DNA of 64,000 bases. It comes from Methylobacterium sp. SyP6R. Its GTDB lineage: Bacteria > Pseudomonadota > Alphaproteobacteria > Rhizobiales > Beijerinckiaceae. Positions 1-64,000 of this stretch are shown here, one piece after another (the first letter of the stretch is position 1; every line of letters begins with the position of its first letter). A model generated the notes under the pieces. It was not told the DNA's origin and ran no database searches. It saw only the letters and a program-made list of their open reading frames with translations. The stretch is taken from contig NZ_JAAQRC020000001.1 in the NCBI RefSeq assembly GCF_019216885.1, positions 1,922,001-1,986,000 on the forward strand, read 5' to 3'. The position numbers were made by a program, and so were the translations under genes.

Positions 1-581
1 CTCGGCTGTTCGGCGTCTCGACCACGGCGGTGCGGGAATACCTGACCCGGTTCAGCCAGTTCGGGCTCCTGAAGCGGCGCGAGAACAGCGGCTGGATCTT
101 CGCCGGGGTGACACCGGACTTCGCCGCCGAGATCTACGAGATCCGCGAGATGTTCGAGCTACGCTCGGCCCGCCGCTTCGTCGAGCTGGCGCCGGATTCA
201 CCGGCCTGGGCCGAGCTCGCCGCGATCGAGCGCGAGCATCACGCGCTGCTCGCCGAGATCGATGCGCGCCATCGCGACTTCTCGCGCCTCGACGAGCGGT
301 TGCACCGGCTGATCCTCGACGCCTCGCGCAACCGTTTCATCCGCGATTTCTACGACGTGATCTCGATCATCTTCCACTACCATTACCAGTGGGACAAATC
401 GGACGAGAAGGAGCGCCACCGCGTCGCCCTGGGCGAGCACCTGGACTACATCGCCGCCCTGCGCTCCCGCGACCTGCGCCAGATCGACCAGACCTGCCGG
501 GTGCATCTGCGTACCGCTCGGGCGACCCTGCTGCGCTCGATCGCCGTCGGCCCGCTCGGTGGTGTGCCGGCGCGGGGGTGA
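1..581 (+). CDS. GntR-family (FCD-type) transcriptional regulator, 5' end missing
   Basis: The reading frame is open from base 3 and ends at 581, so the start lies outside the window. The first visible residues (RLFGVSTTAVREYL) are the second half of a GntR winged helix-turn-helix. They are followed by a long all-helical domain of FCD type, with an EIYEIREMFELRSARR helix and later His residues (ERLHRLI, FHYHY) that commonly bind a metal or ligand in FCD regulators. Such proteins are usually dimeric DNA-binding repressors that respond to small carboxylic acids or sugars. The ligand and targets cannot be told here because the divergent or upstream neighbour is outside the window. The family call is firm; the exact subfamily is not. 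Confidence 0.85.
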   Translation, partial: RLFGVSTTAVREYLTRFSQFGLLKRRENSGWIFAGVTPDFAAEIYEIREMFELRSARRFVELAPDSPAWAELAAIEREHHALLAEIDARHRDFSRLDERLHRLILDASRNRFIRDFYDVISIIFHYHYQWDKSDEKERHRVALGEHLDYIAALRSRDLRQIDQTCRVHLRTARATLLRSIAVGPLGGVPARG

Positions 582-1153
582 GAGCCGGATGCCGCCGAGG
601 CGCCTCTCTCCGCCACAGGGCTGTCGGGGAAAAGGAATGGCGCGGGATTTTCTCCTCTCCCCGTGGGCGGGGAGAGGGCTGATCCCCCGTCCAGGGGGGG
701 CAGCGAGCCCGTGCGGCGAAATGCAGGTTCGCCGCGAGGATGAGGGGGAGTTTCCGGAGGAGCCTCACCCATCGAGACCCCCTCCCCGCCCGCGGGAAGA
801 GCAGGGGACCTGCGCATCTTCCTTTCCCCAAAACAGCGTCGCGGCCTCCGGATGACGCATCGCGACTGCGGACCATGCCGGACTGGTCGAATATCGACCG
901 GCCGCGGCCACAGATCTTTGTAATCTTCATCGACCGAGCAACGCGGGAGGTATGCGGTATGACGTGGATATGATCAGATTGACGGCCGCTCATCATCACC
1001 CATCCGGTCACGTTGTCCTGTGCAGTCGAGCCCCGTGAGGCTTCGCGTCCGTAGGTAAGGCTTCGTTCACCCTGTTGCGCGAAGAAGAGAGCGACCGTTC
1101 GCGGCGTCCTCGCCAGGAAGGCGCCCGGCGCTCCCCTACCCTTCGGAGATCAG
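582..1153. other. Gene-free interval with a short palindrome
   Basis: No convincing coding region was found in this 572-bp gap. It contains a perfect 10-bp inverted repeat with a 4-base loop (654-677, CCTCTCCCCG/CGGGGAGAGG) and a weaker copy of the same pyrimidine/purine motif near 780-800. These resemble the larger inverted repeat at 30075-30225. The last 100 bases precede the TolC-type gene and presumably hold its promoter; no confident -35/-10 pair was identified. Confidence 0.5.
654..677. repeat. Short perfect palindrome, CCTCTCCCCG family
   Basis: Perfect 10-bp arms around a TGGG loop are seen directly. There is no T-tract on either side, so a simple intrinsic terminator is unlikely. 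The same CCCTCTCCC/GGGAGAGGG theme recurs at 30.1-30.2 kb, which suggests a dispersed intergenic palindrome of the kind common in high-GC Rhizobiales. Confidence 0.55.
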
Positions 1154-2632
1154 ATGCCGGTGCGGCGCGCGACGTTGGAGAGGCTGGGCTGCGTCCTGGC
1201 GATCCTGGCGATCCCCGCCGGCGCGGCCCGGGCGCAGAGCCTCGAGGAGGCCTCCGCCGCCGCGCTCGACTCGAGCTTCGTGCTGCGGGCCGAGCGCGCG
1301 CGCCAGGACGGCGCCGAGGAGCGCCTGCGCGGCGCCATCGACGCCTTCATGCCCACCGTCGCCTTCACGGCCGACCGGCCGCTGCGGAGCCGCATCACCT
1401 ATTCGCCGGAAGCCGCACCTCCGACGGTCGGGCTCGACGCGACGCCGCGGCGGGCGCCGACCGTGGTCGGGCTCACCGCGAACCTGCCGCTCTTCGACGG
1501 GTTCCAGCGCTGGAACGGCTACCAGACGGCGAAGACGCTGGCCGAATCGGGCCGGCTGCTGCTGATCGGCCGGCGCCAGCAGGTGCTGCTCGATACCGCC
1601 ATCGCCTATATCGCGGTGTTGCGCGACACCCGGATCCTCGCCGCCCGCGACGCGCAACTCGTCGCGATCCAGCGCATCGCCGCCTTCACCGACAAGCAGT
1701 TCGAGCTCAACGACGCCACCCGCACCGACGTGGCCTTGGCCCGCTCCCGCGTTCAGGAGGCCGAGGCCCTGCGGATCCGCGCCCAGGCCGATCTCACCGC
1801 GTCCCGGCTCGACTTCACCCGGCTGACCCGGATGGCGCCGGAGCGGATGCCGCCGCCGCGCCTGCCCGACCGGCTGCCGCGCAGCGCCGACGCCTATGCC
1901 GAACTGGTGCGGACGGCCAATCCCGACATCGCCGCGTCCCAGCTCGAGGCGGAGGCCGCGGGCTACCAGGCCAAGGCCGCGGTCGCGGACCTCCTGCCGA
2001 AGGTCAACCTTCAATTCTCGAAGATCGCGCAGATCGGCTACAGCCCGGTCCTCGACCGGATCACCGACACCACCACCCGGGTGGTCGCGACCGTGCCGAT
2101 CTACACGCCGGGCAGCCTGCCGCGGATCGGCGAGGCCTCGGCCCTGGCGCGCCAGCGCGGCTACGAGGCGCAGGACAAGGAACTCGCCACCCTCACCTCG
2201 GCCCGCATCGCCTTCGCCCGGCGCCAGGCCACCGCCGAGCAATACACCCAGCTGGTCGCCCGGATCCGCGAGCTGCGCGAGACGATGCGGGGCTTCGGGA
2301 TCGAGCGGGCGGCGGGCTTTCGCACCGTCCTCGACGAGTTGAACATCCGCGGCGAACTCGCCAATGCCGAGGTGGCGGCGGAGATCGTCCTGAACGAGCG
2401 CGACGGGCAGGCGCTGCAACTGGCGGCGGCCGCGGCCCAGCTCGACGCCGCGCCCGGCGGGCCTCCCTCTCGGCGGTTCGAGTCGGTCGCTCCCCCGCCG
2501 CCGTCGGCTTTGCGCCGTTCGCTCGCAGGGGCGCCCGTCGAGAAGGCCCCGGCCTTGCGCGGCAGCGGGGCGCCGGCGGTGACGCCGACGCCTGTTCTGC
2601 GCGTGTCGCGGGCTGAGGAGGATCATCGTTGA
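1154..2632 (+). CDS. TolC-family outer-membrane efflux/secretion channel
   Basis: A 492-residue protein with a Sec signal peptide (hydrophobic core about residues 11-22, likely cleavage after GAARA at 27). It is followed by the two long helical repeats of the TolC/OEP family; typical signatures are NLPLFDG near 113-119 and paired heptad-rich helices around 145-235 and 335-410. Family members form trimeric outer-membrane/periplasmic tunnels that dock onto an HlyD-type adaptor and an inner-membrane transporter. No other transporter lies beside it on this strand. The HlyD and C39-ABC genes 3.3-4.5 kb away on the other strand lack their own outer-membrane component, so this is the natural partner, by inference. 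The C-terminal 60 residues are Pro/Ala-rich and probably disordered. The ATG at 1154 gives a complete signal peptide. Confidence 0.88.
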   Translation: MPVRRATLERLGCVLAILAIPAGAARAQSLEEASAAALDSSFVLRAERARQDGAEERLRGAIDAFMPTVAFTADRPLRSRITYSPEAAPPTVGLDATPRRAPTVVGLTANLPLFDGFQRWNGYQTAKTLAESGRLLLIGRRQQVLLDTAIAYIAVLRDTRILAARDAQLVAIQRIAAFTDKQFELNDATRTDVALARSRVQEAEALRIRAQADLTASRLDFTRLTRMAPERMPPPRLPDRLPRSADAYAELVRTANPDIAASQLEAEAAGYQAKAAVADLLPKVNLQFSKIAQIGYSPVLDRITDTTTRVVATVPIYTPGSLPRIGEASALARQRGYEAQDKELATLTSARIAFARRQATAEQYTQLVARIRELRETMRGFGIERAAGFRTVLDELNIRGELANAEVAAEIVLNERDGQALQLAAAAAQLDAAPGGPPSRRFESVAPPPPSALRRSLAGAPVEKAPALRGSGAPAVTPTPVLRVSRAEEDHR

Positions 2633-2778
2633 CGGCGTAATGTCCTCGCCTCAAAGTGATCGGCCGCCTCGCACAGGAATTGCCGCTCTCCGCATTATTG
2701 CGAGGCCCTTTAGCAACGCCCGAATTTCACAATCATAATGATCAATTTTTATCTTATTTATATGATATTTCTATCATA

Positions 2779-3384
2779 TTAGCGAATTTTTAGATCATCG
2801 ATCCATCGATGACCTGGATGTAATTGTTTAATCAATGAACTCAATAGCTGATTTTCCTTCATGGAAAATTTTTGAACGAAAAAATCGAAATCACGCTGAT
2901 CTTTTTTTCTGCAATGCACTGCTTTGAACAAGAGGACATGTGTTGGCGCAAGGTATGGAATGCCTGAGCTGCTCACACGAACAGCATCAGATCGGGCCAT
3001 CCGTATGGTCCGGTCGCGCTTGTAAATCCATAGATTCGGCGTTCCTGGCTCCATCATCATGTCCACTCGCCAGCAACCTTGCTGCAGGTCTCCTCCCCAA
3101 AGCTGCCAGACATCGCTCGGGACCGCGGCGGACGGAGGAAGATATTCGACCGTTCCATCTTTGACGGTGAAAAAGTCTAATTCATGCAAAATAGAACGAA
3201 AATAAGCTACATCCTTGCGAAGGACAACAAACTCCAGATCCTCGTGCTCGCGCGTTTGCTCGCCATGCCAGACGTCGAGAGCCCATCCGCCTGCGACGTA
3301 CCATGGGAAGGCTGCGTTTCGGAGACGTTGTCCAAGCTCGTCGGGCGACCATGCATCCCAAGCGTCGTCGTCGAGAGGACTCAT
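2779..3384 (-). CDS. Nucleotidyltransferase of the aminoglycoside-adenylyltransferase type
   Basis: A 201-residue protein with the ANT(2'')-like signature VAGGWALDVWHGEQTREHEDLEF near its N-terminus. Gly-Gly plus the acidic residues after TREHED form the usual metal/NTP site. An in-frame ATG lies seven codons upstream (3405), but the ATG at 3384 is preceded by GGAG at a 7-base distance and is preferred. Family members transfer a nucleotide to aminoglycosides; many genomic relatives have no proven substrate, so resistance is not claimed. The 3' half and downstream sequence (2700-2900) are strikingly A+T-rich for this genome and codon use is atypical. It sits between the TolC gene and the peptide-export operon with no operon partner, which is consistent with recent acquisition. 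Confidence 0.75.
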   Translation of the reverse strand: MSPLDDDAWDAWSPDELGQRLRNAAFPWYVAGGWALDVWHGEQTREHEDLEFVVLRKDVAYFRSILHELDFFTVKDGTVEYLPPSAAVPSDVWQLWGGDLQQGCWRVDMMMEPGTPNLWIYKRDRTIRMARSDAVRVSSSGIPYLAPTHVLLFKAVHCRKKDQRDFDFFVQKFSMKENQLLSSLIKQLHPGHRWIDDLKIR

Positions 3385-3405
3385 CGAAATCTCCGCAGGG
3401 AGCAT

Positions 3406-3746
3406 TCGCGAAAGCCGAAAATCGATACGCGCTGCGACGCCTTACCGCAACATCTGCGCCCTTGAGGGGCAATCCATAGGGCAGATGTAACGCTCTCGCT
3501 CTTCACGTCTGCAGTCCATCATCACGCAAACATCCGAAATCGGAGCTTGCACCGGCAATTGGTTTCAAGCCGCTCTTACGCGGTCAAAACGGTCGAGTTT
3601 CGATCCCGCAGACAGTCATAGCGATGCGGCTACTGGCCATCAAAGAGGTTCCGGAATGCAGCGTAGGACCGTGATATGATGCGAGCGTAACAAAACGATC
3701 GCTTGGTTCACCACTCGCCATGCATGGGATGAGCGGCGCCCGCCCC
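3406..3746. other. Gene-free interval between nucleotidyltransferase and ABC transporter
   Basis: About 340 bp without a supported gene. It holds the presumed promoter of the leftward nucleotidyltransferase gene and the region downstream of the export operon. No clear hairpin followed by a T-tract could be identified for the operon's end. Confidence 0.4.
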
Positions 3747-5900
3747 TCACGCCGCCTCCGTCTCCGGAGCCCCCGGCTTTGCCGGCGGGCGCGGATCCTC
3801 GGTCAGCCGCCCGTTCTCGATCCGAAACACCCGGTCGACCTGGTCGAGCAGGCGCTCGGAATGGGTGATGAAGACCTTGGCGGCCTTCACGCCCTTCAGG
3901 CTCTCGACGAGGGCCGTCTCGGTCGCCGGATCGAGATTCGCCGTCACCTCGTCGAGGAGCATCAGCCGCGGCCGGCGGCAGATGGCCCGCGCCAGGAGCA
4001 GGCGGCGGCGCTGGCCGGTGGAGAGCACGCTCCCCTCCTCCGAGACGTGGGTGGCGTAGCCCTGCGGCAGCCGCTCGATCTCCTCGCGCAAGGACACCCG
4101 GGTCAGGGCCGCCTCCATCTCGGCATGCGACACGGCGGGATCGAACAGCGACAGGTTGTCGGCGACAGTGCCGGCAAACAGCCCGTCATCGGCGAAGACG
4201 ACGCCGAGATTGGCCCGGTACTCGCGCTTGCCGAACTGGCCGATCGGCGCGCCGTCGATGGTGACCGAGCCGGCGGCGGGCTCGGTGAGGCTGGCGAGAA
4301 TCCGCATCAAGGACGACTTGCCGGATCCGGAGGCGCCGACGATCGCGATCGTCTCGCAGCGGCCGACATCGATGGTCAGCGAGGCCCCGGTCAGGATCGG
4401 CTCGTCGCCGCGGCCGAAGCGGATGGTCACGTTCTCGACCTTCACCTCCTTGCGGATCGCCCGGTGGAAGGTCGCCTCGTGCAGGCCCTCCTCCGGCGCC
4501 TGGCCGATCACATCGTCGAGGCGGGCGACATGGACCTTGAGGGCGGCGAGCTGGAGCAGGCTGGTCGTCAGGTGGTTGATGCGGTCGAAGAAGTCGGTGC
4601 GCAGCGCGATGAAGGCGTAGAGCGTGCCGATCGTCAGCGTGTTCTTGATGACGCCGGTGATGCCGAGATAGAGCGTCGCCACGGTACTGATTGCGATGAC
4701 GACATGCATCAGGAACTCGGCGTCGAGCCCGGCCTTCTTCGCCCGGAAATCGAGATTGGCGAAGCGCGCGAAGCTCTCGAACCAGTTCATGGCAAAGAGT
4801 TCGGTGCTGTTATGCGCCTTCAGGCTGCCGATGCGCTGCAACCCGTCGATCAGGCTCGCCTGCTCCTGCGAGCGCGCCTCGAGCGAGCCGGCGGTGGCGC
4901 GGTTGAGGGTCGGGAAGGTGACGAAGCGCATCGCCAGCACGGCGGCGAGGGTCGCGAGCACGATCGACGCCATGGCGGGCGAGTAATAGTACATCAGCCC
5001 GACGAGCAGGAACGACGTGCCGATATCGGCAAACGACGTGACCAGGCCGCCGACCATGAAGTTGCGGATCGTATCGATCGACTGGATGCGGGTGACGAAA
5101 TCGCCCGGATGGCGCAGCTCGAAATAGCTCAAGGGCAGGCGCAGCGCGTGGCCGACGACGTTGCGGGTGAACTGGAGCTGGAGCAACGTCGAGGCGCGCA
5201 AGGCGATGTAGCCGCGCAGCCACTGCCCGAACGCCTCGAACAGCATCATCAGGACGAGGCCGGCGGCCAGCATCTGCATCAGGTCGAGATCGACCTGCGG
5301 GATCACCACGTCGAGCGCGATCTGGAGCAGCACCGGGGTCGTGAGGCCGAGCAGCGAGATCGCCACCGAGACCAGCGTGATCTGCCACACCGTGCCGCCG
5401 AGGCCCCGGGCGCTGCGCAGGATGTCGAACAGCTTGAGCCGGTCGCCGACCTTGATCGCGCGGAAATCCATCCGGGGGGCGAATTCGAGCACGACGCCGC
5501 CGAACAGCCGCTCCATGTCGGCCCGCTCGTAGATGCGCAGGCCGAATTCGGGGTCCTGGATGTGATACTTCCCGCGAGAAATCTTCTCCAGCACCACGAA
5601 GTGGTTGCCGCGCCAGTGCAGGATCGCCGGCAAGGCCACCTGCTCCAGCTCGGTCACGCCGTCGAGGGCGTAGCCGCTGGCGTCCAGGTCGAGGCTGTCG
5701 GCGAGCTGCACGATGCTCGCGAGGGTCATGCCGTTGCGCGAGAGCGGGAACAGAGCCCGTAGATAAGCGAGGTCGATGTCGTGGCGGTGGTAGTTCGCCA
5801 CCATCGCGAGCGCGGCCAACCCGCACTCGTTGGCCTCGTTCTGGAGGATCGAGCGCACCCGGCGCTTGGGCGCGAGCGCACGCTTGAGCCAGTCGGTCAT
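3747..5900 (-). CDS. C39-peptidase-containing ABC transporter (peptide processing and export)
   Basis: A 717-residue PCAT. The N-terminal C39 domain (about 1-140) has the full catalytic set: Q20 (oxyanion), C26 in NECGLAAL, H100 in WRGNHFVVLE and D116 in IQDPE. A six-helix ABC exporter membrane domain occupies about 165-450. The nucleotide-binding domain has Walker A GASGSGKSS at 522, signature LSTGQ at 626 (one change from LSGGQ), Walker B LMLLDE ending at 651 and H-loop His680. Proteins of this type cut leaders after a double glycine and export the core. The gene is last in a leftward operon whose first four genes encode double-glycine peptides, and it follows the HlyD gene by 4 bp, so the substrates are very probably those peptides. 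Confidence 0.95.
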   Translation of the reverse strand: MTDWLKRALAPKRRVRSILQNEANECGLAALAMVANYHRHDIDLAYLRALFPLSRNGMTLASIVQLADSLDLDASGYALDGVTELEQVALPAILHWRGNHFVVLEKISRGKYHIQDPEFGLRIYERADMERLFGGVVLEFAPRMDFRAIKVGDRLKLFDILRSARGLGGTVWQITLVSVAISLLGLTTPVLLQIALDVVIPQVDLDLMQMLAAGLVLMMLFEAFGQWLRGYIALRASTLLQLQFTRNVVGHALRLPLSYFELRHPGDFVTRIQSIDTIRNFMVGGLVTSFADIGTSFLLVGLMYYYSPAMASIVLATLAAVLAMRFVTFPTLNRATAGSLEARSQEQASLIDGLQRIGSLKAHNSTELFAMNWFESFARFANLDFRAKKAGLDAEFLMHVVIAISTVATLYLGITGVIKNTLTIGTLYAFIALRTDFFDRINHLTTSLLQLAALKVHVARLDDVIGQAPEEGLHEATFHRAIRKEVKVENVTIRFGRGDEPILTGASLTIDVGRCETIAIVGASGSGKSSLMRILASLTEPAAGSVTIDGAPIGQFGKREYRANLGVVFADDGLFAGTVADNLSLFDPAVSHAEMEAALTRVSLREEIERLPQGYATHVSEEGSVLSTGQRRRLLLARAICRRPRLMLLDEVTANLDPATETALVESLKGVKAAKVFITHSERLLDQVDRVFRIENGRLTEDPRPPAKPGAPETEAA

Positions 5901-5904
5901 CGGA

Positions 5905-7185
5905 TCATCCTCTTCCGCGCATCGCCCGGATCGGATCGAGCATCCAGTCGATCAGGCGGCGGCGCTCGACCACGATGTCGGCCGAGAGCGTCGAGCCGAT
6001 GCGGATCGGCTCGTCGACCCCGTAGGCGCGCATGGTGCGCGAATCGGGCCGCACCTCGACCCGGTAGACGGATTGCCGCGAAGCCGCCGCGCCCGCCGCA
6101 TCGCCGGTGCCGTCATCGGCCGAGGCCAGCATCGGGTTGCGCAAGGGCGTGCCGGAGATCACCGTGATCGTCCCCTTGGCGATGCCGAAGGTCTTGAACG
6201 GGAAGGCGTCGTATTTCAGCACCACCTCCTGGCCGACCTTGGCGAGCCCGATGGCGCGGGCCGGCACCTCCAGCACCACCAGCGGATCGGCCCTGGTATC
6301 GCCGAGGATCGCCACGACCTGGTCGGCAGTGACCGAATCGCCGGGCTGGACGTAGAGGCCGGCGACCTGGCCGTCGGTGGGCGCCACCACGTCGATGCGC
6401 GACTGGGCGCCGAGTGCGGTGATCTGCGCCTCGATGGCGCTCAACTCGTTGCGGGTGGTGGCGAGCTGGGCCGCCTTCTCGGTGTCGCCGGTGCGCTGCG
6501 CCCGCAGGCGCTCGGATGTGCTCTGCCGCAGCTCGGCCCGGCGGGCGCGCAACTCGGCGATCTGGCGGGCATAGTCGAGGGCGGCGCGGCGCTGGCCGTT
6601 GAGGGTCTCGCGGGTGGCGTAGCCTTGGCGCAGGTAGGCCTCGACGCGGGAGACCATCTCCTCCTGCTGGGCCAATCCCTCCTTGAGGGTGCGCTCCTGC
6701 TCGTCGAGGGCGCGCAAGACCGCCGTCACGTTGCGCTCGGTCTCGCTGCGGTCGCCGCGGGTCGACTCGAGATAGACCGAGAGGCGCGCCTCCTCGGCGG
6801 CAAGCCCGGTGCGCCGTTCCTGCAGGCTGCGGAGCGTCGCCCCGACGGTCGAGACGCCGCCGGTCGTCTGCTCACGCAGCTGGATCTGCATCAGGCGCTG
6901 GCCGCGCTTGACGGTGTCACCCTGCTTGACGGCGATGTCCCGCACGATGCCGGCGGCCTGGGCGTCGAGGCGGGTGAGGCCCGACGCCGCCGAGACGTAG
7001 CCGCGCACCGATTCGGAGCGGGCGAGGCGGCCGAGGAACAGGCCGGCGACGATCGCCACGATGATGGCGCCGAAGAACCACGCCATCCAGACGCTGCCGC
7101 GGTCGTGCTGGAGGTGGACCGTGCCGGTGAGCCGCCGACGCTGGAAACTGGCCTCCGCGGAGGGAGGCGCCGCGGGTTCGCTCAT
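5905..7185 (-). CDS. HlyD-family periplasmic adaptor of the peptide exporter
   Basis: A 426-residue membrane-fusion protein. It has a short cytoplasmic N-terminus, one membrane helix at about 33-54 (MAWFFGAIIVAIVAGLFLG), and a biotinyl-lipoyl half-motif (AQAAGIVRDIAVKQGDTVKRGQ). A long coiled-coil hairpin follows at about 110-260, then the second lipoyl half (TDGQVAGLYVQPGDSV) and a beta-barrel domain. It bridges the inner-membrane C39-ABC protein and an outer-membrane TolC channel. The start lies 21 bp after the acyltransferase stop and its stop is 4 bp before the ABC gene, so the three are co-transcribed. The C-terminal RRRLIDWMLDPIR tail resembles adaptors of NHLM/colicin V-type exporters. 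Confidence 0.93.
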   Translation of the reverse strand: MSEPAAPPSAEASFQRRRLTGTVHLQHDRGSVWMAWFFGAIIVAIVAGLFLGRLARSESVRGYVSAASGLTRLDAQAAGIVRDIAVKQGDTVKRGQRLMQIQLREQTTGGVSTVGATLRSLQERRTGLAAEEARLSVYLESTRGDRSETERNVTAVLRALDEQERTLKEGLAQQEEMVSRVEAYLRQGYATRETLNGQRRAALDYARQIAELRARRAELRQSTSERLRAQRTGDTEKAAQLATTRNELSAIEAQITALGAQSRIDVVAPTDGQVAGLYVQPGDSVTADQVVAILGDTRADPLVVLEVPARAIGLAKVGQEVVLKYDAFPFKTFGIAKGTITVISGTPLRNPMLASADDGTGDAAGAAASRQSVYRVEVRPDSRTMRAYGVDEPIRIGSTLSADIVVERRRLIDWMLDPIRAMRGRG

Positions 7186-7206
7186 CGACCGTCCGCTCGC
7201 GAGGCC

Positions 7207-8151
7207 TTACGCCGCGAGGGTCTGCGGCGCCTCCCCGCCTGCCGGAGAGTTGTCCTGCACCCTGGCAGAGGAGGGTAAATAATCGGCGAGCATCGGCCAC
7301 AGGTGCCACTGCTCGGGCCTCGCCGCAATCGCGGCCTGGATGTGCCTACGCATGATGCCGGCCACCTGCGCCCGCTCCTCGGGCGCGTTCCCCCGCACCT
7401 CGAAGGGCTGGCCGAGGCGGACCGTGTCGCCGGTATCGTCCATGGTGGTGGCGACCGGCACCACGGTGGCGCCGGTGAGCCGGGCCAGGGTGTCGGTGCC
7501 GAAGGCGAAGCGGAAGGGCAGCCCGAACATCGGCATTTCGGCCGGCGCGCCGTAGGACGGATCGAGGTCGCAGAACACCACGATCACCGCGCCCTTCTGG
7601 GCGAAGCGCACCGCGGAGAGGAAGTCGGACCGGTTGCCGACATTCAGGAAGCGCACGTCGACATCGACCTCGCGCAGGCGCTCGATCACCTCCGTCTCCA
7701 TCGCCATGTCGTCGCGCTGGCGCAGGACCAGCATCGGCCGGCCGGGGAAGTGGCGCAGCATCAGGGCGGCGAGGCCGACCACGTAGGCGCCCATGTGGAG
7801 GGGGGCCAGGATCACCGGCCGGCCGGTGGCGGCGACGCGCGCCATCGCCGCCGGATCGGTGACGTTCACCCGGTCGATGTCGCGCCGGATGGCCGCGACC
7901 GGGCGCTTGTGCATGGCGCACCACTCGATCTCGGTGGCGGCGTCGTGGTGGACGGCCTCGCGCGACAGGCGCAGGGCCTCGCGGCGCGGCAGGCGCAGGA
8001 CGCTCTCGAAGGTCGCGGCGAAGCCGTCACCCTTGTTCCGGTCAAGGAGGTGGCGGCTGGCGACGAGGGCGCGCAGGGCGCGCCGGCGCCAGGCGAGCGG
8101 CAGGCTCGCGAGGCGGGCATAGGTCCAGGGGATGTGCGGGGCGTTGCTCAT
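7207..8151 (-). CDS. LpxL/HtrB-like (lysophospholipid) acyltransferase in the peptide operon
   Basis: A 314-residue protein. The start at 8151 is preferred over a longer frame (8202) because GAGGA lies 11 bases upstream and the homologous part begins there. The layout matches lipid A lauroyl/myristoyl acyltransferases: an N-terminal helical region, the block RPVILAPLHMGAY with His119, a later CDLDPSYG segment and LARLTGATVVPV. In the canonical HX4(D/E) motif an acidic residue follows the His by five positions; here that position is Val, so catalysis may differ or be lost. There is no clear N-terminal membrane anchor. It lies 66 bp after the last peptide gene and 21 bp before hlyD. Acylation of the exported peptides, or of a lipid needed for export, is an inference only. 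Confidence 0.8.
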   Translation of the reverse strand: MSNAPHIPWTYARLASLPLAWRRRALRALVASRHLLDRNKGDGFAATFESVLRLPRREALRLSREAVHHDAATEIEWCAMHKRPVAAIRRDIDRVNVTDPAAMARVAATGRPVILAPLHMGAYVVGLAALMLRHFPGRPMLVLRQRDDMAMETEVIERLREVDVDVRFLNVGNRSDFLSAVRFAQKGAVIVVFCDLDPSYGAPAEMPMFGLPFRFAFGTDTLARLTGATVVPVATTMDDTGDTVRLGQPFEVRGNAPEERAQVAGIMRRHIQAAIAARPEQWHLWPMLADYLPSSARVQDNSPAGGEAPQTLAA

Positions 8152-8217
8152 CGGAACTGTCGTCCTCGGAACTCTGTCCGTCGGGGCATGGCCCCGCACC
8201 ATTCCACTGTCAGCCGA

Positions 8218-8355
8218 TCAGCACTTCTTGGACTTGGCGCTGCCGCAGGTCGGAGCCGGGGGGCACGGCGGCGGGCAGGCCGGGGGGCCGCAGACGGGGG
8301 CGCAGAGGGTGCCGCCGGCGACGGTGCCGAGGGTGGCGAGGTCGAGCTTCTTCAT
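8218..8355 (-). CDS. Double-glycine Cys/Pro-rich precursor peptide A (45 aa)
   Basis: Encodes leader MKKLDLATLGTVAGG followed by a 30-residue core, TLCAPVCGPPAC, then PPPC, PPAPTC and GSAKSKKC. The core has six Cys (18, 22, 27, 31, 37, 45) and eleven Pro. The leader fits the double-glycine consensus: Leu at -12 and -7, Val at -4, Gly-Gly at -2/-1. AGGAGA lies 6 bases before the ATG. It is the last of four tandem copies; the stop of copy B is 56 bp upstream and the acyltransferase starts 66 bp downstream. A Gly replaces the second Cys of the CC pair seen in copies C and D, giving an even number of thiols. Confidence 0.88.
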   Translation of the reverse strand: MKKLDLATLGTVAGGTLCAPVCGPPACPPPCPPAPTCGSAKSKKC

Positions 8356-8411
8356 GGTGTCTCTCCTGTCTGATGCGAAGTGTCGGTGAGGTCAGGCTGC
8401 CGCTTGGGCGA

Positions 8412-8558
8412 TCAGCACTTCTTGGACTTGCTGCTGCCGCAGGTCGGGGCCGGGGGGCAGGCCGGGGCGCAGGCGCCGACCGACACGCCGATGGAGATGC
8501 CGCCGCAGAGGGTGCCGCCAGCCACGGTGCCGAGGGTCTTGAGGTCGAGCTTCTTCAT
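8412..8558 (-). CDS. Double-glycine precursor peptide B (48 aa, divergent core)
   Basis: The leader is MKKLDLKTLGTVAGG. The 33-residue core differs most from its siblings: after TLC it has a glycine/valine/serine stretch, GGISIGVSVGAC, in place of the APVCCPPAC block. It then rejoins the family with APACPPAPTC and GSSKSKKC. It has five Cys (18, 30, 34, 40, 48). The hydrophobic insert is reminiscent of class II bacteriocin cores, which the other three copies lack. AGGAGAG is positioned just upstream of the ATG. It is third in transcription order. Confidence 0.87.
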   Translation of the reverse strand: MKKLDLKTLGTVAGGTLCGGISIGVSVGACAPACPPAPTCGSSKSKKC

Positions 8559-8615
8559 GATCGTCTCTCCTGTCAGTCTTTTGTCGTCGTCGAGATCAGG
8601 CTGCCGCCGGTGCGA

Positions 8616-8756
8616 TCAGCACTTCTTGGACTTGGCGCTGCCGCAGGTCGGAGCCGGGGGGCACGGGGGCGGCGGGCAGGCCGGGGGGCAGCAGACGGGG
8701 GCGCAGATCGTGCCGCCGGCGACGGTGCCGAGGGTGGCGAGGTCGAGCTTCTTCAT
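8616..8756 (-). CDS. Double-glycine Cys/Pro-rich precursor peptide C (46 aa)
   Basis: The leader is identical to copy A (MKKLDLATLGTVAGG). The 31-residue core is TICAPVCCPPAC, PPPPC, PPAPTC, GSAKSKKC, with seven Cys at 18, 22, 23, 27, 32, 38 and 46. A run of four prolines separates Cys27 and Cys32. AGGAAAG precedes the ATG. The nucleotide sequence of the last 35 codons is nearly the same as in copies A and D, indicating recent tandem duplication. The spacers on either side (55 and 57 bp) also share sequence. Confidence 0.88.
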   Translation of the reverse strand: MKKLDLATLGTVAGGTICAPVCCPPACPPPPCPPAPTCGSAKSKKC

Positions 8757-8811
8757 GGTGGTCTTTCCTGTCGGTCTTCGTATCGTCGAGATCAGTCTAT
8801 CGCTGAGGCGA

Positions 8812-8952
8812 TCAGCACTTCTTGGACTTGGCGCTGCCGCAGGTGGGGGCCGGGGGGCAGGCGGGCGGCGGGCAGGCCGGGGGGCAGCAGACGGGCGCGC
8901 AGAGGGTGCCGCCAGCGACGGTGCCGAGGGTCTTCAGGTCGAGGGTCTTCAT
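8812..8952 (-). CDS. Double-glycine Cys/Pro-rich precursor peptide D (46 aa), first gene of the operon
   Basis: The leader is MKTLDLKTLGTVAGG (Thr at position 3) and the core is TLCAPVCCPPAC, PPPAC, PPAPTC, GSAKSKKC, with seven Cys. The frame stays open upstream to 9048, giving a possible 78-residue product. The ATG at 8952 is chosen because GAGGA lies 8 bases before it and because the product then matches the other three in length and leader. As the operon's first gene it should be the most abundantly transcribed. The promoter must lie in 8953-9496. Confidence 0.86.
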   Translation of the reverse strand: MKTLDLKTLGTVAGGTLCAPVCCPPACPPPACPPAPTCGSAKSKKC

Positions 8953-9496
8953 CGGGGCTGTCCTCAAGTCCGGGACCGGTCTCGCGTCCCGTTCGCAGTC
9001 TTGGGATGCCAGATGTTTCAAAACGTGTCGAGACGGACAGTCGAACACTTAGCCTGCTGTTAACCAAAGCGATTCCCGAAAACGGATCAGCAACAAGATC
9101 TTACGCAGCGACTCGAGAGATTGCGTACGTAATTTCGCTGGGGAAGGGCTGTGCATAGCGAGCCGGCGATGGGCCGCTCGCCAGGTCGGTAGAACGTTCC
9201 TGTCGCGGGGCGATGCTCCGGGAGAGTGTTCCGGCCGAGGAATCCGAGTTCGGGGATAATCTTGCCCTTGCCAAGACTCCTCCCAAGACTCCGCCCGCCC
9301 CGGCGGGGACTGGAGATTTCCACGACGGCGAGCGTCGGAAGGCGCGACGGCGTGGGGACCGGACTGCGCGGCGCGCCGCGCTGGCAATACAGATCAAGTC
9401 GAGGGATGGGCGGCACAGATCGGCGGGCCTGGCGGATCTGCGGGGTTGCCGGCTCTCTTGCCGGATCCGCGGCGCGGTGCGGCCTGTGGCGGTGGC
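8953..9496. promoter_or_regulatory. Upstream region of the peptide operon
   Basis: This 544-bp interval lies between the first peptide gene and the 3' end of the ornithine cyclodeaminase gene; both neighbours read leftward. No credible gene was found. It must contain the leftward promoter of the peptide operon. The part from 9000 to 9135 is relatively A+T-rich and includes an imperfect 12-bp palindrome, TTGCGTACGTAA (9121-9132), that could be an operator. I could not assign -35/-10 boxes confidently. Confidence 0.4.
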
Positions 9497-10549
9497 TCAG
9501 GCGACGAGGCGCGGTGGGGCCGCCCGCAGCAGCATGCCGAACAGGTCGCGCGGGTCGTCCGGATCGGCGAGGAGGTCGAGCTCCTCGTAGTAGGGGTGCT
9601 CGGCCAGAAGATCGCGCACGGTGCGCAAGGCGGAAAAATCCTCGATCGCGAACCCGACCGAGTCGAACACCGTGACCTGGCGCGCATCGTGCCGCCCGGG
9701 CGCCAGCCCGGCGAGGACCCGCCACAGCTCGGTGACCGGATGGTCGGGCGCCAGTTGCTGGATCTCGCACTCGATGCGGGTCTGCGGCTCGTACTCGACG
9801 AAGAGGGCGGCGCGGGCGAGCACCTCCGGCGCCAGCTCGGTCTTGCCCGGGCAGTCGCCGCCGACGGCGTTGATGTGCATCCCCTCCCCGACCAGGTTGT
9901 CGCTGAGGATCACGGCGTTGCGCTTGTCCGCCGTTACCGTGGTGACGATGTCGGCGCCGCGAACCGCCTCCTCGGTGCTGCCGCAGGCCGTGAGGTCGAA
10001 GCCGAGGCTTGCGAGGTTGCGCAGGCACTTCGCGGTCGCCGCCGGGTCGATGTCGTAGAGGCGTAAGACATCGACCCCGAGGAGCGCCCGGAAGGCCAGG
10101 GCCTGGAACTCGGCCTGGGCGCCGTTGCCGATCAGCGCCATGGTGCGCGACCCCGGCCGCGCGAGGGCTCGCGCGGCGAGCGCCGAGGTGGCGGCGGTGC
10201 GCAGGGCCGTCAGCAGGGTCATCTCGGTGATCAGCACCGGGTAGCCGTTGCCGACATCGGCCAGCACCCCGAAGGCGGTGACGGTCTGGCGCCCGCCGGC
10301 GGCGTTCTTCGGGTGGCCGTTGACGTATTTGAAGCCGTAGGTCTGCCCGTCGCTGGTCGGCATCAGCTCGATGACGCCGTCAGAACTGTGGGCGGCGATC
10401 CGGGGCGTCTTGTGAAAGGCCTCCCAGCGGGAGAAGTCCTCCGCGACGGCCGCGGCGAGGCGGACCAGCATCGCTTCGATCCCGACCGCGTGGACGAGGC
10501 GCATCATGTTGTCGACGCTGACGAATGGGACGATGTTGAGGGCCGTCAT
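9497..10549 (-). CDS. Ornithine cyclodeaminase / mu-crystallin family protein
   Basis: A 350-residue protein starting at MTALNIVPFVSVDNM; the frame extends 26 codons further, but that part has no family resemblance. It shows the OCD fold: GFKYVNGHP with the catalytic-region Lys near 92, a Rossmann nucleotide-binding motif ALIGNGAQAEFQ and an INAVGGDCPGKTEL segment with the usual Asp. Ornithine cyclodeaminases convert L-ornithine to L-proline and ammonia with bound NAD. It is followed, in the same orientation, after about 200 bp by arginase (10752-11690, upstream in transcription), so together they form an arginine to ornithine to proline route. The divergent Lrp/AsnC gene is the likely regulator. 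Confidence 0.9.
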   Translation of the reverse strand: MTALNIVPFVSVDNMMRLVHAVGIEAMLVRLAAAVAEDFSRWEAFHKTPRIAAHSSDGVIELMPTSDGQTYGFKYVNGHPKNAAGGRQTVTAFGVLADVGNGYPVLITEMTLLTALRTAATSALAARALARPGSRTMALIGNGAQAEFQALAFRALLGVDVLRLYDIDPAATAKCLRNLASLGFDLTACGSTEEAVRGADIVTTVTADKRNAVILSDNLVGEGMHINAVGGDCPGKTELAPEVLARAALFVEYEPQTRIECEIQQLAPDHPVTELWRVLAGLAPGRHDARQVTVFDSVGFAIEDFSALRTVRDLLAEHPYYEELDLLADPDDPRDLFGMLLRAAPPRLVA

Positions 10550-10682
10550 CTGAGCAAATCCCGCGAAAGTGGTTGTCGATCTTGCGAAAGGAATTGGTGA
10601 AAAAGCAAAATATGGGCTGGCTTGCATCGATTTCCTAGGGCGTTGCGCAATCGTACTACAATATTGATGTGTTATTGATCAT

Positions 10683-10745
10683 TGGTTTTGTCGAATTTTC
10701 TGCGACGAAACGGTATCCACTTCGCCGGAAATTGCTCCAAATCAA
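10683..10745. repeat. Dispersed Rhizobiales palindrome (GAAGTGGATACCG type), copy 1
   Basis: Read on the minus strand, this contains GGCGAAGTGGATACCG, then TTTCGTCGCAGAAAAT, closely matching the element at 57385-57450. The two halves (TTTCCGRCGAA and TTCGTCGYAGAAA) form an imperfect hairpin. It lies between the arginase stop and the ornithine cyclodeaminase start, where it could influence read-through or mRNA decay. Confidence 0.7.
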
Positions 10746-10751
10746 GTTGTC

Positions 10752-11690
10752 CTAGAAGCTCCGGGTCGGTCGGTCGAGGATGCGGCGGCCGAGCAGGCTG
10801 GCGGCGAGATCGGTCATCAGCAGGGCGGTGCGGCCGCGCTCGTCGAGGAAGGGGTTGAGTTCCACGAGGTCGAGGCTGCGCACCAGGCCGGAATCGTGCA
10901 GCAGCTCCATGATCAGGTGCGCTTCCCGGAAGGTGGCCCCGCCCGGCACCGTGGTGCCGACGCCGGGCGCGATGCCGGGATCGAGGAAGTCGACGTCGAG
11001 GCTGACATGGAGCAGGCCGTCGGCGCCCGCGACCTCGTGCAGGAAGTTGCGCAAGGGGGCGGCGATGCCGGTCTCGTCGATGTCGCGCATGTCGTGCACC
11101 CGCGTGCCGCTGTCGCGCAGGACCGCGCGCTCCGCCGGATCGACGCTGCGCAGGCCGATCATGCAGATCCGCGCCGGATCGAGCGCCGCTTCCAGGGGCG
11201 GGAAATAGCCCTCGAAGCCCGGCCGCCCGGTGAGATAGGCCAGCGGCACGCCGTGCAGGTTGCCGCTCGCCGTGGTGTCGAGGGTGTGGAGGTCGGCATG
11301 GGCGTCGAGCCAGAGCACGAAGAGCGGCCGCCCCTCCGCCCGCGCCCGTAAGGACATGCCCGCCACGGTGCCGGCCGAGAGGCTGTGGTCGCCGCCGAGG
11401 AAGATCGGCCGCGCCTCGGCGCTGTGCCGGAAGGCGGCCTCGGTGAGCGCCCGCGTCCAGCACGCCGTCTCGGCGAGGTGGTGGATCGCCGGATTTGGAT
11501 GGGCCGGGCCTGCGAAGGGCGCGGGCGCGACGGTGCCCGCATCCTCGACCGGGATGCCGAGATCGCGGATCGCTTGCGGCAGGCCTGCCGCCCGGTAGGC
11601 GCTCGGCCCCATGTCGCAGCCGAGGCGGTTGGTGCCCGATTGCACCGGCGCGCCCACCAGGACGCATCGTTCAGGATGTCTGCCGACCAC
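10752..11690 (-). CDS. rocF: Arginase
   Basis: A 312-residue protein of the ureohydrolase family. It has all the manganese-binding motifs: GGDHS (about 98-102), DAHADLHT (about 128-135) with the NLHG substrate loop, and SLDVDFLDP (about 228-236). The SGTNRLGCDMGPSAYR N-terminus is typical of true arginases rather than agmatinases. It hydrolyses L-arginine to ornithine and urea, feeding the downstream ornithine cyclodeaminase. It starts 131 bp from the divergent Lrp/AsnC gene, an arrangement well known for Lrp-type control of arginine catabolism. Confidence 0.93.
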   Translation of the reverse strand: MVGRHPERCVLVGAPVQSGTNRLGCDMGPSAYRAAGLPQAIRDLGIPVEDAGTVAPAPFAGPAHPNPAIHHLAETACWTRALTEAAFRHSAEARPIFLGGDHSLSAGTVAGMSLRARAEGRPLFVLWLDAHADLHTLDTTASGNLHGVPLAYLTGRPGFEGYFPPLEAALDPARICMIGLRSVDPAERAVLRDSGTRVHDMRDIDETGIAAPLRNFLHEVAGADGLLHVSLDVDFLDPGIAPGVGTTVPGGATFREAHLIMELLHDSGLVRSLDLVELNPFLDERGRTALLMTDLAASLLGRRILDRPTRSF

Positions 11691-11821
11691 GCTTGCGCCC
11701 CACCGATCGCATCGATCAGCACGACGGTAGCAAGCGGATGCGTCACTTCGAATACGGGAAGCCGGTCGATTTTTCAGTCGGATTGCGCAATCTGGCAGGT
11801 GACAATGCGCAGAGTGTCGGA

Positions 11822-12259
11822 ATGGACGCCCTCGACCAGAACCTGATCACCCTGCTGCGGCACGATTGCCGGCGCCCGGTCTCGGAGTTGGCCGCCATCC
11901 TCAAGGTGTCGCGGGCCACGGTGCGGGCGCGGCTCGACCGGCTCGAGCGCGACGGCGAGATCATCGGCTATACGGTGGTGCTGCGGGCCGATAGCCAGCC
12001 GGCGGCGGTACGGGCGATCACCCTGATCGCCGTCGAGGGACGCAAGACCGGCGAGGTGATCGACGCCCTCAAGGGCTTCGCCGCGATCACCTCGGTCCAC
12101 ACGACGGTCGGCACCTGGGACATCGTCGTGGAAGTCTCCGCCGGCAGCCTGCCGGAACTCGACGAATTGTTGCGGAGGGTGCGCCTGCTGCCGGGCGTGA
12201 CCACCTCGGAGACGCATCTGCTCCTGTCGACGCCGCGGTCTGCGCGGGCGCGGTTGTAG
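11822..12259 (+). CDS. Lrp/AsnC-family transcriptional regulator
   Basis: 145 residues from the ATG at 11822; the open frame runs further upstream, but homology begins at MDALDQNLITLLRHD. There is an N-terminal winged HTH (about 1-55, with LAAILKVSRATVRARLDRLERDGEIIGY) and a C-terminal RAM domain (about 65-140). These proteins assemble as octamers and respond to amino acids. Divergence from arginase points to arginine or ornithine as effector and to autoregulation from the shared 131-bp intergenic region; this is inference from context. Confidence 0.92.
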   Translation: MDALDQNLITLLRHDCRRPVSELAAILKVSRATVRARLDRLERDGEIIGYTVVLRADSQPAAVRAITLIAVEGRKTGEVIDALKGFAAITSVHTTVGTWDIVVEVSAGSLPELDELLRRVRLLPGVTTSETHLLLSTPRSARARL

Positions 12260-12305
12260 GACGTTCCAGCACAGACGACTGAACTTCATCGACTCCCACC
12301 CGCGC

Positions 12306-12402
12306 CCTCATCCCGAGGTGCGAACGAAGCGAGCCTCGAAGGAGGGCTCCAGAGAGCGCAGAGACTTCTGAAACCCTCCTTCGCGGCACCTCAGGATGGG
12401 GT
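12306..12402. repeat. Dispersed inverted repeat (CTCGAAGGAGGGCTCC type), copy 1
   Basis: An imperfect palindrome of about 97 bp. CCTCATCCCGAGGTGCG at the left faces GCACCTCAGGATGGGG at the right, and an inner pair CCTCGAAGGAGGGCT faces ACCCTCCTTCGCGG. The same element, better conserved, lies at 24577-24695. It is flanked by the ends of two convergent genes. Confidence 0.75.
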
Positions 12403-12440
12403 TGCGGATAGGAGTGTGTGCGAGGACTCAGCCTCGCCCC

Positions 12441-12797
12441 TCAGACCGGCCGCTGCAGCTTGCAGCTGTCGATGGCGCCGAGCGCCTTGGCGCGGGCCGA
12501 ATCGTTGAAGTAGCCGGTGGTGCGGTAGGCCGCGATCTCGGAGGCGTCGAGCGCGCGCAGGGTGGTCTTCGCGTAGCAGCCGCAGGGGCGCTCGAAGCTG
12601 GTCTCGGCGGCGTTCTGCATCCGGGCCTGGATCACCGCGCAGGAGCGGCGCACCCGCGCCTCGAGCTCCGATGTCGGCGCGGTGCGCAGGGCCGGATCGG
12701 GCTGGTAGGCCTCGAACTGCGACGAGGACGCGCCGGCAAGGGCCGCGCTGGCGCCGATCGCGAGGAGGCCGGCGGCAAGGAAGGTGCGGAGACGCAT
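12441..12797 (-). CDS. Small secreted Cys-containing protein of unknown function
   Basis: 118 residues from the ATG at 12797. A clear Sec signal peptide (TFLAAGLLAIGASAALAGA) is followed by a short mature domain of about 95 residues with four Cys (RRSCAVIQ, PCGCYAK, DSCKLQ), probably forming disulfides in the periplasm. The frame extends 23 codons upstream, but those residues are not signal-like. No family is recognised with certainty. It lies 108 bp downstream of the molybdopterin oxidoreductase stop in the same orientation and could be a co-transcribed accessory, although nothing in it suggests cofactor binding. Confidence 0.7.
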   Translation of the reverse strand: MRLRTFLAAGLLAIGASAALAGASSSQFEAYQPDPALRTAPTSELEARVRRSCAVIQARMQNAAETSFERPCGCYAKTTLRALDASEIAAYRTTGYFNDSARAKALGAIDSCKLQRPV

Positions 12798-12905
12798 GGC
12801 AATGAGGTCCGTTGGGCTGCTTGTCGTCAAGCTCGACCGTTGGACGCCGAAACTCCCCGCCCGCACAAGGGCGGGCGGGCCACACCGCGGAGATTATAGG
12901 CCGCG

Positions 12906-15011
12906 TTACTGCGGCAGGGCCGCGATGGCGACCCGGTTGTCGTGGAAGGCGGCGCCGCCGAACGGGGCCGGCGCGTCGGCTCCCGTCAGGGTGTTGATGC
13001 CGCGCCCGTCCGGGTAGGCATCGTTGGGCCAGATCGATTCGGCGATCAGCACCCCACGGCGCAGGCCCGAAAACAGCGTTGCCCGCAGCGTCACGGCGCC
13101 ACGCTCGTTGGAGAGCCGCACCCACGCCCCCTCCCCGATCCCGAGCGGCCCGGCATCCTCCGGGTGGATCATCACCGTCGGGTGCCGCTCCTTGGCGAGC
13201 GAGGTCGGGGTCTCGGTGAAGCTCGAATTGAGGAAGTTGCGCGCCGGGCTGGTGGCGAGGCGGAACGGATGCGCCTCCGTCGCCACCATCAGGGGTGCCT
13301 CCCAATGGTCGGGGAGCGGCGGCATCGCCGGCCCGCGCGGCCCATCCTGCGCCACCGGCACCTTGCTCCAGTCGGGCCGGAAGCGGAAGCGCCGGTCGGG
13401 ATAGGCGAAGCCGTCGAGGAAATGGGCGCGCTCGTAAGCAGGCTGCACGTCGAGGAAGCCGTCTCCCTCCAACTCGGCGAGGCTGCCGCGGCGCGAGGCC
13501 TTCAGCGTGGCGTCGATCAACTCGCGCGGGCTCATGGCGAAGCCCGGATGCTCGGCGCCGAGGCGCTCGGCGAGGCTCCCGATCACCTCGTGGTTCGAGC
13601 GGCACGAGGCCGGCGGGTCGATGCGCTTCAAGCCGAGCTGGATGTGCTGCTGGCCGCCGCCGGTATAGAGGTCGTCGTGTTCCAGGAACATCGTGGCCGG
13701 GAGGACCAGATCGGCCATCCGGGCGGTCTCGGTCATGAACTGCTCGTGGACGCAGACGAACAGGTCCTCGCGGGCAAATCCCCGCTTCACCAGCTCCTGC
13801 TCGGGGGCGACCGAGACCGGGTTGGTGTTCTGGATCAGCATCGCGGTCACCGGCGGGCCGTGGCGCAACGCCTCCGGGTCGCCGGTGAGCACCCGGCCGA
13901 TCTGCGACTGGTCGAGCATCCGGGTGCCGGGCCGGGCAGCATCCAGACCCTCGATCAGCCGCTTGTTGAGGCCGAACACGCCGCTGTTCGAGTGGAAGGC
14001 GCCGCCGCCGCGATGCTGCCAGGCGCCGGTCACCGCCGGGATGCAGAGCGCCGCATGCATGTTGACGGCGCCGTTGCGGCTGCGGGCGAATCCGTAGCCG
14101 AGGCGGAAGAAGGTGTTCTTCGTCTCGCCGACGAGGTGGGCGAAACGCTCGATCTCCTCGACCGTGAGGCCGGTGATCGCGGCGGCCCAGGCGGGGTCGC
14201 GGGTCTTCAGGTGGGCGTCCAGCTCCTCCGGGCAGTCGGTGTAGCGGGCCATGTAGTCGCGGTCGGCCAGGCCGTCGCGAAACAGCACGTGCATCACCGC
14301 GCAGGCGAGCGCCCCGTCGGTGCCCGGCCGCAGCAGCAGGGCGAGATCGGCCTGTTTCATGGTCGGGTTGTCGTAGATGTCGACGACCACGACTTTGGCA
14401 CCGCGATTCTTGCGGGCGGCCTGGACGTGGGTCATCAGGTTGACCTGGGTATGCACCGGGTTGGTGCCCCAGATCACCACGCAGTCGCTCTCGGCGATCT
14501 CGCGCGGATCGACCCCGGCGAGGCGGCCGGTGCCGGCGATGTAGCCCGACCAGGCCAGCGTGGTGCAGATGGTGGAGAACTGGCCGGAATAGCCCTTGGC
14601 GTGGCGCAGGCGGTTGATGCCGTCGCGCATCACCAGCCCCATCGTGCCGGCATAATAATACGGCCAGACCGCCTCCGGCCCGTGCGCGGCCTCCGCCTTG
14701 AGGAATTCTTGCGCCACACGATCGAGCGCCTCGTCCCAGCCGATGGCTGCGAACTCGCCCGAGCCTTTTCGCCCGGTGCGGATGAGCGGCCGGGTCAGCC
14801 GGTCGGGATGGTGGATGCGCTCGGCGTAGCGGGCGACCTTGGCGCAGACGACGCCCGCCGTGTAGCTGTGGCGCGGGTTGCCGCGCACCCGCCCGATCGT
14901 GGCGCCGTCGATCACCTCGACCTCGAGGGCGCAGACCGACGGGCAGTCGTGCGGGCAGGTGGAGGTCGTCCGCTCGATCCGTGGCTGCCCCGTCACTGTC
15001 CGGTCTCCCAT
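12906..15011 (-). CDS. Molybdopterin-dependent oxidoreductase (4Fe-4S, DMSO-reductase superfamily)
   Basis: About 700 residues. The N-terminal iron-sulfur motif CPHDCPSVC, with the fourth Cys in GVVCAK, binds a 4Fe-4S cluster. Next come the MGD-binding blocks (VVIWGTNPVHTQ, VVVVDIYDNPTMKQADLALLLRPGTD in two stretches) and the C-terminal molydopterin dinucleotide-binding domain (NSSFTETPTSLAKER, VRLSNERG). No twin-arginine leader, so cytoplasmic. The substrate is not predictable. The ATG at 15011 sits directly on the U-tract of the ndk terminator. A GTG at 14996, with GGGAG 8 bases before it, also retains the whole Fe-S motif and may be the real start. Confidence 0.9.
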   Translation of the reverse strand: MGDRTVTGQPRIERTTSTCPHDCPSVCALEVEVIDGATIGRVRGNPRHSYTAGVVCAKVARYAERIHHPDRLTRPLIRTGRKGSGEFAAIGWDEALDRVAQEFLKAEAAHGPEAVWPYYYAGTMGLVMRDGINRLRHAKGYSGQFSTICTTLAWSGYIAGTGRLAGVDPREIAESDCVVIWGTNPVHTQVNLMTHVQAARKNRGAKVVVVDIYDNPTMKQADLALLLRPGTDGALACAVMHVLFRDGLADRDYMARYTDCPEELDAHLKTRDPAWAAAITGLTVEEIERFAHLVGETKNTFFRLGYGFARSRNGAVNMHAALCIPAVTGAWQHRGGGAFHSNSGVFGLNKRLIEGLDAARPGTRMLDQSQIGRVLTGDPEALRHGPPVTAMLIQNTNPVSVAPEQELVKRGFAREDLFVCVHEQFMTETARMADLVLPATMFLEHDDLYTGGGQQHIQLGLKRIDPPASCRSNHEVIGSLAERLGAEHPGFAMSPRELIDATLKASRRGSLAELEGDGFLDVQPAYERAHFLDGFAYPDRRFRFRPDWSKVPVAQDGPRGPAMPPLPDHWEAPLMVATEAHPFRLATSPARNFLNSSFTETPTSLAKERHPTVMIHPEDAGPLGIGEGAWVRLSNERGAVTLRATLFSGLRRGVLIAESIWPNDAYPDGRGINTLTGADAPAPFGGAAFHDNRVAIAALPQ

Positions 15012-15012
15012 G

Positions 15013-15045
15013 AAAAAAGCCCCCGCCGCTTTCGCGGCGAGGGCT
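15013..15045 (-). terminator. Intrinsic terminator downstream of ndk
   Basis: Reading leftward, AGCCCTCGCCGC is followed by a GAAA loop, GCGGCGGGGGCT and then six T. The stem is long and almost perfect. It ends two bases before the possible ATG of the oxidoreductase gene, so that gene either uses read-through or has a start and promoter arrangement that avoids the hairpin. Confidence 0.88.
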
Positions 15046-15080
15046 CTCAACCTATCGGCGTTTCCCTGGCGGGGAAACCG

Positions 15081-15503
15081 TCAGCCGACGATGTCCTTGT
15101 CGTCGAAGAACTGCTTGATCTCGATGCCGGCGTTCTCGAGGCTGTCGGAGCCGTGGACGGTGTTCTCGCCGACCGACTTCGCGAACTTCTGGCGGATGGT
15201 GCCCTCGGCGGCCTGGGCCGGGTTGGTGGCGCCCATGACCTCACGGTACTTGGCGACGGCGTTCTCGCCCTCGAGCACCTGGACCACGACCGGGCCCGAG
15301 GTCATGAACTCCACGAGCTCGCCGTAGAACGGACGCTCGGCGTGAATCTCGTAGAACTTCTTGGCCTGGGCGTCGGACATGCGGATGCGGCGCTGGGCGA
15401 CGATGCGCAGGCCCGCCTCCTCGATCACGGCGTTGACCGCGCCGGTGAGGTTCCGGGCGGTGGCGTCGGGCTTCAGGATGGAGAAGGTGCGCTCGGTGGC
15501 CAT
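15081..15503 (-). CDS. ndk: Nucleoside diphosphate kinase
   Basis: 140 residues, the usual family length, from [18 protein letters not shown] to the C-terminus. The phospho-accepting His is in NTVHGSDS (residues about 114-121) and the nucleotide-binding motifs [12 protein letters not shown] and [15 protein letters not shown] are intact. It transfers gamma-phosphate from NTPs to NDPs in the cytoplasm. A strong terminator follows 35 bp after the stop. The gene has its own upstream region (15504-15893) and is probably monocistronic. Confidence 0.97.
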
Positions 15504-15893
15504 GGGGACGTCCGTTCGAAGAAAAGCGGTGGCGTGGGCGGTGGGATGCCGCGCGGCACCGGACCCGTCAGGCTCAAACCTTGGAGGTCCGGTTCTCAAG
15601 CCGGGCGCGAGCGCCCGCGCGCCGGGTCCTGAGCGGACGTCCGGCGCCGGGCTTATAGCCGCGGGCCCGGCGCCCCTCAAGCGCGGAAGGGCGACCGCCC
15701 TCGCCGCCCGACCACATCGTTGCGGCCTTGCCGCAACGCGGCCGAAAAATCGCCCCAAAGATCGGGCTTCCTGTCTTCAACGTGACCTTTCGGCCACGCT
15801 GCCCGGTCCCGCCGCGGCGGCGTCCCTCGCCTCTTCCGCCGTCGTCAGTCCCGCATGGGGCTATCGTGACGCGGACAGCCAGGAGCTTCCTGC
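15504..15893. other. Divergent intergenic region, ndk / DUF2147 gene
   Basis: 390 bp with no supported gene. It contains a GC-rich hairpin (GTTGCGG CCTT CCGCAAC, 15718-15736) and presumably promoters for both divergent genes. The ORFs across it have no family features. Confidence 0.45.
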
Positions 15894-16403
15894 ATGCGCT
15901 CGATCCTGATCCCGACCATCGCCGCCTCCCTGCTCTCGGCGGGCGTCACCGCCGCGGCCGCCGCCGGCGATCCCTCCGGGACCTGGCTCACCGAGGACGG
16001 CCGGGCCAAGATCAGAATCGAGAAATGCGGTCCCGGTGCCGCCCATGCCTGCGGCAAGGTGGTGTGGCTGAAGACGCCGCTGAACGACCAGGGCCAGCCG
16101 CGCACCGACATCAAGAATCCCGATCCGAAGAAGCGCAGCCGCCCGGTGATCGGCCTCACCCTGATGGACGGGCTGAAGCCCGACGACGGTGCCTTCAAGG
16201 GCCAGATCTACAACGCCGAAGAGGGCAAGATCTACGACGTCTCGATCAGCCGAGAGAGCGCCAGCGAACTCGCGATCTCGGGCTGCATGCTGAAGATCCT
16301 GTGCGGCTCGCAGACCTGGACCAAGGCCCCGGACGAGTTCGCCCAGGTCGCGCCGGTGCCCGCCAAGGCGAAGCCCGCGGCCGCCAAGCCTGCTGCGAAC
16401 TAA
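15894..16403 (+). CDS. DUF2147 secreted protein
   Basis: 169 residues with a Sec signal peptide (about 1-24, ASLLSAGVTAAAAAG). The mature domain matches DUF2147: GTWLTEDGRAKIRIEKCG near the start, CGKVVWLK, the KNPDPKKRSRPVIGL block, and YNAEEGKIYD with SGCMLKILCGSQTW near the end. Members are small periplasmic beta-barrel or lipocalin-like proteins of unknown role, often linked to envelope stress. The last residues (KAKPAAAKPAAN) are low complexity and the stop codon lies in the first unit of a 16-bp tandem repeat. Confidence 0.88.
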   Translation: MRSILIPTIAASLLSAGVTAAAAAGDPSGTWLTEDGRAKIRIEKCGPGAAHACGKVVWLKTPLNDQGQPRTDIKNPDPKKRSRPVIGLTLMDGLKPDDGAFKGQIYNAEEGKIYDVSISRESASELAISGCMLKILCGSQTWTKAPDEFAQVAPVPAKAKPAAAKPAAN

Positions 16404-16483
16404 GCCTGCTGCGAACTAAGCCTGCTGCGAACTAAGCCTGCTGCGAACTAAGCCTGCTGCGAACTGAGTCTGCTGCGAACCGA
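16388..16483 (+). repeat. Six tandem 16-bp repeats overlapping a stop codon
   Basis: The unit GCCTGCTGCGAACTAA is present four times exactly, then twice with changes (TGA, then CGA at the end). The first unit encodes the last codons and the TAA of the DUF2147 gene; the others lie in its 3' region. Since 16 is not a multiple of three, the repeat spells stops in every frame and cannot have expanded as coding sequence. Confidence 0.95.
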
Positions 16484-16486
16484 GCC

Positions 16487-17158
16487 TCAACCCCGCGGGC
16501 CCGGAGCCTCCTCCGGGTCCGGCTTGAGCCGGAACCCGCGCTGCACGCCTGGACGGGCCTTCATCCTGTCGATCCAGGCGGCGACGTTCGGGAATGCGGC
16601 GATGTCCTGGCCCTGGCGCTCCCACATCTTGGCCCAGGGCAGGATCGCGATGTCGGCGATGGTGTACTCGTCACCTGCGACATGGGAATGGCGGCCGAGC
16701 TGGGCGTCGAGCGTGGCGTAGAGCCTCATTGTCGCGGCGGTGAAGCGCTCGACCGCGTAGGGGATTTTCTCCGAGGCGTAGATGCGGAAGTGGTGGGTCT
16801 GGCCCAGCGTCGGCCCGAAATTCGCCGCCTGCCAGAACAGCCAGATGTCGACCGAGATCCGGGCCCGCTCCTCCGACGGGTAGAACAGCCCGGTCTTGCG
16901 GCCGAGATATTGCAGGATGGCGTTCGATTCGAACACCGTGATCGGTGTGCCGCCGGGCCCGTCCGGATCGACGATGACCGGGATCTTGCCGTGCGGCGAC
17001 ACGGCCAGGAACTCGGGTGCGCTCTGCGCGCCCTTGCCGATGTTGACCGGGACCATGCGGTACGGCAGCCCGCATTCCTCCAGCATGATCGAGGCTTTCC
17101 AGCCGTTGGGCGTCGTCCAGTAATAGAGGTCGATCGGCGGCGTCGTCACGGCCGACAT
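16487..17158 (-). CDS. Glutathione S-transferase (Nu-class/YfcG-like)
   Basis: 223 residues from the ATG at 17156-17158. It has an N-terminal thioredoxin-like domain with YYWTTPNGWKASIMLEE (the TxN motif of Nu-class GSTs), cis-Pro in KIPVIVD, and ES in VFESNAILQYLG for glutathione binding. The all-helical C-terminal domain has the N-capping motif YTIADIAILPW. Enzymes of this class have disulfide-bond reductase activity towards glutathione mixed disulfides. Single gene; the frame extends far upstream, but without homology. Confidence 0.93.
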   Translation of the reverse strand: MSAVTTPPIDLYYWTTPNGWKASIMLEECGLPYRMVPVNIGKGAQSAPEFLAVSPHGKIPVIVDPDGPGGTPITVFESNAILQYLGRKTGLFYPSEERARISVDIWLFWQAANFGPTLGQTHHFRIYASEKIPYAVERFTAATMRLYATLDAQLGRHSHVAGDEYTIADIAILPWAKMWERQGQDIAAFPNVAAWIDRMKARPGVQRGFRLKPDPEEAPGPRG

Positions 17159-17448
17159 GCGGCTGGTCCTTCTCGCACGGCGGGGACGGGGCACGTCCGT
17201 CGCGCATCGGGCTTCAATGGCAGGTAAACAGGCCCGGGCCCACCCTGTACAGGGTGAAGGTTGTCTCAATCGACGATCTCGTGCCGGTCTTGCACCGGTG
17301 TCGCGGCTGCGAAACGGCCCGTAAGCCTTTTTCGGCTGGACGTCCTGCCTGCACGCCCGGCGTGCATCTATTGCCCTTGCGTCAGGGTGTGGCAGTCTCG
17401 GCCCCGCGCCGGCCGATCCCGTCGGCGCTCCCCCTACGAGCCCGCCCC

Positions 17449-17712
17449 ATGCCGTCTCCCCTCCTCCGCACCGTACTGGTGGCCCTTCTGGTCGCCGCGC
17501 CCGCCGCTTCGTTCGGCCAGAGCGCCGGACCGAATCCCGAACTCGCGCCGCGCCGGGAGCCCGGCCCTCGCGGCCTCGCTGCGCGCGAGCGCCAGCGCAA
17601 ATGCGGCGCCGAGTGGCGTGCCCTGCCCCCGGCGGACAAGGTGGCGCAGGGGCCGCGCTGGCCGCAATATTACAGCAAGTGCGTCCGCCGCCTGAAGGAG
17701 CAGCGCGCCTGA
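17449..17712 (+). CDS. Small secreted protein with Cys/Trp motif (PsiF-like)
   Basis: 87 residues with a signal peptide (LLRTVLVALLVAAPAASFG). The mature part has RQRKCGAEWRALP and RWPQYYSKCVRRLKEQ. This KCGAEW...WPQY..KC pattern is common in small exported proteins of Rhizobiales and recalls PsiF repeats; no biochemical role is established. The frame is longer upstream; the ATG at 17449 gives the complete signal peptide. An intrinsic terminator lies 210 bp beyond its stop. Confidence 0.75.
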   Translation: MPSPLLRTVLVALLVAAPAASFGQSAGPNPELAPRREPGPRGLAARERQRKCGAEWRALPPADKVAQGPRWPQYYSKCVRRLKEQRA

Positions 17713-17920
17713 CGCCGTCCGGCGAGACTTTGGGCGGGCCGCGAAGACCGCCATCGGCTATCCGCGCCCCGGATTCGCCGTGGCGCCTGATTTTGTTAGA
17801 ACTCAATCGCCGGGAATTTTTTACTCGGAAGATCCGTCAAATCCGAGGTCTGACAGTTGAATTCGACTTCTGGTGCTGATACAAAAAGACATCCTGAGTT
17901 TCGAGACCCAGGGCACCTGC

Positions 17921-17949
17921 AAGGCGCACTCCCCGAGTGCGCCTTTTTT
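17921..17949 (+). terminator. Strong intrinsic terminator, rightward
   Basis: Perfect 9-bp arms GGCGCACTC/GAGTGCGCC with a 3-base CCC loop, followed by TTTTTT. The nearest rightward gene ends 210 bp earlier. Confidence 0.88.
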
Positions 17950-17971
17950 CTTGTCTCTGTGCTGCGAGAAC

Positions 17972-18004
17972 GAAAAAGGGGCCCCGGCTTGCGCCGGGAT
18001 CCCC
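17972..18004 (-). terminator. Intrinsic terminator of the porin gene
   Basis: Leftward, GGGGATCCCGGC, loop, GCCGGGGCCCC, then TTTTT. It is 22 bp downstream of the porin stop codon. Confidence 0.85.
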
Positions 18005-18025
18005 GATTGTTCGACCTCGATGGTC

Positions 18026-19660
18026 TTAGAAGTCGCGCTGGACGCGCATGCGGATGTTGAACGTGTCGGCAGACTTGGCAGTCGGCAGCACCACGCCGGC
18101 GGCGTTGGTCGGCAGACCGGCGGCGTTCAGGCCCACCGGGACCTGGCCCGGAGCCTTGTTCTGGTCGACCACGGCGCCGCCCTTGAGGTCGACGCGGTTG
18201 TAGAGACCCTCGACGCCGATATCGAGATCCTTGACCGGCGACCAGATCAGGTTGGCGCCGACAACGATCTGGCTGGTGTCGCGCAGGGCGGCGCTGTAGG
18301 CGAAGGCGCCGGGGCTGTTGACCGGGTTGCCGAGGCCGTTGAAGTTCAGCGCGCCGAGCAGGTTGCGGCTGGTGCGGCCGAAGGTCATCTCGCCGTAGCT
18401 GCCGATGAACGCCGAACGCCACTCGGGGGTCCAGTAGTGGAGGTACGAACCGACGACCGTCCAGCTGGTCGACAGCTCCATCTTGCCGTTCACCGGGTTC
18501 ACCGCGGCATCGGCGAAGTAGCTGGCGAACTGCGCACCCTGGGTGTTGCCGGCGCTGACCGTGTAAGAGCCGATGTACGAGGAGTAGCCCGTGTAGAGCT
18601 GGGCGCCTTCGCCGTACGAACCCTGCAGGTACAGGGCGTCACCCGGAGCGATGAACGGCGTGTTGATCTTCAGACCACCCTGCACGGCCCAGCCGTACTC
18701 GGTGTTCACGCGGGGCGTAACGACAGAACCGGACGCGATGGTGCCGCCGGCGAAGTTCAGCACGCTCGAAGCGTTGCCGGCATTCAGCTCGTGCACGGCG
18801 GCAGAGAGCTGGGCCGAGCCCCAAGCGGCGTCGTAGCGCAGCGCGCCGACGAAGTCGGGCATACGCGAGGTCTGGCGCAGGTCGTAGAACGCCTCGCCGA
18901 TCGGCACGCCGGCCGCGTTGGTGGCGATGACCGGGCTCAGGTTGGCGGCCGCGGCGGTGAAGACCGCGAAGGAGCTCGCCGCGTTGCCGGCGGTGGCGGT
19001 GCCGAACAGCGGGGTCTTGCGGAAGATCGGATCTTCGACCGACAGCGTCGCCGAGAAGCCGTTCCCGAAGGTCGCGGTGTAGGCGAGCAGGTTGGTGGAG
19101 GAGACGTCCGAGCCCAGCGAGGTGCCGATGATCTCGAAGTCGTGGGCGTAGAAGTCGTAGAACGAGGCCGCACGACCGGCGGTGAGGCCGGCGAACTGGA
19201 TGAAGGCCTTGTCGACGTTCACGTATTGCTGCGAGCGACCGAAGGTGTCGACGCCCACGCCGCCGAAGCCGTTGGCGGCGCGGTTCTGGGTGCCCGAGGT
19301 GAGGTAGGCGCCGGTCCGCGAGGCGAGCTCGAAGCGCACGAAGGCGCGGAGCGTGCCGTAGGCGGTCTGGGTGCGGGCGTCGAGGTTGAGGCGGCCGAGG
19401 CCGCGGTAACCCATCAGGTCGCCGTTGTTGCCCGAGCGCGAGTAGCCCTGCGAGTAGCCGGCTTCGAAGCGGGCGCGGCCGGAGACGCGCAGGCACGTAT
19501 CGGTGCCGGGGATGAAGAAGAAGCCGGCACCATAGGCCGAGCAGACACGAACGTACTCGACCGGCGCAGCCTTCTTGATCGGCAGATCGGCGGCTTGCGC
19601 ACCGGCAACGACGGTCAGGCCAGCGGCCGAACCGAGCAGAAGGCTCTTAACGAGCTTCAT
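18026..19660 (-). CDS. Rhizobial-type trimeric porin
   Basis: 544 residues from MKLVKSLLLGSAAG with a signal peptide ending AQAA|DLP. The mature N-terminus has the family's CSAYG and DTCLRVSG Cys pair and the protein ends in Phe (VQRDF), as expected for BAM substrates. Alternating Gly/aromatic strands throughout (RARFEAGY, MGYRGLGRLNLDARTQTAYG, GVEGLYNRVDL) indicate a 16-strand barrel. It forms water-filled outer-membrane channels for small solutes. Base composition and codon bias suggest high expression. A leftward terminator follows, and a long A+T-rich upstream region precedes it. Confidence 0.95.
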   Translation of the reverse strand: MKLVKSLLLGSAAGLTVVAGAQAADLPIKKAAPVEYVRVCSAYGAGFFFIPGTDTCLRVSGRARFEAGYSQGYSRSGNNGDLMGYRGLGRLNLDARTQTAYGTLRAFVRFELASRTGAYLTSGTQNRAANGFGGVGVDTFGRSQQYVNVDKAFIQFAGLTAGRAASFYDFYAHDFEIIGTSLGSDVSSTNLLAYTATFGNGFSATLSVEDPIFRKTPLFGTATAGNAASSFAVFTAAAANLSPVIATNAAGVPIGEAFYDLRQTSRMPDFVGALRYDAAWGSAQLSAAVHELNAGNASSVLNFAGGTIASGSVVTPRVNTEYGWAVQGGLKINTPFIAPGDALYLQGSYGEGAQLYTGYSSYIGSYTVSAGNTQGAQFASYFADAAVNPVNGKMELSTSWTVVGSYLHYWTPEWRSAFIGSYGEMTFGRTSRNLLGALNFNGLGNPVNSPGAFAYSAALRDTSQIVVGANLIWSPVKDLDIGVEGLYNRVDLKGGAVVDQNKAPGQVPVGLNAAGLPTNAAGVVLPTAKSADTFNIRMRVQRDF

Positions 19661-20821
19661 GGAGACCTCCAAGATTTCGGACCCGAAAGGGGTGAACGAC
19701 TCTGTTCCGAAGACCTCTTCGGCCTCGAGACCATGTCCCTCTTATGCCCCCGAAGATTCGGCCACCGCACGGGTTCGGCCGAACCGCACCCGACTTCGTT
19801 CGGTGCGAGGGAACAATCTTTCATGACGCTGAGTTGATCAATCTTATCCAAGTTCTAACAGTCTGCCAAGACCGCCTTGTTCGGAGATTGTGGCAGAATC
19901 ACCACATTGTGACTACGGAACCCTATAGATTATTGTTTAGAACTAACAAAAATCTCAAGAACTTACAAGCGACGGCTGATTTTATCTCTGCGTCATTTTC
20001 TTAGGCTAACAAAGCAGAAAAAAATAAAAATTTCCATGATATAAATCTACCATATTATGTTAGAGCAATGATTTATATTTGTTATCGATATTATTTTTGG
20101 GTATAAAACGTATCTGAATGGTTTCTGTGTGTTTTTCCAGTGGCGCATCGCAGCAGATATATTCGATCTCCCGGGTCCGCCCGATTGGACCGGAGGGGCG
20201 ACCGCTCGTGGCGCATCCCGCTTCCTCTCGGCGCGGCAGGGCGTCGGTATCGATCCGGCGGTCGCCAATCGGGGGCGGCTCTCGACGAGGGACTGGACCT
20301 GGGACAGCCGCAGCCGGCGGCCTGGAGCATCCGATGGGGGCCGATCGTCCCGGACGGCATGTGGGCGAGATCGATCGTGTCGGACCTCGCGCCCCGGGGC
20401 ATGCGGTGGTGGGTTTCCCGGTCGCCGCTCGCTGCTTTTTTCCGACCTTCGCCACGGCGACTGGCGCCTCGACGGCGATGGGCCGCCACTCTGGCGATAC
20501 GGGCGGCAACTCCACTGCAATCGATCGCGGCGGAGCCGACCGCCGCCGAGAGTCGGATCGCGACGCCGTTCGTCGAGCGGGGCGGGCCCGAGATGCCGGG
20601 AAGACCCGGGATCCGTCGGGAGGAGCGGAGGATCAGCCTCCGTATCGGCTCGACGTTTCGTCAAACCGCCTCGCGTCCACGAGGCCGCCACGAATCCCTC
20701 TACGACGCCCGCCGATCCGCTCCCGCCTTGCCCAGGGACGGCCGCTTGCCATCAGTTTCGAGTTATTCTAATTGAAAGGTGGCGCGTCCGGGCGACGGAC
20801 CGGCGGACGGGAGAAACGACG
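19661..20821. other. Long A+T-rich upstream region of the porin gene, no gene recognised
   Basis: About 1.16 kb. The part from 19840 to 20110 is strongly A+T-rich for this genome and probably contains the leftward porin promoter and a long 5' leader. From 20130 to 20770 several ORFs of 130-300 codons are open on both strands, but none has a signal peptide, a recognisable motif or a consistent start. I regard them as random high-GC frames. Confidence 0.5.
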
Positions 20822-21031
20822 ATGGCGATCACCCAAGGTGCGGCCTGCAACAGCTGCCGCTACTTCGACGACCACAAGCTCAACGGTGCCGCCGCCACGG
20901 GCGACCAGGGCCTGTGCCGCTACAACCCGCCGGTGAGCCAGCCGGAGCCGCAGGGCCATGGCCTGTGGCCGGTCGTCGCCGGTCAGGATTGGTGCGGCCA
21001 CTTCACCGCCGAACAGACCGCAGCCGAGTAA
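20822..21031 (+). CDS. Small four-cysteine protein of unknown function
   Basis: 69 residues: CNSCRYFDDH near the N-terminus, GLCRYNPP in the middle and WPVVAGQDWCGHF near the end. The C-x2-C ... C ... C pattern with WCGHF suggests a small zinc or iron-binding fold, a type seen in many proteobacterial genomes and some phages. A GGGAG-like ribosome-binding site lies about 10 bases before the ATG. It is cytoplasmic (no signal peptide). A rightward terminator follows. Confidence 0.75.
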   Translation: MAITQGAACNSCRYFDDHKLNGAAATGDQGLCRYNPPVSQPEPQGHGLWPVVAGQDWCGHFTAEQTAAE

Positions 21032-21090
21032 TCCGGTCGCGCGATCAGGCCGGTTCCCCCACGGGCCCGGGCCGTCTCTGAAGGTTTCCG

Positions 21091-21121
21091 TCCCCCTTTC
21101 CCGCTGGAGAGGGGGATTTTT
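21091..21121 (+). terminator. Intrinsic terminator after the four-cysteine protein gene
   Basis: TCCCCCTTTCC and GGAGAGGGGGA pair with one mismatch around a short loop and are followed by TTTTT. Located 60 bp after the stop. Confidence 0.75.
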
Positions 21122-21285
21122 CACGTGCATGCGGCGTCGCCGAATGTTTCGTCCAGTCCGGCGGACGAAACACGATGGGCCCCGCCTGCCCCGAATCGGC
21201 AATCCGACGCAAAATCGCGGACATGCACCGCGCCTATACCGCCGCTCACAAGAGCCCGGAGACAACGGGCGGCGCGGAGGCGAAG

Positions 21286-21648
21286 ATGATTGTGGCGCGG
21301 GTGATCCTGATGAGCGCGATGCTGACGGCCGGCATCGTCGAGGTGACGAAGACGAGCGTTCCTCATCTGGCTAAGGAGGCGCGCAAGGCGGCCCCGGTCG
21401 AGGCGCCCGTGAATGCTCCCTTGAATGCTCCCTTGAATGCTCCCTTGAATGCTCCCTTGAATGCTCCCTTGGCGACCCCGGTCTCGACGGCGCCTGTCGA
21501 TCCTGTCTGCACGCAGGCGGCCTGGCCCTACCGCCCCGGATCCTGCCTGCAGCCGGAGGGCGCCGTGCCGCGCCGGCCGGTCCGGATGATCGAGGAGGGG
21601 CGCCCGGCCGCCCCGGCCCGGATGCCGGGCCGGGTCTCGGTCGGCTGA
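21286..21648 (+). CDS. Small exported protein with NAPL repeats and a WPY/Cys tail
   Basis: 120 residues from the ATG at 21286 (an upstream ATG at 21175 adds 37 residues without signal character). A hydrophobic N-terminus (MIVARVILMSAMLTAG) is followed by five NAPL units encoded by a 12-bp tandem repeat. A C-terminal motif, CTQAAWPYRPGSCLQ, follows. The WPY between two Cys recurs in short exported proteins of Rhizobiales. Function unknown. The repeat looks like a flexible linker between membrane anchor and Cys motif. Confidence 0.65.
   Translation: MIVARVILMSAMLTAGIVEVTKTSVPHLAKEARKAAPVEAPVNAPLNAPLNAPLNAPLNAPLATPVSTAPVDPVCTQAAWPYRPGSCLQPEGAVPRRPVRMIEEGRPAAPARMPGRVSVG
21409..21468 (+). repeat. 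Five tandem 12-bp repeats (coding)
   Basis: The unit TTGAATGCTCCC is present four times exactly, after a first copy beginning GTG. It is in frame and gives LNAP/NAPL. Exact identity at the DNA level indicates recent slippage expansion. Confidence 0.95.
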
Positions 21649-21690
21649 TGCGCCGGACCATGCGACGAGGCCGCCCACCGCGAGACGATC

Positions 21691-21963
21691 ATGCCGCATT
21701 TCAGCGCCGATCTCCTGGATGCGCTCCTGGACGGCGATCTCGCGGAGCTGGAGGCTTTGCGCTCCTTGCTCGGCGCGGGACCCGAACGCTGCACCGGCTG
21801 CCGGCCGGCGCCCCTGCCCGTCGCCTCTCCGGCGGACCAGGTCCCGGCGGGTCAGGCCCGGCCGAGGCGGCAGGCTGTCGGGGCGCGGGCGACGAAACGC
21901 CGTCCGGGCCCGGTCTCCCGGGCGCCCGAGCGCACGGCCTCGCGGCCGCCGATGCCGGGGTGA
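21691..21963 (+). CDS. Hypothetical small protein
   Basis: A 90-residue ORF with an acidic N-terminal helix (MPHFSADLLDALLDGDLAELEAL), a CTGC pair and a basic, Pro/Arg-rich tail. The composition change from helix to disordered basic tail is plausible for a small protein, but there is no strong ribosome-binding site and no family is recognised. Could be spurious. Confidence 0.35.
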   Translation: MPHFSADLLDALLDGDLAELEALRSLLGAGPERCTGCRPAPLPVASPADQVPAGQARPRRQAVGARATKRRPGPVSRAPERTASRPPMPG

Positions 21964-22039
21964 GGCGGCCGACATCCGCCGTGCTGGCAGACCTTGAAAT
22001 TTAATGCATAGTCGGCCCCCGCGGCGAAACGGGACCACG

Positions 22040-24490
22040 ATGCGGGTCGGCCACAAGATCTTCCTGGTCGGCGGTCTGCCGATCGCCATCGCGGCGCTGA
22101 TCGCGCTCGCGGGCTGGCTCCTGCTCGCCCAGGCCGAGAAGGCCCGCGACGGGGCGGTGCTGGCCGGCGCGATCTACCGCACCCTGACCCTGTCGACTAC
22201 GGTGCGCGACGAGTTCCTGACCGCGCGCCCGGCCGAGCGCACCGACCATGCCGAGCGCTTCGCCCGCCTGACCGCGGAATCCGCCGGCTCCCTCGACGAC
22301 CTGCGCCGCTTCGCCCGCACCCCGGACCAGGCGGCCCGCATCGAGGCGGCCCGGGCGGCGCTCAAGGATTCGATCGAGCAGATGCAGGCCCTGGTGCGGA
22401 TCACCCGGGAGAATGACGGGCTGATCGCCGAGATGGCGGCCCGGGCCGACGCCCTGGTGAGTCTCGCCGATCAGGCCCGGGACCGCCAGCGCGCCGCCAA
22501 CACCGATCTCGTCGTCTCCCTCACCGACAAGGCCCGGACCCTGCGCCAGGTCCGCGACGTGGTCGGCGCCGTCAACGAGCTGCGCGCCCTGGTGGCGGAG
22601 ACGGAGATCGAGGCCTTGCGCGGGGCCGGCCCCGCGCCATCATCCTCATCCGGAACCGGCGGGGCCGGCCCCGCGCCATCGTCCTCATCCGGAACCGGCG
22701 AGGCCGGCCCCACGCCGTCTCCTCCGCGATCCGCCGGCCCGCCGCCCTCGATGGTCCAGGTGCGCAACGCCGCCCGCGACCTCGCGGCGGCGCTGAAGGG
22801 GGACGGACGCGAGCGCGAGGCGGAGGAACTCCTGATCCTGACCGCCGCCTACGAGGCCTGGCGCGGATCCGAGGAGCCGCACCCCTTCGCGGCGGGGGGC
22901 ATCGTGTCGGACCCCGCGCCGCTCCCCTCCCCGGTCAACGTCCTCGACGAGTGGTGCGAGCGGGTCCTCAAGATCGACGGGTCGGCCCAGCGCGCCCTGC
23001 ACGAGGAGGTCACGCAGCTCCTCTCCTACGCGGTCCAGGCCAACGAGACCGAGCAGGCGACCCAGAACATCGCGCTCGAGACCCTCAAGCTCGGCCAGCG
23101 CACCGCCGAAGCCCTGCGCCGGCGCGACGTCCCGGCGGTGGCCGCGATGCTGGAGGACGGTCAGCGCCTGTCCGAGACCGCCGCGGCGCTGCCGATCTCG
23201 CCGCTGATCCAGGGCGAGATGATCGAGGCCATCGACGGCTGGCGCGAGCGCCTGGGCACCACGGTCGAGGGCCTGCGCCGGCAGAACGACGGCATCGCCG
23301 CGATGGACGGCCTCGCCGCGGCGATCGGCGAGACCGCCCGGAGCCTCAACGAGATCTTCATCGACGATGCCGATCGCCTCGGCACCTTCCTGTTGCGCCT
23401 GCTGCTCGTCGGCGCCGGGGCCGGCCTGGTGATCGGCTCGACGGTGGGCCTCGCGGCGGCTGGCTCGATCACCGCGCCCCTGCGCCAGCTCCAGCGCAGC
23501 ATGCTGGCGCTCGCCGCCGATCCGGCCCGCCGCGACGTCGGGGCCGAGGTCGGGCGCCGCCGCGACGAGCTCGGCGACATGGCCCGGGCGACCGCGATGT
23601 TCGTCGACGAGATCGGCCGGCGCGAGCGGGCGCTCAGGCGGGCCAAGGAGGAGGCCGACCGGACGCTCGCCGAATTGCGCCAGACCCAGTCCGACCTGAT
23701 CCAGGCGGAGAAGCTCGCCTCGCTCGGCCAGCTCGTCGCCGGGGTGGCGCACGAGATCAACACGCCGCTCGGCATCGCGCTCACCACCGCGACCCTCGTG
23801 CGCGACGAGGCGCGCGACTTCGGCGAGGTGGCGAAGACCGGGCAGCTCTCGCGCTCGCGCCTCTCCCATTTCGTCGACCGGATGCAGGAGGGCTCGCACC
23901 TGCTCACCGCCAACCTCGCCCGGGCCGCGGATCTCGTCCACAGCTTCAAGCAGGTCGCGGTCGACCGGGTGAGCGACGAGCACCGCCGCTTCTCTTTGCG
24001 CGAGTGGCTGGGGGAATTGCTGCGCAGCCTCGGGCCGCTGCTGCGGCGCGGCGGGCACCGCCTCGACCTCGATGCCGGCGAGGAGGTCGAGGTCGATACC
24101 CATCCCGGAGCGCTGGCTCAGGTCATCACCAACCTGGTCAAGAACGCGGTGGTGCACGCCTTCGCCGACGGGACGCCGGGACGCATCGTCGTCGCGGTGA
24201 CCCATGAGGGCGGATGGGTGCGCCTCGAGGTGCGCGACGACGGGCGCGGCATCGCGGCGGCGGACCGGGAACGCATCTTCGATCCGTTCTTCACCACCGC
24301 CCGCCACCGCGGCAGCTCGGGCTTGGGCATGCACATCGTCTACAATCTCGTCACCGGGCAGCTGCAGGGGCGCATCGCGGTGGAGAGCCGGGAGGGCAGC
24401 GGCACCCTGGTGCGGGTCGAGTTCCCAGCCTGCCTCGCGCCGGCGGCGCCCGTCCGGGCGGGCGCGGAGAGCCGGGTGGCGGCGCAGTGA
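22040..24490 (+). CDS. Membrane sensor histidine kinase (orphan)
   Basis: 816 residues. TM1 about 7-31, a large periplasmic helical sensor domain to about 450, TM2 about 452-478, HAMP, a short coiled coil, and a HisKA-like domain with the H-box LASLGQLVAGVAHEIN. The HATPase domain has N-box NLVKNAVVHAF, G1 DDGRGIAAADRERIFDPFF and G2 GSSGLGMHI. This is the C4-dicarboxylate/NtrB-type group in which the phosphorylated His precedes EIN. No response regulator is adjacent. Around residues 195-232 a tandem repeat of GAGPAPSSSSGTG interrupts the sensor domain. ATG at 22040 chosen because TM1 follows directly. Confidence 0.92.
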   Translation: MRVGHKIFLVGGLPIAIAALIALAGWLLLAQAEKARDGAVLAGAIYRTLTLSTTVRDEFLTARPAERTDHAERFARLTAESAGSLDDLRRFARTPDQAARIEAARAALKDSIEQMQALVRITRENDGLIAEMAARADALVSLADQARDRQRAANTDLVVSLTDKARTLRQVRDVVGAVNELRALVAETEIEALRGAGPAPSSSSGTGGAGPAPSSSSGTGEAGPTPSPPRSAGPPPSMVQVRNAARDLAAALKGDGREREAEELLILTAAYEAWRGSEEPHPFAAGGIVSDPAPLPSPVNVLDEWCERVLKIDGSAQRALHEEVTQLLSYAVQANETEQATQNIALETLKLGQRTAEALRRRDVPAVAAMLEDGQRLSETAAALPISPLIQGEMIEAIDGWRERLGTTVEGLRRQNDGIAAMDGLAAAIGETARSLNEIFIDDADRLGTFLLRLLLVGAGAGLVIGSTVGLAAAGSITAPLRQLQRSMLALAADPARRDVGAEVGRRRDELGDMARATAMFVDEIGRRERALRRAKEEADRTLAELRQTQSDLIQAEKLASLGQLVAGVAHEINTPLGIALTTATLVRDEARDFGEVAKTGQLSRSRLSHFVDRMQEGSHLLTANLARAADLVHSFKQVAVDRVSDEHRRFSLREWLGELLRSLGPLLRRGGHRLDLDAGEEVEVDTHPGALAQVITNLVKNAVVHAFADGTPGRIVVAVTHEGGWVRLEVRDDGRGIAAADRERIFDPFFTTARHRGSSGLGMHIVYNLVTGQLQGRIAVESREGSGTLVRVEFPACLAPAAPVRAGAESRVAAQ
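22622..22717 (+). repeat. 39-bp tandem repeat inside the histidine kinase gene
   Basis: Two copies differ by one base and a partial third copy follows. In frame, encoding GAGPAPSSSSGTG. The Pro/Ser/Gly linker sits in the periplasmic part of the sensor between two helical segments. Confidence 0.93.
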
Positions 24491-24576
24491 GGTGTGGGGT
24501 AGATCAAGGGAAAATTTCTTGTCGATGGGGATTGCGAGCCTGTTCGGCCAATCAATTTCATTCATCCCACCTGCGA

Positions 24577-24695
24577 CCTCATCCTGAAGTGTCAGTCGAT
24601 TGTAGATCGACTGACCTCGAAGGAGGGCTCCAGATGCCGCCGAGACTTCCGGAGCCCTCCTTCGAGGCTCCTTTCAGTCGCACCTCAGGATGAGG
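24577..24695. repeat. Dispersed inverted repeat (CTCGAAGGAGGGCTCC type), copy 2
   Basis: A long palindrome: CCTCATCCTGAAGTG and CACCTCAGGATGAGG at the ends, with CTCGAAGGAGGGCTCC and GGAGCCCTCCTTCGAG near the centre as perfect 16-bp arms. It fills most of the 307-bp gap between the histidine kinase and the substrate-binding protein genes. Confidence 0.85.
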
Positions 24696-24797
24696 TTGCG
24701 GGTGAGAGAGAAAAACCCATGCGATGTTGCGATTGCCGATTAAAAAAGCTCTAAGTCTATCGGACAAGTCAAGCAGACTCTGACAACCGGTACGGCC

Positions 24798-26546
24798 ATG
24801 TTGCGACGGATGCCGCGACGGCGGAGGCGAGGATCGATGCTCGGCCAGACTCGACGAATCCGGAATTGGAGCCGGGCCGCAGGCGGCCAGTCCCGGGCGT
24901 GTCTTCGCGCCGCGTCGGCCCTCTTCGCCGCGCTATGGCTCGCGGCGTCGCCGGCCGCTGCCAGGACCCTGGTCTTCTGCTCCGAGGGCAATCCCGAATC
25001 GCTCAACCCGCAACTCGTCACCACGACGACCGGGATGGATGCGGCCTGGCCGGTCTTCGACACCCTGGTGGCGTTCGAGCCCGGCACCACCACGATCCGC
25101 CCGAGCCTCGCCGAATCCTGGACGGTCTCGCCGGACGGGCGCGACTACACCTTCACGCTCCGCGCGAACGTCGCCTTCCACCGCAATGCCCGGTTCACGC
25201 CGACCCGGCCGCTCGCCGCCGAGGACGTGGTGTTCTCGATCACCCGGCAATGGAAGCCGGACCATCCGTATCACCGGGTCTCGGGCGGCCAGTACGCCTA
25301 CTTCCGCGATCTCGGCCTGCCCGACCTGATCGAGGCGGTCGAGGCGCTTGATACCCGCACCGTGCGGTTCCGCCTGCGCGAGGCCGACGCCACCTTCCTG
25401 CCGAACATCGCCATGGCGTTGGGGGCGATCCAGTCGGCGGAATATGCCGCCAGGCTCACGGCGGCCGGCGAGCCGGAGCGCCTCGATCGCGAGCCGATCG
25501 GCACCGGGCCGTTCAGTTTCGTGGCGTTCCAGCCCGACGTTGCGCTCCGCTACCGCGCCTTCCCGGATTACTGGGGCGGGCGCCAGCCGATCGACAGCCT
25601 GGTCTTCTCGATCACCGCCAACGCGGCGGTGCGGCTCGCCAAGGTCCGGGCCGGCGAGTGCCACCTGATGCCGTTCCCGAACCCCGCCGACCTCGACGCG
25701 ATCCGGGCCGATCCGGCGCTGACCCTGATGCGCGAGGAGGAGCTGAATATCGGCTACCTCGCCCTCAACGTGACGAAGCCCCCGTTCGACGACCTGCGGG
25801 TGCGCCGCGCTGTCGCGATGGCGATCGACAAGGCGGCGATCGTCGAGGGAATCTACGGCCCGGGCGGCACGGCGGCCCGCTCGCCCCTGCCGCCGAACCT
25901 CTGGGGCCACGATCCGGCGCTCCGGGATCCGCCCCTCGACCGGGTAGCGGCGCAGAAGCTGCTGGCCGAGGCGGGCTTCCCCTCCGGTTTCGAGGCGGAA
26001 CTCTGGTACCCGCCGGTGAGCCGGGCCTACAACCCCAACGGCCGGCGCGTCGCCGACATGATCCAGGCCGACCTCGCCCGCATCGGCGTGCGGTTGCGGC
26101 TGCTCACCGACGAGTGGAGCGCCTACCGGGCCAAGATGCTGGCCGGCGTGCCGGCGATGGCCCTGTTCGGCTGGACCGCCGACAATGGCGATCCGGACAA
26201 CTTCCTCGGCGTGCTGCTCGGCTGCGTGCCGGCGCGGCCCGGCGGCAGCAACGTCGCCCGCTGGTGCGACCCCGCCTTCGACGCCCTGGTGACCCGGGCC
26301 CGGCGCCTGCCCGACCAGGAGGCCCGGGCCGCGCTCTACAGGCAGGCACAAGGAATCTTCGCCCGCGAGGTGCCGTGGGTGCCGATCGCCCATTCGGCGG
26401 TGTTCGTGGTCGCCCGGCGTGAGGTGACCGGCTACCGCATGGATCCCCTCGGCCGGCACCTGTTTCGCGGCGTGGGCCTGAGCGGTCCGGATGCGCGCGG
26501 GGCCCCGGCGCCCCGGCCTCATGGTGTCACCGGGCCGGTGCCGTAG
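24798..26546 (+). CDS. Periplasmic peptide/nickel-type substrate-binding protein (SBP family 5)
   Basis: 582 residues from 24798; an internal ATG at 24837 is an alternative. A twin-Arg-rich N-terminus precedes a hydrophobic segment (AASALFAALWLAASPAAA), then the DppA/OppA-type domain: VFCSEGNPESLNPQ, SLAESWTVSPDGRDYTFTLR, IGTGPFSF, YRAFPDYWGG, RRAVAMAIDKAAI and the C-terminal NGDPDNFLG and PWVPIAHS. It would capture di- or oligopeptides for an ABC importer. No permease or ATPase gene is nearby, so it is an orphan binding protein. The 3' end overlaps the convergent selO gene by 28 bp. Confidence 0.92.
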   Translation: MLRRMPRRRRRGSMLGQTRRIRNWSRAAGGQSRACLRAASALFAALWLAASPAAARTLVFCSEGNPESLNPQLVTTTTGMDAAWPVFDTLVAFEPGTTTIRPSLAESWTVSPDGRDYTFTLRANVAFHRNARFTPTRPLAAEDVVFSITRQWKPDHPYHRVSGGQYAYFRDLGLPDLIEAVEALDTRTVRFRLREADATFLPNIAMALGAIQSAEYAARLTAAGEPERLDREPIGTGPFSFVAFQPDVALRYRAFPDYWGGRQPIDSLVFSITANAAVRLAKVRAGECHLMPFPNPADLDAIRADPALTLMREEELNIGYLALNVTKPPFDDLRVRRAVAMAIDKAAIVEGIYGPGGTAARSPLPPNLWGHDPALRDPPLDRVAAQKLLAEAGFPSGFEAELWYPPVSRAYNPNGRRVADMIQADLARIGVRLRLLTDEWSAYRAKMLAGVPAMALFGWTADNGDPDNFLGVLLGCVPARPGGSNVARWCDPAFDALVTRARRLPDQEARAALYRQAQGIFAREVPWVPIAHSAVFVVARREVTGYRMDPLGRHLFRGVGLSGPDARGAPAPRPHGVTGPVP

Positions 26547-27952
26547 GCCTCCGCCATCTCGCCGATCGCCGCGAGCTTGGCATGATAGGCCGACCAGTCG
26601 TCGGCCGCAGCGATCGGCGCCCACAGGGCCTCGACCTCGTCGATCAGCATCGTGCAGGGGGTGGCACCCGCGAAATACGGATGGTCGAGCCGCGCCGCCG
26701 GATCGGCCGAGAGGGCGCCGAGCGCCTGGCGCACCCGCGAAAAGCCTTCGCCACTGTAATGTGCGGCGGCCGGGCTGCGGGCGGCCCGTGCCTCGCTGGC
26801 GAGCCCCCCGTACCAGTCGAAGAAGGCCTGCTCGAACGGTGCCCGGCTGGTCTGTAGGAAGGCCCAGAACGCCCCGACGAGCCCGTGCATCGCCGCCTCG
26901 TCGGCCGGCACCGCGAGGCCGAGGCGGCGCAGGATCGCCCCCGCGAAGGCCTCCTGTAGGGCGGGACCGTAGACGTCCATCGCCGCACCCAGCCGCGCCT
27001 CGTCGGAAAGTGGCAGCAGGCATTCGGCGAGCCGCGCGAGGTTCCAGCCCAGGGCCTCCGGCTGGCGCCCGAAGGCGTAGAGGCCGTATTCGTCGAAATA
27101 GGCGGCGGTGAAGGCCGGATCGTTGACCGGCGCGAAGCGCCACGGACCGTAATCGAAGCTCTCGCCGGTCACGTTGATGTTGTCGGTGTTGAGCACGCCG
27201 TGGACGAATCCCGCCGTCATCCACTGCGCGCCCATCCGGGCGACGCGGCGGCAGACCTCCGCCAGGAAGGCGGCGGCCCGGTCGGCCGGATCGTCGCGCC
27301 AGGCATCGGGCAAGTAGGTGCGGACCGTGTGGTCGAGGAGCCGGAGCAGGTTGTCGGTGTCGTTATGGGCGCGAAAGCGCTGGAAGGTGCCGATGCGGAT
27401 ATGCGAGTGGCTGAGCCGCACCAGCACCGAGGAGCGGGTCGGCGACGGCTCGTCGCCGCGGCTCAGCGCCTCCCCGGTCTCGATCAGGCTGAACGATTTC
27501 GAGGTCTCGACGCCGAGGGCCTCGAGCATCGTCGTCGCCAGCACCTCGCGCACCCCGCCCTTCAGGGTCAGGCGGCCGTCGGCGGTGCGCGACCACGGCG
27601 TCTGGCCGCTGCCCTTGGTGCCGAGATCGAGGAGGCGCCCGTCGCTCAGGTCGTGCAGTTGCGCGAACAGGAACCCGCGCCCGTCGCCGAGCTCCGGGTT
27701 GTAGCTGCGGAACTGGTGGCCGTGGTAGCGCAGGGCCAGCGGCTCGGGAAAGCTGCCGGGCAGGGGCTCGAAGCGGCCGAAATGCCCGATCCACTCCGCG
27801 TCCGTGAGACCGCCGAGGCCCACCCGCTCGGCCCAGGGCTGGTTGCGGTGGCGCACGATGTGGGCCGGGAAGCGGGCGGGCGCGACGACGTCGTAGAAGT
27901 CGGGGCCGAGATCGGCGTGACGGCGCGAGGGACGGAGGGTGTGGGCCGGCAT
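26519..27952 (-). CDS. selO: Protein adenylyltransferase SelO (YdiU/UPF0061)
   Basis: 477 residues, the family's usual length. Pseudokinase-fold motifs are present: LRYHGHQFRSYNPELGDGRG near 75-95, LGTKGSGQTPWSR, the Lys in LTLKGGVREVL, SSVLVRLSHSHIRIGTFQRF, and the metal-binding HGVLNTDNINVTG with DYGPWRF. SelO transfers AMP to Ser/Thr/Tyr residues of proteins and is linked to redox control. No selenocysteine codon is apparent, and the C-terminus (YGTGPVTP) lacks the CxxC/CSS tail seen in some members. Probably monocistronic. Confidence 0.94.
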   Translation of the reverse strand: MPAHTLRPSRRHADLGPDFYDVVAPARFPAHIVRHRNQPWAERVGLGGLTDAEWIGHFGRFEPLPGSFPEPLALRYHGHQFRSYNPELGDGRGFLFAQLHDLSDGRLLDLGTKGSGQTPWSRTADGRLTLKGGVREVLATTMLEALGVETSKSFSLIETGEALSRGDEPSPTRSSVLVRLSHSHIRIGTFQRFRAHNDTDNLLRLLDHTVRTYLPDAWRDDPADRAAAFLAEVCRRVARMGAQWMTAGFVHGVLNTDNINVTGESFDYGPWRFAPVNDPAFTAAYFDEYGLYAFGRQPEALGWNLARLAECLLPLSDEARLGAAMDVYGPALQEAFAGAILRRLGLAVPADEAAMHGLVGAFWAFLQTSRAPFEQAFFDWYGGLASEARAARSPAAAHYSGEGFSRVRQALGALSADPAARLDHPYFAGATPCTMLIDEVEALWAPIAAADDWSAYHAKLAAIGEMAEAYGTGPVTP

Positions 27953-28389
27953 CGGGACCTCGATCGACGTGGTGGGACGAGATGTGGACGGCGGGTGCGG
28001 TCAGGCAACGTCTCGCGGCATGGGCGGGTCCCGCCTGGTCGCATCCCGCGGCATCGAACCGTGGCACCGAACGCCCCATGGCATCGGATGTCGGTCCGGG
28101 CCCATGGACGCGCGAACCGTGCTCATACGCCACACTGGTGCACGATGGACACGGGGAAAAGATGCCGAATCGGGCTGTCAATCCGCGCCGCGACGTGAGA
28201 AAGTAACCCCTGTCATCGCCACGCGTGGCAGATCCGCCTTGCGGTACGGTCTGAGTTGCGTCAGGAGTGTGGCGGTCATCTTGGTCACCGCAGCCGGGAA
28301 TGGAACGATCTCGAGGCGTTGGCTGTCAGGCACAGAGCGCACCGGGGTACAAGGGTGGTCGGCGGTTTTTACGTTTTGGCGAGCTTCTA
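27953..28389. promoter_or_regulatory. Divergent region selO / cold-shock gene with long leader
   Basis: 437 bp without a convincing gene. The final 200 bases form a long 5' leader of the cold-shock-domain gene ending in an A/T-richer stretch (GTTTTTACGTTTTGG) before the start, as is common for cold-shock mRNAs. No binding sites assigned. Confidence 0.4.
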
Positions 28390-29169
28390 ATGGGACGTGG
28401 TCGTGATTTCCGGGAGCCGCGCCGTCGCGGCTTCGACGAGGGTGGTGGTAGCGAGCCGCGGTGGCCTGACCAGGCGCCGCAGGGCAGCAGCTACGGCGGT
28501 GGCTATGGTGGCGGTGGCGGCGGCTACGGTGGCGGCGGCGGTGGTGGTTACGGCGGCGGCGGCTTCGGCGGCGGCGGCGGTGGCTTCGACCGCGGTGGCC
28601 CGCGTAGCGCTGCCCCTTCCGGGCCGGAGCGTGACGCGACGGTCAAGTGGTTCAACAAGGAGAAGGGCTTCGGCTTCGTCGAGCTGGGCGACGGCTCGGG
28701 CGATGCCTTCCTCCACATCCGCGCCGTCGAGGCGGCCGGCCACGCCGATCTGATGCCGGGCACCCGCCTCAGCGTCCAGACCGCGCAGGGCCAGAAGGGC
28801 CCGCAGGTGACCAACATCACCAGCGTGGACACCAGCACGGCCGAGGCTCCGGTCCGTCGCGATCCCCGTCCCCCGCGTGCCGGCGGCTTCGGCGGCGGCG
28901 GCTACGGCGACCGTCCCGAGCGTGGTGCCGGCGGCGGTGGCCGCTTCGCCTCCGGTCCGTCGACCGAGATGAGCGGCACCGTGAAGTGGTACGACCCCGC
29001 CAAGGGCTTCGGCTTCGTGTCGGTGAATGACGGCGGCAAGGATGTCTTCATCCACCGCTCGGCTCTCGCCCGCGCCGGCCTCGAGTCCCTCGCCGAAGGC
29101 CAGCCCGTCACCATGGGCGTGGTCGAGGGCATGAAGGGCCGCGAGGCTCAGAGCATCAGCGTCGACTGA
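28390..29169 (+). CDS. Double cold-shock-domain protein with glycine-rich N-terminus
   Basis: 259 residues. Residues about 35-70 are almost entirely Gly/Tyr/Phe (GGGYGGGG runs). Two cold-shock domains follow: the first with ATVKWFNKEKGFGFVEL and AFLHIRAV, the second with GTVKWYDPAKGFGFVSV and VFIHRSAL. They are separated by a basic RGG-like linker (RPPRAGGFGGGGYGDRPERG). Each has the RNP1 (KGFGFV) and RNP2 (FLH/FIH) nucleic-acid-binding motifs. Two-domain CSD proteins of this type are typical of Rhizobiales and act as RNA chaperones. The Gly/Tyr-rich tail resembles sequences that drive condensation. A perfect terminator follows the stop by 40 bp. Confidence 0.93.
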   Translation: MGRGRDFREPRRRGFDEGGGSEPRWPDQAPQGSSYGGGYGGGGGGYGGGGGGGYGGGGFGGGGGGFDRGGPRSAAPSGPERDATVKWFNKEKGFGFVELGDGSGDAFLHIRAVEAAGHADLMPGTRLSVQTAQGQKGPQVTNITSVDTSTAEAPVRRDPRPPRAGGFGGGGYGDRPERGAGGGGRFASGPSTEMSGTVKWYDPAKGFGFVSVNDGGKDVFIHRSALARAGLESLAEGQPVTMGVVEGMKGREAQSISVD

Positions 29170-29208
29170 GCTACGGTGCATCGTCGCCCGAGCAATCGAT
29201 CGACACGG

Positions 29209-29514
29209 ATGGAGCGGTGGCCCTCGGCCACCGCTCCTTTCCGTTTGTGCGCCATCCTGCTGGGTCTCGTTCTGGCGGGCATACTCTGCGGCCCGGCCGC
29301 CGCGGAGGACTTCACCGGCTTCTATGCCGGGGTCAATGCCGGCTACGGTTGGGGCCAGGAGAGCCAGGACGGTGTGCATGGGCGCGCGAAGCCCGGCGCC
29401 GCGACGTCCCCGCCCGCCTGGAACAGGCCGCAGAAGGCCGACGGCCTGCCGCCAAGCGCCGCCCGGGCTGCGGACCGAAACCCGGCCCTGTCCGGCCGGG
29501 GCGGGGTGCGCTGA
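29209..29514 (+). CDS. Small exported protein with an outer-membrane-protein-like N-terminus
   Basis: 101 residues from the ATG at 29209; GTG 29176 and TTG 29245 are alternatives. The signal peptide (CAILLGLVLAGILCGPAAA) is followed by EDFTGFYAGVNAGYGWG, which closely resembles the first strand of Omp25/OmpA-type beta-barrels. Then comes a Pro/Ala/Arg-rich tail of 50 residues that cannot form a barrel. It could be the relic of an outer-membrane protein gene or a short exported protein. The favoured start lies inside the preceding gene's terminator stem, so translation would be poor from that ATG. Confidence 0.5.
   Translation: MERWPSATAPFRLCAILLGLVLAGILCGPAAAEDFTGFYAGVNAGYGWGQESQDGVHGRAKPGAATSPPAWNRPQKADGLPPSAARAADRNPALSGRGGVR
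29211..29240 (+). terminator. Intrinsic terminator of the cold-shock gene
   Basis: Perfect 12-bp arms GGAGCGGTGGCC/GGCCACCGCTCC around CTC, followed by TTT CCG TTT. The stem overlaps the ATG of the next small ORF. Confidence 0.88.
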
Positions 29515-29636
29515 CCCTGGAAACAACGGGGACAGGCGGTAGGCGCGGCATTGCTGCGGCAAGCCTGTGCGTGCGGAACCGCCGCGCTTGTGGCATGGTG
29601 CGGTTCGAACCCAACCGGGCTCGGGACCCCTTCACC

Positions 29637-29843
29637 ATGACCACCGTTCACGACGTCACCCCGGACCAGCTGCGCGGGCTGGAAGCCGCCGGCGAGGCTG
29701 CGCTCAATGCCGCCCTCGGCCGCCTCCCGGCCCAGGAGCGCGAGGCCTACTGGGCCTCGGTGCGCCGGGCCTACAACGCGCCCTACAACGATGCCGTGAA
29801 GAAGCCGCGGCCGGGCGCTGCGGCGCAGACGCGGGCGGTCTGA
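29637..29843 (+). CDS. Small hypothetical cytoplasmic protein
   Basis: 68 residues starting MTTVHDVTPDQLRGLE, a mainly helical sequence with amphipathic stretches (AALNAALGRLPAQEREAYWASVRRAYNAPY) and a basic tail. No family is recognised. The frame is open much further upstream, but the ATG at 29637 gives a compact protein. Confidence 0.5.
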   Translation: MTTVHDVTPDQLRGLEAAGEAALNAALGRLPAQEREAYWASVRRAYNAPYNDAVKKPRPGAAAQTRAV

Positions 29844-29892
29844 GGGGACACATCGACCGGGGGCATGGCCCGCGCCGGTCGTGCGCGAGAAC

Positions 29893-30225
29893 CCTCCCCC
29901 CTCTGCGGGCTATCGCATTCACACTTCTCGGTTTGAGCGCTGCCCCGTTAGTGGTAGCGCGCCCCCTCCCCACAACTTGCAGCGATACCGGGCAAGCCCG
30001 GGATCGCCTGGGGAGGGGAAACCGCGCGCGTTTACAGAGGGTTAGCTCTTAGAGGAGAAGTGTGAATCCGCTAGCCTCTGCGGGGGAGGGTGCCCCACGG
30101 AGTGGGGCGGGAGAGGGGCAGCGCGACGCTGATCCAGAGAGCGCTCTTCATGAAGGGCTCGACATTTCCGGAAGCGGCGTCCCCTCTCCCGGCTCACTTC
30201 GTTCGCCACCCTCCCCCGCAGAGGG
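29893..30225. repeat. Nested inverted repeats in the ppa downstream region
   Basis: Two large imperfect palindromes abut. In the first (29893-30090), CCCTCCCCCCTCTGCGGG and ATTCACACTTCTC on the left face GAGAAGTGTGAATC and CTCTGCGGGGGAGGG on the right, with an inner CCCCTCCCCA/TGGGGAGGGG pair. In the second (30075-30225), CCTCTGCGGGGGAGGGTG faces its exact complement, and CGGGAGAGGGG faces CCCCTCTCCCG. No gene is present in 29844-30291. Confidence 0.75.
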
Positions 30226-30291
30226 GGGAGGGTTCACCGTTGTGCCTTTCATGGAAGAGGCGAGCCTCACCCCTCCCTTACTTGGCTCGAC

Positions 30292-30825
30292 TTATTTCGC
30301 CTTCTTGGCTCGCTCGATCCCCTCGAGGATCAGGCGCTGCGCCTCGGCCTTGTCGCCCCAGCGCACGATCTTCACCCACTTGCCGGGCTCGAGATCCTTG
30401 TAGTGCTCGAAGAAGTGCTGGATCTGGTGAATCGTGATGTCGGGCAGGTCGGTGTAGTTCTCGATCCGGTCGTAGCGCTTGGTCAGGTTGCGCGACGGGA
30501 CCGCGATGATCTTCTCGTCCTCGCCGGCATTGTCCTCCATCACCAGCACGCCGACCGGGCGCACGCTCATCACGGCGCCGGGGATGATCGCCCGGGTGTT
30601 GGCGACGAGCACGTCGCACGGGTCGCCGTCGCCCGACAGGGTGTGGGGAATGAAGCCGTAATTCCCCGGATAATGCATCGCGGTGTAGAGGAACCGGTCG
30701 ACGATCAGCGTCCCGGCATCCTTGTCCATCTCGTACTTGATCGGCTCGCCGCCGACCGGAACCTCGATGACGACGTTGACGTCTTCGGGCGGATTCTTGC
30801 CGATGGAGATGGCATCGAGGCGCAT
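30292..30825 (-). CDS. ppa: Inorganic pyrophosphatase (family I)
   Basis: 177 residues, the normal bacterial length. [23 protein letters not shown] matches the N-terminus of family I enzymes. Key residues are in [28 protein letters not shown] and the signature DGDPCDVLV, which supplies the Mg2+-binding aspartates. The C-terminal [13 protein letters not shown] is conserved. It hydrolyses PPi to phosphate in the cytoplasm, pulling biosynthetic reactions forward. GGGAG precedes the ATG. The frame extends upstream, but the homology starts here. Confidence 0.97.
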
Positions 30826-31078
30826 GAGCAGACTCCCTGCAAGGGCGGATGCGCCCCTGAATGGCGCGGTCCTTAGAGGGCCGCGGGCGCCCGCACAAGC
30901 GCCGGGACGCAACGGTGGCCGCGACAGTCGAGGACAAGTTCCGCTGCGGCCGGGGCGATCGTGAAAACCGGCCGCGCCGGATCTGTTGCTGCGGATGAGT
31001 GCCGATTGTGCAGATCTGCAATCCCACGTGATCAACAGACAGGCAGGGAGCCGGGGCGGCCCCCGCCGCCCTGCCGCG

Positions 31079-31585
31079 TCAGCCGAACAGGTAGGCGACC
31101 TTGTGCAACTCGGCCCCGGCGATGCGGTCGCAGGATTCGGCCACCACGCGCCCACCCATCCGCTCGTAGAAGTCCCGCGCCCGGTCGTTCTCGGTGAGCG
31201 ACCACACGGCGATCCGGCGCACGTCCCGGTCGGTGAGGTCGTTGCGCACCGCCCGGAACAGCCGGGTGCCGTAGCCGAGGCCCTGGTAGGTCGGCGTGAG
31301 GTAGATCTCGTCGATCTCGCCCTCGGCTTTGAGGGAGCGGTCGCGGCAGCGGCCGTAGGAGACGTAGCCGATGAGGTTCTCGCCCAGCTCGAGCACCACC
31401 AACGGCCGGTTGCGGCCGATGGTGGAGCGCCACCAGCGAGGGCCCCGGCGAGCCAGCATCCGGTCGAGGGCGACCCCCGGGATGATGCCCTGATAGGCTT
31501 CGCGCCAGGCGGCGTCGAAGATCTCCGACAGCATCCCGGCATCCTGGTTCCGGGCCCGGCGAATGCTGACGACCTGAGTGCTCAC
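31079..31585 (-). CDS. GNAT-family N-acetyltransferase
   Basis: 168 residues covering one GNAT domain. Motif A is [23 protein letters not shown], whose QGLGYG forms the acetyl-CoA pyrophosphate loop; motif B is at [20 protein letters not shown]. The N-terminal [27 protein letters not shown] resembles ElaA/RimI-like small-molecule acetyltransferases. Substrate unknown. Located 253 bp upstream (in transcription) of ppa; separate promoters are likely. Confidence 0.9.
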
Positions 31586-31782
31586 GGCCTTCCCCCTCGA
31601 TTGTTAGCCGACGGATCGCGTCCCCACGATGCGGGGGAGACGTCGCAAGCGCAATGCCAGGCTTCGGTGCCGGCTCACCGACGGCGGCATCGTTGCGGCC
31701 GGGTCACGCGGCTGCTAGAGCGGCATGCTGCCCGCTCCGGCGAATCGCTGATTTTCCCTTAAAGCCAGGCGCCTGCCCCTTC

Positions 31783-32508
31783 GTGCTCAACCGCTTCCTC
31801 CCGCCCGAGACCCGCTACGCCCGCCGCATGGCCCGCATCGCCCGCTGGGAGCAGCCGATCGCCGGCCCGGGCGGGCGCCTGCGCGCCTGGGCCAACATGC
31901 TGCTGATCGACCACGGCGTGATCCGCCTGGCCTATCTCAACCGCCACAGGATCGGGCGCGGGATGGTCTGGCGCTCGGCCCAGCCGGCGCCGCACGACCT
32001 CGCCTGGTTCCGGCGCCAGGGCGTGCGCACGATCATCTCACTGCGCGGCGGGCGCGAGCACGGCTCCTGGCAGCTCCAGCGCGAGGCCTGCGAGCGCGAG
32101 GGGCTGCAGCTCGTCGAGTTCGTGATGCGCTCACGCGAGGCGCCCGACAAGGCGACGCTGCTGGCCGCCAGGGACTTCTTCGCCGGCCTCGCCTATCCGG
32201 CGGTTCTGCACTGCAAGTCCGGCGCCGACCGGGCGGGGCTGGCCGCCGCCCTCTACCTGATCCTGCACGAGGGCCGGCCGGTGCGCGAGGCGGCGCGCCA
32301 GCTCTCGGCGAGGTTCGGCCATTTCCGCTTCGCCAAGACCGGCATCCTCGATGCGTTCTTCGAGCGCTACCTGACCGAGGGCGAGCCGAAGGGCCTGAGC
32401 TTTCTCGACTGGGTCGAGCACGTCTACGATCCGGAGGCCCTCAGGCGCGACTTCCGCACCGGCCTGTGGTCGGACCTGCTGGTCGACCGGCTGCTGCGGC
32501 GGGAGTGA
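31783..32508 (+). CDS. Dual-specificity/tyrosine-type protein phosphatase
   Basis: 241 residues from the GTG at 31783 (ATG at 31828 would remove 15 residues that look natural, LNRFLPPETRYARRM). The Cys-dependent phosphatase loop is HCKSGADRAG (CX5R), preceded by VRTIISLRGGREHGSW with the general region of the acid loop. Related bacterial proteins are annotated as tyrosine phosphatases or DSPs; some act on phosphoinositides. No signal peptide. It may act on tyrosine-phosphorylated polysaccharide-export kinases, but no such genes are near, so the substrate is open. Confidence 0.85.
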   Translation: MLNRFLPPETRYARRMARIARWEQPIAGPGGRLRAWANMLLIDHGVIRLAYLNRHRIGRGMVWRSAQPAPHDLAWFRRQGVRTIISLRGGREHGSWQLQREACEREGLQLVEFVMRSREAPDKATLLAARDFFAGLAYPAVLHCKSGADRAGLAAALYLILHEGRPVREAARQLSARFGHFRFAKTGILDAFFERYLTEGEPKGLSFLDWVEHVYDPEALRRDFRTGLWSDLLVDRLLRRE

Positions 32509-32536
32509 CCCTCCCGTCAGGTTCGGCCCGGAAGCG

Positions 32537-33613
32537 TCACCCCGCGCCCTGCACGATCACCCCGTACCAGCCGAGGCCCCGGTAGGTCTCGTAGCCGGGC
32601 GTGCGGTGATAGGCGACGAGGCCCTTGCCGCTCCGGCCCGGCACGACGCCGCTCGCCGAATCGTCGCGGTCGAAGCGCAGGCGCTCGCTCAGGATGCCGA
32701 TGCCGTCGCTCGCGGCGATCACCCGCTGCCCGGCATCGACGAGCAGCACCCGCGTGCGGGCCCGGTCCTCGGGTGCGACCCGTACGCCCTCGACGATCGC
32801 CCGCGCCTGCGGCTCCCAGTCGAAATGGATCGCCAGCACGCCGAGGGGGCCGCCTGAGGCCTCGCCGTCCCGGCGCACGCTGGCGCAGTAGGTCGCCACC
32901 TGCGCGCCGCCGAGGCGGGGTTCCGCCCGGATGTCGGCCGCGACGTACTCGTCGCCCGAGGCGAGGGCGGCGGCCTGCCGGAACCAGGGCTCCTGCGCCA
33001 CGCTCTGGCCGCGCAGGCCGGGGAAGCGGTCGGGCCGTCCGGTGGCGAGGATGCGGCCGTCGAGGTCGCACAGCCAGAGATCGAGATAGACCGTGTAGGC
33101 CGACAGGATGACGCCGAGGCGCTTCTCGGCGTAAGCCGCCGTCGCCGGCTCCGGGTCCGCCGCGCAGGCCACCAAAGCCGCGTCGGTCGCCCACCAGCGC
33201 ACGTCGCAGGTCCGCTCGTAGAGATTGCGGTCGATCAGCTCCACCGCGTTGAGGGCGAGGTCGACCAGGCGCTCGCCCTGGGCCCGGGTCACCAGCCGGG
33301 AGACCTGGTCCTGCAGCCCGACGATCCGTCCGTCGACATCGGCCTCCAGCTCCCGGGCGAGGCCGGCGATCGCCTCGCCCACGGCCCCGACCTCGTTGGC
33401 CACTACCGTGAAGCCGCGCCCGTGCTCGCCGACCCGGCTGCTCTCGATGCGGGCGTTGAGGGCCAGCATCTTCACTTGGCTGGTGATCCGGCGGATGCGC
33501 TGGGTCTTGTCGTGCGCGGCCTGGCGCAGGGTCGTCGCCGCGGCGGCGATGTCAGACAGGGCGCAACCGCCCTCCGCCCGATCGTCGCCCAGCCTTCGGG
33601 CCTGGTTCGTCAC
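32537..33613 (-). CDS. Soluble chemoreceptor-like protein with inverted domain order
   Basis: 358 residues with no membrane helix. The N-terminal about 100 residues match the tip of a methyl-accepting chemotaxis signalling domain (KMLALNARIESSRVGE, then HGRGFTVVANEVGAVGEAI) but without the full returning helix. Residues about 130-355 form a Cache/PAS-like sensor fold with YTVYLDLWLCDLDGRILATG, WFRQAAAL, YCASVRRDG, LGVLAIHFDWE and RVLLVDAGQRVIAASDG. Normal receptors have the sensor first and the signalling domain last. It may be a cytoplasmic sensor that joins receptor arrays, or a decayed receptor. Confidence 0.8.
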   Translation of the reverse strand: MTNQARRLGDDRAEGGCALSDIAAAATTLRQAAHDKTQRIRRITSQVKMLALNARIESSRVGEHGRGFTVVANEVGAVGEAIAGLARELEADVDGRIVGLQDQVSRLVTRAQGERLVDLALNAVELIDRNLYERTCDVRWWATDAALVACAADPEPATAAYAEKRLGVILSAYTVYLDLWLCDLDGRILATGRPDRFPGLRGQSVAQEPWFRQAAALASGDEYVAADIRAEPRLGGAQVATYCASVRRDGEASGGPLGVLAIHFDWEPQARAIVEGVRVAPEDRARTRVLLVDAGQRVIAASDGIGILSERLRFDRDDSASGVVPGRSGKGLVAYHRTPGYETYRGLGWYGVIVQGAG

Positions 33614-33833
33614 ACCGCATCTCCTCGTCCGGGTCGTGCCCCGGAGGCCGGATGCGAGTGTCGAATGCCGATGCTTAAGGAATTGCGTCCCAAGGCGAGG
33701 TCTAGGCCGTCTGATCGCCCAGTCCCGCCGCGGGCTTCACTCCCCCAATCGGGACTTGCAAGGTCGTCACGCCACCCTGCCGAAGGTGAGCCGTCGTCCT
33801 TCCCCAATGGAACCGGAAGGACCGGCGCGCGCC

Positions 33834-34154
33834 TCAACCCTGGCGGGCCGGCGTGGTGACGGTGAGGCCGTCGAGCTCGGGCTTGAGCCGGATCTGGCAC
33901 GACAGGCGCGAGCTCGGCCGCACGTCCGAGGCGAAGTCGAGCATGTCCTGCTCCATCGGCTCGGCCGGGCCGACCGCCTCCGCCCAGTCCTCGCCGACAT
34001 AGACGTGGCAGGTCGCGCAGGCGCAGGCGCCGCCGCATTCCGCGTCGATGCCCGGGACGTTGTTGCGGATCGCGGTCTCCATCACGGTCGAGCCGACCTC
34101 GCCCTTCACGGTGCGCGGCGTACCGGCGGCATCGACATAGGTGATCTGGACCAT
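33834..34154 (-). CDS. 2Fe-2S ferredoxin (adrenodoxin type)
   Basis: 106 residues from MVQITYVDAAG. Cluster ligands are C40, C46 and C49 in the C-x5-C-x2-C block AECGGACACATC, plus C86 in LSCQIRL. The acidic helix and VYVGEDWAEAVGPA segment are typical of bacterial ferredoxins that feed electrons to cytochromes P450 or hydroxylases. No partner reductase or oxygenase lies nearby, so it is probably a general-purpose electron carrier (FdxB/ThcC-like). Confidence 0.94.
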   Translation of the reverse strand: MVQITYVDAAGTPRTVKGEVGSTVMETAIRNNVPGIDAECGGACACATCHVYVGEDWAEAVGPAEPMEQDMLDFASDVRPSSRLSCQIRLKPELDGLTVTTPARQG

Positions 34155-34400
34155 CTGGGACTCCGGAAGCCTCGAGCGCGGCCGCAAATCGGACTTTGAG
34201 GGACGCGGCGCGGTCTGATTGGCGGCTGCCGCCCCGGAATGCAAGCGCGCCGTGCGTCGCGCGGCACAGCCGCCGCAGCAGGCCGCGCGGGCCCGGCTCC
34301 AAGCAGCCTTGCGTCGGCAGGCCAACGCTTCGTCCGCTTGGATCCTTGCTTTGTCGCAGATTTTTTCCGCAGAACCGGCGGCCACTCTTGCGAAATCTGC

Positions 34401-34718
34401 TTACAGGAGCGCCAGGGTCTCGCGAACGGCCTGCGCCAGAGCCGGTTCCAGGCTGCGCGCCGTCCCTCCCTCGCCGGTCCGCAGGGCCGCTTCGAGCTGC
34501 CCGGCCAGGGCCGCGACGCGGGCGGCCCCGACTCCGAGGGCCGAGCCCTTGAGGGTATGGGCAAGGTCCGCTCTGGTCCCGGGCGCCAGGTCCGGATCGG
34601 CGAGCTTAGGCGTCAGCCGCTCGCATTGCTCCGAAAACAGCCCCAGCACCTCGCGGGCGAGGTCGGCATCGCCGAAGGTCTGCCGGTCGAGGTGCGCGCG
34701 GTCGAGAAGTGTCTCCAT
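34401..34718 (-). CDS. Histidine phosphotransfer (Hpt) domain protein
   Basis: 105 residues forming one Hpt four-helix bundle; the phospho-accepting His is in AHTLKGSALGVGA (about 54-60). The protein begins METLLDRAHLDRQTFGDADLAREVL. It would relay phosphate between a hybrid kinase and a response regulator. No kinase or regulator is adjacent. The closest signalling gene is the giant coiled-coil protein gene transcribed divergently, 440 bp away. Confidence 0.9.
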   Translation of the reverse strand: METLLDRAHLDRQTFGDADLAREVLGLFSEQCERLTPKLADPDLAPGTRADLAHTLKGSALGVGAARVAALAGQLEAALRTGEGGTARSLEPALAQAVRETLALL

Positions 34719-35156
34719 CGGGGTCTCTCGCGGTGGGCCGGCATGCGGTCTCTGGCGAGCCCCAGATCCCCCGGGCCTGAGCCGGACGCAAGGTCTGGGG
34801 GCCCCACGGCCGGGGGCGGGAGAGGTTCCGGCGCGTCCGGTGGAGCGCTGTCCACAGCGTGCTCACGGTCGGAGCCGTCCCGCCGCCCGGTCGGCAAAAC
34901 CGAGACTCTGCGGCAGGATAGCGGCATCGGGCGCGGTGCGCCGGACACATGGTAACCATTCCGTTAAGCTTTTTGGGAGGGTTGGCGCGGTCCGGGTATC
35001 CGTCTGGTACTCCTTGCGTCTAAGGTTCTCGTGGTAAACCGCTGAGATCGCGTCGGCTGGCGGCACGGCGCGGGTTTCGCGGGATCTTCGGGGATGATGC
35101 GGCGCGGCGGCCCTCGCGGGCTGCCCGGCGGCGTTCACGGCGTAACGGGGCGTTCG
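34719..35156. promoter_or_regulatory. Divergent region between hpt and the giant coiled-coil gene
   Basis: 438 bp with no separate gene. The frame of the giant protein is open from 35094 (ATGATG), but the product from 35157 starts with a typical MATEKK. A moderately A+T-rich patch at 34950-35040 is the likely promoter zone. Confidence 0.4.
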
Positions 35157-38100
35157 ATGGCGACGGAAAAGAAGCTCAAGGATCCGGCGGAAGCGGCGCT
35201 GTCGGCGATTGAGCAGGCCCTGAACCTGGACCATCCGGCAGGACCGGATCCCCGCTCGCCCGACGCCCGATCGACGGATCCCCTCGACGGCAGCCGGGTC
35301 GAGCCCCGCCTGCCCGACATCCACGATGCCGACCCCCTGTCCGACCCGTTGGCGAATGGCGGCCTCGTGCGCGAGCCCGGCTTCGACGGCAGCCCCCTGC
35401 CCGGCTCCCGCGACGGCCGTCGCGAGGGCGGTCTCGTGCGCGAGGGAGGGCTCCTGCCGCCCGACCGCTCCCTCGTCGCCAACGACGACCGCCGCAGCGT
35501 CGGGGCCCTGCAGCAGACCCTGCGCATCGAGCCGTCGCGCACGCCCTATGTCGTCGCGGGTCTCGCCGCCCTCGTGTGGCTCGCCGGCTTCACGGTGCTC
35601 GCCTGGATCCAGTCCGGCGGCGACCTGCGGGGCTTTGCCGCCGGTCTCGGCGGCCTCCAGGGCGCGGTCGGCGCGGCGGCCGTGCTCGCCCCCGTGATGC
35701 TGTTCTTCATCGCCGCCATGCTGGCGGTGCGGGCCCAGGAGATGCGCCACGTCGCCCGCGCGGTCGGCGAGGTGGCGATCCGGCTCGCCGAGCCCGAGGG
35801 TTTTTCCACCGACGCGGTCCTGACCATGTCGCAGGCGGTCCGCCGCGAGGTCGCGGCGGTCGGCGATGGCGTCGAGCGGGCGCTCGCCCGCGCCGGCGAG
35901 CTCGAGACCCTGGTGCGCGGCGAGATCTCGACCCTGGAGCGTGCCTATTCGGACAACGAAATCCGCATCCGCTCCCTCGTCGAGGAGCTGGTGGTGCAGC
36001 GCGAAACGATCGTCGCCAATGCCGAGCGGGTGCGTGGCGCGATCCAGGGCTCGCACCAGACCCTGACCCAGGAGCTCGACACCGCGGCCGAGCGCATCGT
36101 CACGGCGGTCGACGGGGCCGGCGAGCGGGTCACCGCGGCGCTCGGCGCCCGCGGCGAGGCGATCACGGCGGCTCTCGGCGACCGCGGCGAGGCCGTGACC
36201 CTGGCGCTCGCCGCCGCCGGCGACCGGGTGGTCGAGGCGGTGGCCGGCCGCGGCGACGACCTGGTCCAGCGCCTCGTCGCCACCAGCGACGGCGTGAAGG
36301 CCGATCTCGGCACCGTCGGCGATTCCTTAAGCCGGGCGCTGGAGACCCGTGCCGTCGAGGTCACGGAGGCGTTCGAGCGCACCGGCGGCCTCCTCACCCG
36401 GACGCTCGCCGAGAATGCCGGCACCGTCGCCCGCACCCTGGCGGAGACCGGCGCCGAGGTGATCGAGGCCCTCAACCGCGAGGGTGCGCAAGTCCGCGAC
36501 ACCTTCGAGCGCTCGGCGCAGGGGCTGGAGGAGCGCTTCCTCGCCCGCGGCACCGACCTCACCGAGCGTTTCGCCGAGACCGGCAGCGCCATCACCGAGC
36601 GCTTCGCCGCCTCCGGCAGCGCCATCGCGGCCCATATCTCGGATCGCGGCATCGCGCTCCGCGAGGAGATCGAGGAGGCCGGCAACGGCGTCGCCGTGGC
36701 GATCGAGACCCGCGCGGCGGCGGCCGAGGCCGGGCTCGCCCGCGCCAGCGACGGCGTCATCACGGCCTTCGGCGACCGCGCGACGAAGGTGCGCGACGAC
36801 CTCTCGACGCTGGTCGAGGACGCCGCCCAGGCGCTCGGCGTGCGCGGCGCCGACCTCGCGTCCCGCCTCGAGGAGACGATCGGGCGCGTCGAGGAGGTGC
36901 TGGTCGGCCACGGCGGCAGCCTGGAGCGCAGCCTGGACCAGACCGGCGAGCGCGTCGCCGCCCTGGTGGCCGAACGCACCGGCGAGGCCGAGGGCCGGAT
37001 CGGCCAGGCGCTCGGTGCGCTGGCCGCCGCGTTCGAGACTCGCAGCCGCGACCTGGCCGAGGGCCTCGACCGGCGCACCCAGGAGACGCAGGCCGCGCTG
37101 GCGCTCGCCGCCGACACCCTGCAGGGCGGCTTCGAGGCCCGCACCGCCGGCGCCGGCGAGGCCCTGCGCCGCACCGCGGACGAGATCGGCGCCGATCTCG
37201 ACGCCCGTGCCGCCGCCCTCGCCGACCGCTTCCGCGAGGCCGCCGAGGCCGCGACCGGCCATGTCGGCGCGCAGGCCGAGAATGCGGCCGCGTCCTTCGC
37301 CCGCGCCGCCGACGAGGCCGGCCGCAGCGTCGCGACCCGCGCCCTCTCCCTCGACGAGAGCCTGCGCGGCACGATCGAGCACCTGAGCCGCCAGGCCGAG
37401 GACGTCACCGCCGCCCTCGCGCTCGCCGCCGAGAGCGCCACCGGCGCCCTCGATGGGCGCACGGCGTCGGCCGCCGCGGCCTTCGTGGCCGCCGCCGAGG
37501 AGGCGAGCCGCCTGATCGGCGAGCGCACTGAGACCGCCGACGCCGCCCTGCGGACCGCACTTGCCGGCCTCGCCGAGCGGGCCGAGGCGGCGGCCGCCGC
37601 CCTGACCTCGTCGGCCGACACGGTCGGCGACGCGCTCCAGGGCCGTTCGGCGGAGGCCGCCGAGATCATGCGCCGGGCTGCCGAGCAGGCGACCGGGGCA
37701 CTGGGGACCCGCACGGTCGAGGTGGCGCACATCTTCCGGCGCACCCTGGAGACCACCGGCGCCGAGCTCGATGCCCGCAGCCAGGCCGCGGCCGAGCTGT
37801 TCCGGCAGGCCGCCACCGCGACGACCGGCGAACTGGGGGCTCGTGCCGAGGAGGCCGCCGAGGTCCTGCGCCGGGCCGCCGAGACGGCGACCGGTGCGGT
37901 CGAGTCCCGCACGGCCGAGAGCGTCGAGGCGTTCCGCCAGGGCGCCGAGGAGGCGTCGGGTGCGCTGCAGGCGCGTCTCGCGGACGCCGCATCGTCCTTC
38001 GCCCGGGTGGCGGAGGAAGCCGCGCAGGTGATCGGTCTGCGGGCCGGCGAGGCCGATACGGCGCTGCACGGGGCCGTGGTGGGTCTGGCGGGCCGGGCCG

Positions 38101-41100
38101 AGGAAGCGGCGCTGGCGATCGGCCGCGCCGCCGAGACGGCGACCGGTGCCCTCGACGCGCGGACGCTGGCGGCGGCGAGTGCCTTCGCGCAGGCCGCGGA
38201 AGCGGCCGGCCATCTGGTGGCCGAGCGCGCGAGCCTGGCCGATGCGACCCTGCGGGGTGCCGTCGACGGCCTGGTCGAGCGGGCCGAGGAGGTCGCCTCG
38301 GCGATCGCCGCGGCCGCCGAGCAGGCGACCGGTCACTTCGATGCCCGCACGCTGGCAGCGGCCTCGGCCTTCGCCCGCGCGGCGGAAGACGCCGGCCGCC
38401 TGGTGGCCGAGCGCACTGAGACCACCGACGCGACCCTGCGCGGCACGGTCGAGCACCTCACGCGCCAGGCCGAGGATGTCGCCGCGGCGCTCGCGCTCGC
38501 GGCCGAGACCGCCACCGGAGCCCTCGACGGGCGCACGGCGTCGGCCGCCGCCGCCTTCGTGGCCGCCGCCGAGGAGGCGAGCCGCCTGATCGGCGAGCGC
38601 ACCGAGACCGCCGATGCCTCGCTGCGGACCGCTTTGGCCGGCCTCGCCGAGCGGGCCGAGGCGGCGGCTGCCGCCCTCACCTCGTCGGCCGACACGGTCG
38701 GCGACGCGCTCCAGGGTCGTTCGACGGAAGCCGCCGAGATCATGCGCCGGGCCGCCGAGCAGGCGACGGGCGCGCTCGGCACCCGCACGGTCGAGGTGGC
38801 GCACATCTTCCGGCGCACCCTGGAGACCACCGGCGCCGAGCTCGATGCCCGCAGCCAGGCTGCGGCCGAGCTGTTCCGGCAGGCCGCCACTGCGACGACC
38901 GGGGAGCTGGGGGCTCGTGCCGAGGAGGCCGCCGAGGTCCTGCGCCGGGCCGCCGAGACGGCGACCGGTGCGGTCGGTGCGCGCACGGCCGAGAGCGTCG
39001 AGGCGTTCCGCCAGGGCGCCGAGGAGGCGTCGGGTGCGCTGCAGGCGCGTCTCGCGGAAGCCGCGTCGTCCTTCGCCCGGGTGGCGGAGGAAGCCGCGCA
39101 GGTGATCGGTCTGCGGGCCGGCGAGGCCGATACGGCGCTGCACGGGGCCGTGGTGGGTCTGGCGGGCCGGGCCGAGGAAGCGGCGCTGGCGATCGGCCGC
39201 GCCGCCGAGACGGCGACCGGTGCCCTCGACGCGCGGACGCTGGCGGCGGCGAGTGCCTTCGCGCAGGCCGCGGAAGCGGCCGGCCATCTGGTGGCCGAGC
39301 GCGCGAGCCTGGCCGATGCGACCCTGCGGGGTGCCGTCGACGGCCTGGTCGAGCGGGCCGAGGAGGTCGCCTCGGCGATCGCCGCGGCCGCCGAGCAGGC
39401 GACCGGTCACTTCGATGCCCGCACCCTGGCGGCGGCCTCGGCCTTCGCCCGCGCCGCGGAAGACGCCGGCCGCCTGGTGGCCGAGCGCACTGAGACCACC
39501 GACGCGACCCTGCGCGGCACGGTCGAGCACCTGACGCGCCAGGCCGAGGATGTCGCTGCGGCGCTCGCGCTCGCCGCCGAGAGCGCCACCGGAGCCCTCG
39601 ACGGGCGCACGGCGTCGGCCGCCGCCGCCTTCGTGGCCGCCGCCGAGGAGGCGAGCCGCCTGATCGGCGAGCGCACCGAGACCGCCGACGCCTCGCTGCG
39701 GACCGCGCTGGCGGGTCTTGCCGAACGCGCCGAGGCGGCGGCTGCCGCCCTCACCTTGTCGGCCGACACGGTCGGCGACGCGCTCCAGGGTCGTTCGACG
39801 GAGGCCGCGGAGATCATGCGCCGGGCTGCCGAGCAGGCGACCGGGGCACTGGGGACCCGCACGGTCGAGGTGGCGCACATCTTCCGGCGCACCCTGGAGA
39901 CCACCGGCGCCGAGCTCGATGCCCGCAGCCAGGCCGCGGCCGAGCTGTTCCGGCAGGCCGCCACCGCGACGACCGGCGAACTGGGGGCTCGTGCCGAGGA
40001 GGCCGCCGAGGTCCTGCGCCGGGCCGCCGAGACGGCGACCGGTGCGGTCGAGTCCCGCACGGCCGAGAGCGTCGAGGCGTTCCGCCAGGGCGCCGAGGAG
40101 GCGTCGGGTGCGCTGCAGGCGCGTCTCGCCGAGGCCGCATCGTCCTTCGCCCGGGTGGCGGAGGAAGCCGCGCAGGTGATCGGCATGCGGGCCGGCGAGG
40201 CCGATACGGCGCTGCACGGGGCCGTGGTGGGTCTGGCGGGCCGGGCCGAGGAAGCCGCTCTCGCGATCGGCCGCGCGGCCGAGACGGCGACCGGCGCCCT
40301 CGACGCGCGGACGCTCGCGGCAGCCTCGGCCTTCGCGCAAGCCGCGGATGCGGCCGGACGCCTGTTCGGCGACCGGGCGAAGGCCGTCGACTCCGCCCTG
40401 CGCGACGCCGTGGACGGCCTGGCCGCGCGCGCCGAGGAGATCGCCTCCGCGATCACTGCTGCGGCCGAGCAGGCGACCGGGCAGGTCGATGCCCGCACGC
40501 TGGCGGCGGCGTCCGCCTTCGCCCGCGCCGCGGAAGAGGCCGGCCGCCTGGTGGCCGACCGTACGCAGGCCACCGACGCCACCCTGCGCGGCGCCGTCGA
40601 GCACCTGACGCGCCAGGCCGAGGACGTGTCCGCGGCCCTGGCGCTCGCGGCGGAAGCCGCCACCGGCGCCCTCGACACCCGCCTCGCCGAGGTCGGCTCG
40701 GCCTTCGAGGACAATGGCCGCGCGCTGACCGACATGATCGGCCGGCACGCCGAGGAGACGCAGACCCGCCTCACTGCTGCCGGCCGCGACATCGTCGCGG
40801 CGGTGGCGAGCCAGGGCGCCCGGGTCAACGACGCCCTCGACAAGACCGGCACGGCGCTCGCCAGCGCCGCCGAGAACGGCGGCCGCGCCATCGACGAGGT
40901 GCTGACCAACCGCCTCGCGGCGCTCCAGGACGCGATCGCCCGCGGCGACATCCTGGCCGACCGCATCTCGCGCGACACCCACGACCTCACCGCGAGCGTC
41001 TCCGGGCGCCTCGAGGAGATGGACCGCCTGATCACGGTCCAGGGCCGCGCCGTGGCCGAGACCATCGCCGAGCGTACCCGCGAGGCCCGGGAGGCCGTCG

Positions 41101-44100
41101 AGGCCCAGCTCGGCGCGCTCGAGGACCGCTCCGCCAAGCGCACCGCCGAGATCGGCGCCACCTTCAGCACCATGGTGGCCCATGTCGACCAGCATATCGG
41201 CGCCCGCGCCACGGCGCTGAACGAGGCCCTGATCGTCAGGGCCGGCGAGATGGCCCGGGTGATGGCCGAGGGCGGCCGCGAGGTCGCCCAGGCCCTCGAC
41301 GGCCGCGCCGACGAGCTCGCCCGCGCCATCACCGCCCGCAGCCAGGCGATGAGCGACACCCTGACCGCCCGCGTCGGCGAGATCGGCGACGAGCTCGGCC
41401 GCCGCACCGAGGAGCTGACCCGCTCCCTCGATGCCGGCGCCGCCCGCTTCGACGAGCGGGTCATCGCCCGCCTCGAAGGCCTGGCCCAGGCCCTCGACGA
41501 GCGCGGCCGCGTCGTGGAGGAGACCTTCGGCGTCAAGGCCGAGGAGGCCCTGAGCCTGATCGAGAGCCGCACCCGCCGCCTCGACGACGAGCTGGGCGCC
41601 CGCACCCGCGAGCTGGTCACCTTCGTGGAGAACCACAGCGGCGAGGCGAGCCGCGACCTCGCCCAGCGGGCCGAGGCGATCCGCACCGCCTTCGAGGGCC
41701 GCAGCGAGAGCCTGGCCCGCCTCGTCGACGAGCGCACCGCGGCGCTGGCGCAGGAGATCGACGCCCGCGGCCAGGCGGTGGTCGGCGCGCTCGCCGGCCG
41801 CATCACCGAGCTGGCGCGGCTGTTCGACCGCGGCGGCAACGCGCTCTCCGACCTCATCGGCCAGCGCGGCGAGACCCTGCTCGGCCGGCTGCGCGAGACC
41901 ATCGAGGAGGCCGACCGGGTGCTCGACGAGGGCTCGGGCCGGCTCGGCACCGCCCTGGGCGACCGCGGTACGGCGCTCGCCGCCCTGCTCGACGAGCAGG
42001 CCGCCTCCCTGCGCGGCCTCCTCGACGGCCAGTCCTCCGCGATGCAGGCCGGCCTCGACGACCGGATCCGTGCCCTGCACGACGCGCTGGAGCAGCGCTC
42101 GGTCGCGGTGCGCAACCTCCTCGACGACCAGGCCGGCGCCCTCGGGGCCGTGCTGGACGATCGGGTCGGCACCCTGCGCGGCGTGATCGCCGAGGGCGGC
42201 GACGTGCTGGCCGCTACCCTGGAGGAGCGGGTCGGCCGCGCGGTCGGCACCCTCGATGCCCGCACCCGCGACCTGTCGGGCCTGTTCGACGACCGCCTCG
42301 CCGCCCTCGACCACCTGGTCGAGAGCCGCGGCGCGGCCTTCGCCGAGGCGGTGGAGGCCCGCGCCCAGGCGCTCGCCGGGATGCTCGATGCCCGCACCGA
42401 GGCCTTCGCCCGGGCGGCGCAGACCGGCGGCACCCAGCTGTCGGGCCGCGTCGACGCGGCGCTCCGCGACCTCGACGGCCTGATCGAGGCCCGGTCGCAG
42501 GCGCTCGAGACCAGTCTCGACCGGCGCGGCGAGGCCCTGGCGGGCCTGATCGCGGCCAGGAGCGAGGAGGCCGCCGGCCTGCTCGAATCCCGCGTCGCGA
42601 CCCTCGGCGACGCCGTGTCGCGCAGCGCCCAGGCCGTCTCCGGCCTCCTCTCCGAGCGCCAGGCCGGCCTCGGCGACGCCCTCGACGGGCAGCGGACGGC
42701 GCTCGCCCAGACCCTCGACCATCGCGTCGAGGCCCTGGCGGCCCTGCTGCGCGAGCGCGAAGAAGCCATCGCCGGCACGATCGAGCAGGGCGGCGGCAAC
42801 CTGGTGCGGCTGATCGACGGCCGCCAGCGGGCGCTCGCCGAGCTGACGGGCGCCGGCGACGTGCTCGCCCGCCGGGTGCAGGAGCGCATCGACGTGCTGG
42901 CCACGACGATCCGCAGCGGCGGCGACGCGCTGGCCGGCCTGCTCGACTCGCGCAACAGCGACCTCGCCGAGACCTTCGACGACCGCGGTGCGGCGCTCAC
43001 CGCCCTGCTCGATGCCCGCGTGGCCGAGCTGTCCGGCGCCCTGGAGCGCAGCCGCGCCGCCCTCGACGCGGTGCTCGGCGGGCAGGTCGAGGTCATGGCC
43101 CGGACGCTCGACGGCGGCGGCGCGGCCCTGGCCGAGCGGCTGCGGGCGAGCGTCGAGGCCCTCGGCGGCACCGTCGAGGAGCGGACCGCGGCCTTCGGGA
43201 TGCTGGTCGACGCCAAGGCGGCGGAGCTGGCGGCCCTGATGCAGGCCCGCACCGAGGCCCTGTCGGGCAGCGTCGACGAGCGCTCCGCCGCCTTCACGGC
43301 CCGGATCGACGGCCGGATGCGCGCCTTCGCGGCCCTGGTGGCGGCCCGCGGCGAGGCCCTGGCCGACGCCTTCGACGACCGCAGCGACGCCTATGCGGCC
43401 CTCGTCGATGCCCGCACGGCGGCGCTCACCGCCGCCCTCGACGAGCGGGTGGCGAGCCTGCACGGCGCCATGGACGAGCGTTCCGCGGCCCTCGCAGCGG
43501 CGGTGGACGAGCGCAGCGCCCAGCTCAGCTCCGGCTTCGACCGCCGGGCGGCGGCCTTCGCGGCCCTGATCGACCAGCGCAGCACCACCCTCACCCGGGC
43601 GCTCGCCGAGACCGCCCGTGACCTGACCCAGACCATCGACGGGCGCGGCAACGAGCTGAATCGCGGCCTCGCCGAGCGGGTCGAGGCCCTGCGCCAGATC
43701 GTCGACGAGCGCGGCGGCGCCCTCGGGCAGAAGCTCGACGCGACCACCGCCTCGCTGCAGCGGACCATCGACCAGCGCGGTGGCGCCCTGGTGGCGGCGC
43801 TCGCGGCGAGCGGCGAGACGGTCGAGGGGCTCGACCGGCAGGTGGCGCAACTGCGCGACCTCGTCGAGGGCCCCGGCAGCGAGCTGGTGAGCGTGCTGGC
43901 CCAGCGCAGCGAGGCGCTGGAGCGGGCGGTGACCGAGGGGATGGGCGGCGCCGTGGCGGCGCTCGGCGAACGTGCCGAGACGCTGGCGGCCCTGTCCTCC
44001 GAGGCGGCCGAGACCCTGCGCCGGGCGGCCGACCAGGGCGCGGCCCGGGCGGTCGAGGCCCTGACGAAGGTCAACCAGCGCGTCGGGGCGGAACTCGGCG

Positions 44101-45842
44101 GCCTGATCGGCCGCATCGAGGGTGCCTGCGGCGCCCTCCAGGACCTCGTCGGAAAGTCCGGCGAGAACCTGTCGGCGATCGAGGGCGGGCTGTCGGGCCG
44201 GGTCCAGGAGATCCAGTCGGCGCTCGCCGAGATCGCCACCGAGACGGGCAAGGCCTCCGACCGGGTCGCCGAGCAGGTCGGCGCGCTCCAGGGCGCGGCG
44301 ACGGGAGCGTTGCGCCAGGCCTCCGGCCTCGCGGCGACGCTGGACGCCCGCGGCAAGGCGCTCACCGAGACCGCACGCCAGCATATCGGCGATCTCACGG
44401 CCGCCGCAGGTGCGCTCGAAGGCGCCGAGGGCCGGGTCAACGCCTCGCTGGGCGAGCGCAAGGCCGAGATCGACGCGCTGCTCGGCAGCATCGACGCCCG
44501 CTCGGCGGCGCTCGCCGCCGCCACGGAGGGCGTCGGCGCCCGGGTCGAGGCGACGCTCAAGACCATCGAGGCCCGCACCCAGGCGCTCGGCCGCGAGATC
44601 GAGACCAGCGCCCGCCAGGCCGGCAGCGCCGTCACGGAGGCGTTCGAGCGCCTGCGCGCCGGCACCGGCCAGGAGGGCGAGCGAGCGGCCGAGACGGTCC
44701 GCCAGGCGGTGGCCGGCGCCTCGGGCGAGATGCGCGAGGCCTTCGGCGACGCCGCCGAGCGCTTCCAGGGCACCGTGGAATCCATGCGCGGCATGGCGAC
44801 CGAGATCCGCCGCACCCTGGAGGAGATCCGCGGCGACCTGCAGCGCGGCGTCGTCAGCATCCCGCAGGAGGCGCAGGACGCCACCGGCGAGATGCGCCGG
44901 GTGGTGGCCGAGCAGATCAAGGCCCTGAACGAGCTCTCGGCCCTGGTCCAGCGCTCGCCCCGCGCGGTCGACGTCGCGCAACCCCTGGCACAGCCCCGCG
45001 CCGCGGAAGCGGGCCGTCCGGCGTCCGTGGCGCAGGCGGCCCAGAAGCCGCAGGCCCCGGCGCAAGCCCAGGCCCAACCGGCCCCGACCCATGCTCCAGC
45101 CGTCAAGCCGTCGGCGCCCAAGCCTGCTGCTTCGGCGTCCGTGGCTCCGGCTCAGTCGGCCCCGGCTGTCGCTCCGGCCCAGGCTCGTCTGGTCCAGGGG
45201 CCAGCCCGTCCGGCTCAGGGAGCGGCCCACCCGGCCGCGCCACAGGCCGCGAACCGGCCCGCCGGCGAGGCTCGGCGCGACGCACCCCGTGCCGGCGCCG
45301 GGGCCGGCGGCTGGCTCTCCGACCTCCTCATCCGCGCCTCGCAGGAGGACGAGGATCAGGGGCCGGCCGCCGGCAAGGCGGTGGCCTCCAAGTCGGATCA
45401 AGGCAAGTCGGACCAAGGCAAGCCCGATACCGGCAAGGCCGGTCAGGGCAAGTCGGGCCAGGGTTCCGGCCAAGCGTCCGATGCCGACCGGGCCGGTGCG
45501 GCGGCGATCGACTCGATCTCCAGCAACATCGCCCGGATGATCGAGCACGCCGCCGCGGTGGACCTGTGGGAGCGCTATCGCCGCGGCGAGACGGACCTGT
45601 TCACCCGCCGCCTCTACACGGCGGAGGGCCAGAAGACCTTCGACGAGATCCGCCGCCGCTACCGCGCCGAGCCGGATTTCCGCCGGACCGTCGACCACTA
45701 CGTGCGGGAATTCGAGCGCCTGCTCGGCGAGGTCTCCCGCGCCGACAAGGACCCGCGCCGGGCCAACGCCTATCTCACCTCGGAGAGCGGCAAGGTCTAC
45801 ACGATGCTGGCCCATGCCAGCGGGCGGTTCGAAGGGGCGTGA
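35157..45842 (+). CDS. Giant coiled-coil membrane protein, TipN/growth-pole-ring-like
   Basis: 3561 residues from ATG 35157. Layout: acidic/Pro-rich cytoplasmic N-terminus (1-125), two membrane helices (about 131-151 and 171-191), and a block typical of these Rhizobiales proteins (RIRSLVEELVVQRETIV). Then follow about 3000 residues of Ala/Glu/Arg-rich alpha-helix resembling apolipoprotein repeats, a Pro/Ala-rich linker with KSDQGK repeats (about 3280-3430) and a conserved globular C-terminus (DLWERYRRGETDLFTRRLYT). The closest described functional type is the polar-growth organiser family (TipN, Agrobacterium growth-pole-ring protein), so a role in unipolar growth or division is inferred. It is longer than the published members I know of, owing partly to a triplicated 358-residue segment. 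A terminator follows. Confidence 0.85.
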   Translation: MATEKKLKDPAEAALSAIEQALNLDHPAGPDPRSPDARSTDPLDGSRVEPRLPDIHDADPLSDPLANGGLVREPGFDGSPLPGSRDGRREGGLVREGGLLPPDRSLVANDDRRSVGALQQTLRIEPSRTPYVVAGLAALVWLAGFTVLAWIQSGGDLRGFAAGLGGLQGAVGAAAVLAPVMLFFIAAMLAVRAQEMRHVARAVGEVAIRLAEPEGFSTDAVLTMSQAVRREVAAVGDGVERALARAGELETLVRGEISTLERAYSDNEIRIRSLVEELVVQRETIVANAERVRGAIQGSHQTLTQELDTAAERIVTAVDGAGERVTAALGARGEAITAALGDRGEAVTLALAAAGDRVVEAVAGRGDDLVQRLVATSDGVKADLGTVGDSLSRALETRAVEVTEAFERTGGLLTRTLAENAGTVARTLAETGAEVIEALNREGAQVRDTFERSAQGLEERFLARGTDLTERFAETGSAITERFAASGSAIAAHISDRGIALREEIEEAGNGVAVAIETRAAAAEAGLARASDGVITAFGDRATKVRDDLSTLVEDAAQALGVRGADLASRLEETIGRVEEVLVGHGGSLERSLDQTGERVAALVAERTGEAEGRIGQALGALAAAFETRSRDLAEGLDRRTQETQAALALAADTLQGGFEARTAGAGEALRRTADEIGADLDARAAALADRFREAAEAATGHVGAQAENAAASFARAADEAGRSVATRALSLDESLRGTIEHLSRQAEDVTAALALAAESATGALDGRTASAAAAFVAAAEEASRLIGERTETADAALRTALAGLAERAEAAAAALTSSADTVGDALQGRSAEAAEIMRRAAEQATGALGTRTVEVAHIFRRTLETTGAELDARSQAAAELFRQAATATTGELGARAEEAAEVLRRAAETATGAVESRTAESVEAFRQGAEEASGALQARLADAASSFARVAEEAAQVIGLRAGEADTALHGAVVGLAGRAEEAALAIGRAAETATGALDARTLAAASAFAQAAEAAGHLVAERASLADATLRGAVDGLVERAEEVASAIAAAAEQATGHFDARTLAAASAFARAAEDAGRLVAERTETTDATLRGTVEHLTRQAEDVAAALALAAETATGALDGRTASAAAAFVAAAEEASRLIGERTETADASLRTALAGLAERAEAAAAALTSSADTVGDALQGRSTEAAEIMRRAAEQATGALGTRTVEVAHIFRRTLETTGAELDARSQAAAELFRQAATATTGELGARAEEAAEVLRRAAETATGAVGARTAESVEAFRQGAEEASGALQARLAEAASSFARVAEEAAQVIGLRAGEADTALHGAVVGLAGRAEEAALAIGRAAETATGALDARTLAAASAFAQAAEAAGHLVAERASLADATLRGAVDGLVERAEEVASAIAAAAEQATGHFDARTLAAASAFARAAEDAGRLVAERTETTDATLRGTVEHLTRQAEDVAAALALAAESATGALDGRTASAAAAFVAAAEEASRLIGERTETADASLRTALAGLAERAEAAAAALTLSADTVGDALQGRSTEAAEIMRRAAEQATGALGTRTVEVAHIFRRTLETTGAELDARSQAAAELFRQAATATTGELGARAEEAAEVLRRAAETATGAVESRTAESVEAFRQGAEEASGALQARLAEAASSFARVAEEAAQVIGMRAGEADTALHGAVVGLAGRAEEAALAIGRAAETATGALDARTLAAASAFAQAADAAGRLFGDRAKAVDSALRDAVDGLAARAEEIASAITAAAEQATGQVDARTLAAASAFARAAEEAGRLVADRTQATDATLRGAVEHLTRQAEDVSAALALAAEAATGALDTRLAEVGSAFEDNGRALTDMIGRHAEETQTRLTAAGRDIVAAVASQGARVNDALDKTGTALASAAENGGRAIDEVLTNRLAALQDAIARGDILADRISRDTHDLTASVSGRLEEMDRLITVQGRAVAETIAERTREAREAVEAQLGALEDRSAKRTAEIGATFSTMVAHVDQHIGARATALNEALIVRAGEMARVMAEGGREVAQALDGRADELARAITARSQAMSDTLTARVGEIGDELGRRTEELTRSLDAGAARFDERVIARLEGLAQALDERGRVVEETFGVKAEEALSLIESRTRRLDDELGARTRELVTFVENHSGEASRDLAQRAEAIRTAFEGRSESLARLVDERTAALAQEIDARGQAVVGALAGRITELARLFDRGGNALSDLIGQRGETLLGRLRETIEEADRVLDEGSGRLGTALGDRGTALAALLDEQAASLRGLLDGQSSAMQAGLDDRIRALHDALEQRSVAVRNLLDDQAGALGAVLDDRVGTLRGVIAEGGDVLAATLEERVGRAVGTLDARTRDLSGLFDDRLAALDHLVESRGAAFAEAVEARAQALAGMLDARTEAFARAAQTGGTQLSGRVDAALRDLDGLIEARSQALETSLDRRGEALAGLIAARSEEAAGLLESRVATLGDAVSRSAQAVSGLLSERQAGLGDALDGQRTALAQTLDHRVEALAALLREREEAIAGTIEQGGGNLVRLIDGRQRALAELTGAGDVLARRVQERIDVLATTIRSGGDALAGLLDSRNSDLAETFDDRGAALTALLDARVAELSGALERSRAALDAVLGGQVEVMARTLDGGGAALAERLRASVEALGGTVEERTAAFGMLVDAKAAELAALMQARTEALSGSVDERSAAFTARIDGRMRAFAALVAARGEALADAFDDRSDAYAALVDARTAALTAALDERVASLHGAMDERSAALAAAVDERSAQLSSGFDRRAAAFAALIDQRSTTLTRALAETARDLTQTIDGRGNELNRGLAERVEALRQIVDERGGALGQKLDATTASLQRTIDQRGGALVAALAASGETVEGLDRQVAQLRDLVEGPGSELVSVLAQRSEALERAVTEGMGGAVAALGERAETLAALSSEAAETLRRAADQGAARAVEALTKVNQRVGAELGGLIGRIEGACGALQDLVGKSGENLSAIEGGLSGRVQEIQSALAEIATETGKASDRVAEQVGALQGAATGALRQASGLAATLDARGKALTETARQHIGDLTAAAGALEGAEGRVNASLGERKAEIDALLGSIDARSAALAAATEGVGARVEATLKTIEARTQALGREIETSARQAGSAVTEAFERLRAGTGQEGERAAETVRQAVAGASGEMREAFGDAAERFQGTVESMRGMATEIRRTLEEIRGDLQRGVVSIPQEAQDATGEMRRVVAEQIKALNELSALVQRSPRAVDVAQPLAQPRAAEAGRPASVAQAAQKPQAPAQAQAQPAPTHAPAVKPSAPKPAASASVAPAQSAPAVAPAQARLVQGPARPAQGAAHPAAPQAANRPAGEARRDAPRAGAGAGGWLSDLLIRASQEDEDQGPAAGKAVASKSDQGKSDQGKPDTGKAGQGKSGQGSGQASDADRAGAAAIDSISSNIARMIEHAAAVDLWERYRRGETDLFTRRLYTAEGQKTFDEIRRRYRAEPDFRRTVDHYVREFERLLGEVSRADKDPRRANAYLTSESGKVYTMLAHASGRFEGA
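37381..40602 (+). repeat. Three tandem 1074-bp repeats in the giant gene
   Basis: Copies begin at 37381, 38455 and 39529. The interval between identical landmarks (for example GGGCGCACGGCGTCGG at 37455, 38529 and 39603) is exactly 1074 bp, or 358 codons. Copies 1 and 2 are nearly identical; the third diverges in its last 280 bp. Each copy itself contains shorter helical repeats of about 90-100 residues (LGARAEEAAEVL, ALDARTLAAASAF). Confidence 0.93.
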
Positions 45843-45873
45843 GCCTCGCCGAACACCCCACTCCGACGTGACG

Positions 45874-45913
45874 AAGGCCCCTCCGATCGAGCCGATCGAG
45901 AGGGGTCTTCTTC
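45874..45913 (+). terminator. Intrinsic terminator of the giant gene
   Basis: CCCCTC...GATCG and CGATC..GAGGGG form a stem with small bulges, followed by TCTTCTTC. Located 32 bp after the stop. Confidence 0.65.
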
Positions 45914-47142
45914 GGAGGCGACAGCTGCTCTCCGACGATCCTGGCGTGGGACGAAAGGGATCCGGCGCCTGCTCTTTTCGTGGCAGAGCTTTCACGCTGC
46001 AAAGCCGCAACATCGGCGGGGCGGACACAGGCTTCGACCATGATATCGGGGGATCGTATGCGGATTGACGGCCTCTCGGGCGATCCGGCGGCCGGCGCGG
46101 TCCTTCTCACCGCGCGGGGAGACGTCATGGGAGTTCGATCCCGCCTCCCCTCCCTGGCTCTGGCAGGCCTGCCGGTTCTCGCGGCGTGACCGGCCGCGGC
46201 GGATGGTCTCTCCTGCCCGGGTGACGGCAAGAGGGCACCGGACAGGTTGCTCTTCGGGGCCATCGCCAAGCAAAGCCGCTGCGCCTGAATCGTCCGGACG
46301 CTGGAGACGGGGGTGGGTGGGCGCATGGCGGCGTTCGAGGCAAAGGTCCCGGGCAGGGGCCTCGACGGTCCCTCGCTCCCTCACGGCATCGGGATCGATC
46401 GGAGTGTGGGACACGGATGATCCAGCCGTGACGCATGTCGATCGGTTCGGCACCATATTGCGACGACGCAGTCGTATCCATCCGTCGGAGGCCGTGGGCG
46501 TTCAGCATCGTGGCGGCCGCCCGTGCGAGGCCGTGCCACCGGGGCTTGCATCGCTGGAGTGTGGGCTGATCACACGAGATCAGGAAGATCACTTCCGGAT
46601 CTCGTATCACCAGCCCGCGCGGTGAAGCCGTGGGCTTCACACACTTGAGCGAAGCCGCTTTCCGCATCGCGAAGCGATCAATCGGAAAGCGTACGACACG
46701 GCGCGCTTGATCGGGCCGTCGAACCCGGACGCCATCGCCGTGGTCCCGATTCACGCAACGAAATGTCACTCCGCCGATCGGGCGGCCCGGGATCGTGGCA
46801 CGCCGCGGACCGTGAACGTCCACTCGGAACGAGAGACGATCCGGCAGGGATGCGCCGGTCACCGAAAAAGTCGCGAGACAGAACGATCCGATAGAATCGG
46901 CGCGCGGTTGACGGGCTAAGACCTAGGAACTAACCTGTGCGACGCAGGTACTATCGGGCGCTTTGACAGATCGGATGAGTGTGAGGTGTGTTTCGCAGAG
47001 TTAGTGACTGTCGTTGTGGATCGTTGTATGTCTAGGAAAATTTAGCCATGGAGTTCGCTCAGCAAGTTCGTAAATATTGTTAATATCTAAACAAGTCAAG
47101 ATGCCAATCGGCTGCAATCGTCAATCGGTCTGATGCTATTGT
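45914..47142. other. Gene-poor stretch, composition change
   Basis: About 1.2 kb with no supported gene. ORFs of 60-245 codons occur on both strands, but none shows a recognisable family or start. G+C falls from normal to clearly A+T-rich over 46900-47140, immediately before the sulfotransferase gene. No terminal inverted repeats or transposase remnants were recognised. Confidence 0.5.
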
Positions 47143-48927
47143 GTGTGGAGCTTTAATTTGACTAAGATAGAGTACGTTGATTATATTTCGGCGAAAATAT
47201 TTCCGCCGCAAACGCCGCGCTTCAGTTTCAGTCTCAGCAGTCGTGTCCTTAAAAGTTTAAGTTCTTCGCTTGATCGCGATGTCGTCGTATTTTCTATTGT
47301 CTCCGATAAATTGATCGAGATTTGCAAGAATGATGCCAATATAAAAATATACTGGAGGATAATTCAAGGTAATTCTATCCTGGATAAGAGGATTTTTTCG
47401 AACAACTATAACATTCATCAAATATTGTTAAACCGCAATCTGATCTGCGGCGGATCGGAATTCGCTATGGAGTTCGAATTTTGCGGCGGCCCGCTCGACG
47501 AAGCTTTCGATTTAAAAATCGACGTTGGCGTCGGAAATTTTTCCGCTATTGTTGAAGAGCTCGAAGAAAAATATATCTGGATTTTCGGGTCTCCACGAGC
47601 CGGGACGACGTGGCTTGCTCATGATATATTAGGTGCTATCCCTGCTTTCAACAAGCAGAAAGGCGGACTCGAGACCGGGTATCGGCCGATCGACGAAATG
47701 AACATAGGGCGAATTCTCGGCGCTTTCGAGGTGGAGCCCGAACATTACATGTATCTGGATTCAAAAATATTCGCGTCCTACGAAGACGATTTTCCGTCGA
47801 GTCCTCATTTCGATCAGGAGAAAATTCGAGGGTCTGTATTTAAAAGAACTATGATCGAAGGGTACCAACGGCACGAATCTATTTTCAATGAGCGCACTCA
47901 TGATATGCTGATAGAGAGCATAAGAGATATTATTTTTAAGCACGTCATGTTGCATTGGGGTGTGGAGGGGTACGACAGGGTTGTCCTGAAGGCGCCGAAT
48001 GAGGGGCATGCCTCCGACCTGTTGTTACGGGCGACGCCCCGATCCCGTGCGATCCATCTCGTGCGGGACGGGAGAGACGTGATCCGGTCACGGTTTTCTC
48101 CGTTCGCCTCCCGGATTTTGGCTGAAACACAAGATGTGCAGCTGCGGCGTAACGCAGTCGGCTACTACGCACATCAGTGGAATTGGCATACAAATGTTGT
48201 GAGAAAGGCCTGTGCCGATCACGATGGCGAGCGGGTGCTGACGATTAGGTACGAAGATCTGCGAATTCGGGATATCTCCGTGTTTCGCAGGGTGGTGAGT
48301 TTTGCTGGGTACCCTGCCGACGACAGGCTGTTAAAAGATATTATTAATAATTCTGCATTGGAAGCGTTCGGCGATCATCAAAAAGGCCCAGATCTGCCGA
48401 GGCAAAGCGGGCGTGTTGGTGGATATCGCCGTGTCTTCGATGACGTCGAGAAAACTACGATGACGGCGATCATGGCCGACAATCTATCTTTTTACGGATA
48501 CGATATGAGAGTCGCGCCGAGTGATCTGCAATTAGGTGGGCGCGGCACGGAGACATACGAGTTCGATACCGTGAAAGTCGTGTGTTCAGAAGGATTTTAC
48601 AACGATCGCTGGCTCGCGAGACGATCGGCCTTCATATTGCACGCTGGCAAGTATATCACGAAAATCACCATCGAAATATATATAATCGATGAATTAATTG
48701 ATTTATACAAAGAAATAAATTTATCTCTCGTCATACAGGGCGAGAACTTCTTGTGGCGGGTTGTCGAATCGGGCGTGAGCCGGTTTGATTGTGAGGTAAA
48801 AATAAATGAAAATGAAATATTTAAGATAAAAATCGCAGCCGACAAATCTCACAGACCTTCGTCGGTTCGAGATTCGGATGACGATAGGGACATTTGTGCC
48901 ATATTATCGAACATCGTGTGCGGTTAA
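47143..48927 (+). CDS. Sulfotransferase with extra N- and C-terminal beta-rich domains
   Basis: 594 residues (GTG start). The central domain (about 140-465) is a PAPS-dependent sulfotransferase: 5'-phosphosulfate loop IFGSPRAGTTWLAHDI near 148 and 3'-phosphate motif RAIHLVRDGRDVIRSRF near 303. The first 140 residues and the last 120 are beta-rich. The C-terminal one (GFYNDRWLARRSAF, then LSLVIQGENFLWRVVE and KIKIAADKSHRPS) resembles a module often attached to glycosyltransferases and other surface-glycan enzymes in this group. Base composition is far more A+T-rich than its neighbours and codon use differs, pointing to acquisition. Sulfation of a surface glycan or a secreted metabolite is the likely role. 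Confidence 0.85.
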   Translation: MWSFNLTKIEYVDYISAKIFPPQTPRFSFSLSSRVLKSLSSSLDRDVVVFSIVSDKLIEICKNDANIKIYWRIIQGNSILDKRIFSNNYNIHQILLNRNLICGGSEFAMEFEFCGGPLDEAFDLKIDVGVGNFSAIVEELEEKYIWIFGSPRAGTTWLAHDILGAIPAFNKQKGGLETGYRPIDEMNIGRILGAFEVEPEHYMYLDSKIFASYEDDFPSSPHFDQEKIRGSVFKRTMIEGYQRHESIFNERTHDMLIESIRDIIFKHVMLHWGVEGYDRVVLKAPNEGHASDLLLRATPRSRAIHLVRDGRDVIRSRFSPFASRILAETQDVQLRRNAVGYYAHQWNWHTNVVRKACADHDGERVLTIRYEDLRIRDISVFRRVVSFAGYPADDRLLKDIINNSALEAFGDHQKGPDLPRQSGRVGGYRRVFDDVEKTTMTAIMADNLSFYGYDMRVAPSDLQLGGRGTETYEFDTVKVVCSEGFYNDRWLARRSAFILHAGKYITKITIEIYIIDELIDLYKEINLSLVIQGENFLWRVVESGVSRFDCEVKINENEIFKIKIAADKSHRPSSVRDSDDDRDICAILSNIVCG

Positions 48928-49128
48928 ATTTGACGATATGAGAAATCCAGCCGTTCGTTTCGCGATGTCGATTTCGTCGTCGTTCAGTTACGGGGAGCTG
49001 CACGTCGCCGCGCCGGCATATGATACGAAGTTCGGAAGCCATTGTCTGGATTCGGTATCCCCCGGTGCCCCGACCGTGCTGCGACCATGCGCCCGGCCCG
49101 TCAGTCAGGCACTGCGGGAACAGCCTGG

Positions 49129-49569
49129 TCAGAGCAGCCCCAACGCCGCCAGCTCCCGCCGCATCGTCTCCGGCATCGCCGCGAGGTCGCCGGCGGCGTG
49201 GCGGGAGATGTCGCGTGGGGCGTCCTTGGGGGCGAGGTAGCGCCAGCCCTGGAACGGCCGGCACGGCCGGGGCTCGACCGGGGTGACCTCCGGGTCGAGG
49301 ACGAGGCGGCAGCGGCCGACGCCGTCGGCATCGGTGAAGGGGCGGATCGCCAGCACCGGCTGGCGGCAGGCGATCTGGCCGCGGATCACCCAGTAGAGCG
49401 AGCCCGCGCCGGCGATCTCGTCGCCGCGCTTGGGGACCATGCGGGTGATGTGGGCCTGCTCGTGCGGGCGGCCCAGCCGCGTCGCCTCGGCCCGGCGGGC
49501 GGCGATCCACTCCTCGAGGTCGGCGATGGAGTCGCAGCCGACGCAGAGCTTGAGGAGGTGAAGGGACAT
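49129..49569 (-). CDS. DUF1489 family protein
   Basis: 146 residues beginning MSLHLLKLCVGCDSIADLEEW. The family is recognised by AHITRMVPKRGDEI, GSLYWVIRGQIACRQ and PCRPFQGWRYLAPKDAPRD. It is widespread in Alphaproteobacteria and of unknown function; the sequence suggests a small cytoplasmic mixed alpha/beta domain. It ends 201 bp from the convergent sulfotransferase gene. It lies 88 bp downstream of the CheZ-like gene in the same orientation and could be co-transcribed. Confidence 0.9.
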   Translation of the reverse strand: MSLHLLKLCVGCDSIADLEEWIAARRAEATRLGRPHEQAHITRMVPKRGDEIAGAGSLYWVIRGQIACRQPVLAIRPFTDADGVGRCRLVLDPEVTPVEPRPCRPFQGWRYLAPKDAPRDISRHAAGDLAAMPETMRRELAALGLL

Positions 49570-49657
49570 CGCGGCCGGGCGTCGAGGAGGGAGGGAGACG
49601 GGCTCCCTGCGGGGCAATGGTGGCGCCGCGAGGGCACGCGCCCCGCGCCGAGACGCC

Positions 49658-50620
49658 TCAGGTGAAGCGGGCGAGCTTCTCGTCGAGGGCGAGATCGTCG
49701 ATCTCCGCGAAGGCATCCTCCAGCGCCATCGCATCCTCGGCCAGGGCCGCCGGTTCCTCGCGGACCGGCTCGCGCACCGGCACGAAGGCGATGTCGTCGT
49801 CGGGCATCGCCGGCTCGACCAGGCGCAGGCGCGGCGCCGGTTCCTCGCTCCGGGGCCGATCGTCGTCCTTGCCGGTCGCCACGATCTGGTCGACGTCGTT
49901 CTGGTCGAGGGTGGTCTGCGGCACCTCGGTCCGCTGCGCGGCCGGGGCCGGCGGGTCGTCCTCGCTGGCCCAGATCTCGATCATCGCGGTCAGGCGCTGC
50001 TCGAGGTAGCGCAGGGTGTTGACGATACGGCTGGTGCGCTGCGCCGTCAGGTCCTGGAACGAGCAGGCGGTGTAGATCTGGGTCGCGTTCTGGTCGAGGC
50101 GGTCGCAGACGCGGCTGTCGGCCCCGGTCTCGCGCAGGGTCCAGGCGACCTCCTGCACCTCCTCGGCGGCCTGGAGGATGTCGGAGGTGGCGCGCTCGGT
50201 GGTGCGCACGATGCCGTCCAGCGCCTCGGAGGCGGCGCCGAGCTGGCTCTGGTCCTGGTCGGGGGTATGGATCGCCGCGATCTCGGACTTGGTGCGGCTG
50301 ATGGCTTTCGCCATCTCGATCAGGTCGAAGCGCAGGCGTTCCATCCCGGACGGGCCGCGCTCGCCGACCACCGCGTTCTCGAGCCGGCCGATCGCCTGGA
50401 GCAGCACGTCGGTATCGGCGGAGCGGTTGCGCTTGGCGTATTCGCCGAGGAACCAGCGCCCGCGCGCCGTCTCCAGCATCGCGCCTTCGATGACGTCGTA
50501 CTCTTCCCGCGGCATGGGGAGCGAAGGGGTCCCGGCCATCTCACCTGCCCTGTCATCGCCGCTTCGCCGTGGCGGCGCAGCGGCGTCGCCCGGAGGCGTA
50601 TCGGTGTTTACGCTTGACAT
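49658..50620 (-). CDS. CheZ-like protein phosphatase
   Basis: 320 residues. A long helical hairpin (about 40-230) ends in the CheZ active-site helix YTACSFQDLTAQRTSRIV: Asp and Gln spaced by three residues, as in the E. coli DxxxQ pair. The remainder is a disordered acidic linker and a short C-terminal helix (FAEIDDLALDEKLARF) that in CheZ binds CheY. It would dephosphorylate CheY-P. No other che genes are nearby. ATG at 50620 is used; an internal Met at residue 28 is an alternative. Confidence 0.82.
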   Translation of the reverse strand: MSSVNTDTPPGDAAAPPRRSGDDRAGEMAGTPSLPMPREEYDVIEGAMLETARGRWFLGEYAKRNRSADTDVLLQAIGRLENAVVGERGPSGMERLRFDLIEMAKAISRTKSEIAAIHTPDQDQSQLGAASEALDGIVRTTERATSDILQAAEEVQEVAWTLRETGADSRVCDRLDQNATQIYTACSFQDLTAQRTSRIVNTLRYLEQRLTAMIEIWASEDDPPAPAAQRTEVPQTTLDQNDVDQIVATGKDDDRPRSEEPAPRLRLVEPAMPDDDIAFVPVREPVREEPAALAEDAMALEDAFAEIDDLALDEKLARFT

Positions 50621-50710
50621 CCCGGCGTTAACGGCGGCTTACGCCAGGCCCGCCCCGGGCGGACTGATTCGATCCGCCCCGGCCTTTTCCGAAACAAGCC
50701 CCCCATCCCC

Positions 50711-51877
50711 GTGCCGCCTCCCCCGCTCCTCCTCGGCGACGGCCCGCGCCTCGCCCTGCTCTACGCGGCGGTGTTCGCCGGCATCGGCGTGGCGATGCCG
50801 TTCATGCCGCTCTGGCTCGCCGGCCTCGGCCTCGGGCCGGAGCTGATCGGGGCGCTCGTCGCTCTGCCGATCCTGGTCCGGATCGCCGTCACGGCGCCGC
50901 TCCTCGGCCTGATCGATTGCGGCGTCCCGGCGCGCCGGCTCATGGTCGCCGGAAGCTTATGCCTCGCCGCGACCTACGCGCTGATGCCGGCCTCCGCGTC
51001 CCTCGGCTGGCCGGTCCTGGCGGTCGTCATCGCCCTCAACGCCGTCGGAGGGGCGCCCCTCGTGCCGTCCCTCGACTACCAGAGCCTCGCGGCGGTGCGG
51101 CGCGATCCGCGGCTCGACTATGCCCGGATCCGGCTCGGCGGCTCGCTCGGCTTCCTGGCGGCGAGCCTGCTGGGCGGCTGGCTCCTCGGGATCATGGGGA
51201 CCGGCAGCATCCCGGGCTTCCTCGCCGGGCTGGAGCTGGCCTCGGCCTGCGGCGCCGCCTTCCTGCTCCGCCGGGTGCCGGGTGGCCCGCCGCGTCCCCG
51301 CACGGCCGGGCGGGTGCGCCTGCCTGTGGCCCTGTGGCTCGCCATCGCGGCCGGGGCGGCGATCCAGGCGAGCCACGCGGCGGTCTACGCCTTCGGGTCC
51401 ATCCACTGGGTCGGGCTCGGCCTGGCGCCGGCGACGACCGGCCTCGCCTGGGGCGTCGGCGTCGTCGCCGAGATCGCGTTCTTCGCCGTCATCGGCCGCG
51501 TGCCTGCTTTCCGCGACGCGCCGTTCCGCCTCCTCGGTCTCGGGGCCGCGGCGGCGCTCCTGCGCTGGGCCGGGCTGCTCGCCGTGTCCGGGCTGCCGGC
51601 CCTGGTGGTGCCGCTGCAGGCCCTGCACGGCCTGACCTTCGGGGCGACGCAGCTCGGCGCCATGGCGGCCCTGTCGCGGCTCGCCCCCGAGGGCGGACGC
51701 GGCGCGGCGCAAGGGGTCTACGCGGCTTGTGCCGCCCTCGCCTCGGCCTCCGCCACCCTGGCGAGCGGGGCGGCCTACCGGGCCGGCGGCGGCGCCCTCG
51801 CCTTCGGGCTGATGCTGCCGGTGGCCGGGATCGGCCTCGCCCTGACGCTGGCCGCGTCGCGGGCCGCTCGACGTTGA
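50711..51877 (+). CDS. MFS transporter (HcaT/phenylpropionate-type)
   Basis: 388 residues from a GTG start, with twelve predicted membrane helices. Distinctive parts are the N-terminal YAAVFAGIGVAMPFMPLWLAGLGL and the loop DYARIRLGGSLGFL, both typical of the MFS_1-like group that includes HcaT and LacY-like permeases. Substrate unknown. It starts 90 bp from the divergent CheZ-like gene. Confidence 0.85.
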   Translation: MPPPPLLLGDGPRLALLYAAVFAGIGVAMPFMPLWLAGLGLGPELIGALVALPILVRIAVTAPLLGLIDCGVPARRLMVAGSLCLAATYALMPASASLGWPVLAVVIALNAVGGAPLVPSLDYQSLAAVRRDPRLDYARIRLGGSLGFLAASLLGGWLLGIMGTGSIPGFLAGLELASACGAAFLLRRVPGGPPRPRTAGRVRLPVALWLAIAAGAAIQASHAAVYAFGSIHWVGLGLAPATTGLAWGVGVVAEIAFFAVIGRVPAFRDAPFRLLGLGAAAALLRWAGLLAVSGLPALVVPLQALHGLTFGATQLGAMAALSRLAPEGGRGAAQGVYAACAALASASATLASGAAYRAGGGALAFGLMLPVAGIGLALTLAASRAARR

Positions 51878-51976
51878 GTTGCGGCCCGGGCGCCCATGGT
51901 TTGCGAATTGTTAGCATGACGGGGTATAGGACCGGCCCGAGGGGATTCTTTTTAGGCGAACGAGGGAGGCCGGCCC

Positions 51977-53116
51977 GTGCCGACCGCACCCACCACGCGG
52001 GGGGCCGATCCGGCCCGCGTCGCGGTCGAGCGCATGCGCGACGGCGTCGCCGCGCGCCTCGCCGGCCGCTGGACCGCCGACCAGGGCCCCGCCGTCGAGG
52101 CCGCGTCCGCCGCGATGCTGGCGGCCGATAGCCCGCTCGTCATCGACCTCTCGGGCCTGGCCCGGCTCGACACGCTCGGCGCCTGGGTGCTGGAGCGGAC
52201 CCGCGCGGCGCTTCCCGCCGGCACCGCTTACGCCGGCGCCGCGCCCGAGCACCTGATCCTCCTGCGCGAGGTCGCCTATCGCGAGGCCGGGCCCGCAGCG
52301 CGGCGCCGGCGCTTCCACCCCCTCGATCCGGTGGCGAGCTTAGGCTCGGGGATGCGCAGCCTCGGTCACCAGGGCCTGGCCGGCCTCGCCTTCCTGGGCG
52401 AGGTGGTGGCGGGCTGCCTGCGGGTGCTCGCCCGACCGCGCAGCTTCCGCGGCCCGGCTCTGGTCAACCAGGTCGAGCAGATCGCCCTGCGCGGCGCGCC
52501 GATCATCATGCTGATCTCGTTCCTGGTCGGCTGCATCGTCACCCAGCAGGGCATCATCCAGCTCCAGCGCTTCGGCGCCCAGAGCTACGTCGTCAACATG
52601 ATCGGCATCCTGACCCTGCGCGAGCTCGGGGTGCTCCTGACCTCGATCATGGTGGCGGGGCGCTCCGGCTCGGCCTTCACGGCGGAGATCGGCTCGATGC
52701 GGATGCGCGAGGAGGTCGATGCCCTGCGGGTCATGGGCCTCGACCCGATCGAGATCCTGATCGTCCCGCGCATCCTCGCCCTCATGTTCGCCCTGCCGCT
52801 GCTCGCCTTCCTGGCCGACCTCGCGGCGCTCGCCGGCGGCGCCATGACCTCGTTCCTCTATGGCGGCCTGTCGCTCGAAGCGTTCACCTTCCGGCTCCAG
52901 AACGCCATCGGCTTTCGCCACCTCCTCATCGGGTTGATCAAGGCGCCGTTCATGGCGCTCATCATCGGCATCATCGCCTCGGTCGAGGGCTTCATGGTCG
53001 AGGGCTCGGCCGAGTCGCTCGGCCGCCACGTCACCGCCTCAGTCGTCAAGTCAATCTTCATGGTCATCGTCCTCGATGGACTCTTCGCGGTGTTCTTCGC
53101 GGCCATCGATTTCTGA
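51977..53116 (+). CDS. mlaE: Mla-type ABC permease with N-terminal STAS domain (MlaB-MlaE fusion)
   Basis: 379 residues from a GTG start. Residues about 1-100 are a STAS domain (LVIDLSGLARLDTLGAWVLE), the role played by separate MlaB in enteric bacteria. Residues 110-379 are the MlaE/YrbE permease with its marker sequences (PIIMLISFLVGCIVTQQG, RSGSAFTAEIGSMRMREEVDAL). It is the inner-membrane part of a retrograde phospholipid transport system keeping the outer membrane asymmetric. It is first in the operon mlaE-mlaF-mlaD-lipoprotein, with 18 bp to mlaF. Confidence 0.94.
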   Translation: MPTAPTTRGADPARVAVERMRDGVAARLAGRWTADQGPAVEAASAAMLAADSPLVIDLSGLARLDTLGAWVLERTRAALPAGTAYAGAAPEHLILLREVAYREAGPAARRRRFHPLDPVASLGSGMRSLGHQGLAGLAFLGEVVAGCLRVLARPRSFRGPALVNQVEQIALRGAPIIMLISFLVGCIVTQQGIIQLQRFGAQSYVVNMIGILTLRELGVLLTSIMVAGRSGSAFTAEIGSMRMREEVDALRVMGLDPIEILIVPRILALMFALPLLAFLADLAALAGGAMTSFLYGGLSLEAFTFRLQNAIGFRHLLIGLIKAPFMALIIGIIASVEGFMVEGSAESLGRHVTASVVKSIFMVIVLDGLFAVFFAAIDF

Positions 53117-53134
53117 GCGAGGCAGCCCCAACCC

Positions 53135-53989
53135 TTGGCGATCACGAGCCCCACCTCTCCCGACCATCCGAGCCGCGACGCGATCATCCGCGTGCGCGAC
53201 CTCGTGGTCGCGTTCGGCGACCGCACGGTGCTCAAGGGCCTGAACCTCGACATCCGCCGGGGCGAGATCCTGGGCTTCGTCGGGCCGTCCGGCCAGGGCA
53301 AGTCGGTGCTCACCCGCACGCTGCTCGGGCTCGTGCCGAAGCGCTTCGGCACGATCGAGGTGTTCGGCGAGGACGTCGACCGCCTGAGCCTCGCGCAACG
53401 CCGGGTGATCGAGCGGCGCTGGGGCGTGCTGTTCCAGCAGGGCGCGCTGTTCTCCGCGCTCACGGTCAAGCAGAACATCCAGGTGCCGATGCGCGAGCAC
53501 CTGAAGCTCTCCGAGCGCCTGCTCGACGAGTTCGCCCGGCTCAAGATCGAGATGGTCGGCTTGAAGCCCGACGCCGCCGACAAGCTGCCCTCCGAACTCT
53601 CCGGCGGCATGATCAAGCGCGCGGCGCTCGCCCGCGCGCTCGCCCTCGACCCGGAGGTGCTGTTCCTCGACGAGCCGACCTCCGGCCTCGACCCGATCGG
53701 CGCCGGCGAGTTCGACGAGCTGGTGGCGACCCTCCAGCGCACGTTGGGGCTCACCGTGTTCATGGTCACCCACGACCTCGACAGCCTCTACACCGCCTGC
53801 GACCGCATCGCGGCGCTCGGCGACGGCCAGATCATCGCCGAGGGGCCGATCGAGGCCATGCTGGCCTCGGATCATCCGTGGCTGCGCTCCTATTTCCACG
53901 GCAAGCGCGCCCGCTCGATCGTGGTGCCCGCGATGTCCCCGGTATCCGGGGAGGCTTCATCCCGCGGGATCGTGGAGGGAATCGCCTGA
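53135..53989 (+). CDS. mlaF: Mla-type ABC ATPase
   Basis: 284 residues from a TTG start preceded by AGGC; the coding frame has no better start. Walker A GPSGQGKS, signature LSGGM (Met replaces Gln, the MlaF pattern), Walker B VLFLDEPTSGLDP and H-loop MVTHDLDSL are present. It powers lipid movement by the MlaE permease. A short C-terminal extension after residue 250 corresponds to the segment that in MlaF binds the partner subunit. No MlaC-like periplasmic carrier gene is in the operon. Confidence 0.94.
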   Translation: MAITSPTSPDHPSRDAIIRVRDLVVAFGDRTVLKGLNLDIRRGEILGFVGPSGQGKSVLTRTLLGLVPKRFGTIEVFGEDVDRLSLAQRRVIERRWGVLFQQGALFSALTVKQNIQVPMREHLKLSERLLDEFARLKIEMVGLKPDAADKLPSELSGGMIKRAALARALALDPEVLFLDEPTSGLDPIGAGEFDELVATLQRTLGLTVFMVTHDLDSLYTACDRIAALGDGQIIAEGPIEAMLASDHPWLRSYFHGKRARSIVVPAMSPVSGEASSRGIVEGIA

Positions 53990-54117
53990 TGTGCGCTCCC
54001 GCACCTGCCAGCCGCGCGGCCTCTCTTAAGCTTGGCAGGATGAGCCATGCCACGGGGGCGTCGCGGATCGTCTCTCCTCCGACCTTCGCCCCGCACGAGC
54101 ACGGAAACCGTTAAGGC

Positions 54118-55197
54118 ATGGAAACCCGCGCCAACAACGTCCTGATCGGGGCCTTCACGCTGGCGGTGATCGCGCTCGGCTTCGCCTTCGCGTTCTGGCT
54201 GCGCGGCTCCTCGTCGAACCAGGCCCGGATGCCGGTGCGCGTCGTGTTCTCGGGCGGCGTCGGGGGACTGGCCAAGGGGGCGGTGGTCACCTTCAACGGC
54301 ATCCGGGTCGGCGAGGCGACCGACGTGCGGCTGCTGCCGCAGGACCCGCGCCGGGTGACGGCGATCGTCGAGGTCAATCGCGGCACGCCCCTGCGCGCCG
54401 ATACCCGCGCCCGCCTCGACATGACGATGCTGACCGGGGTCGCCTCGATCGCGCTCACCGGCGGCAGCGCCGATGCGCCGCCGCTCGCCCCGACCAACAA
54501 CGATCCGGTCCCGACGATCTTCGCCGACGCCTCCGACATCCAGGACCTGATGGCGGCGGCCCGCACCATCGCGCAGCGCGCCGACGACATGCTCCAGCGC
54601 CTCGACCGGGTGGTCGCCGGCAACGAGGGGGCGATCAACCGCACGCTCGCCAATGTCGAGCGGTTCTCCAAGACGCTCGGCGACAGCGCGCCGGCCCTCG
54701 ACGCGCTGACCAAGGCGGTGGACGGGCGCAAGCTCGCGAGCCTGATCGACAATGCCGACAAGTTCTCCTCGGCGCTCGCCGCCGCCTCGCCCGACGTTCA
54801 GGCGGGCGTGCACGATGCCAGGCTGCTCGCGGGCAAGCTCAGCGCCTCCGCCGACCGGCTCGACGCGGTGCTGAAGGGCGCCGAGGGCTTCCTCGGCTCG
54901 GCCTCGGGGGATGCCGGCAAGAGCACCTTCGCGGAGGTGCGCGAGGCCGCGATCTCGATCCGCGAGGCGGGCCGGGCCTTCCGCACCATGTCGGAGAATC
55001 TCGACAAGCGCACCGCCACCCTGACCTCGAGCGTCAGCCGCCTCAGCGGCGCCGGCCGGCGCGAGGTCCAGACCCTGTCGACCGACGGCCAGCGCACCCT
55101 CAACAGCCTCAACAGCGCCGTGCGCAAGATTGAGCGCGATCCGTCCCAGGTGATCTTCGGCGGCAAGCCGTCGTTGCCCGAATACAACGGTCGCTGA
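54118..55197 (+). CDS. mlaD: MCE-domain protein of the Mla system
   Basis: 359 residues: one membrane helix (about 8-27, LIGAFTLAVIALGFAFAFWL), one MCE domain (about 38-115, with VFSGGVGGLAKGAVVTFNGIRVGE and LTGVASIALTGG) and a long helical C-terminal tail (130-340). Hexameric MCE rings form the hydrophobic path across the periplasm; the long helical tail suggests a needle-like extension as in other single-MCE proteins. 128 bp separate it from mlaF. Confidence 0.94.
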   Translation: METRANNVLIGAFTLAVIALGFAFAFWLRGSSSNQARMPVRVVFSGGVGGLAKGAVVTFNGIRVGEATDVRLLPQDPRRVTAIVEVNRGTPLRADTRARLDMTMLTGVASIALTGGSADAPPLAPTNNDPVPTIFADASDIQDLMAAARTIAQRADDMLQRLDRVVAGNEGAINRTLANVERFSKTLGDSAPALDALTKAVDGRKLASLIDNADKFSSALAAASPDVQAGVHDARLLAGKLSASADRLDAVLKGAEGFLGSASGDAGKSTFAEVREAAISIREAGRAFRTMSENLDKRTATLTSSVSRLSGAGRREVQTLSTDGQRTLNSLNSAVRKIERDPSQVIFGGKPSLPEYNGR

Positions 55198-55316
55198 CCA
55201 TGTTGCAGTGCAGCCTCGCGGCGGTTGCACCGCTGCGCCCGGACGGGCGTTGTCCCTTCGCCTCTGCTCAAGCTTCCGGGCCCGTCCCGGCCCCGCCTTC
55301 CGGTCCGTCCGCTCCC

Positions 55317-55916
55317 ATGCTCCTCAAGGCTCCTTCCCCGCGCTGGCTTCCCGGCCTCTTCGCCGCCGGGCTCGCCCTGCTCCTCGGCGCCTGCGGCAGC
55401 GGCGCCGTGCCGACGACGTTCGATCTCACCGCCCTGCCGGGGGCGGCCCGCAGCGGCGCCGCGCGGCGCTCGATCGTGGTGGCCGAGCCGGTCGGGCTGC
55501 AGCCCTTCGAGGCCGACCGGATCATCGTGCGCGAGCCCGGCGGGTCGGTGTCGTTCCTCGGCGGCGGCCAATGGGCCGACCGGCTGCCGCGCCTCGTCCA
55601 GACCCGGGTGATCCAGAGCCTCGAGAACGCCAACCGGCTGAAATCCGTCAGCCGCCCTGGCGACAAGGTCGCGGCCGATACGGTGCTGATCACCGAGTTG
55701 CGCGCCTTCGACATCAATGCCGGCACCCGCGAGGCGGTGGTCGATCTCTCGGCCAAGCTGGTTCAGGAGAGCAGCGGCACGGTGGTGGCCGCCCGTGTGT
55801 TCCAGGCCCGGGTCCCGGTAGCGGAGGTGAACGCGGCGGTGGCGGCGAACGGGCTGGACCGGGCCTTGTCGATGGTGCTGGCAGATCTGGTACGGTGGAT
55901 CAATGCCGGGGGGTGA
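55317..55916 (+). CDS. Transport-associated lipoprotein (PqiC/ABC auxiliary type)
   Basis: 199 residues from ATG 55317. A lipoprotein signal peptide has lipobox LLGAC with C26 as the acylated residue. The frame runs upstream to 55200, but those residues are not signal-like. The mature domain (TFDLTALPG, IVVAEPVGLQPFEADRIIVRE, WADRLPRLVQTRVIQSLENA) matches the ABC-type auxiliary lipoprotein family that includes PqiC. It is the outer-membrane partner of MCE systems, placing it as the last gene of the Mla operon. Confidence 0.9.
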   Translation: MLLKAPSPRWLPGLFAAGLALLLGACGSGAVPTTFDLTALPGAARSGAARRSIVVAEPVGLQPFEADRIIVREPGGSVSFLGGGQWADRLPRLVQTRVIQSLENANRLKSVSRPGDKVAADTVLITELRAFDINAGTREAVVDLSAKLVQESSGTVVAARVFQARVPVAEVNAAVAANGLDRALSMVLADLVRWINAGG

Positions 55917-56024
55917 GGGCGACGTTCAGCCAATAATGGGAATTGCCCTTTTGGTGCCGTTGCGGCAACTTCGCCGATATGAAGGCCGTGCTTCTCCTCC
56001 GGGAGCGCTTTATCCTGGCGCCTG

Positions 56025-56149
56025 ATACCAACGGTCGTTGAAAACGACCTTTGGTTCCGTTCTCGAATTTTCGCCAAGCCTTTGGCTTGGTGTCGAAAAT
56101 TCGAGATGGTTCAACGGCCCGATGCGTCAGCATCTTGGGCCGTTGGTAT
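56025..56149. repeat. Nested palindromic element (ATACCAACGG / CCGTTGGTAT)
   Basis: The outer ends ATACCAACGG (56025) and CCGTTGGTAT (56149) are perfect inverted copies. Inside, CTCGAATTTTCG and CAAGCC pair with GGCTTGG and CGAAAATTCGAG (56062-56105) in a second hairpin. The element abuts the 5' end of the TumE-like gene and reads through it in frame. Confidence 0.85.
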
Positions 56150-56392
56150 GATACGTTCGCAGAGCTCGTCGTCTGGCGGGTGCCCCGTCCGGTTGTCGGC
56201 AGCGGACACAGCTTCAAGTACCGTCTCGCTCTCATCGTGGAAGAGCGGTGCGTGCTGCGCTACGGCAATGAGGCTGGCAAGGGTGACCATAAGCACATCG
56301 GTGCCGACGAGCTTCCTTTTGCGTTCACCGGCGTCAATAATCTGCTCGCCGCGTTCTGGCGCGATGTGGAGGCCTGGAGGAGGCCAAGATGA
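56135..56392 (+). CDS. TumE-like toxin of a toxin-antitoxin pair, 5' end disturbed
   Basis: About 85 residues. The core (VVWRVPRPVVGSGHSFKYRL, YGNEAGKGDHKHIG, LLAAFWRDVEAW) matches TumE/DUF6516 toxins. Family members normally begin some 15-20 residues before the VVWRVP motif. Here that part is replaced by an in-frame continuation of the palindromic element, giving a longer ORF from 56051 or a TTG start at 56135. Translation start is therefore uncertain. The stop overlaps the next gene's ATG (ATGA), the normal coupling to its antitoxin. Confidence 0.75.
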   Translation: MGRWYDTFAELVVWRVPRPVVGSGHSFKYRLALIVEERCVLRYGNEAGKGDHKHIGADELPFAFTGVNNLLAAFWRDVEAWRRPR

Positions 56393-56733
56393 GAACCGTG
56401 ACCATTGGGGTCTCCGGGATCACCGAGGTGCAAGCCCGGCTGAGTGCGGCGTTCCGCGGCGAGCCGCAGGGCGCCGTCATCTCCTTCGCCTCGGTCGAGC
56501 TGCTCTGGACCGTGATGACACCGCGCCGTTGGGAGCTGTTGCGCGCCCTGGTCGGCCGTGAGCCTCTGCCACTCGCGGTCCTGTCGGATCTGGTCGGGCG
56601 CGACGTGGACGAGGTGCGGGCGGATATCGGGGCCTTGCGGAAGGCCGGCGTCGTCCAGGCGGGACCGGAGGACCGGATCAGCTTCCCGTTCGATTCGGTC
56701 CATGTCGATTTCACGATGGGCCGGGCCGCCTGA
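56389..56733 (+). CDS. TumA-like antitoxin / winged-helix regulator
   Basis: 114 residues. The C-terminal half is a winged helix-turn-helix (WELLRALVGREPLPLAVLSD, then DEVRADIGALRKAGVV). It starts within the stop of the TumE-like gene. In TumE/TumA pairs this protein both neutralises the toxin and represses the promoter. It ends 11 bp from the convergent XRE-cupin gene. Confidence 0.82.
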   Translation: MRTVTIGVSGITEVQARLSAAFRGEPQGAVISFASVELLWTVMTPRRWELLRALVGREPLPLAVLSDLVGRDVDEVRADIGALRKAGVVQAGPEDRISFPFDSVHVDFTMGRAA

Positions 56734-56744
56734 GGGCTACACCC

Positions 56745-57365
56745 TCACTCCATCACCGCCGCCTTCATGATCACCACCATGATGGCACGCCCGGTCGTGT
56801 CGCTGACGCAGCGCACGGTGTGGGGACGGTCGCAGCGGTAGCGCAGGGTCTCGCCGGCCCGGGCCCGCTGGACAGCGCCGGCCACGTCGACCTCGAACTC
56901 GCCCTCGGTGACCGACAGGCACTCGACCGAGCCGCGCTGGTGGGCATCCGAATCGAGCACCCCGTTGGGATCGGCCGAGAGGTCGTACCATTGCAGCCAC
57001 TCGACGGTCTTGATCCAGCCGATGATCGCGAGCCGCATCCGTCCGTCGTCGGAGACCAGGATCGGCGTGTCGGCCCGGGACGACTTCTCGATGAAGGGTT
57101 CCTCGTCGCCGGTGGCGAGCACCCGCTCGATCGAGACGTCGAGGGCCTGGCTCAGGCGCCAGATCGTCGCCAGGGTCGGGTTGGTCTCGTTGCGCTCGAT
57201 CTGGCTGATGATCGACTTCGCGACGCCCGACTGCTCGGCCAGCTCCGAGAGCGACAGGTTGTAGGCCTTGCGCAGGCGCTGGATGGTCTTGCCGAGCTGC
57301 CCCGACAGCACCTGTGCCCCGGTCAACAGGTCCTTGCCGCGCTCCCGCCCCCGCTCGACGCCCAT
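56745..57365 (-). CDS. XRE-family regulator with cupin sensor domain
   Basis: 206 residues from the ATG at 57365; upstream in-frame sequence comes from the palindromic repeat. The HTH_3 domain (about 25-80) has LSELAEQSGVAKSIISQIERNETNPTL in two stretches. The cupin domain (about 120-200) has SVTEGEFEVDV, ETLRYRCDRPHTVRC and the metal-site His. Members are repressors of amino-acid, polyamine or sulfur metabolism genes that sense a small ligand in the cupin. No target operon is adjacent. Confidence 0.92.
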   Translation of the reverse strand: MGVERGRERGKDLLTGAQVLSGQLGKTIQRLRKAYNLSLSELAEQSGVAKSIISQIERNETNPTLATIWRLSQALDVSIERVLATGDEEPFIEKSSRADTPILVSDDGRMRLAIIGWIKTVEWLQWYDLSADPNGVLDSDAHQRGSVECLSVTEGEFEVDVAGAVQRARAGETLRYRCDRPHTVRCVSDTTGRAIMVVIMKAAVME

Positions 57366-57384
57366 CGCCCGCCCTTGAACCCCG

Positions 57385-57489
57385 CTTGAGCATTTTCCGA
57401 CGAAGTGGATACCGGTTCGTCGTAGAAAATGCGGCAAAATCAAAAACCTAGAGCATTCCACGATTGCTGCGCGATCGTGGAATGCTCTA
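57385..57489. repeat. Dispersed Rhizobiales palindrome (GAAGTGGATACCGG type), copy 2, plus a second hairpin
   Basis: CATTTTCCGACGAAGTGGAT and the mirror half TTCGTCGTAGAAAATG form the element also seen at 10683-10745. It is followed by perfect 16-bp arms TAGAGCATTCCACGAT/ATCGTGGAATGCTCTA (57449-57489). Such composite elements are frequent between genes in Methylobacterium and Bradyrhizobium-type genomes. This one lies upstream of the XRE-cupin gene. Confidence 0.85.
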
Positions 57490-57603
57490 GATCACCGCAC
57501 GGCGTTCCGCATTCCGAACGTCCGTACGCTCCATCAAACGCAATCGCGGGATGGGCGCAAGGGTTCATGCGGCCGCGCGGCCCGATTCCGGCGGGATGAC
57601 GTG

Positions 57604-58404
57604 TCAGCCCCACCAGGCGTGGAAATGATGCACCGGGCCGTTGCCGTGCCCGATCCGGATCCGGTCCGAGGCGGCGAGCGCGGCGGTCAGGTAAGCCTTG
57701 GCGGCCCGGGCCGCCTCCGGCAGGGGCAGGCCGCGGGCGAGCCCGGCGGCGATGGCCGCCGACAGGGTGCAGCCGGTGCCGTGGGTATTGCGGGTCTCGA
57801 TCCGCGGGCCTTCGAGGCGAAGGACCCTGTCGTCCGGCCCGACCAGAAGGTCGACGCTGTCGGGCCCGGCCGCGTGACCGCCCTTCATCAGGACGGAGCG
57901 GGGCCCGAGGGCCAGGAGGCGCCGCCCCTGGTCGAGCATCGCGGCCTCGGATTCCGCGATCCCCTCCCCCAGCAGCACCGCCGCTTCCGGCAGGTTCGGG
58001 GTCAGGACCGCGGCGTGGGGCACGAGCTTCGTCCGCAAGGCCGCGACGGCATCGTCGGCGAGCAGCCGGTCGCCGCTCGTCGCCACCATCACCGGATCGA
58101 GCACCAGGGGCAGCCCGGCGGCGTGGCGGGCGAGGCCCTCGGCCACGGCAGCGATCACGGGCGCGCGCGACAGCATGCCGATCTTCAGCGCCGTCACGTC
58201 GAGATCGGTGAAGACGCTCTCGATCTGGCGCGCCACGAAGTCCGGGTCGATGTCGTGGATCGCCTGGACGCCGCGCGTGTTCTGGGCGGTGAGCGCGGTG
58301 ATCACCGTGGCGCCGTAGACGCCGAGCGCCGAGAAGGTCTTGAGGTCGGCCTGGATTCCGGCGCCGCCGCCTGAATCCGAGCCCGCGATCGTCACGGCGA
58401 TCAT
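57604..58404 (-). CDS. thiD: Hydroxymethylpyrimidine/phosphomethylpyrimidine kinase
   Basis: 266 residues, the family length. [18 protein letters not shown] near the start binds the pyrimidine. [13 protein letters not shown] and the ATP/anion-hole motif [15 protein letters not shown] are conserved. It phosphorylates HMP to HMP-PP for thiamine synthesis. It lies 28 bp after thiE in the same direction, forming a thiE-thiD operon. Confidence 0.97.
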
Positions 58405-58432
58405 GCCCGGTCTCCGATCGTGCGAATCCCGA

Positions 58433-59137
58433 TCATGCCGAACCTCTGGCGGCGAGCGCCCCGTCGACCACGCCGCGCAGGTCGCGGGCGCGCGCCGCGA
58501 CGTCGCGGCCGGTGCCGAACAGGGCCGAGATCAGCGCGATCCCGTCCGCCCCCGCCCCGATCGTCGCCGCGGCGTTGCTGCGGTCGATCCCGGCGATCGC
58601 CCCGACCGGCAGGCCGGGGCCGCGGGCGAGCCGGGCCCGGAACACGATGCGGTTGAGCCCGTCGAGCCCGACCGGCGGGTCCGGGTTGTTCTTGCTGGTG
58701 GTGGAAAAGACGCCGCCGATGCAGGCGTAATCCACCGGCAGCCGGTAGAGCTCGTCGGCCTGGGCGGCGTTCTTGACGGTGAGCCCGACGATCGCGCCGC
58801 GGCCGAGCAGGCGACGGGCATCCGCCGGGTGCAGGTCCTCCTGGCCGAGATGGACGCCCTCGAGACCGGCGGCGAGGGCCAGGTCGACCCGGTCGTTCAT
58901 CAGGAGCGGGACGCCGGTACCCTGGAGCGCCGCGTGGATCCGGCGCAGGCGCGCCACGGTCTCGCGGGCGTTGGAGATCGTCTTTTCGCGGTATTGCAGC
59001 AGGGTGCAGCCCCCGGACGCGGCCTCCGCCGCCATCCGGGCGAGGTAATCGGCGTCGCCGCCGCAGACCCCGACATCGAGGAGGCCGTAGAGCCGCAGGT
59101 CCACCGGCACGGTCGCGTGCCCAGCCTCGGTGTTCAC
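58433..59137 (-). CDS. thiE: Thiamine-phosphate synthase
   Basis: 234 residues with the TIM-barrel motifs of Thi[15 protein letters not shown] (pyrophosphate-binding QxR/K), [48 protein letters not shown] and AGIDRSNA. It couples HMP-PP and thiazole phosphate. It precedes thiD. Confidence 0.96.
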
Positions 59138-59246
59138 GGGCGGGCTCCTGCGGGGCGGGGGCGTGCGGGCATGGGGCGTAATCCTGCTGGGCCCGGGGAT
59201 CGCGGGCCGGCGATCCCACCGGAGTAAGGGCGAGCGAGCGCGGGCG

Positions 59247-60233
59247 TCAACGGCCCGCCGTCAGCCCGCCCGCCGCCGCCTCGCGGGCCCGCTCCACCGC
59301 CAGGCGCCGCTCGCGCCAGACCACGAACACGCCGGCCGCCGCGACGATGCCGCCGCCGATCGCGATCGCGGCGGTGGGAAGCTGGCCGAACACGAACCAG
59401 CCGATCAGCACCGACCACAGCATGGTGGTGTACTCGAACGGCGCGACCAGCGAGGCGTCGCCGTGGCGGTAGCTCTCGGTGAGCAGGATCTGGCCGATGC
59501 CGCCGAGCACGCCGACGACCACGAACAGCGCGAGATCCGACCAGCCCGGCATCTTCCAGCCCAGAGCCAGGGTCGAGAGACCGAGCAGCGAGGTGAACAG
59601 GAAGAAGTAGAGCACGATGGCGCCGGTGCGCTCGGTGCCGGTGAGCTTGCGCACCTGGATGGTGGCCGCCGCCGAGCAGGCCGCCGCCAGGATCGCGAAC
59701 AGGGCGCCGGTGGTGCCGCCGCCGCTCGATCCGCCGAATTCGAGATGGGGCGCCAGCGTGATCAGCACCCCGAGGAAGCCGACCGAGACGCCGGCCCAGC
59801 GATAGGCCTGCACCCGCTCGCGCAGCACCACAGCCGCCAGCACCACGACGAGGATCGGCGAGGCGTAGCCGATCGCCACCGCGTCCGAGAGCGGCAGGAA
59901 GGAGAGACCGGCAAAGCCCGCGAACATGCCGCAGGCACCGATGATGCTGCGCAGGACGTGGCCCCTGAGGTTCTGCGTGCGCACGGCGTCGCGCACGCTG
60001 CCCTGCCAGCGCAGCCACAGCAGCAGCGGCGCGATGGCGATGAAGCAGCGGAAGAACACGATCTCGCCGGTCGGGAACCGGTCGGCAAGGACCTTCACCC
60101 CGGCGGACATCAGCGTGAAGGCCAGCGCCGAGAGAACCTTGAGCCCGATCCCCAGATAAGGGCGCGCCGCCGCGCGGCCCGACGCGCCAGATCCGGTGAC
60201 CGACCGGCCGGGGACGACGAGGGGGGCTGCCAT
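59247..60233 (-). CDS. EamA/DMT-family transporter
   Basis: 328 residues with ten predicted membrane helices in two EamA repeats (FRCFIAIAPLLLWLRW in the first; LLTESYRHGDASLVAPFEY and TTMLWSVLIGWFVFGQLP in the second). These are usually exporters of amino acids or metabolites. It lies 109 bp upstream (in transcription) of thiE; a thiamine-related role is possible but not supported by sequence. Confidence 0.9.
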   Translation of the reverse strand: MAAPLVVPGRSVTGSGASGRAAARPYLGIGLKVLSALAFTLMSAGVKVLADRFPTGEIVFFRCFIAIAPLLLWLRWQGSVRDAVRTQNLRGHVLRSIIGACGMFAGFAGLSFLPLSDAVAIGYASPILVVVLAAVVLRERVQAYRWAGVSVGFLGVLITLAPHLEFGGSSGGGTTGALFAILAAACSAAATIQVRKLTGTERTGAIVLYFFLFTSLLGLSTLALGWKMPGWSDLALFVVVGVLGGIGQILLTESYRHGDASLVAPFEYTTMLWSVLIGWFVFGQLPTAAIAIGGGIVAAAGVFVVWRERRLAVERAREAAAGGLTAGR

Positions 60234-60503
60234 GGGCGTGGTGCTTTTCTTGAGGGAGAAGCGGGGGAGAGGCGCGGCCGCGGATCGCGGCGGGGCATCG
60301 TGTCAGAACCACGAATCGGCACGGCCGAGATAGACACCTCCCCGGGCGTCTGACCTGCGCGATCCGCATGGTGGATGTTAAGCCTCCGCAAACGAATTCG
60401 GGCCTGCCTCCCTCGGCCGAGGTTCGCCGATCCGTTCCCGCGTCATCAAAGTGATACGCGAATAGGGTTTGGCTGGCGCGAGACGCCGCCAAGGAGATTG
60501 CAC

Positions 60504-61382
60504 GTGGCCGAGGACGCCGACGCGCTTCGCGTGCGAACCCTGTTCCTCTCGGATATCCACCTGGGAACCAAGGGGTGCCAGGCCGAGCTGCTGCTCGACT
60601 TCATGCGGGAGGTCGATGCCGACGAGATCTACCTGGTCGGCGACATCGTCGACGGCTGGAAGCTGCGCTCGGGCTGGTACTGGCCGCAATCGCACAACGA
60701 CGTGGTGCAGAAGCTCCTACGGAAGGTGCGAAAAGGGTCCCGCCTCGTCTACGTGCCGGGCAACCACGACGAGTTCCTGCGCGACTTCCTCGACATGCAT
60801 TTCGGCGGCATCGAGATCCAGGATCAGGTGCTGCACGAGGCGGCGGACGGCAAGCGCTACCTCGTCATCCACGGCGACCAGTTCGACCTCGTGGTGCGCC
60901 ACGCCCGCTGGCTGGCTTTGCTCGGCGACGGCGCCTACACGGCGGCTTTGTTCGTCAACACCCATCTCAACTGGGTGCGCCGCCGTCTCGGCCTGACCTA
61001 CTGGTCGCTCTCGGCCTGGGCCAAGCTGAAGGTGAAGAACGCCGTCAACTTCATCGGCCGCTTCGAGGAATTCCTGATCGCCGAGGCCCGCCGGGCCGAG
61101 GCCGACGGGGTGATCTGCGGCCACATCCACCACGCGGCGAGCCGCATGGTCGGCGACATGCACTACCTCAATACCGGCGACTGGGTGGAATCCTGCACGG
61201 CGGTGGTCGAGCATTACGACGGCACCATGGAGGTGATCCGCTTCGCCGACTGGAAGCGGGCCAATGCCGAGACGGCGCAGCCCCTCACCTCGCGCAGCCC
61301 ACCGGTCATCCCGGTCGAGGAACTGGCGCCCGCCGCCCGCACCCCCCTGCCCCCGGCCGCCAGCGCCAGGGCCGTCGCGTGA
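60504..61382 (+). CDS. Metallophosphoesterase (LpxH-like/UDP-diacylglucosamine hydrolase group)
   Basis: 292 residues from GTG 60504, preceded by AAGGAG at 7 bases. Metal-binding motifs: LSDIHLG, VGDIVDGW, PGNHDEF, VIHGDQFD and CGHIHHA. The layout resembles LpxH-related phosphoesterases, but with a longer C-terminal tail rich in Pro/Ala. Its stop overlaps the GTG of the following glycosyltransferase (GTGA). In Rhizobiales such linked pairs act in envelope glycolipid synthesis; the exact substrate is not known. Confidence 0.88.
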   Translation: MAEDADALRVRTLFLSDIHLGTKGCQAELLLDFMREVDADEIYLVGDIVDGWKLRSGWYWPQSHNDVVQKLLRKVRKGSRLVYVPGNHDEFLRDFLDMHFGGIEIQDQVLHEAADGKRYLVIHGDQFDLVVRHARWLALLGDGAYTAALFVNTHLNWVRRRLGLTYWSLSAWAKLKVKNAVNFIGRFEEFLIAEARRAEADGVICGHIHHAASRMVGDMHYLNTGDWVESCTAVVEHYDGTMEVIRFADWKRANAETAQPLTSRSPPVIPVEELAPAARTPLPPAASARAVA

Positions 61383-62488
61383 GGCTCCTCGTCGCGACCG
61401 ATGCCTGGCACCCCCAGGTCAACGGGGTCGTCCGCTCCCTCGAGCACATGGTCGCGGCGGGGCGCCGGCGCGGCCACGACCCGGTGATGCTCACGCCCCT
61501 CGACTTCGCCAGCGTGCCGCTGCCGGGCTACCCCGAGATCCGGCTCTCGCTGGTGACCGCCCGCGGGGTCGCCGCCCGGTTCCCGGCTCTCGCGCCGACC
61601 CACGTCCACATCGCCACCGAGGGGCCGATCGGGCTCGCCACCCGCCGGGTCTGCCTGGCGCAGGGGCGGCCCTTCACCACGAGCTACCACACCCGCTTCC
61701 CCGAATACCTCGCCGCCCGCCTGCCGGTGCCGGAGCGCTGGAGCTACGCGTGCCTGCGCCGCTTCCATGGTGCGGCGAGCGGCACGATGGTGAGCACGCC
61801 GTCCCTGGAGCGTGATCTGACGGGGCGCGGCTTCACCCGGCTGATGCGCTGGACCCGCGGCGTCGACACCGACCTGTTTCGCCCCCGCGACGGTGAGGTC
61901 CTTCCCGAGGCGCTATCCGGTCTCCCCCGCCCGTTCTTCCTGTTCGTCGGGCGGCTGGCGGTGGAGAAGAACGTCGAGGCCTTCCTGCGCCTCGACCTGC
62001 CCGGCACCAAGCTCGTCGTCGGCGACGGGCCGGACCGGGCGCGGCTCGCCGGGGTCGATCCGGCGGCACGCTTCCTCGGCACGCTCACCGGCGAGGCGCT
62101 CGCCCGGGTCTATGCGGCGAGCGACGTCTTCGTCTTCCCGAGCCTGACCGACACTTTCGGCATCGTGCTGCTGGAGGCGCTGGCGAGCGGGCTGCCGGTG
62201 GCGGCCTATCCGGTGACCGGCCCGCTCGACGTGATCGGCGGCACCGCTGTCGGGGTTCTCGACCATGACCTCGGCGCGGCCGCCCGCGCGGCGCTGGCGA
62301 TCCCGCGCGAGGCCTGCCGGGCGGAGGCCCTCCGCTACACCTGGGCGGCGAGCGCGGATCAGTTCTACGGCAATATCGAGGCCGCCCATGCCGAGGGCGC
62401 GCCGGCCCGGCCCGGGCGGCAAATCGGTTCGCTGCGATCCCTGCCGGGCGGGGCGGCCACGCCCCTGCGGCGTGTGGGTGAGGGCTGA
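61379..62488 (+). CDS. GT4-family glycosyltransferase (mannosyltransferase-like)
   Basis: 369 residues from the GTG at 61379, which overlaps the preceding stop. N-terminal Rossmann fold begins RLLVATDAWHPQVNGVVRSL. TSYHTRFPEYLAARL and TRGVDTDLFRPRDGE match GDP-mannose-dependent alpha-mannosyltransferases such as MgtA/PimB. The donor-binding FVGRLAVEKNVEAFLR and the PSLTDTFGIVLLEALASG motif are intact. Probably builds a glycolipid or lipoglycan with the upstream phosphoesterase. Confidence 0.9.
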   Translation: MRLLVATDAWHPQVNGVVRSLEHMVAAGRRRGHDPVMLTPLDFASVPLPGYPEIRLSLVTARGVAARFPALAPTHVHIATEGPIGLATRRVCLAQGRPFTTSYHTRFPEYLAARLPVPERWSYACLRRFHGAASGTMVSTPSLERDLTGRGFTRLMRWTRGVDTDLFRPRDGEVLPEALSGLPRPFFLFVGRLAVEKNVEAFLRLDLPGTKLVVGDGPDRARLAGVDPAARFLGTLTGEALARVYAASDVFVFPSLTDTFGIVLLEALASGLPVAAYPVTGPLDVIGGTAVGVLDHDLGAAARAALAIPREACRAEALRYTWAASADQFYGNIEAAHAEGAPARPGRQIGSLRSLPGGAATPLRRVGEG

Positions 62489-62504
62489 GTCGGCCTGAAC
62501 CCCC

Positions 62505-63725
62505 TCACCCCGTCACAGGCAGCCCGCACGCTCCGCGTCGATGCACGAGCCGCAGGCTGAAGAAGAGCCCGAACGCGACGAGCGAGATCGCCAGGGCCAG
62601 CCACAGGGCGGCGTGGGGGCCGGCCCGCGTCACCAGGGTGACGAAGACCGGGGGCGCTGCCGCGAAGGAGAGGTTGAGCGGCACCGCCAGGCGCGTCGCC
62701 GCGCGGGCATAGGTGCCGGCGGGGAAGAGCTGCAGCGGCAGCGTGGCGCGGGTGACGGCGCCGACGCCGCTGGCGACGCCGTAGAGCGTGGCGAAGAGCA
62801 GGGCGCCGGAGAAGCTGCTGGTCATGAGCAGCACGACGAAGCTCAGCGGGAACAGCGCGTAGGCAGCGAGGCCGAGGACGAAGCCCGACCAGCGCCGGCC
62901 GCCGAGGACGTCGACCATGCGCCCCGCCCATTGGGCGATGCCGATGAAGGATGCCGCCGTCAGCGCCTCGGCATGGTCGAGCCCCGCCGCCTCGAACAGG
63001 ATGATGAAGGTGAGGGCAAAGCCCCAGGTGAAGAAGCCGTTTGCCGCAAGGCTCAGGGCGAGGAGCGTGAAGCGCGCCCGGTCGATGGGCGTGGGCGCGG
63101 CGTTCTCCGCGCGGGATCGCCTCCCGGGCCGCCGCGCCAGCACCCATGCATGGAGCGGCACGCAGACGAGCAGCATCAGGACGCCGTAGGCCAGGGTCGT
63201 CGCGCGCCAGCCCCATTGGGCCTGGAGCAGCCCCGAGAGCGGCCAGAAGATCGTCGAGGTCAGCCCACCGGCCAGGACCAGCACGCCGAGCGCGCCGCGC
63301 GCCCTGTCGCCGGCGATCTCGGTCACGGCGACCTGTGCCGGCGTGGTCAGCATCCCGGCACCGGCCAGCCCGACGATCACCCACGAGGCGAGGTAGAGCG
63401 CCGGACCGTCGGCGAGGCCCATGACCAGCAGGCCGGCCGCCCCCAGGGACGACCCCGCGATCATGACCGGTCGGGCACCGTGACGCTCGAACAGGCCGCT
63501 CAGCGGCCACGACGCCATCGCCATGACGACGAGCATCACCGTCGGGCCCGCCATGGCGAGCGGCAGGGTCATGCCCAGCTCCCCGGCCATGGCGGGGCCG
63601 GTGACTGCGGGCAGCCAGAACGTGGTGCCCCAGCCGATGACCTGGGTCAGGCAGAGCGCCGCGACGGCACGGGCCGTCGGTGAGGGGATCGGCATCGGAA
63701 GGCGACGGTCGGGGCCGGACGGCAT
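62505..63725 (-). CDS. MFS transporter
   Basis: 406 residues with twelve predicted helices; the start at 63725 could instead be the Met at residue 11. Motifs include the A-motif region LFERHGARPVMIAGSSLG and IAQWAGRMVDVLGGRRW in the second half. Substrate unknown. It ends 16 bp from the convergent glycosyltransferase gene. Confidence 0.87.
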   Translation of the reverse strand: MPSGPDRRLPMPIPSPTARAVAALCLTQVIGWGTTFWLPAVTGPAMAGELGMTLPLAMAGPTVMLVVMAMASWPLSGLFERHGARPVMIAGSSLGAAGLLVMGLADGPALYLASWVIVGLAGAGMLTTPAQVAVTEIAGDRARGALGVLVLAGGLTSTIFWPLSGLLQAQWGWRATTLAYGVLMLLVCVPLHAWVLARRPGRRSRAENAAPTPIDRARFTLLALSLAANGFFTWGFALTFIILFEAAGLDHAEALTAASFIGIAQWAGRMVDVLGGRRWSGFVLGLAAYALFPLSFVVLLMTSSFSGALLFATLYGVASGVGAVTRATLPLQLFPAGTYARAATRLAVPLNLSFAAAPPVFVTLVTRAGPHAALWLALAISLVAFGLFFSLRLVHRRGACGLPVTG

Positions 63726-63818
63726 GATGGGCCGCCGCCGCCGGGCGGTCCAGGCCGAATCGATGGGCAGGCCGGGATTCGCCCGCCGGTCGTCGGGAGG
63801 CGGGCGATTGCCCGCGCC

Positions 63819-64000
63819 TCAGGCGAACAGATCCACCACCGCGAACCCCCTCCCCGCCAGCAGATCGCTCAGGATTCGCCGGTGGCAGCGCTCGGGATCG
63901 CGCTCGAAGCAGAGCAGGCAGGTCGGCCCGGCCGCTGCCAACGCCGCCAGTTCGTCGAGGGCGGCCTGGCCCGCGCCGGTCTCCAGCACCTCCTCGCAGT
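63819..64000 (-). CDS. DUF488-family protein, N-terminal part beyond the window
   Basis: The minus strand from the window end reads EEVLETGAGQAALDEL, then CLLCFERDPERCHRRILSDL, to a TGA at 63819-63821. CLLCFE...CHR is the hallmark C-terminal motif of DUF488 proteins, small proteins of unknown function. The start lies outside the window. Confidence 0.88.
   Translation of the reverse strand, partial: CEEVLETGAGQAALDELAALAAAGPTCLLCFERDPERCHRRILSDLLAGRGFAVVDLFA

Follow-up and report, generated by a model that had tools for sequence, protein, structure and literature searches.

The window analyzed here, a 64,000-nucleotide stretch of the Methylobacterium sp. SyP6R genome, contains a leftward operon in which four short precursor genes are followed by genes for an acyltransferase, an HlyD-family adaptor and a C39 peptidase-containing ABC exporter, the downstream order that a sequence-only reading of this DNA had reported. 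Positions within the window are as follows:

8953–9260, minus strand: conserved upstream region, presumed promoter, with the inverted repeat TACGCA-N14-TGCGTA
8812–8952, minus strand: precursor peptide 1, 46 aa; 15-aa double-glycine leader, core with seven Cys, KSKKC end
8616–8756, minus strand: precursor peptide 2, 46 aa; core with seven Cys, KSKKC end
8412–8558, minus strand: precursor peptide 3, 48 aa; core with a Gly/Ile/Val-rich stretch and five Cys, KSKKC end
8218–8355, minus strand: precursor peptide 4, 45 aa; core with six Cys, KSKKC end
7207–8151, minus strand: accessory LpxL/PatA-type acyltransferase, 314 aa (PF03279); candidate peptide acyltransferase
5905–7185, minus strand: HlyD-family periplasmic adaptor, 426 aa (Pfam match)
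3747–5900, minus strand: C39 peptidase-containing ABC exporter, 717 aa (Pfam match)
1154–2632, plus strand (opposite to the operon): TolC-family outer-membrane channel, likely the third exporter part (Pfam match)

The four ORFs (45–48 aa, minus strand) confirm the earlier claim of tandem short genes with a common double-glycine leader: each leader comprises 15 residues, ends in VAGG, and carries Leu, Leu and Val at the hydrophobic positions −12, −7 and −4 that had been singled out, and the 7, 7, 5 and 6 cysteines counted in the cores of precursors 1–4 agree with the five to seven claimed. The KSKKC end is invariant among these four, as had been stated, but relatives differ (KSRVC, KKGC, KDKS, GKCS, GKSR, and others). 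The window precursors yielded no Pfam or NCBIfam matches at E-values up to 1. A profile built from a 15-sequence precursor alignment retrieved 55 proteins, all lacking Pfam domains; the organism, where the listing shows one, is Methylobacterium or Methylorubrum, and one protein is labeled “bacteriocin-like protein” by its source. Three more peptide matches (L006–L008) occur in the window’s own genome, with E-values of 0.01 to 0.4.

The C39 domain retains Q20 together with the Cys/His/Asp site (C26, H100, and D116) previously described as intact. The transporter scored 438.7 bits against NHLM_micro_ABC1, below the curated cut-off of 853.3, which rules out NHLP (nitrile hydratase leader) bacteriocin export. 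In the upstream inverted repeat, the left arm is kept in all 11 aligned stretches and the right arm is exact in seven of them. A riboswitch was rejected on a search of window positions 1–16,000 that gave no Rfam match at the gathering score, and a plasmid origin on the lack of any megablast match of 3747–8952 in a plasmid collection.

The order acyltransferase, then HlyD and C39-ABC, recurs in 29 loci, from 27 of the 111 genomes of the genus plus one other genus and one other family, and 25 of these loci also show a TolC match within the fetched stretch; such TolC-family proteins would serve the C39-ABC exporter. Acyltransferase and exporter occur in the same 27 of 111 genus genomes, and the 14 genomes in which a peptide match occurs all fall within these 27, a gene association that backs the dedicated C39 processing and export proposed from the sequence. 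A distant 30th acyltransferase match (L114, 21% identity), whose stretch matches neither HlyD nor C39-ABC, served only as outgroup. In the wider searches, no genome contributed more than seven or five scored candidates, depending on the search; thus, the rarity of the system outside the genus may be overstated.

A leader-pattern scan of 38 records (with the window shortened to 16 kb) gave 71 matches, 60 of them upstream of the acyltransferase on its strand, which argues that the precursors are more than chance occurrences; the others comprise six orphan copies, four matches on contigs without the acyltransferase in the fetched stretch, and one clearly spurious match. The leader is 15 aa long in all 60 precursors upstream of the acyltransferase, and their tails are basic and end in Cys or Ser in 58, whereas the cores are highly variable. 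The Cys-rich core of the window is one of several types, and some relatives have no Cys: there are His-rich cores (L093, L102, L103, and L104), Gly-rich cores in some relatives, and cores with no more than one Cys and one His each (L098, L100, L101, and an Asn/Gly type in L093 and L102). L055 holds six near-identical tandem copies. Substitutions were compared in 14 precursor pairs, of which two are unequal in length; in 10 of the remaining 12, change per synonymous site exceeded change per non-synonymous site (only slightly in two), one pair is identical, and one (L056) runs in the opposite direction.

The acyltransferase exceeds the PF03279 gathering cut-off (41.6 against 22.3), and its fold matches PatA/LpxM, with fold-comparison rows ranked below GPAT/PlsC taken as background. 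Sequence searches of PDB chains found nothing at 0.01; relaxing the E-value limit to 10 brought up three PatA sequences (E near 0.1) and nothing else. The protein falls far short of the NCBIfam lipid A acyltransferase (LpxL/LpxM) cut-offs (26.8 against 297.8, and 11.6 against 336.05); a housekeeping lipid A enzyme was ruled out, as the genome carries another, stronger PF03279 gene. H119 and D195 are conserved, the latter a putative equivalent of PatA E200 by alignment ranges and numbering. In the HX4D motif the His is retained but the acid is V124, and at the acid position of HX4(D/E) each of the 28 sequences counted has V, A, or P instead; acyltransferase activity is therefore not certain. 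The PatA D131A variant is reported to keep 37% of activity.

Genes for an acyl carrier protein (ACP) and a ketosynthase are also present in 8 of the 29 loci, and dehydratase genes sit with ACP, ketosynthase and acyltransferase in some relatives. The ketosynthase of these loci occurs in 11 of the 111 genus genomes, all 11 carriers of the acyltransferase system, and has no match in the other 16 of the 27 carriers, including the window’s genome. Matches to the ACP at 1e-6 occur in 7 of the 248 family genomes; three of these (G202, G216, and G278) gave no acyltransferase match, so the ACP is not confined to the peptide system. The earlier statement that no classical RiPP-modifying enzyme is present is literally true, but is probably misleading: because it shares its 27 of 111 genomes with the exporter and has ACP, ketosynthase and dehydratase neighbors in some relatives, the acyltransferase is itself a candidate modifying enzyme.

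We regard the locus, at roughly even odds (about 0.5), as an export operon resembling those of class II microcins, with lipidation probably built in as one step. The precursor would be synthesized bearing its 15-residue double-glycine leader, and the cytoplasmic LpxL/PatA-type acyltransferase would load a core side chain with a fatty acyl chain drawn from an acyl carrier, most likely at a residue of the conserved basic tail (Lys, Ser, or the terminal Cys/Ser). A side chain would be a likelier site than the N-terminus, because the mature N-terminus is absent until the C39 cut, and because the core types have only the tail in common. After acylation, the C39 domain would cleave behind Gly-Gly, and the ABC–HlyD–TolC channel would then export a small cationic lipopeptide, with its target set by the variable core, as in bacteriocins. 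Alongside the observed gene order, co-occurrence, and conserved leader, tail and catalytic residues, C39 cleavage of the peptides is inferred from homology, as is their export, which homology supports well; fatty acylation of the peptide is less certain than export, and inter-bacterial antagonism would be a guess at the peptides’ role. No immunity gene was recognized on reading the operon ORFs by eye, which weakens the bacteriocin reading. More tentatively, alphaproteobacteria may possess here a class of ribosomal lipopeptides that is new, in which an LpxL/PatA-fold enzyme would place a special fatty acid, supplied in some lineages by a dedicated ACP, ketosynthase and dehydratase, on the conserved Lys/Ser/Cys tail of microcin-like precursors with freely exchangeable cores before C39 cleavage and TolC export.

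The acyl acceptor could instead be a lipid. To our knowledge, the known PF03279 enzymes, PatA among them, acylate lipids. The peptides would then be unmodified and class II microcin-like, disulfide-bonded where Cys-rich, with the acyltransferase altering producer lipids (e.g., lipid A) for self-protection; such an enzyme could do the job of the separate immunity gene that was not recognized, and leader and exporter match class II microcins on this account too. We consider it unlikely, since the operon-linked ACP, ketosynthase and dehydratase genes of some relatives and the conserved nucleophile tail fit peptide acylation more naturally, and the enzyme falls far short of the lipid A cut-offs. 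A non-killing role, as signals or as fibre or coat peptides at the surface, would suit the near-identical tandem copies and the Gly-rich cores, given that Caulobacter Cdz glycine-zipper proteins remain on the cell surface (PMC5380434); however, a structural coat would not usually vary so much in its cores from one relative to the next, the operon has no recognized receptor or regulator, and Cdz itself kills, which makes this quite improbable. Secreted metal binders, chelating extracellularly through Cys-rich and His-rich cores, are very improbable: metal binding suits the window cores and the His-rich relatives, but not the cores poor in both residues, and the Cys-rich core behind the earlier disulfide and metal-binding ideas is one core type among several.

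If lipidation is shown, this would be a bacterial lipopeptide system of a new kind, and it might serve as a source of small cationic lipopeptides. Peptide lipidation would gain a second enzyme fold, LpxL/PatA, unrelated to that of GNAT; microcin-type export and fatty-acid supply would be joined in one operon; and the leader/tail system, tolerant of very different cores, would offer a testable model for an acyltransferase and a C39 exporter that recognize the same precursor.

A literature search, mostly without subscription papers, found no description of this peptide system. The claim that no described class has such a short leader did not hold, as class II microcins have double-glycine leaders of 15–18 aa (PMC10233263). 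Like class II microcins of the MccV type, the window system combines a leader of this length with a C39-ABC protein, a membrane-fusion protein, TolC and a variable small core (PMC10233263 and PMC9746304); unlike them, it lies outside Enterobacteriaceae, has tandem precursors and no recognized immunity gene, and places an acyltransferase between precursors and exporter. Lipidated RiPPs (microvionin/lipolanthines, goadvionins, lipoavitides, and selidamides) likewise pair a ribosomal precursor with an acyltransferase; those that PMC13060382 names are lanthipeptides whose acylation is carried out by GNAT enzymes, although it also notes GNAT clusters that lack a lanthionine synthetase, and a title cited there indicates that at least one involves fatty acid synthases. 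The window system differs in its LpxL/PatA fold and 15-aa leader, and neither a GNAT nor a lanthionine synthetase was found among the eight window proteins scanned (Pfam/NCBIfam). Caulobacter Cdz resembles it in that an alphaproteobacterial type I exporter secretes small proteins, and in the Gly-rich cores of some relatives. In the accessible part of its description, CdzC and CdzD (86 and 84 aa) act as a pair with the immunity protein CdzI, and an acyltransferase is not mentioned (PMC5380434); the window operon has an acyltransferase, precursors of 45–48 aa, and no CdzI-like gene recognized by eye. PatA, LpxM and LpxL share with the window enzyme the fold, the catalytic His and a later acid, whereas the window enzyme lacks the HX4D acid, scores far below the lipid A cut-offs, and is encoded in an operon with exported peptides.

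The sequence-only reading had proposed an operon of four peptide ORFs with double-glycine leaders and KSKKC ends, together with an acyltransferase, HlyD and a C39-ABC exporter; the ORFs and Pfam searches confirm this operon as real. The proteins other than the precursors were assigned by Pfam, and with the acyltransferase start listed here, its N-terminus equals that of its relatives:

8812-8952, minus strand: precursor 1, 15-residue leader ending VAGG, core with 7 Cys and a KSKKC end
8616-8756, minus strand: precursor 2, 15-residue leader ending VAGG, core with 7 Cys and a KSKKC end
8412-8558, minus strand: precursor 3, 15-residue leader ending VAGG, core with 5 Cys and a KSKKC end
8218-8355, minus strand: precursor 4, 15-residue leader ending VAGG, core with 6 Cys and a KSKKC end
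7207-8151, minus strand: PF03279 acyltransferase, downstream of the precursors
5905-7185, minus strand: HlyD
3747-5900, minus strand: C39-ABC exporter
1154-2632, plus strand: TolC homologue

Searches against Pfam and NCBIfam gave no match for the four window precursors, and the peptides belong to no family in either collection. The C39 domain of the exporter contains Q20, C26, H100 and D116, which we take to be the catalytic site, and the acyltransferase has the PF03279 fold with conserved His and Asp. A nucleotidyltransferase-like gene between TolC and C39-ABC (2779-3405, minus strand; PF10706, 33.8 bits against a cut-off of 21) is probably unrelated to the peptide system.

Among 111 genomes of the genus, the acyltransferase (at 1e-15) and the C39-ABC exporter (at 1e-150) each matched in 27, with identical membership; all 14 genomes matching precursor 2 (at 0.001) fall within this set. 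The system is found in roughly a quarter of the genomes searched from the genus. Outside the genus, acyltransferase matches appear sparse, and some may have been missed as few candidates were scored per genome: 9 of 298 in the family sample (at 1e-6; the window's own, six congeners, G220 and the distant G111), and 5 of 397 and 2 of 385 in the order and class samples (at 1e-15; both including the window's own and G111). The system is present in G220, from another genus of the family (locus L095), and in G587, from another family of the order (L113). HlyD and C39-ABC follow the acyltransferase in 29 loci, the 27 of the genus plus L095 and L113; neither was found in a 30th fetched locus (L114, from G111; 21% identity). 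For 25 of the 29, the fetched stretch contains a TolC match; none was found in L093, L095, L097 or the short contig L107.

Scanning 38 records for the leader pattern gave 71 hits: 60 upstream of the acyltransferase on the same strand, six orphan copies elsewhere (L009, L057-L061), four on contigs lacking an acyltransferase in the stretch retrieved (L045, L053), and one in L101 that was judged spurious. The 60 linked precursors stem from 25 of the 27 genus loci plus L095 and L113; in the other two genus loci, the precursor is broken by an 88-N gap (L092, G036) or precursor matches lie at the edge of a separate contig (L053, G109). Leader length is 15 residues in all 60. The scan recovered at least five core types: Cys/Pro-rich (the window type), His/Lys-rich (L093, L102, L103, L104), Gly/Leu-rich (L098, L100, L101), Asn/Gly-rich (L093, L102) and Gly/Cys-containing (L095, L096, L113). 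The tails are alike across these types: all 60 have Lys or Arg among their six C-terminal residues, and they end in Cys (41), Ser (17) or Arg (2). A Cys/Ser end occurs in 13 of 14 mutually dissimilar cores versus 3.1 expected from composition, a comparison in which relatedness is only partly removed.

To look for a coding signal, 14 precursor pairs were chosen for substitution comparison, 12 of them equal in length. The synonymous-site rate exceeded the non-synonymous-site rate in 10 of these 12 (only slightly within L049 and within L052); of the remaining two, one showed no differences and the L056 pair carried three non-synonymous and no synonymous changes. Six near-identical precursors stand in tandem in a single operon at L055:5853-6977, and the copy at L044:5905-6234 is split or frame-shifted through decay or assembly error. 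The window's own genome also holds a fifth precursor, an orphan at a great distance from the operon (C1:6301625-6301762; L009:5626-5766), with an 8-Cys core and a KSRVC end. Because all six orphan-bearing genomes, this one and five others, carry the system, the distribution suggests export in trans. Across 11 aligned stretches, the 300 bases preceding precursor 1 show a mean column identity of 74%. This conserved upstream region (window 8953-9260, minus strand) holds a candidate operator, the inverted repeat TACGCA-N14-TGCGTA, which is perfect in 7 of the 11 and keeps its left arm in all of them.

Eight of the 29 loci (L094, L095, L096, L103, L104, L105, L106, L113) hold an ACP and a FabF-like ketosynthase in the neighbourhood of the operon, with a MaoC-type dehydratase in all but L095; the other 21, window included, gave no such match. 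In L113, precursors, an aminotransferase-like gene, acyltransferase, HlyD, C39-ABC, ACP, ketosynthase and MaoC share one strand, the last three genes overlapping. In the acyltransferase tree, a modestly supported branch (80/71; recovered in 77% of bootstrap trees) separates the seven ACP-bearing rows used from all others, and the tree would be compatible with gain or loss alike. Queried at 1e-100, the L104 ketosynthase matched 11 of 111 genus genomes, all carriers of the acyltransferase and exporter, and 0 of 84 non-carriers (hypergeometric 2.8e-8, a value that ignores shared ancestry). It adjoins the operon in six; in five (G021, G023, G042, G058, G072) it is found on a different contig or, for G042, ~1.6 Mb distant, each time beside an ACP and in three with MaoC. 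The distant G058 copy is close to a TolC homologue, and the G058 operon has no TolC match nearby. The query found no match in 16 carriers, including the window's genome; these 16 would need to draw on a housekeeping acyl donor. Among nine ORF-listed loci, two have a gene between precursors and acyltransferase, a domain-scanned class III aminotransferase (L096:9750-11201) and an aminotransferase-like gene (L113:10638-12014). Alpha/beta-hydrolase-like ORFs, judged by eye, lie near TolC (L103:4505-5338, L113:1161-2015), and the L106 acyltransferase and L113 ketosynthase genes are split or frame-shifted (decay or assembly error).

What makes the system interesting is its acyltransferase more than its Cys-rich core. 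Going by the established behaviour of C39-ABC exporters, the exporter would cleave each precursor after Gly-Gly and export the core; from gene association, the acyltransferase would put a fatty acyl group on the precursor. Because the C39 cut occurs during export, a cytoplasmic enzyme would be unable to use the mature N-terminus, so the best acceptor would be the shared tail with its Lys and terminal thiol or hydroxyl. A role in antagonism is a guess: the variable cores favor it, but no immunity gene was recognised in the operon, which speaks against it.

No description of this peptide-acyltransferase-C39 system was found in the literature searched. The export side resembles a class II microcin system in both leader length and export parts, as described in PMC10233263 and PMC9746304; the former gives leaders of 15-18 residues, and the earlier argument for novelty from the short leader falls. 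The modification side would resemble a lipidated RiPP, if the precursor is acylated. Unlike the lipidated RiPPs named in PMC13060382, which are lanthipeptides acylated by GNAT enzymes, the present system showed neither a lanthipeptide feature nor a GNAT enzyme among the eight window proteins scanned; if acylation were shown, it would represent a new class of lipidated RiPP.
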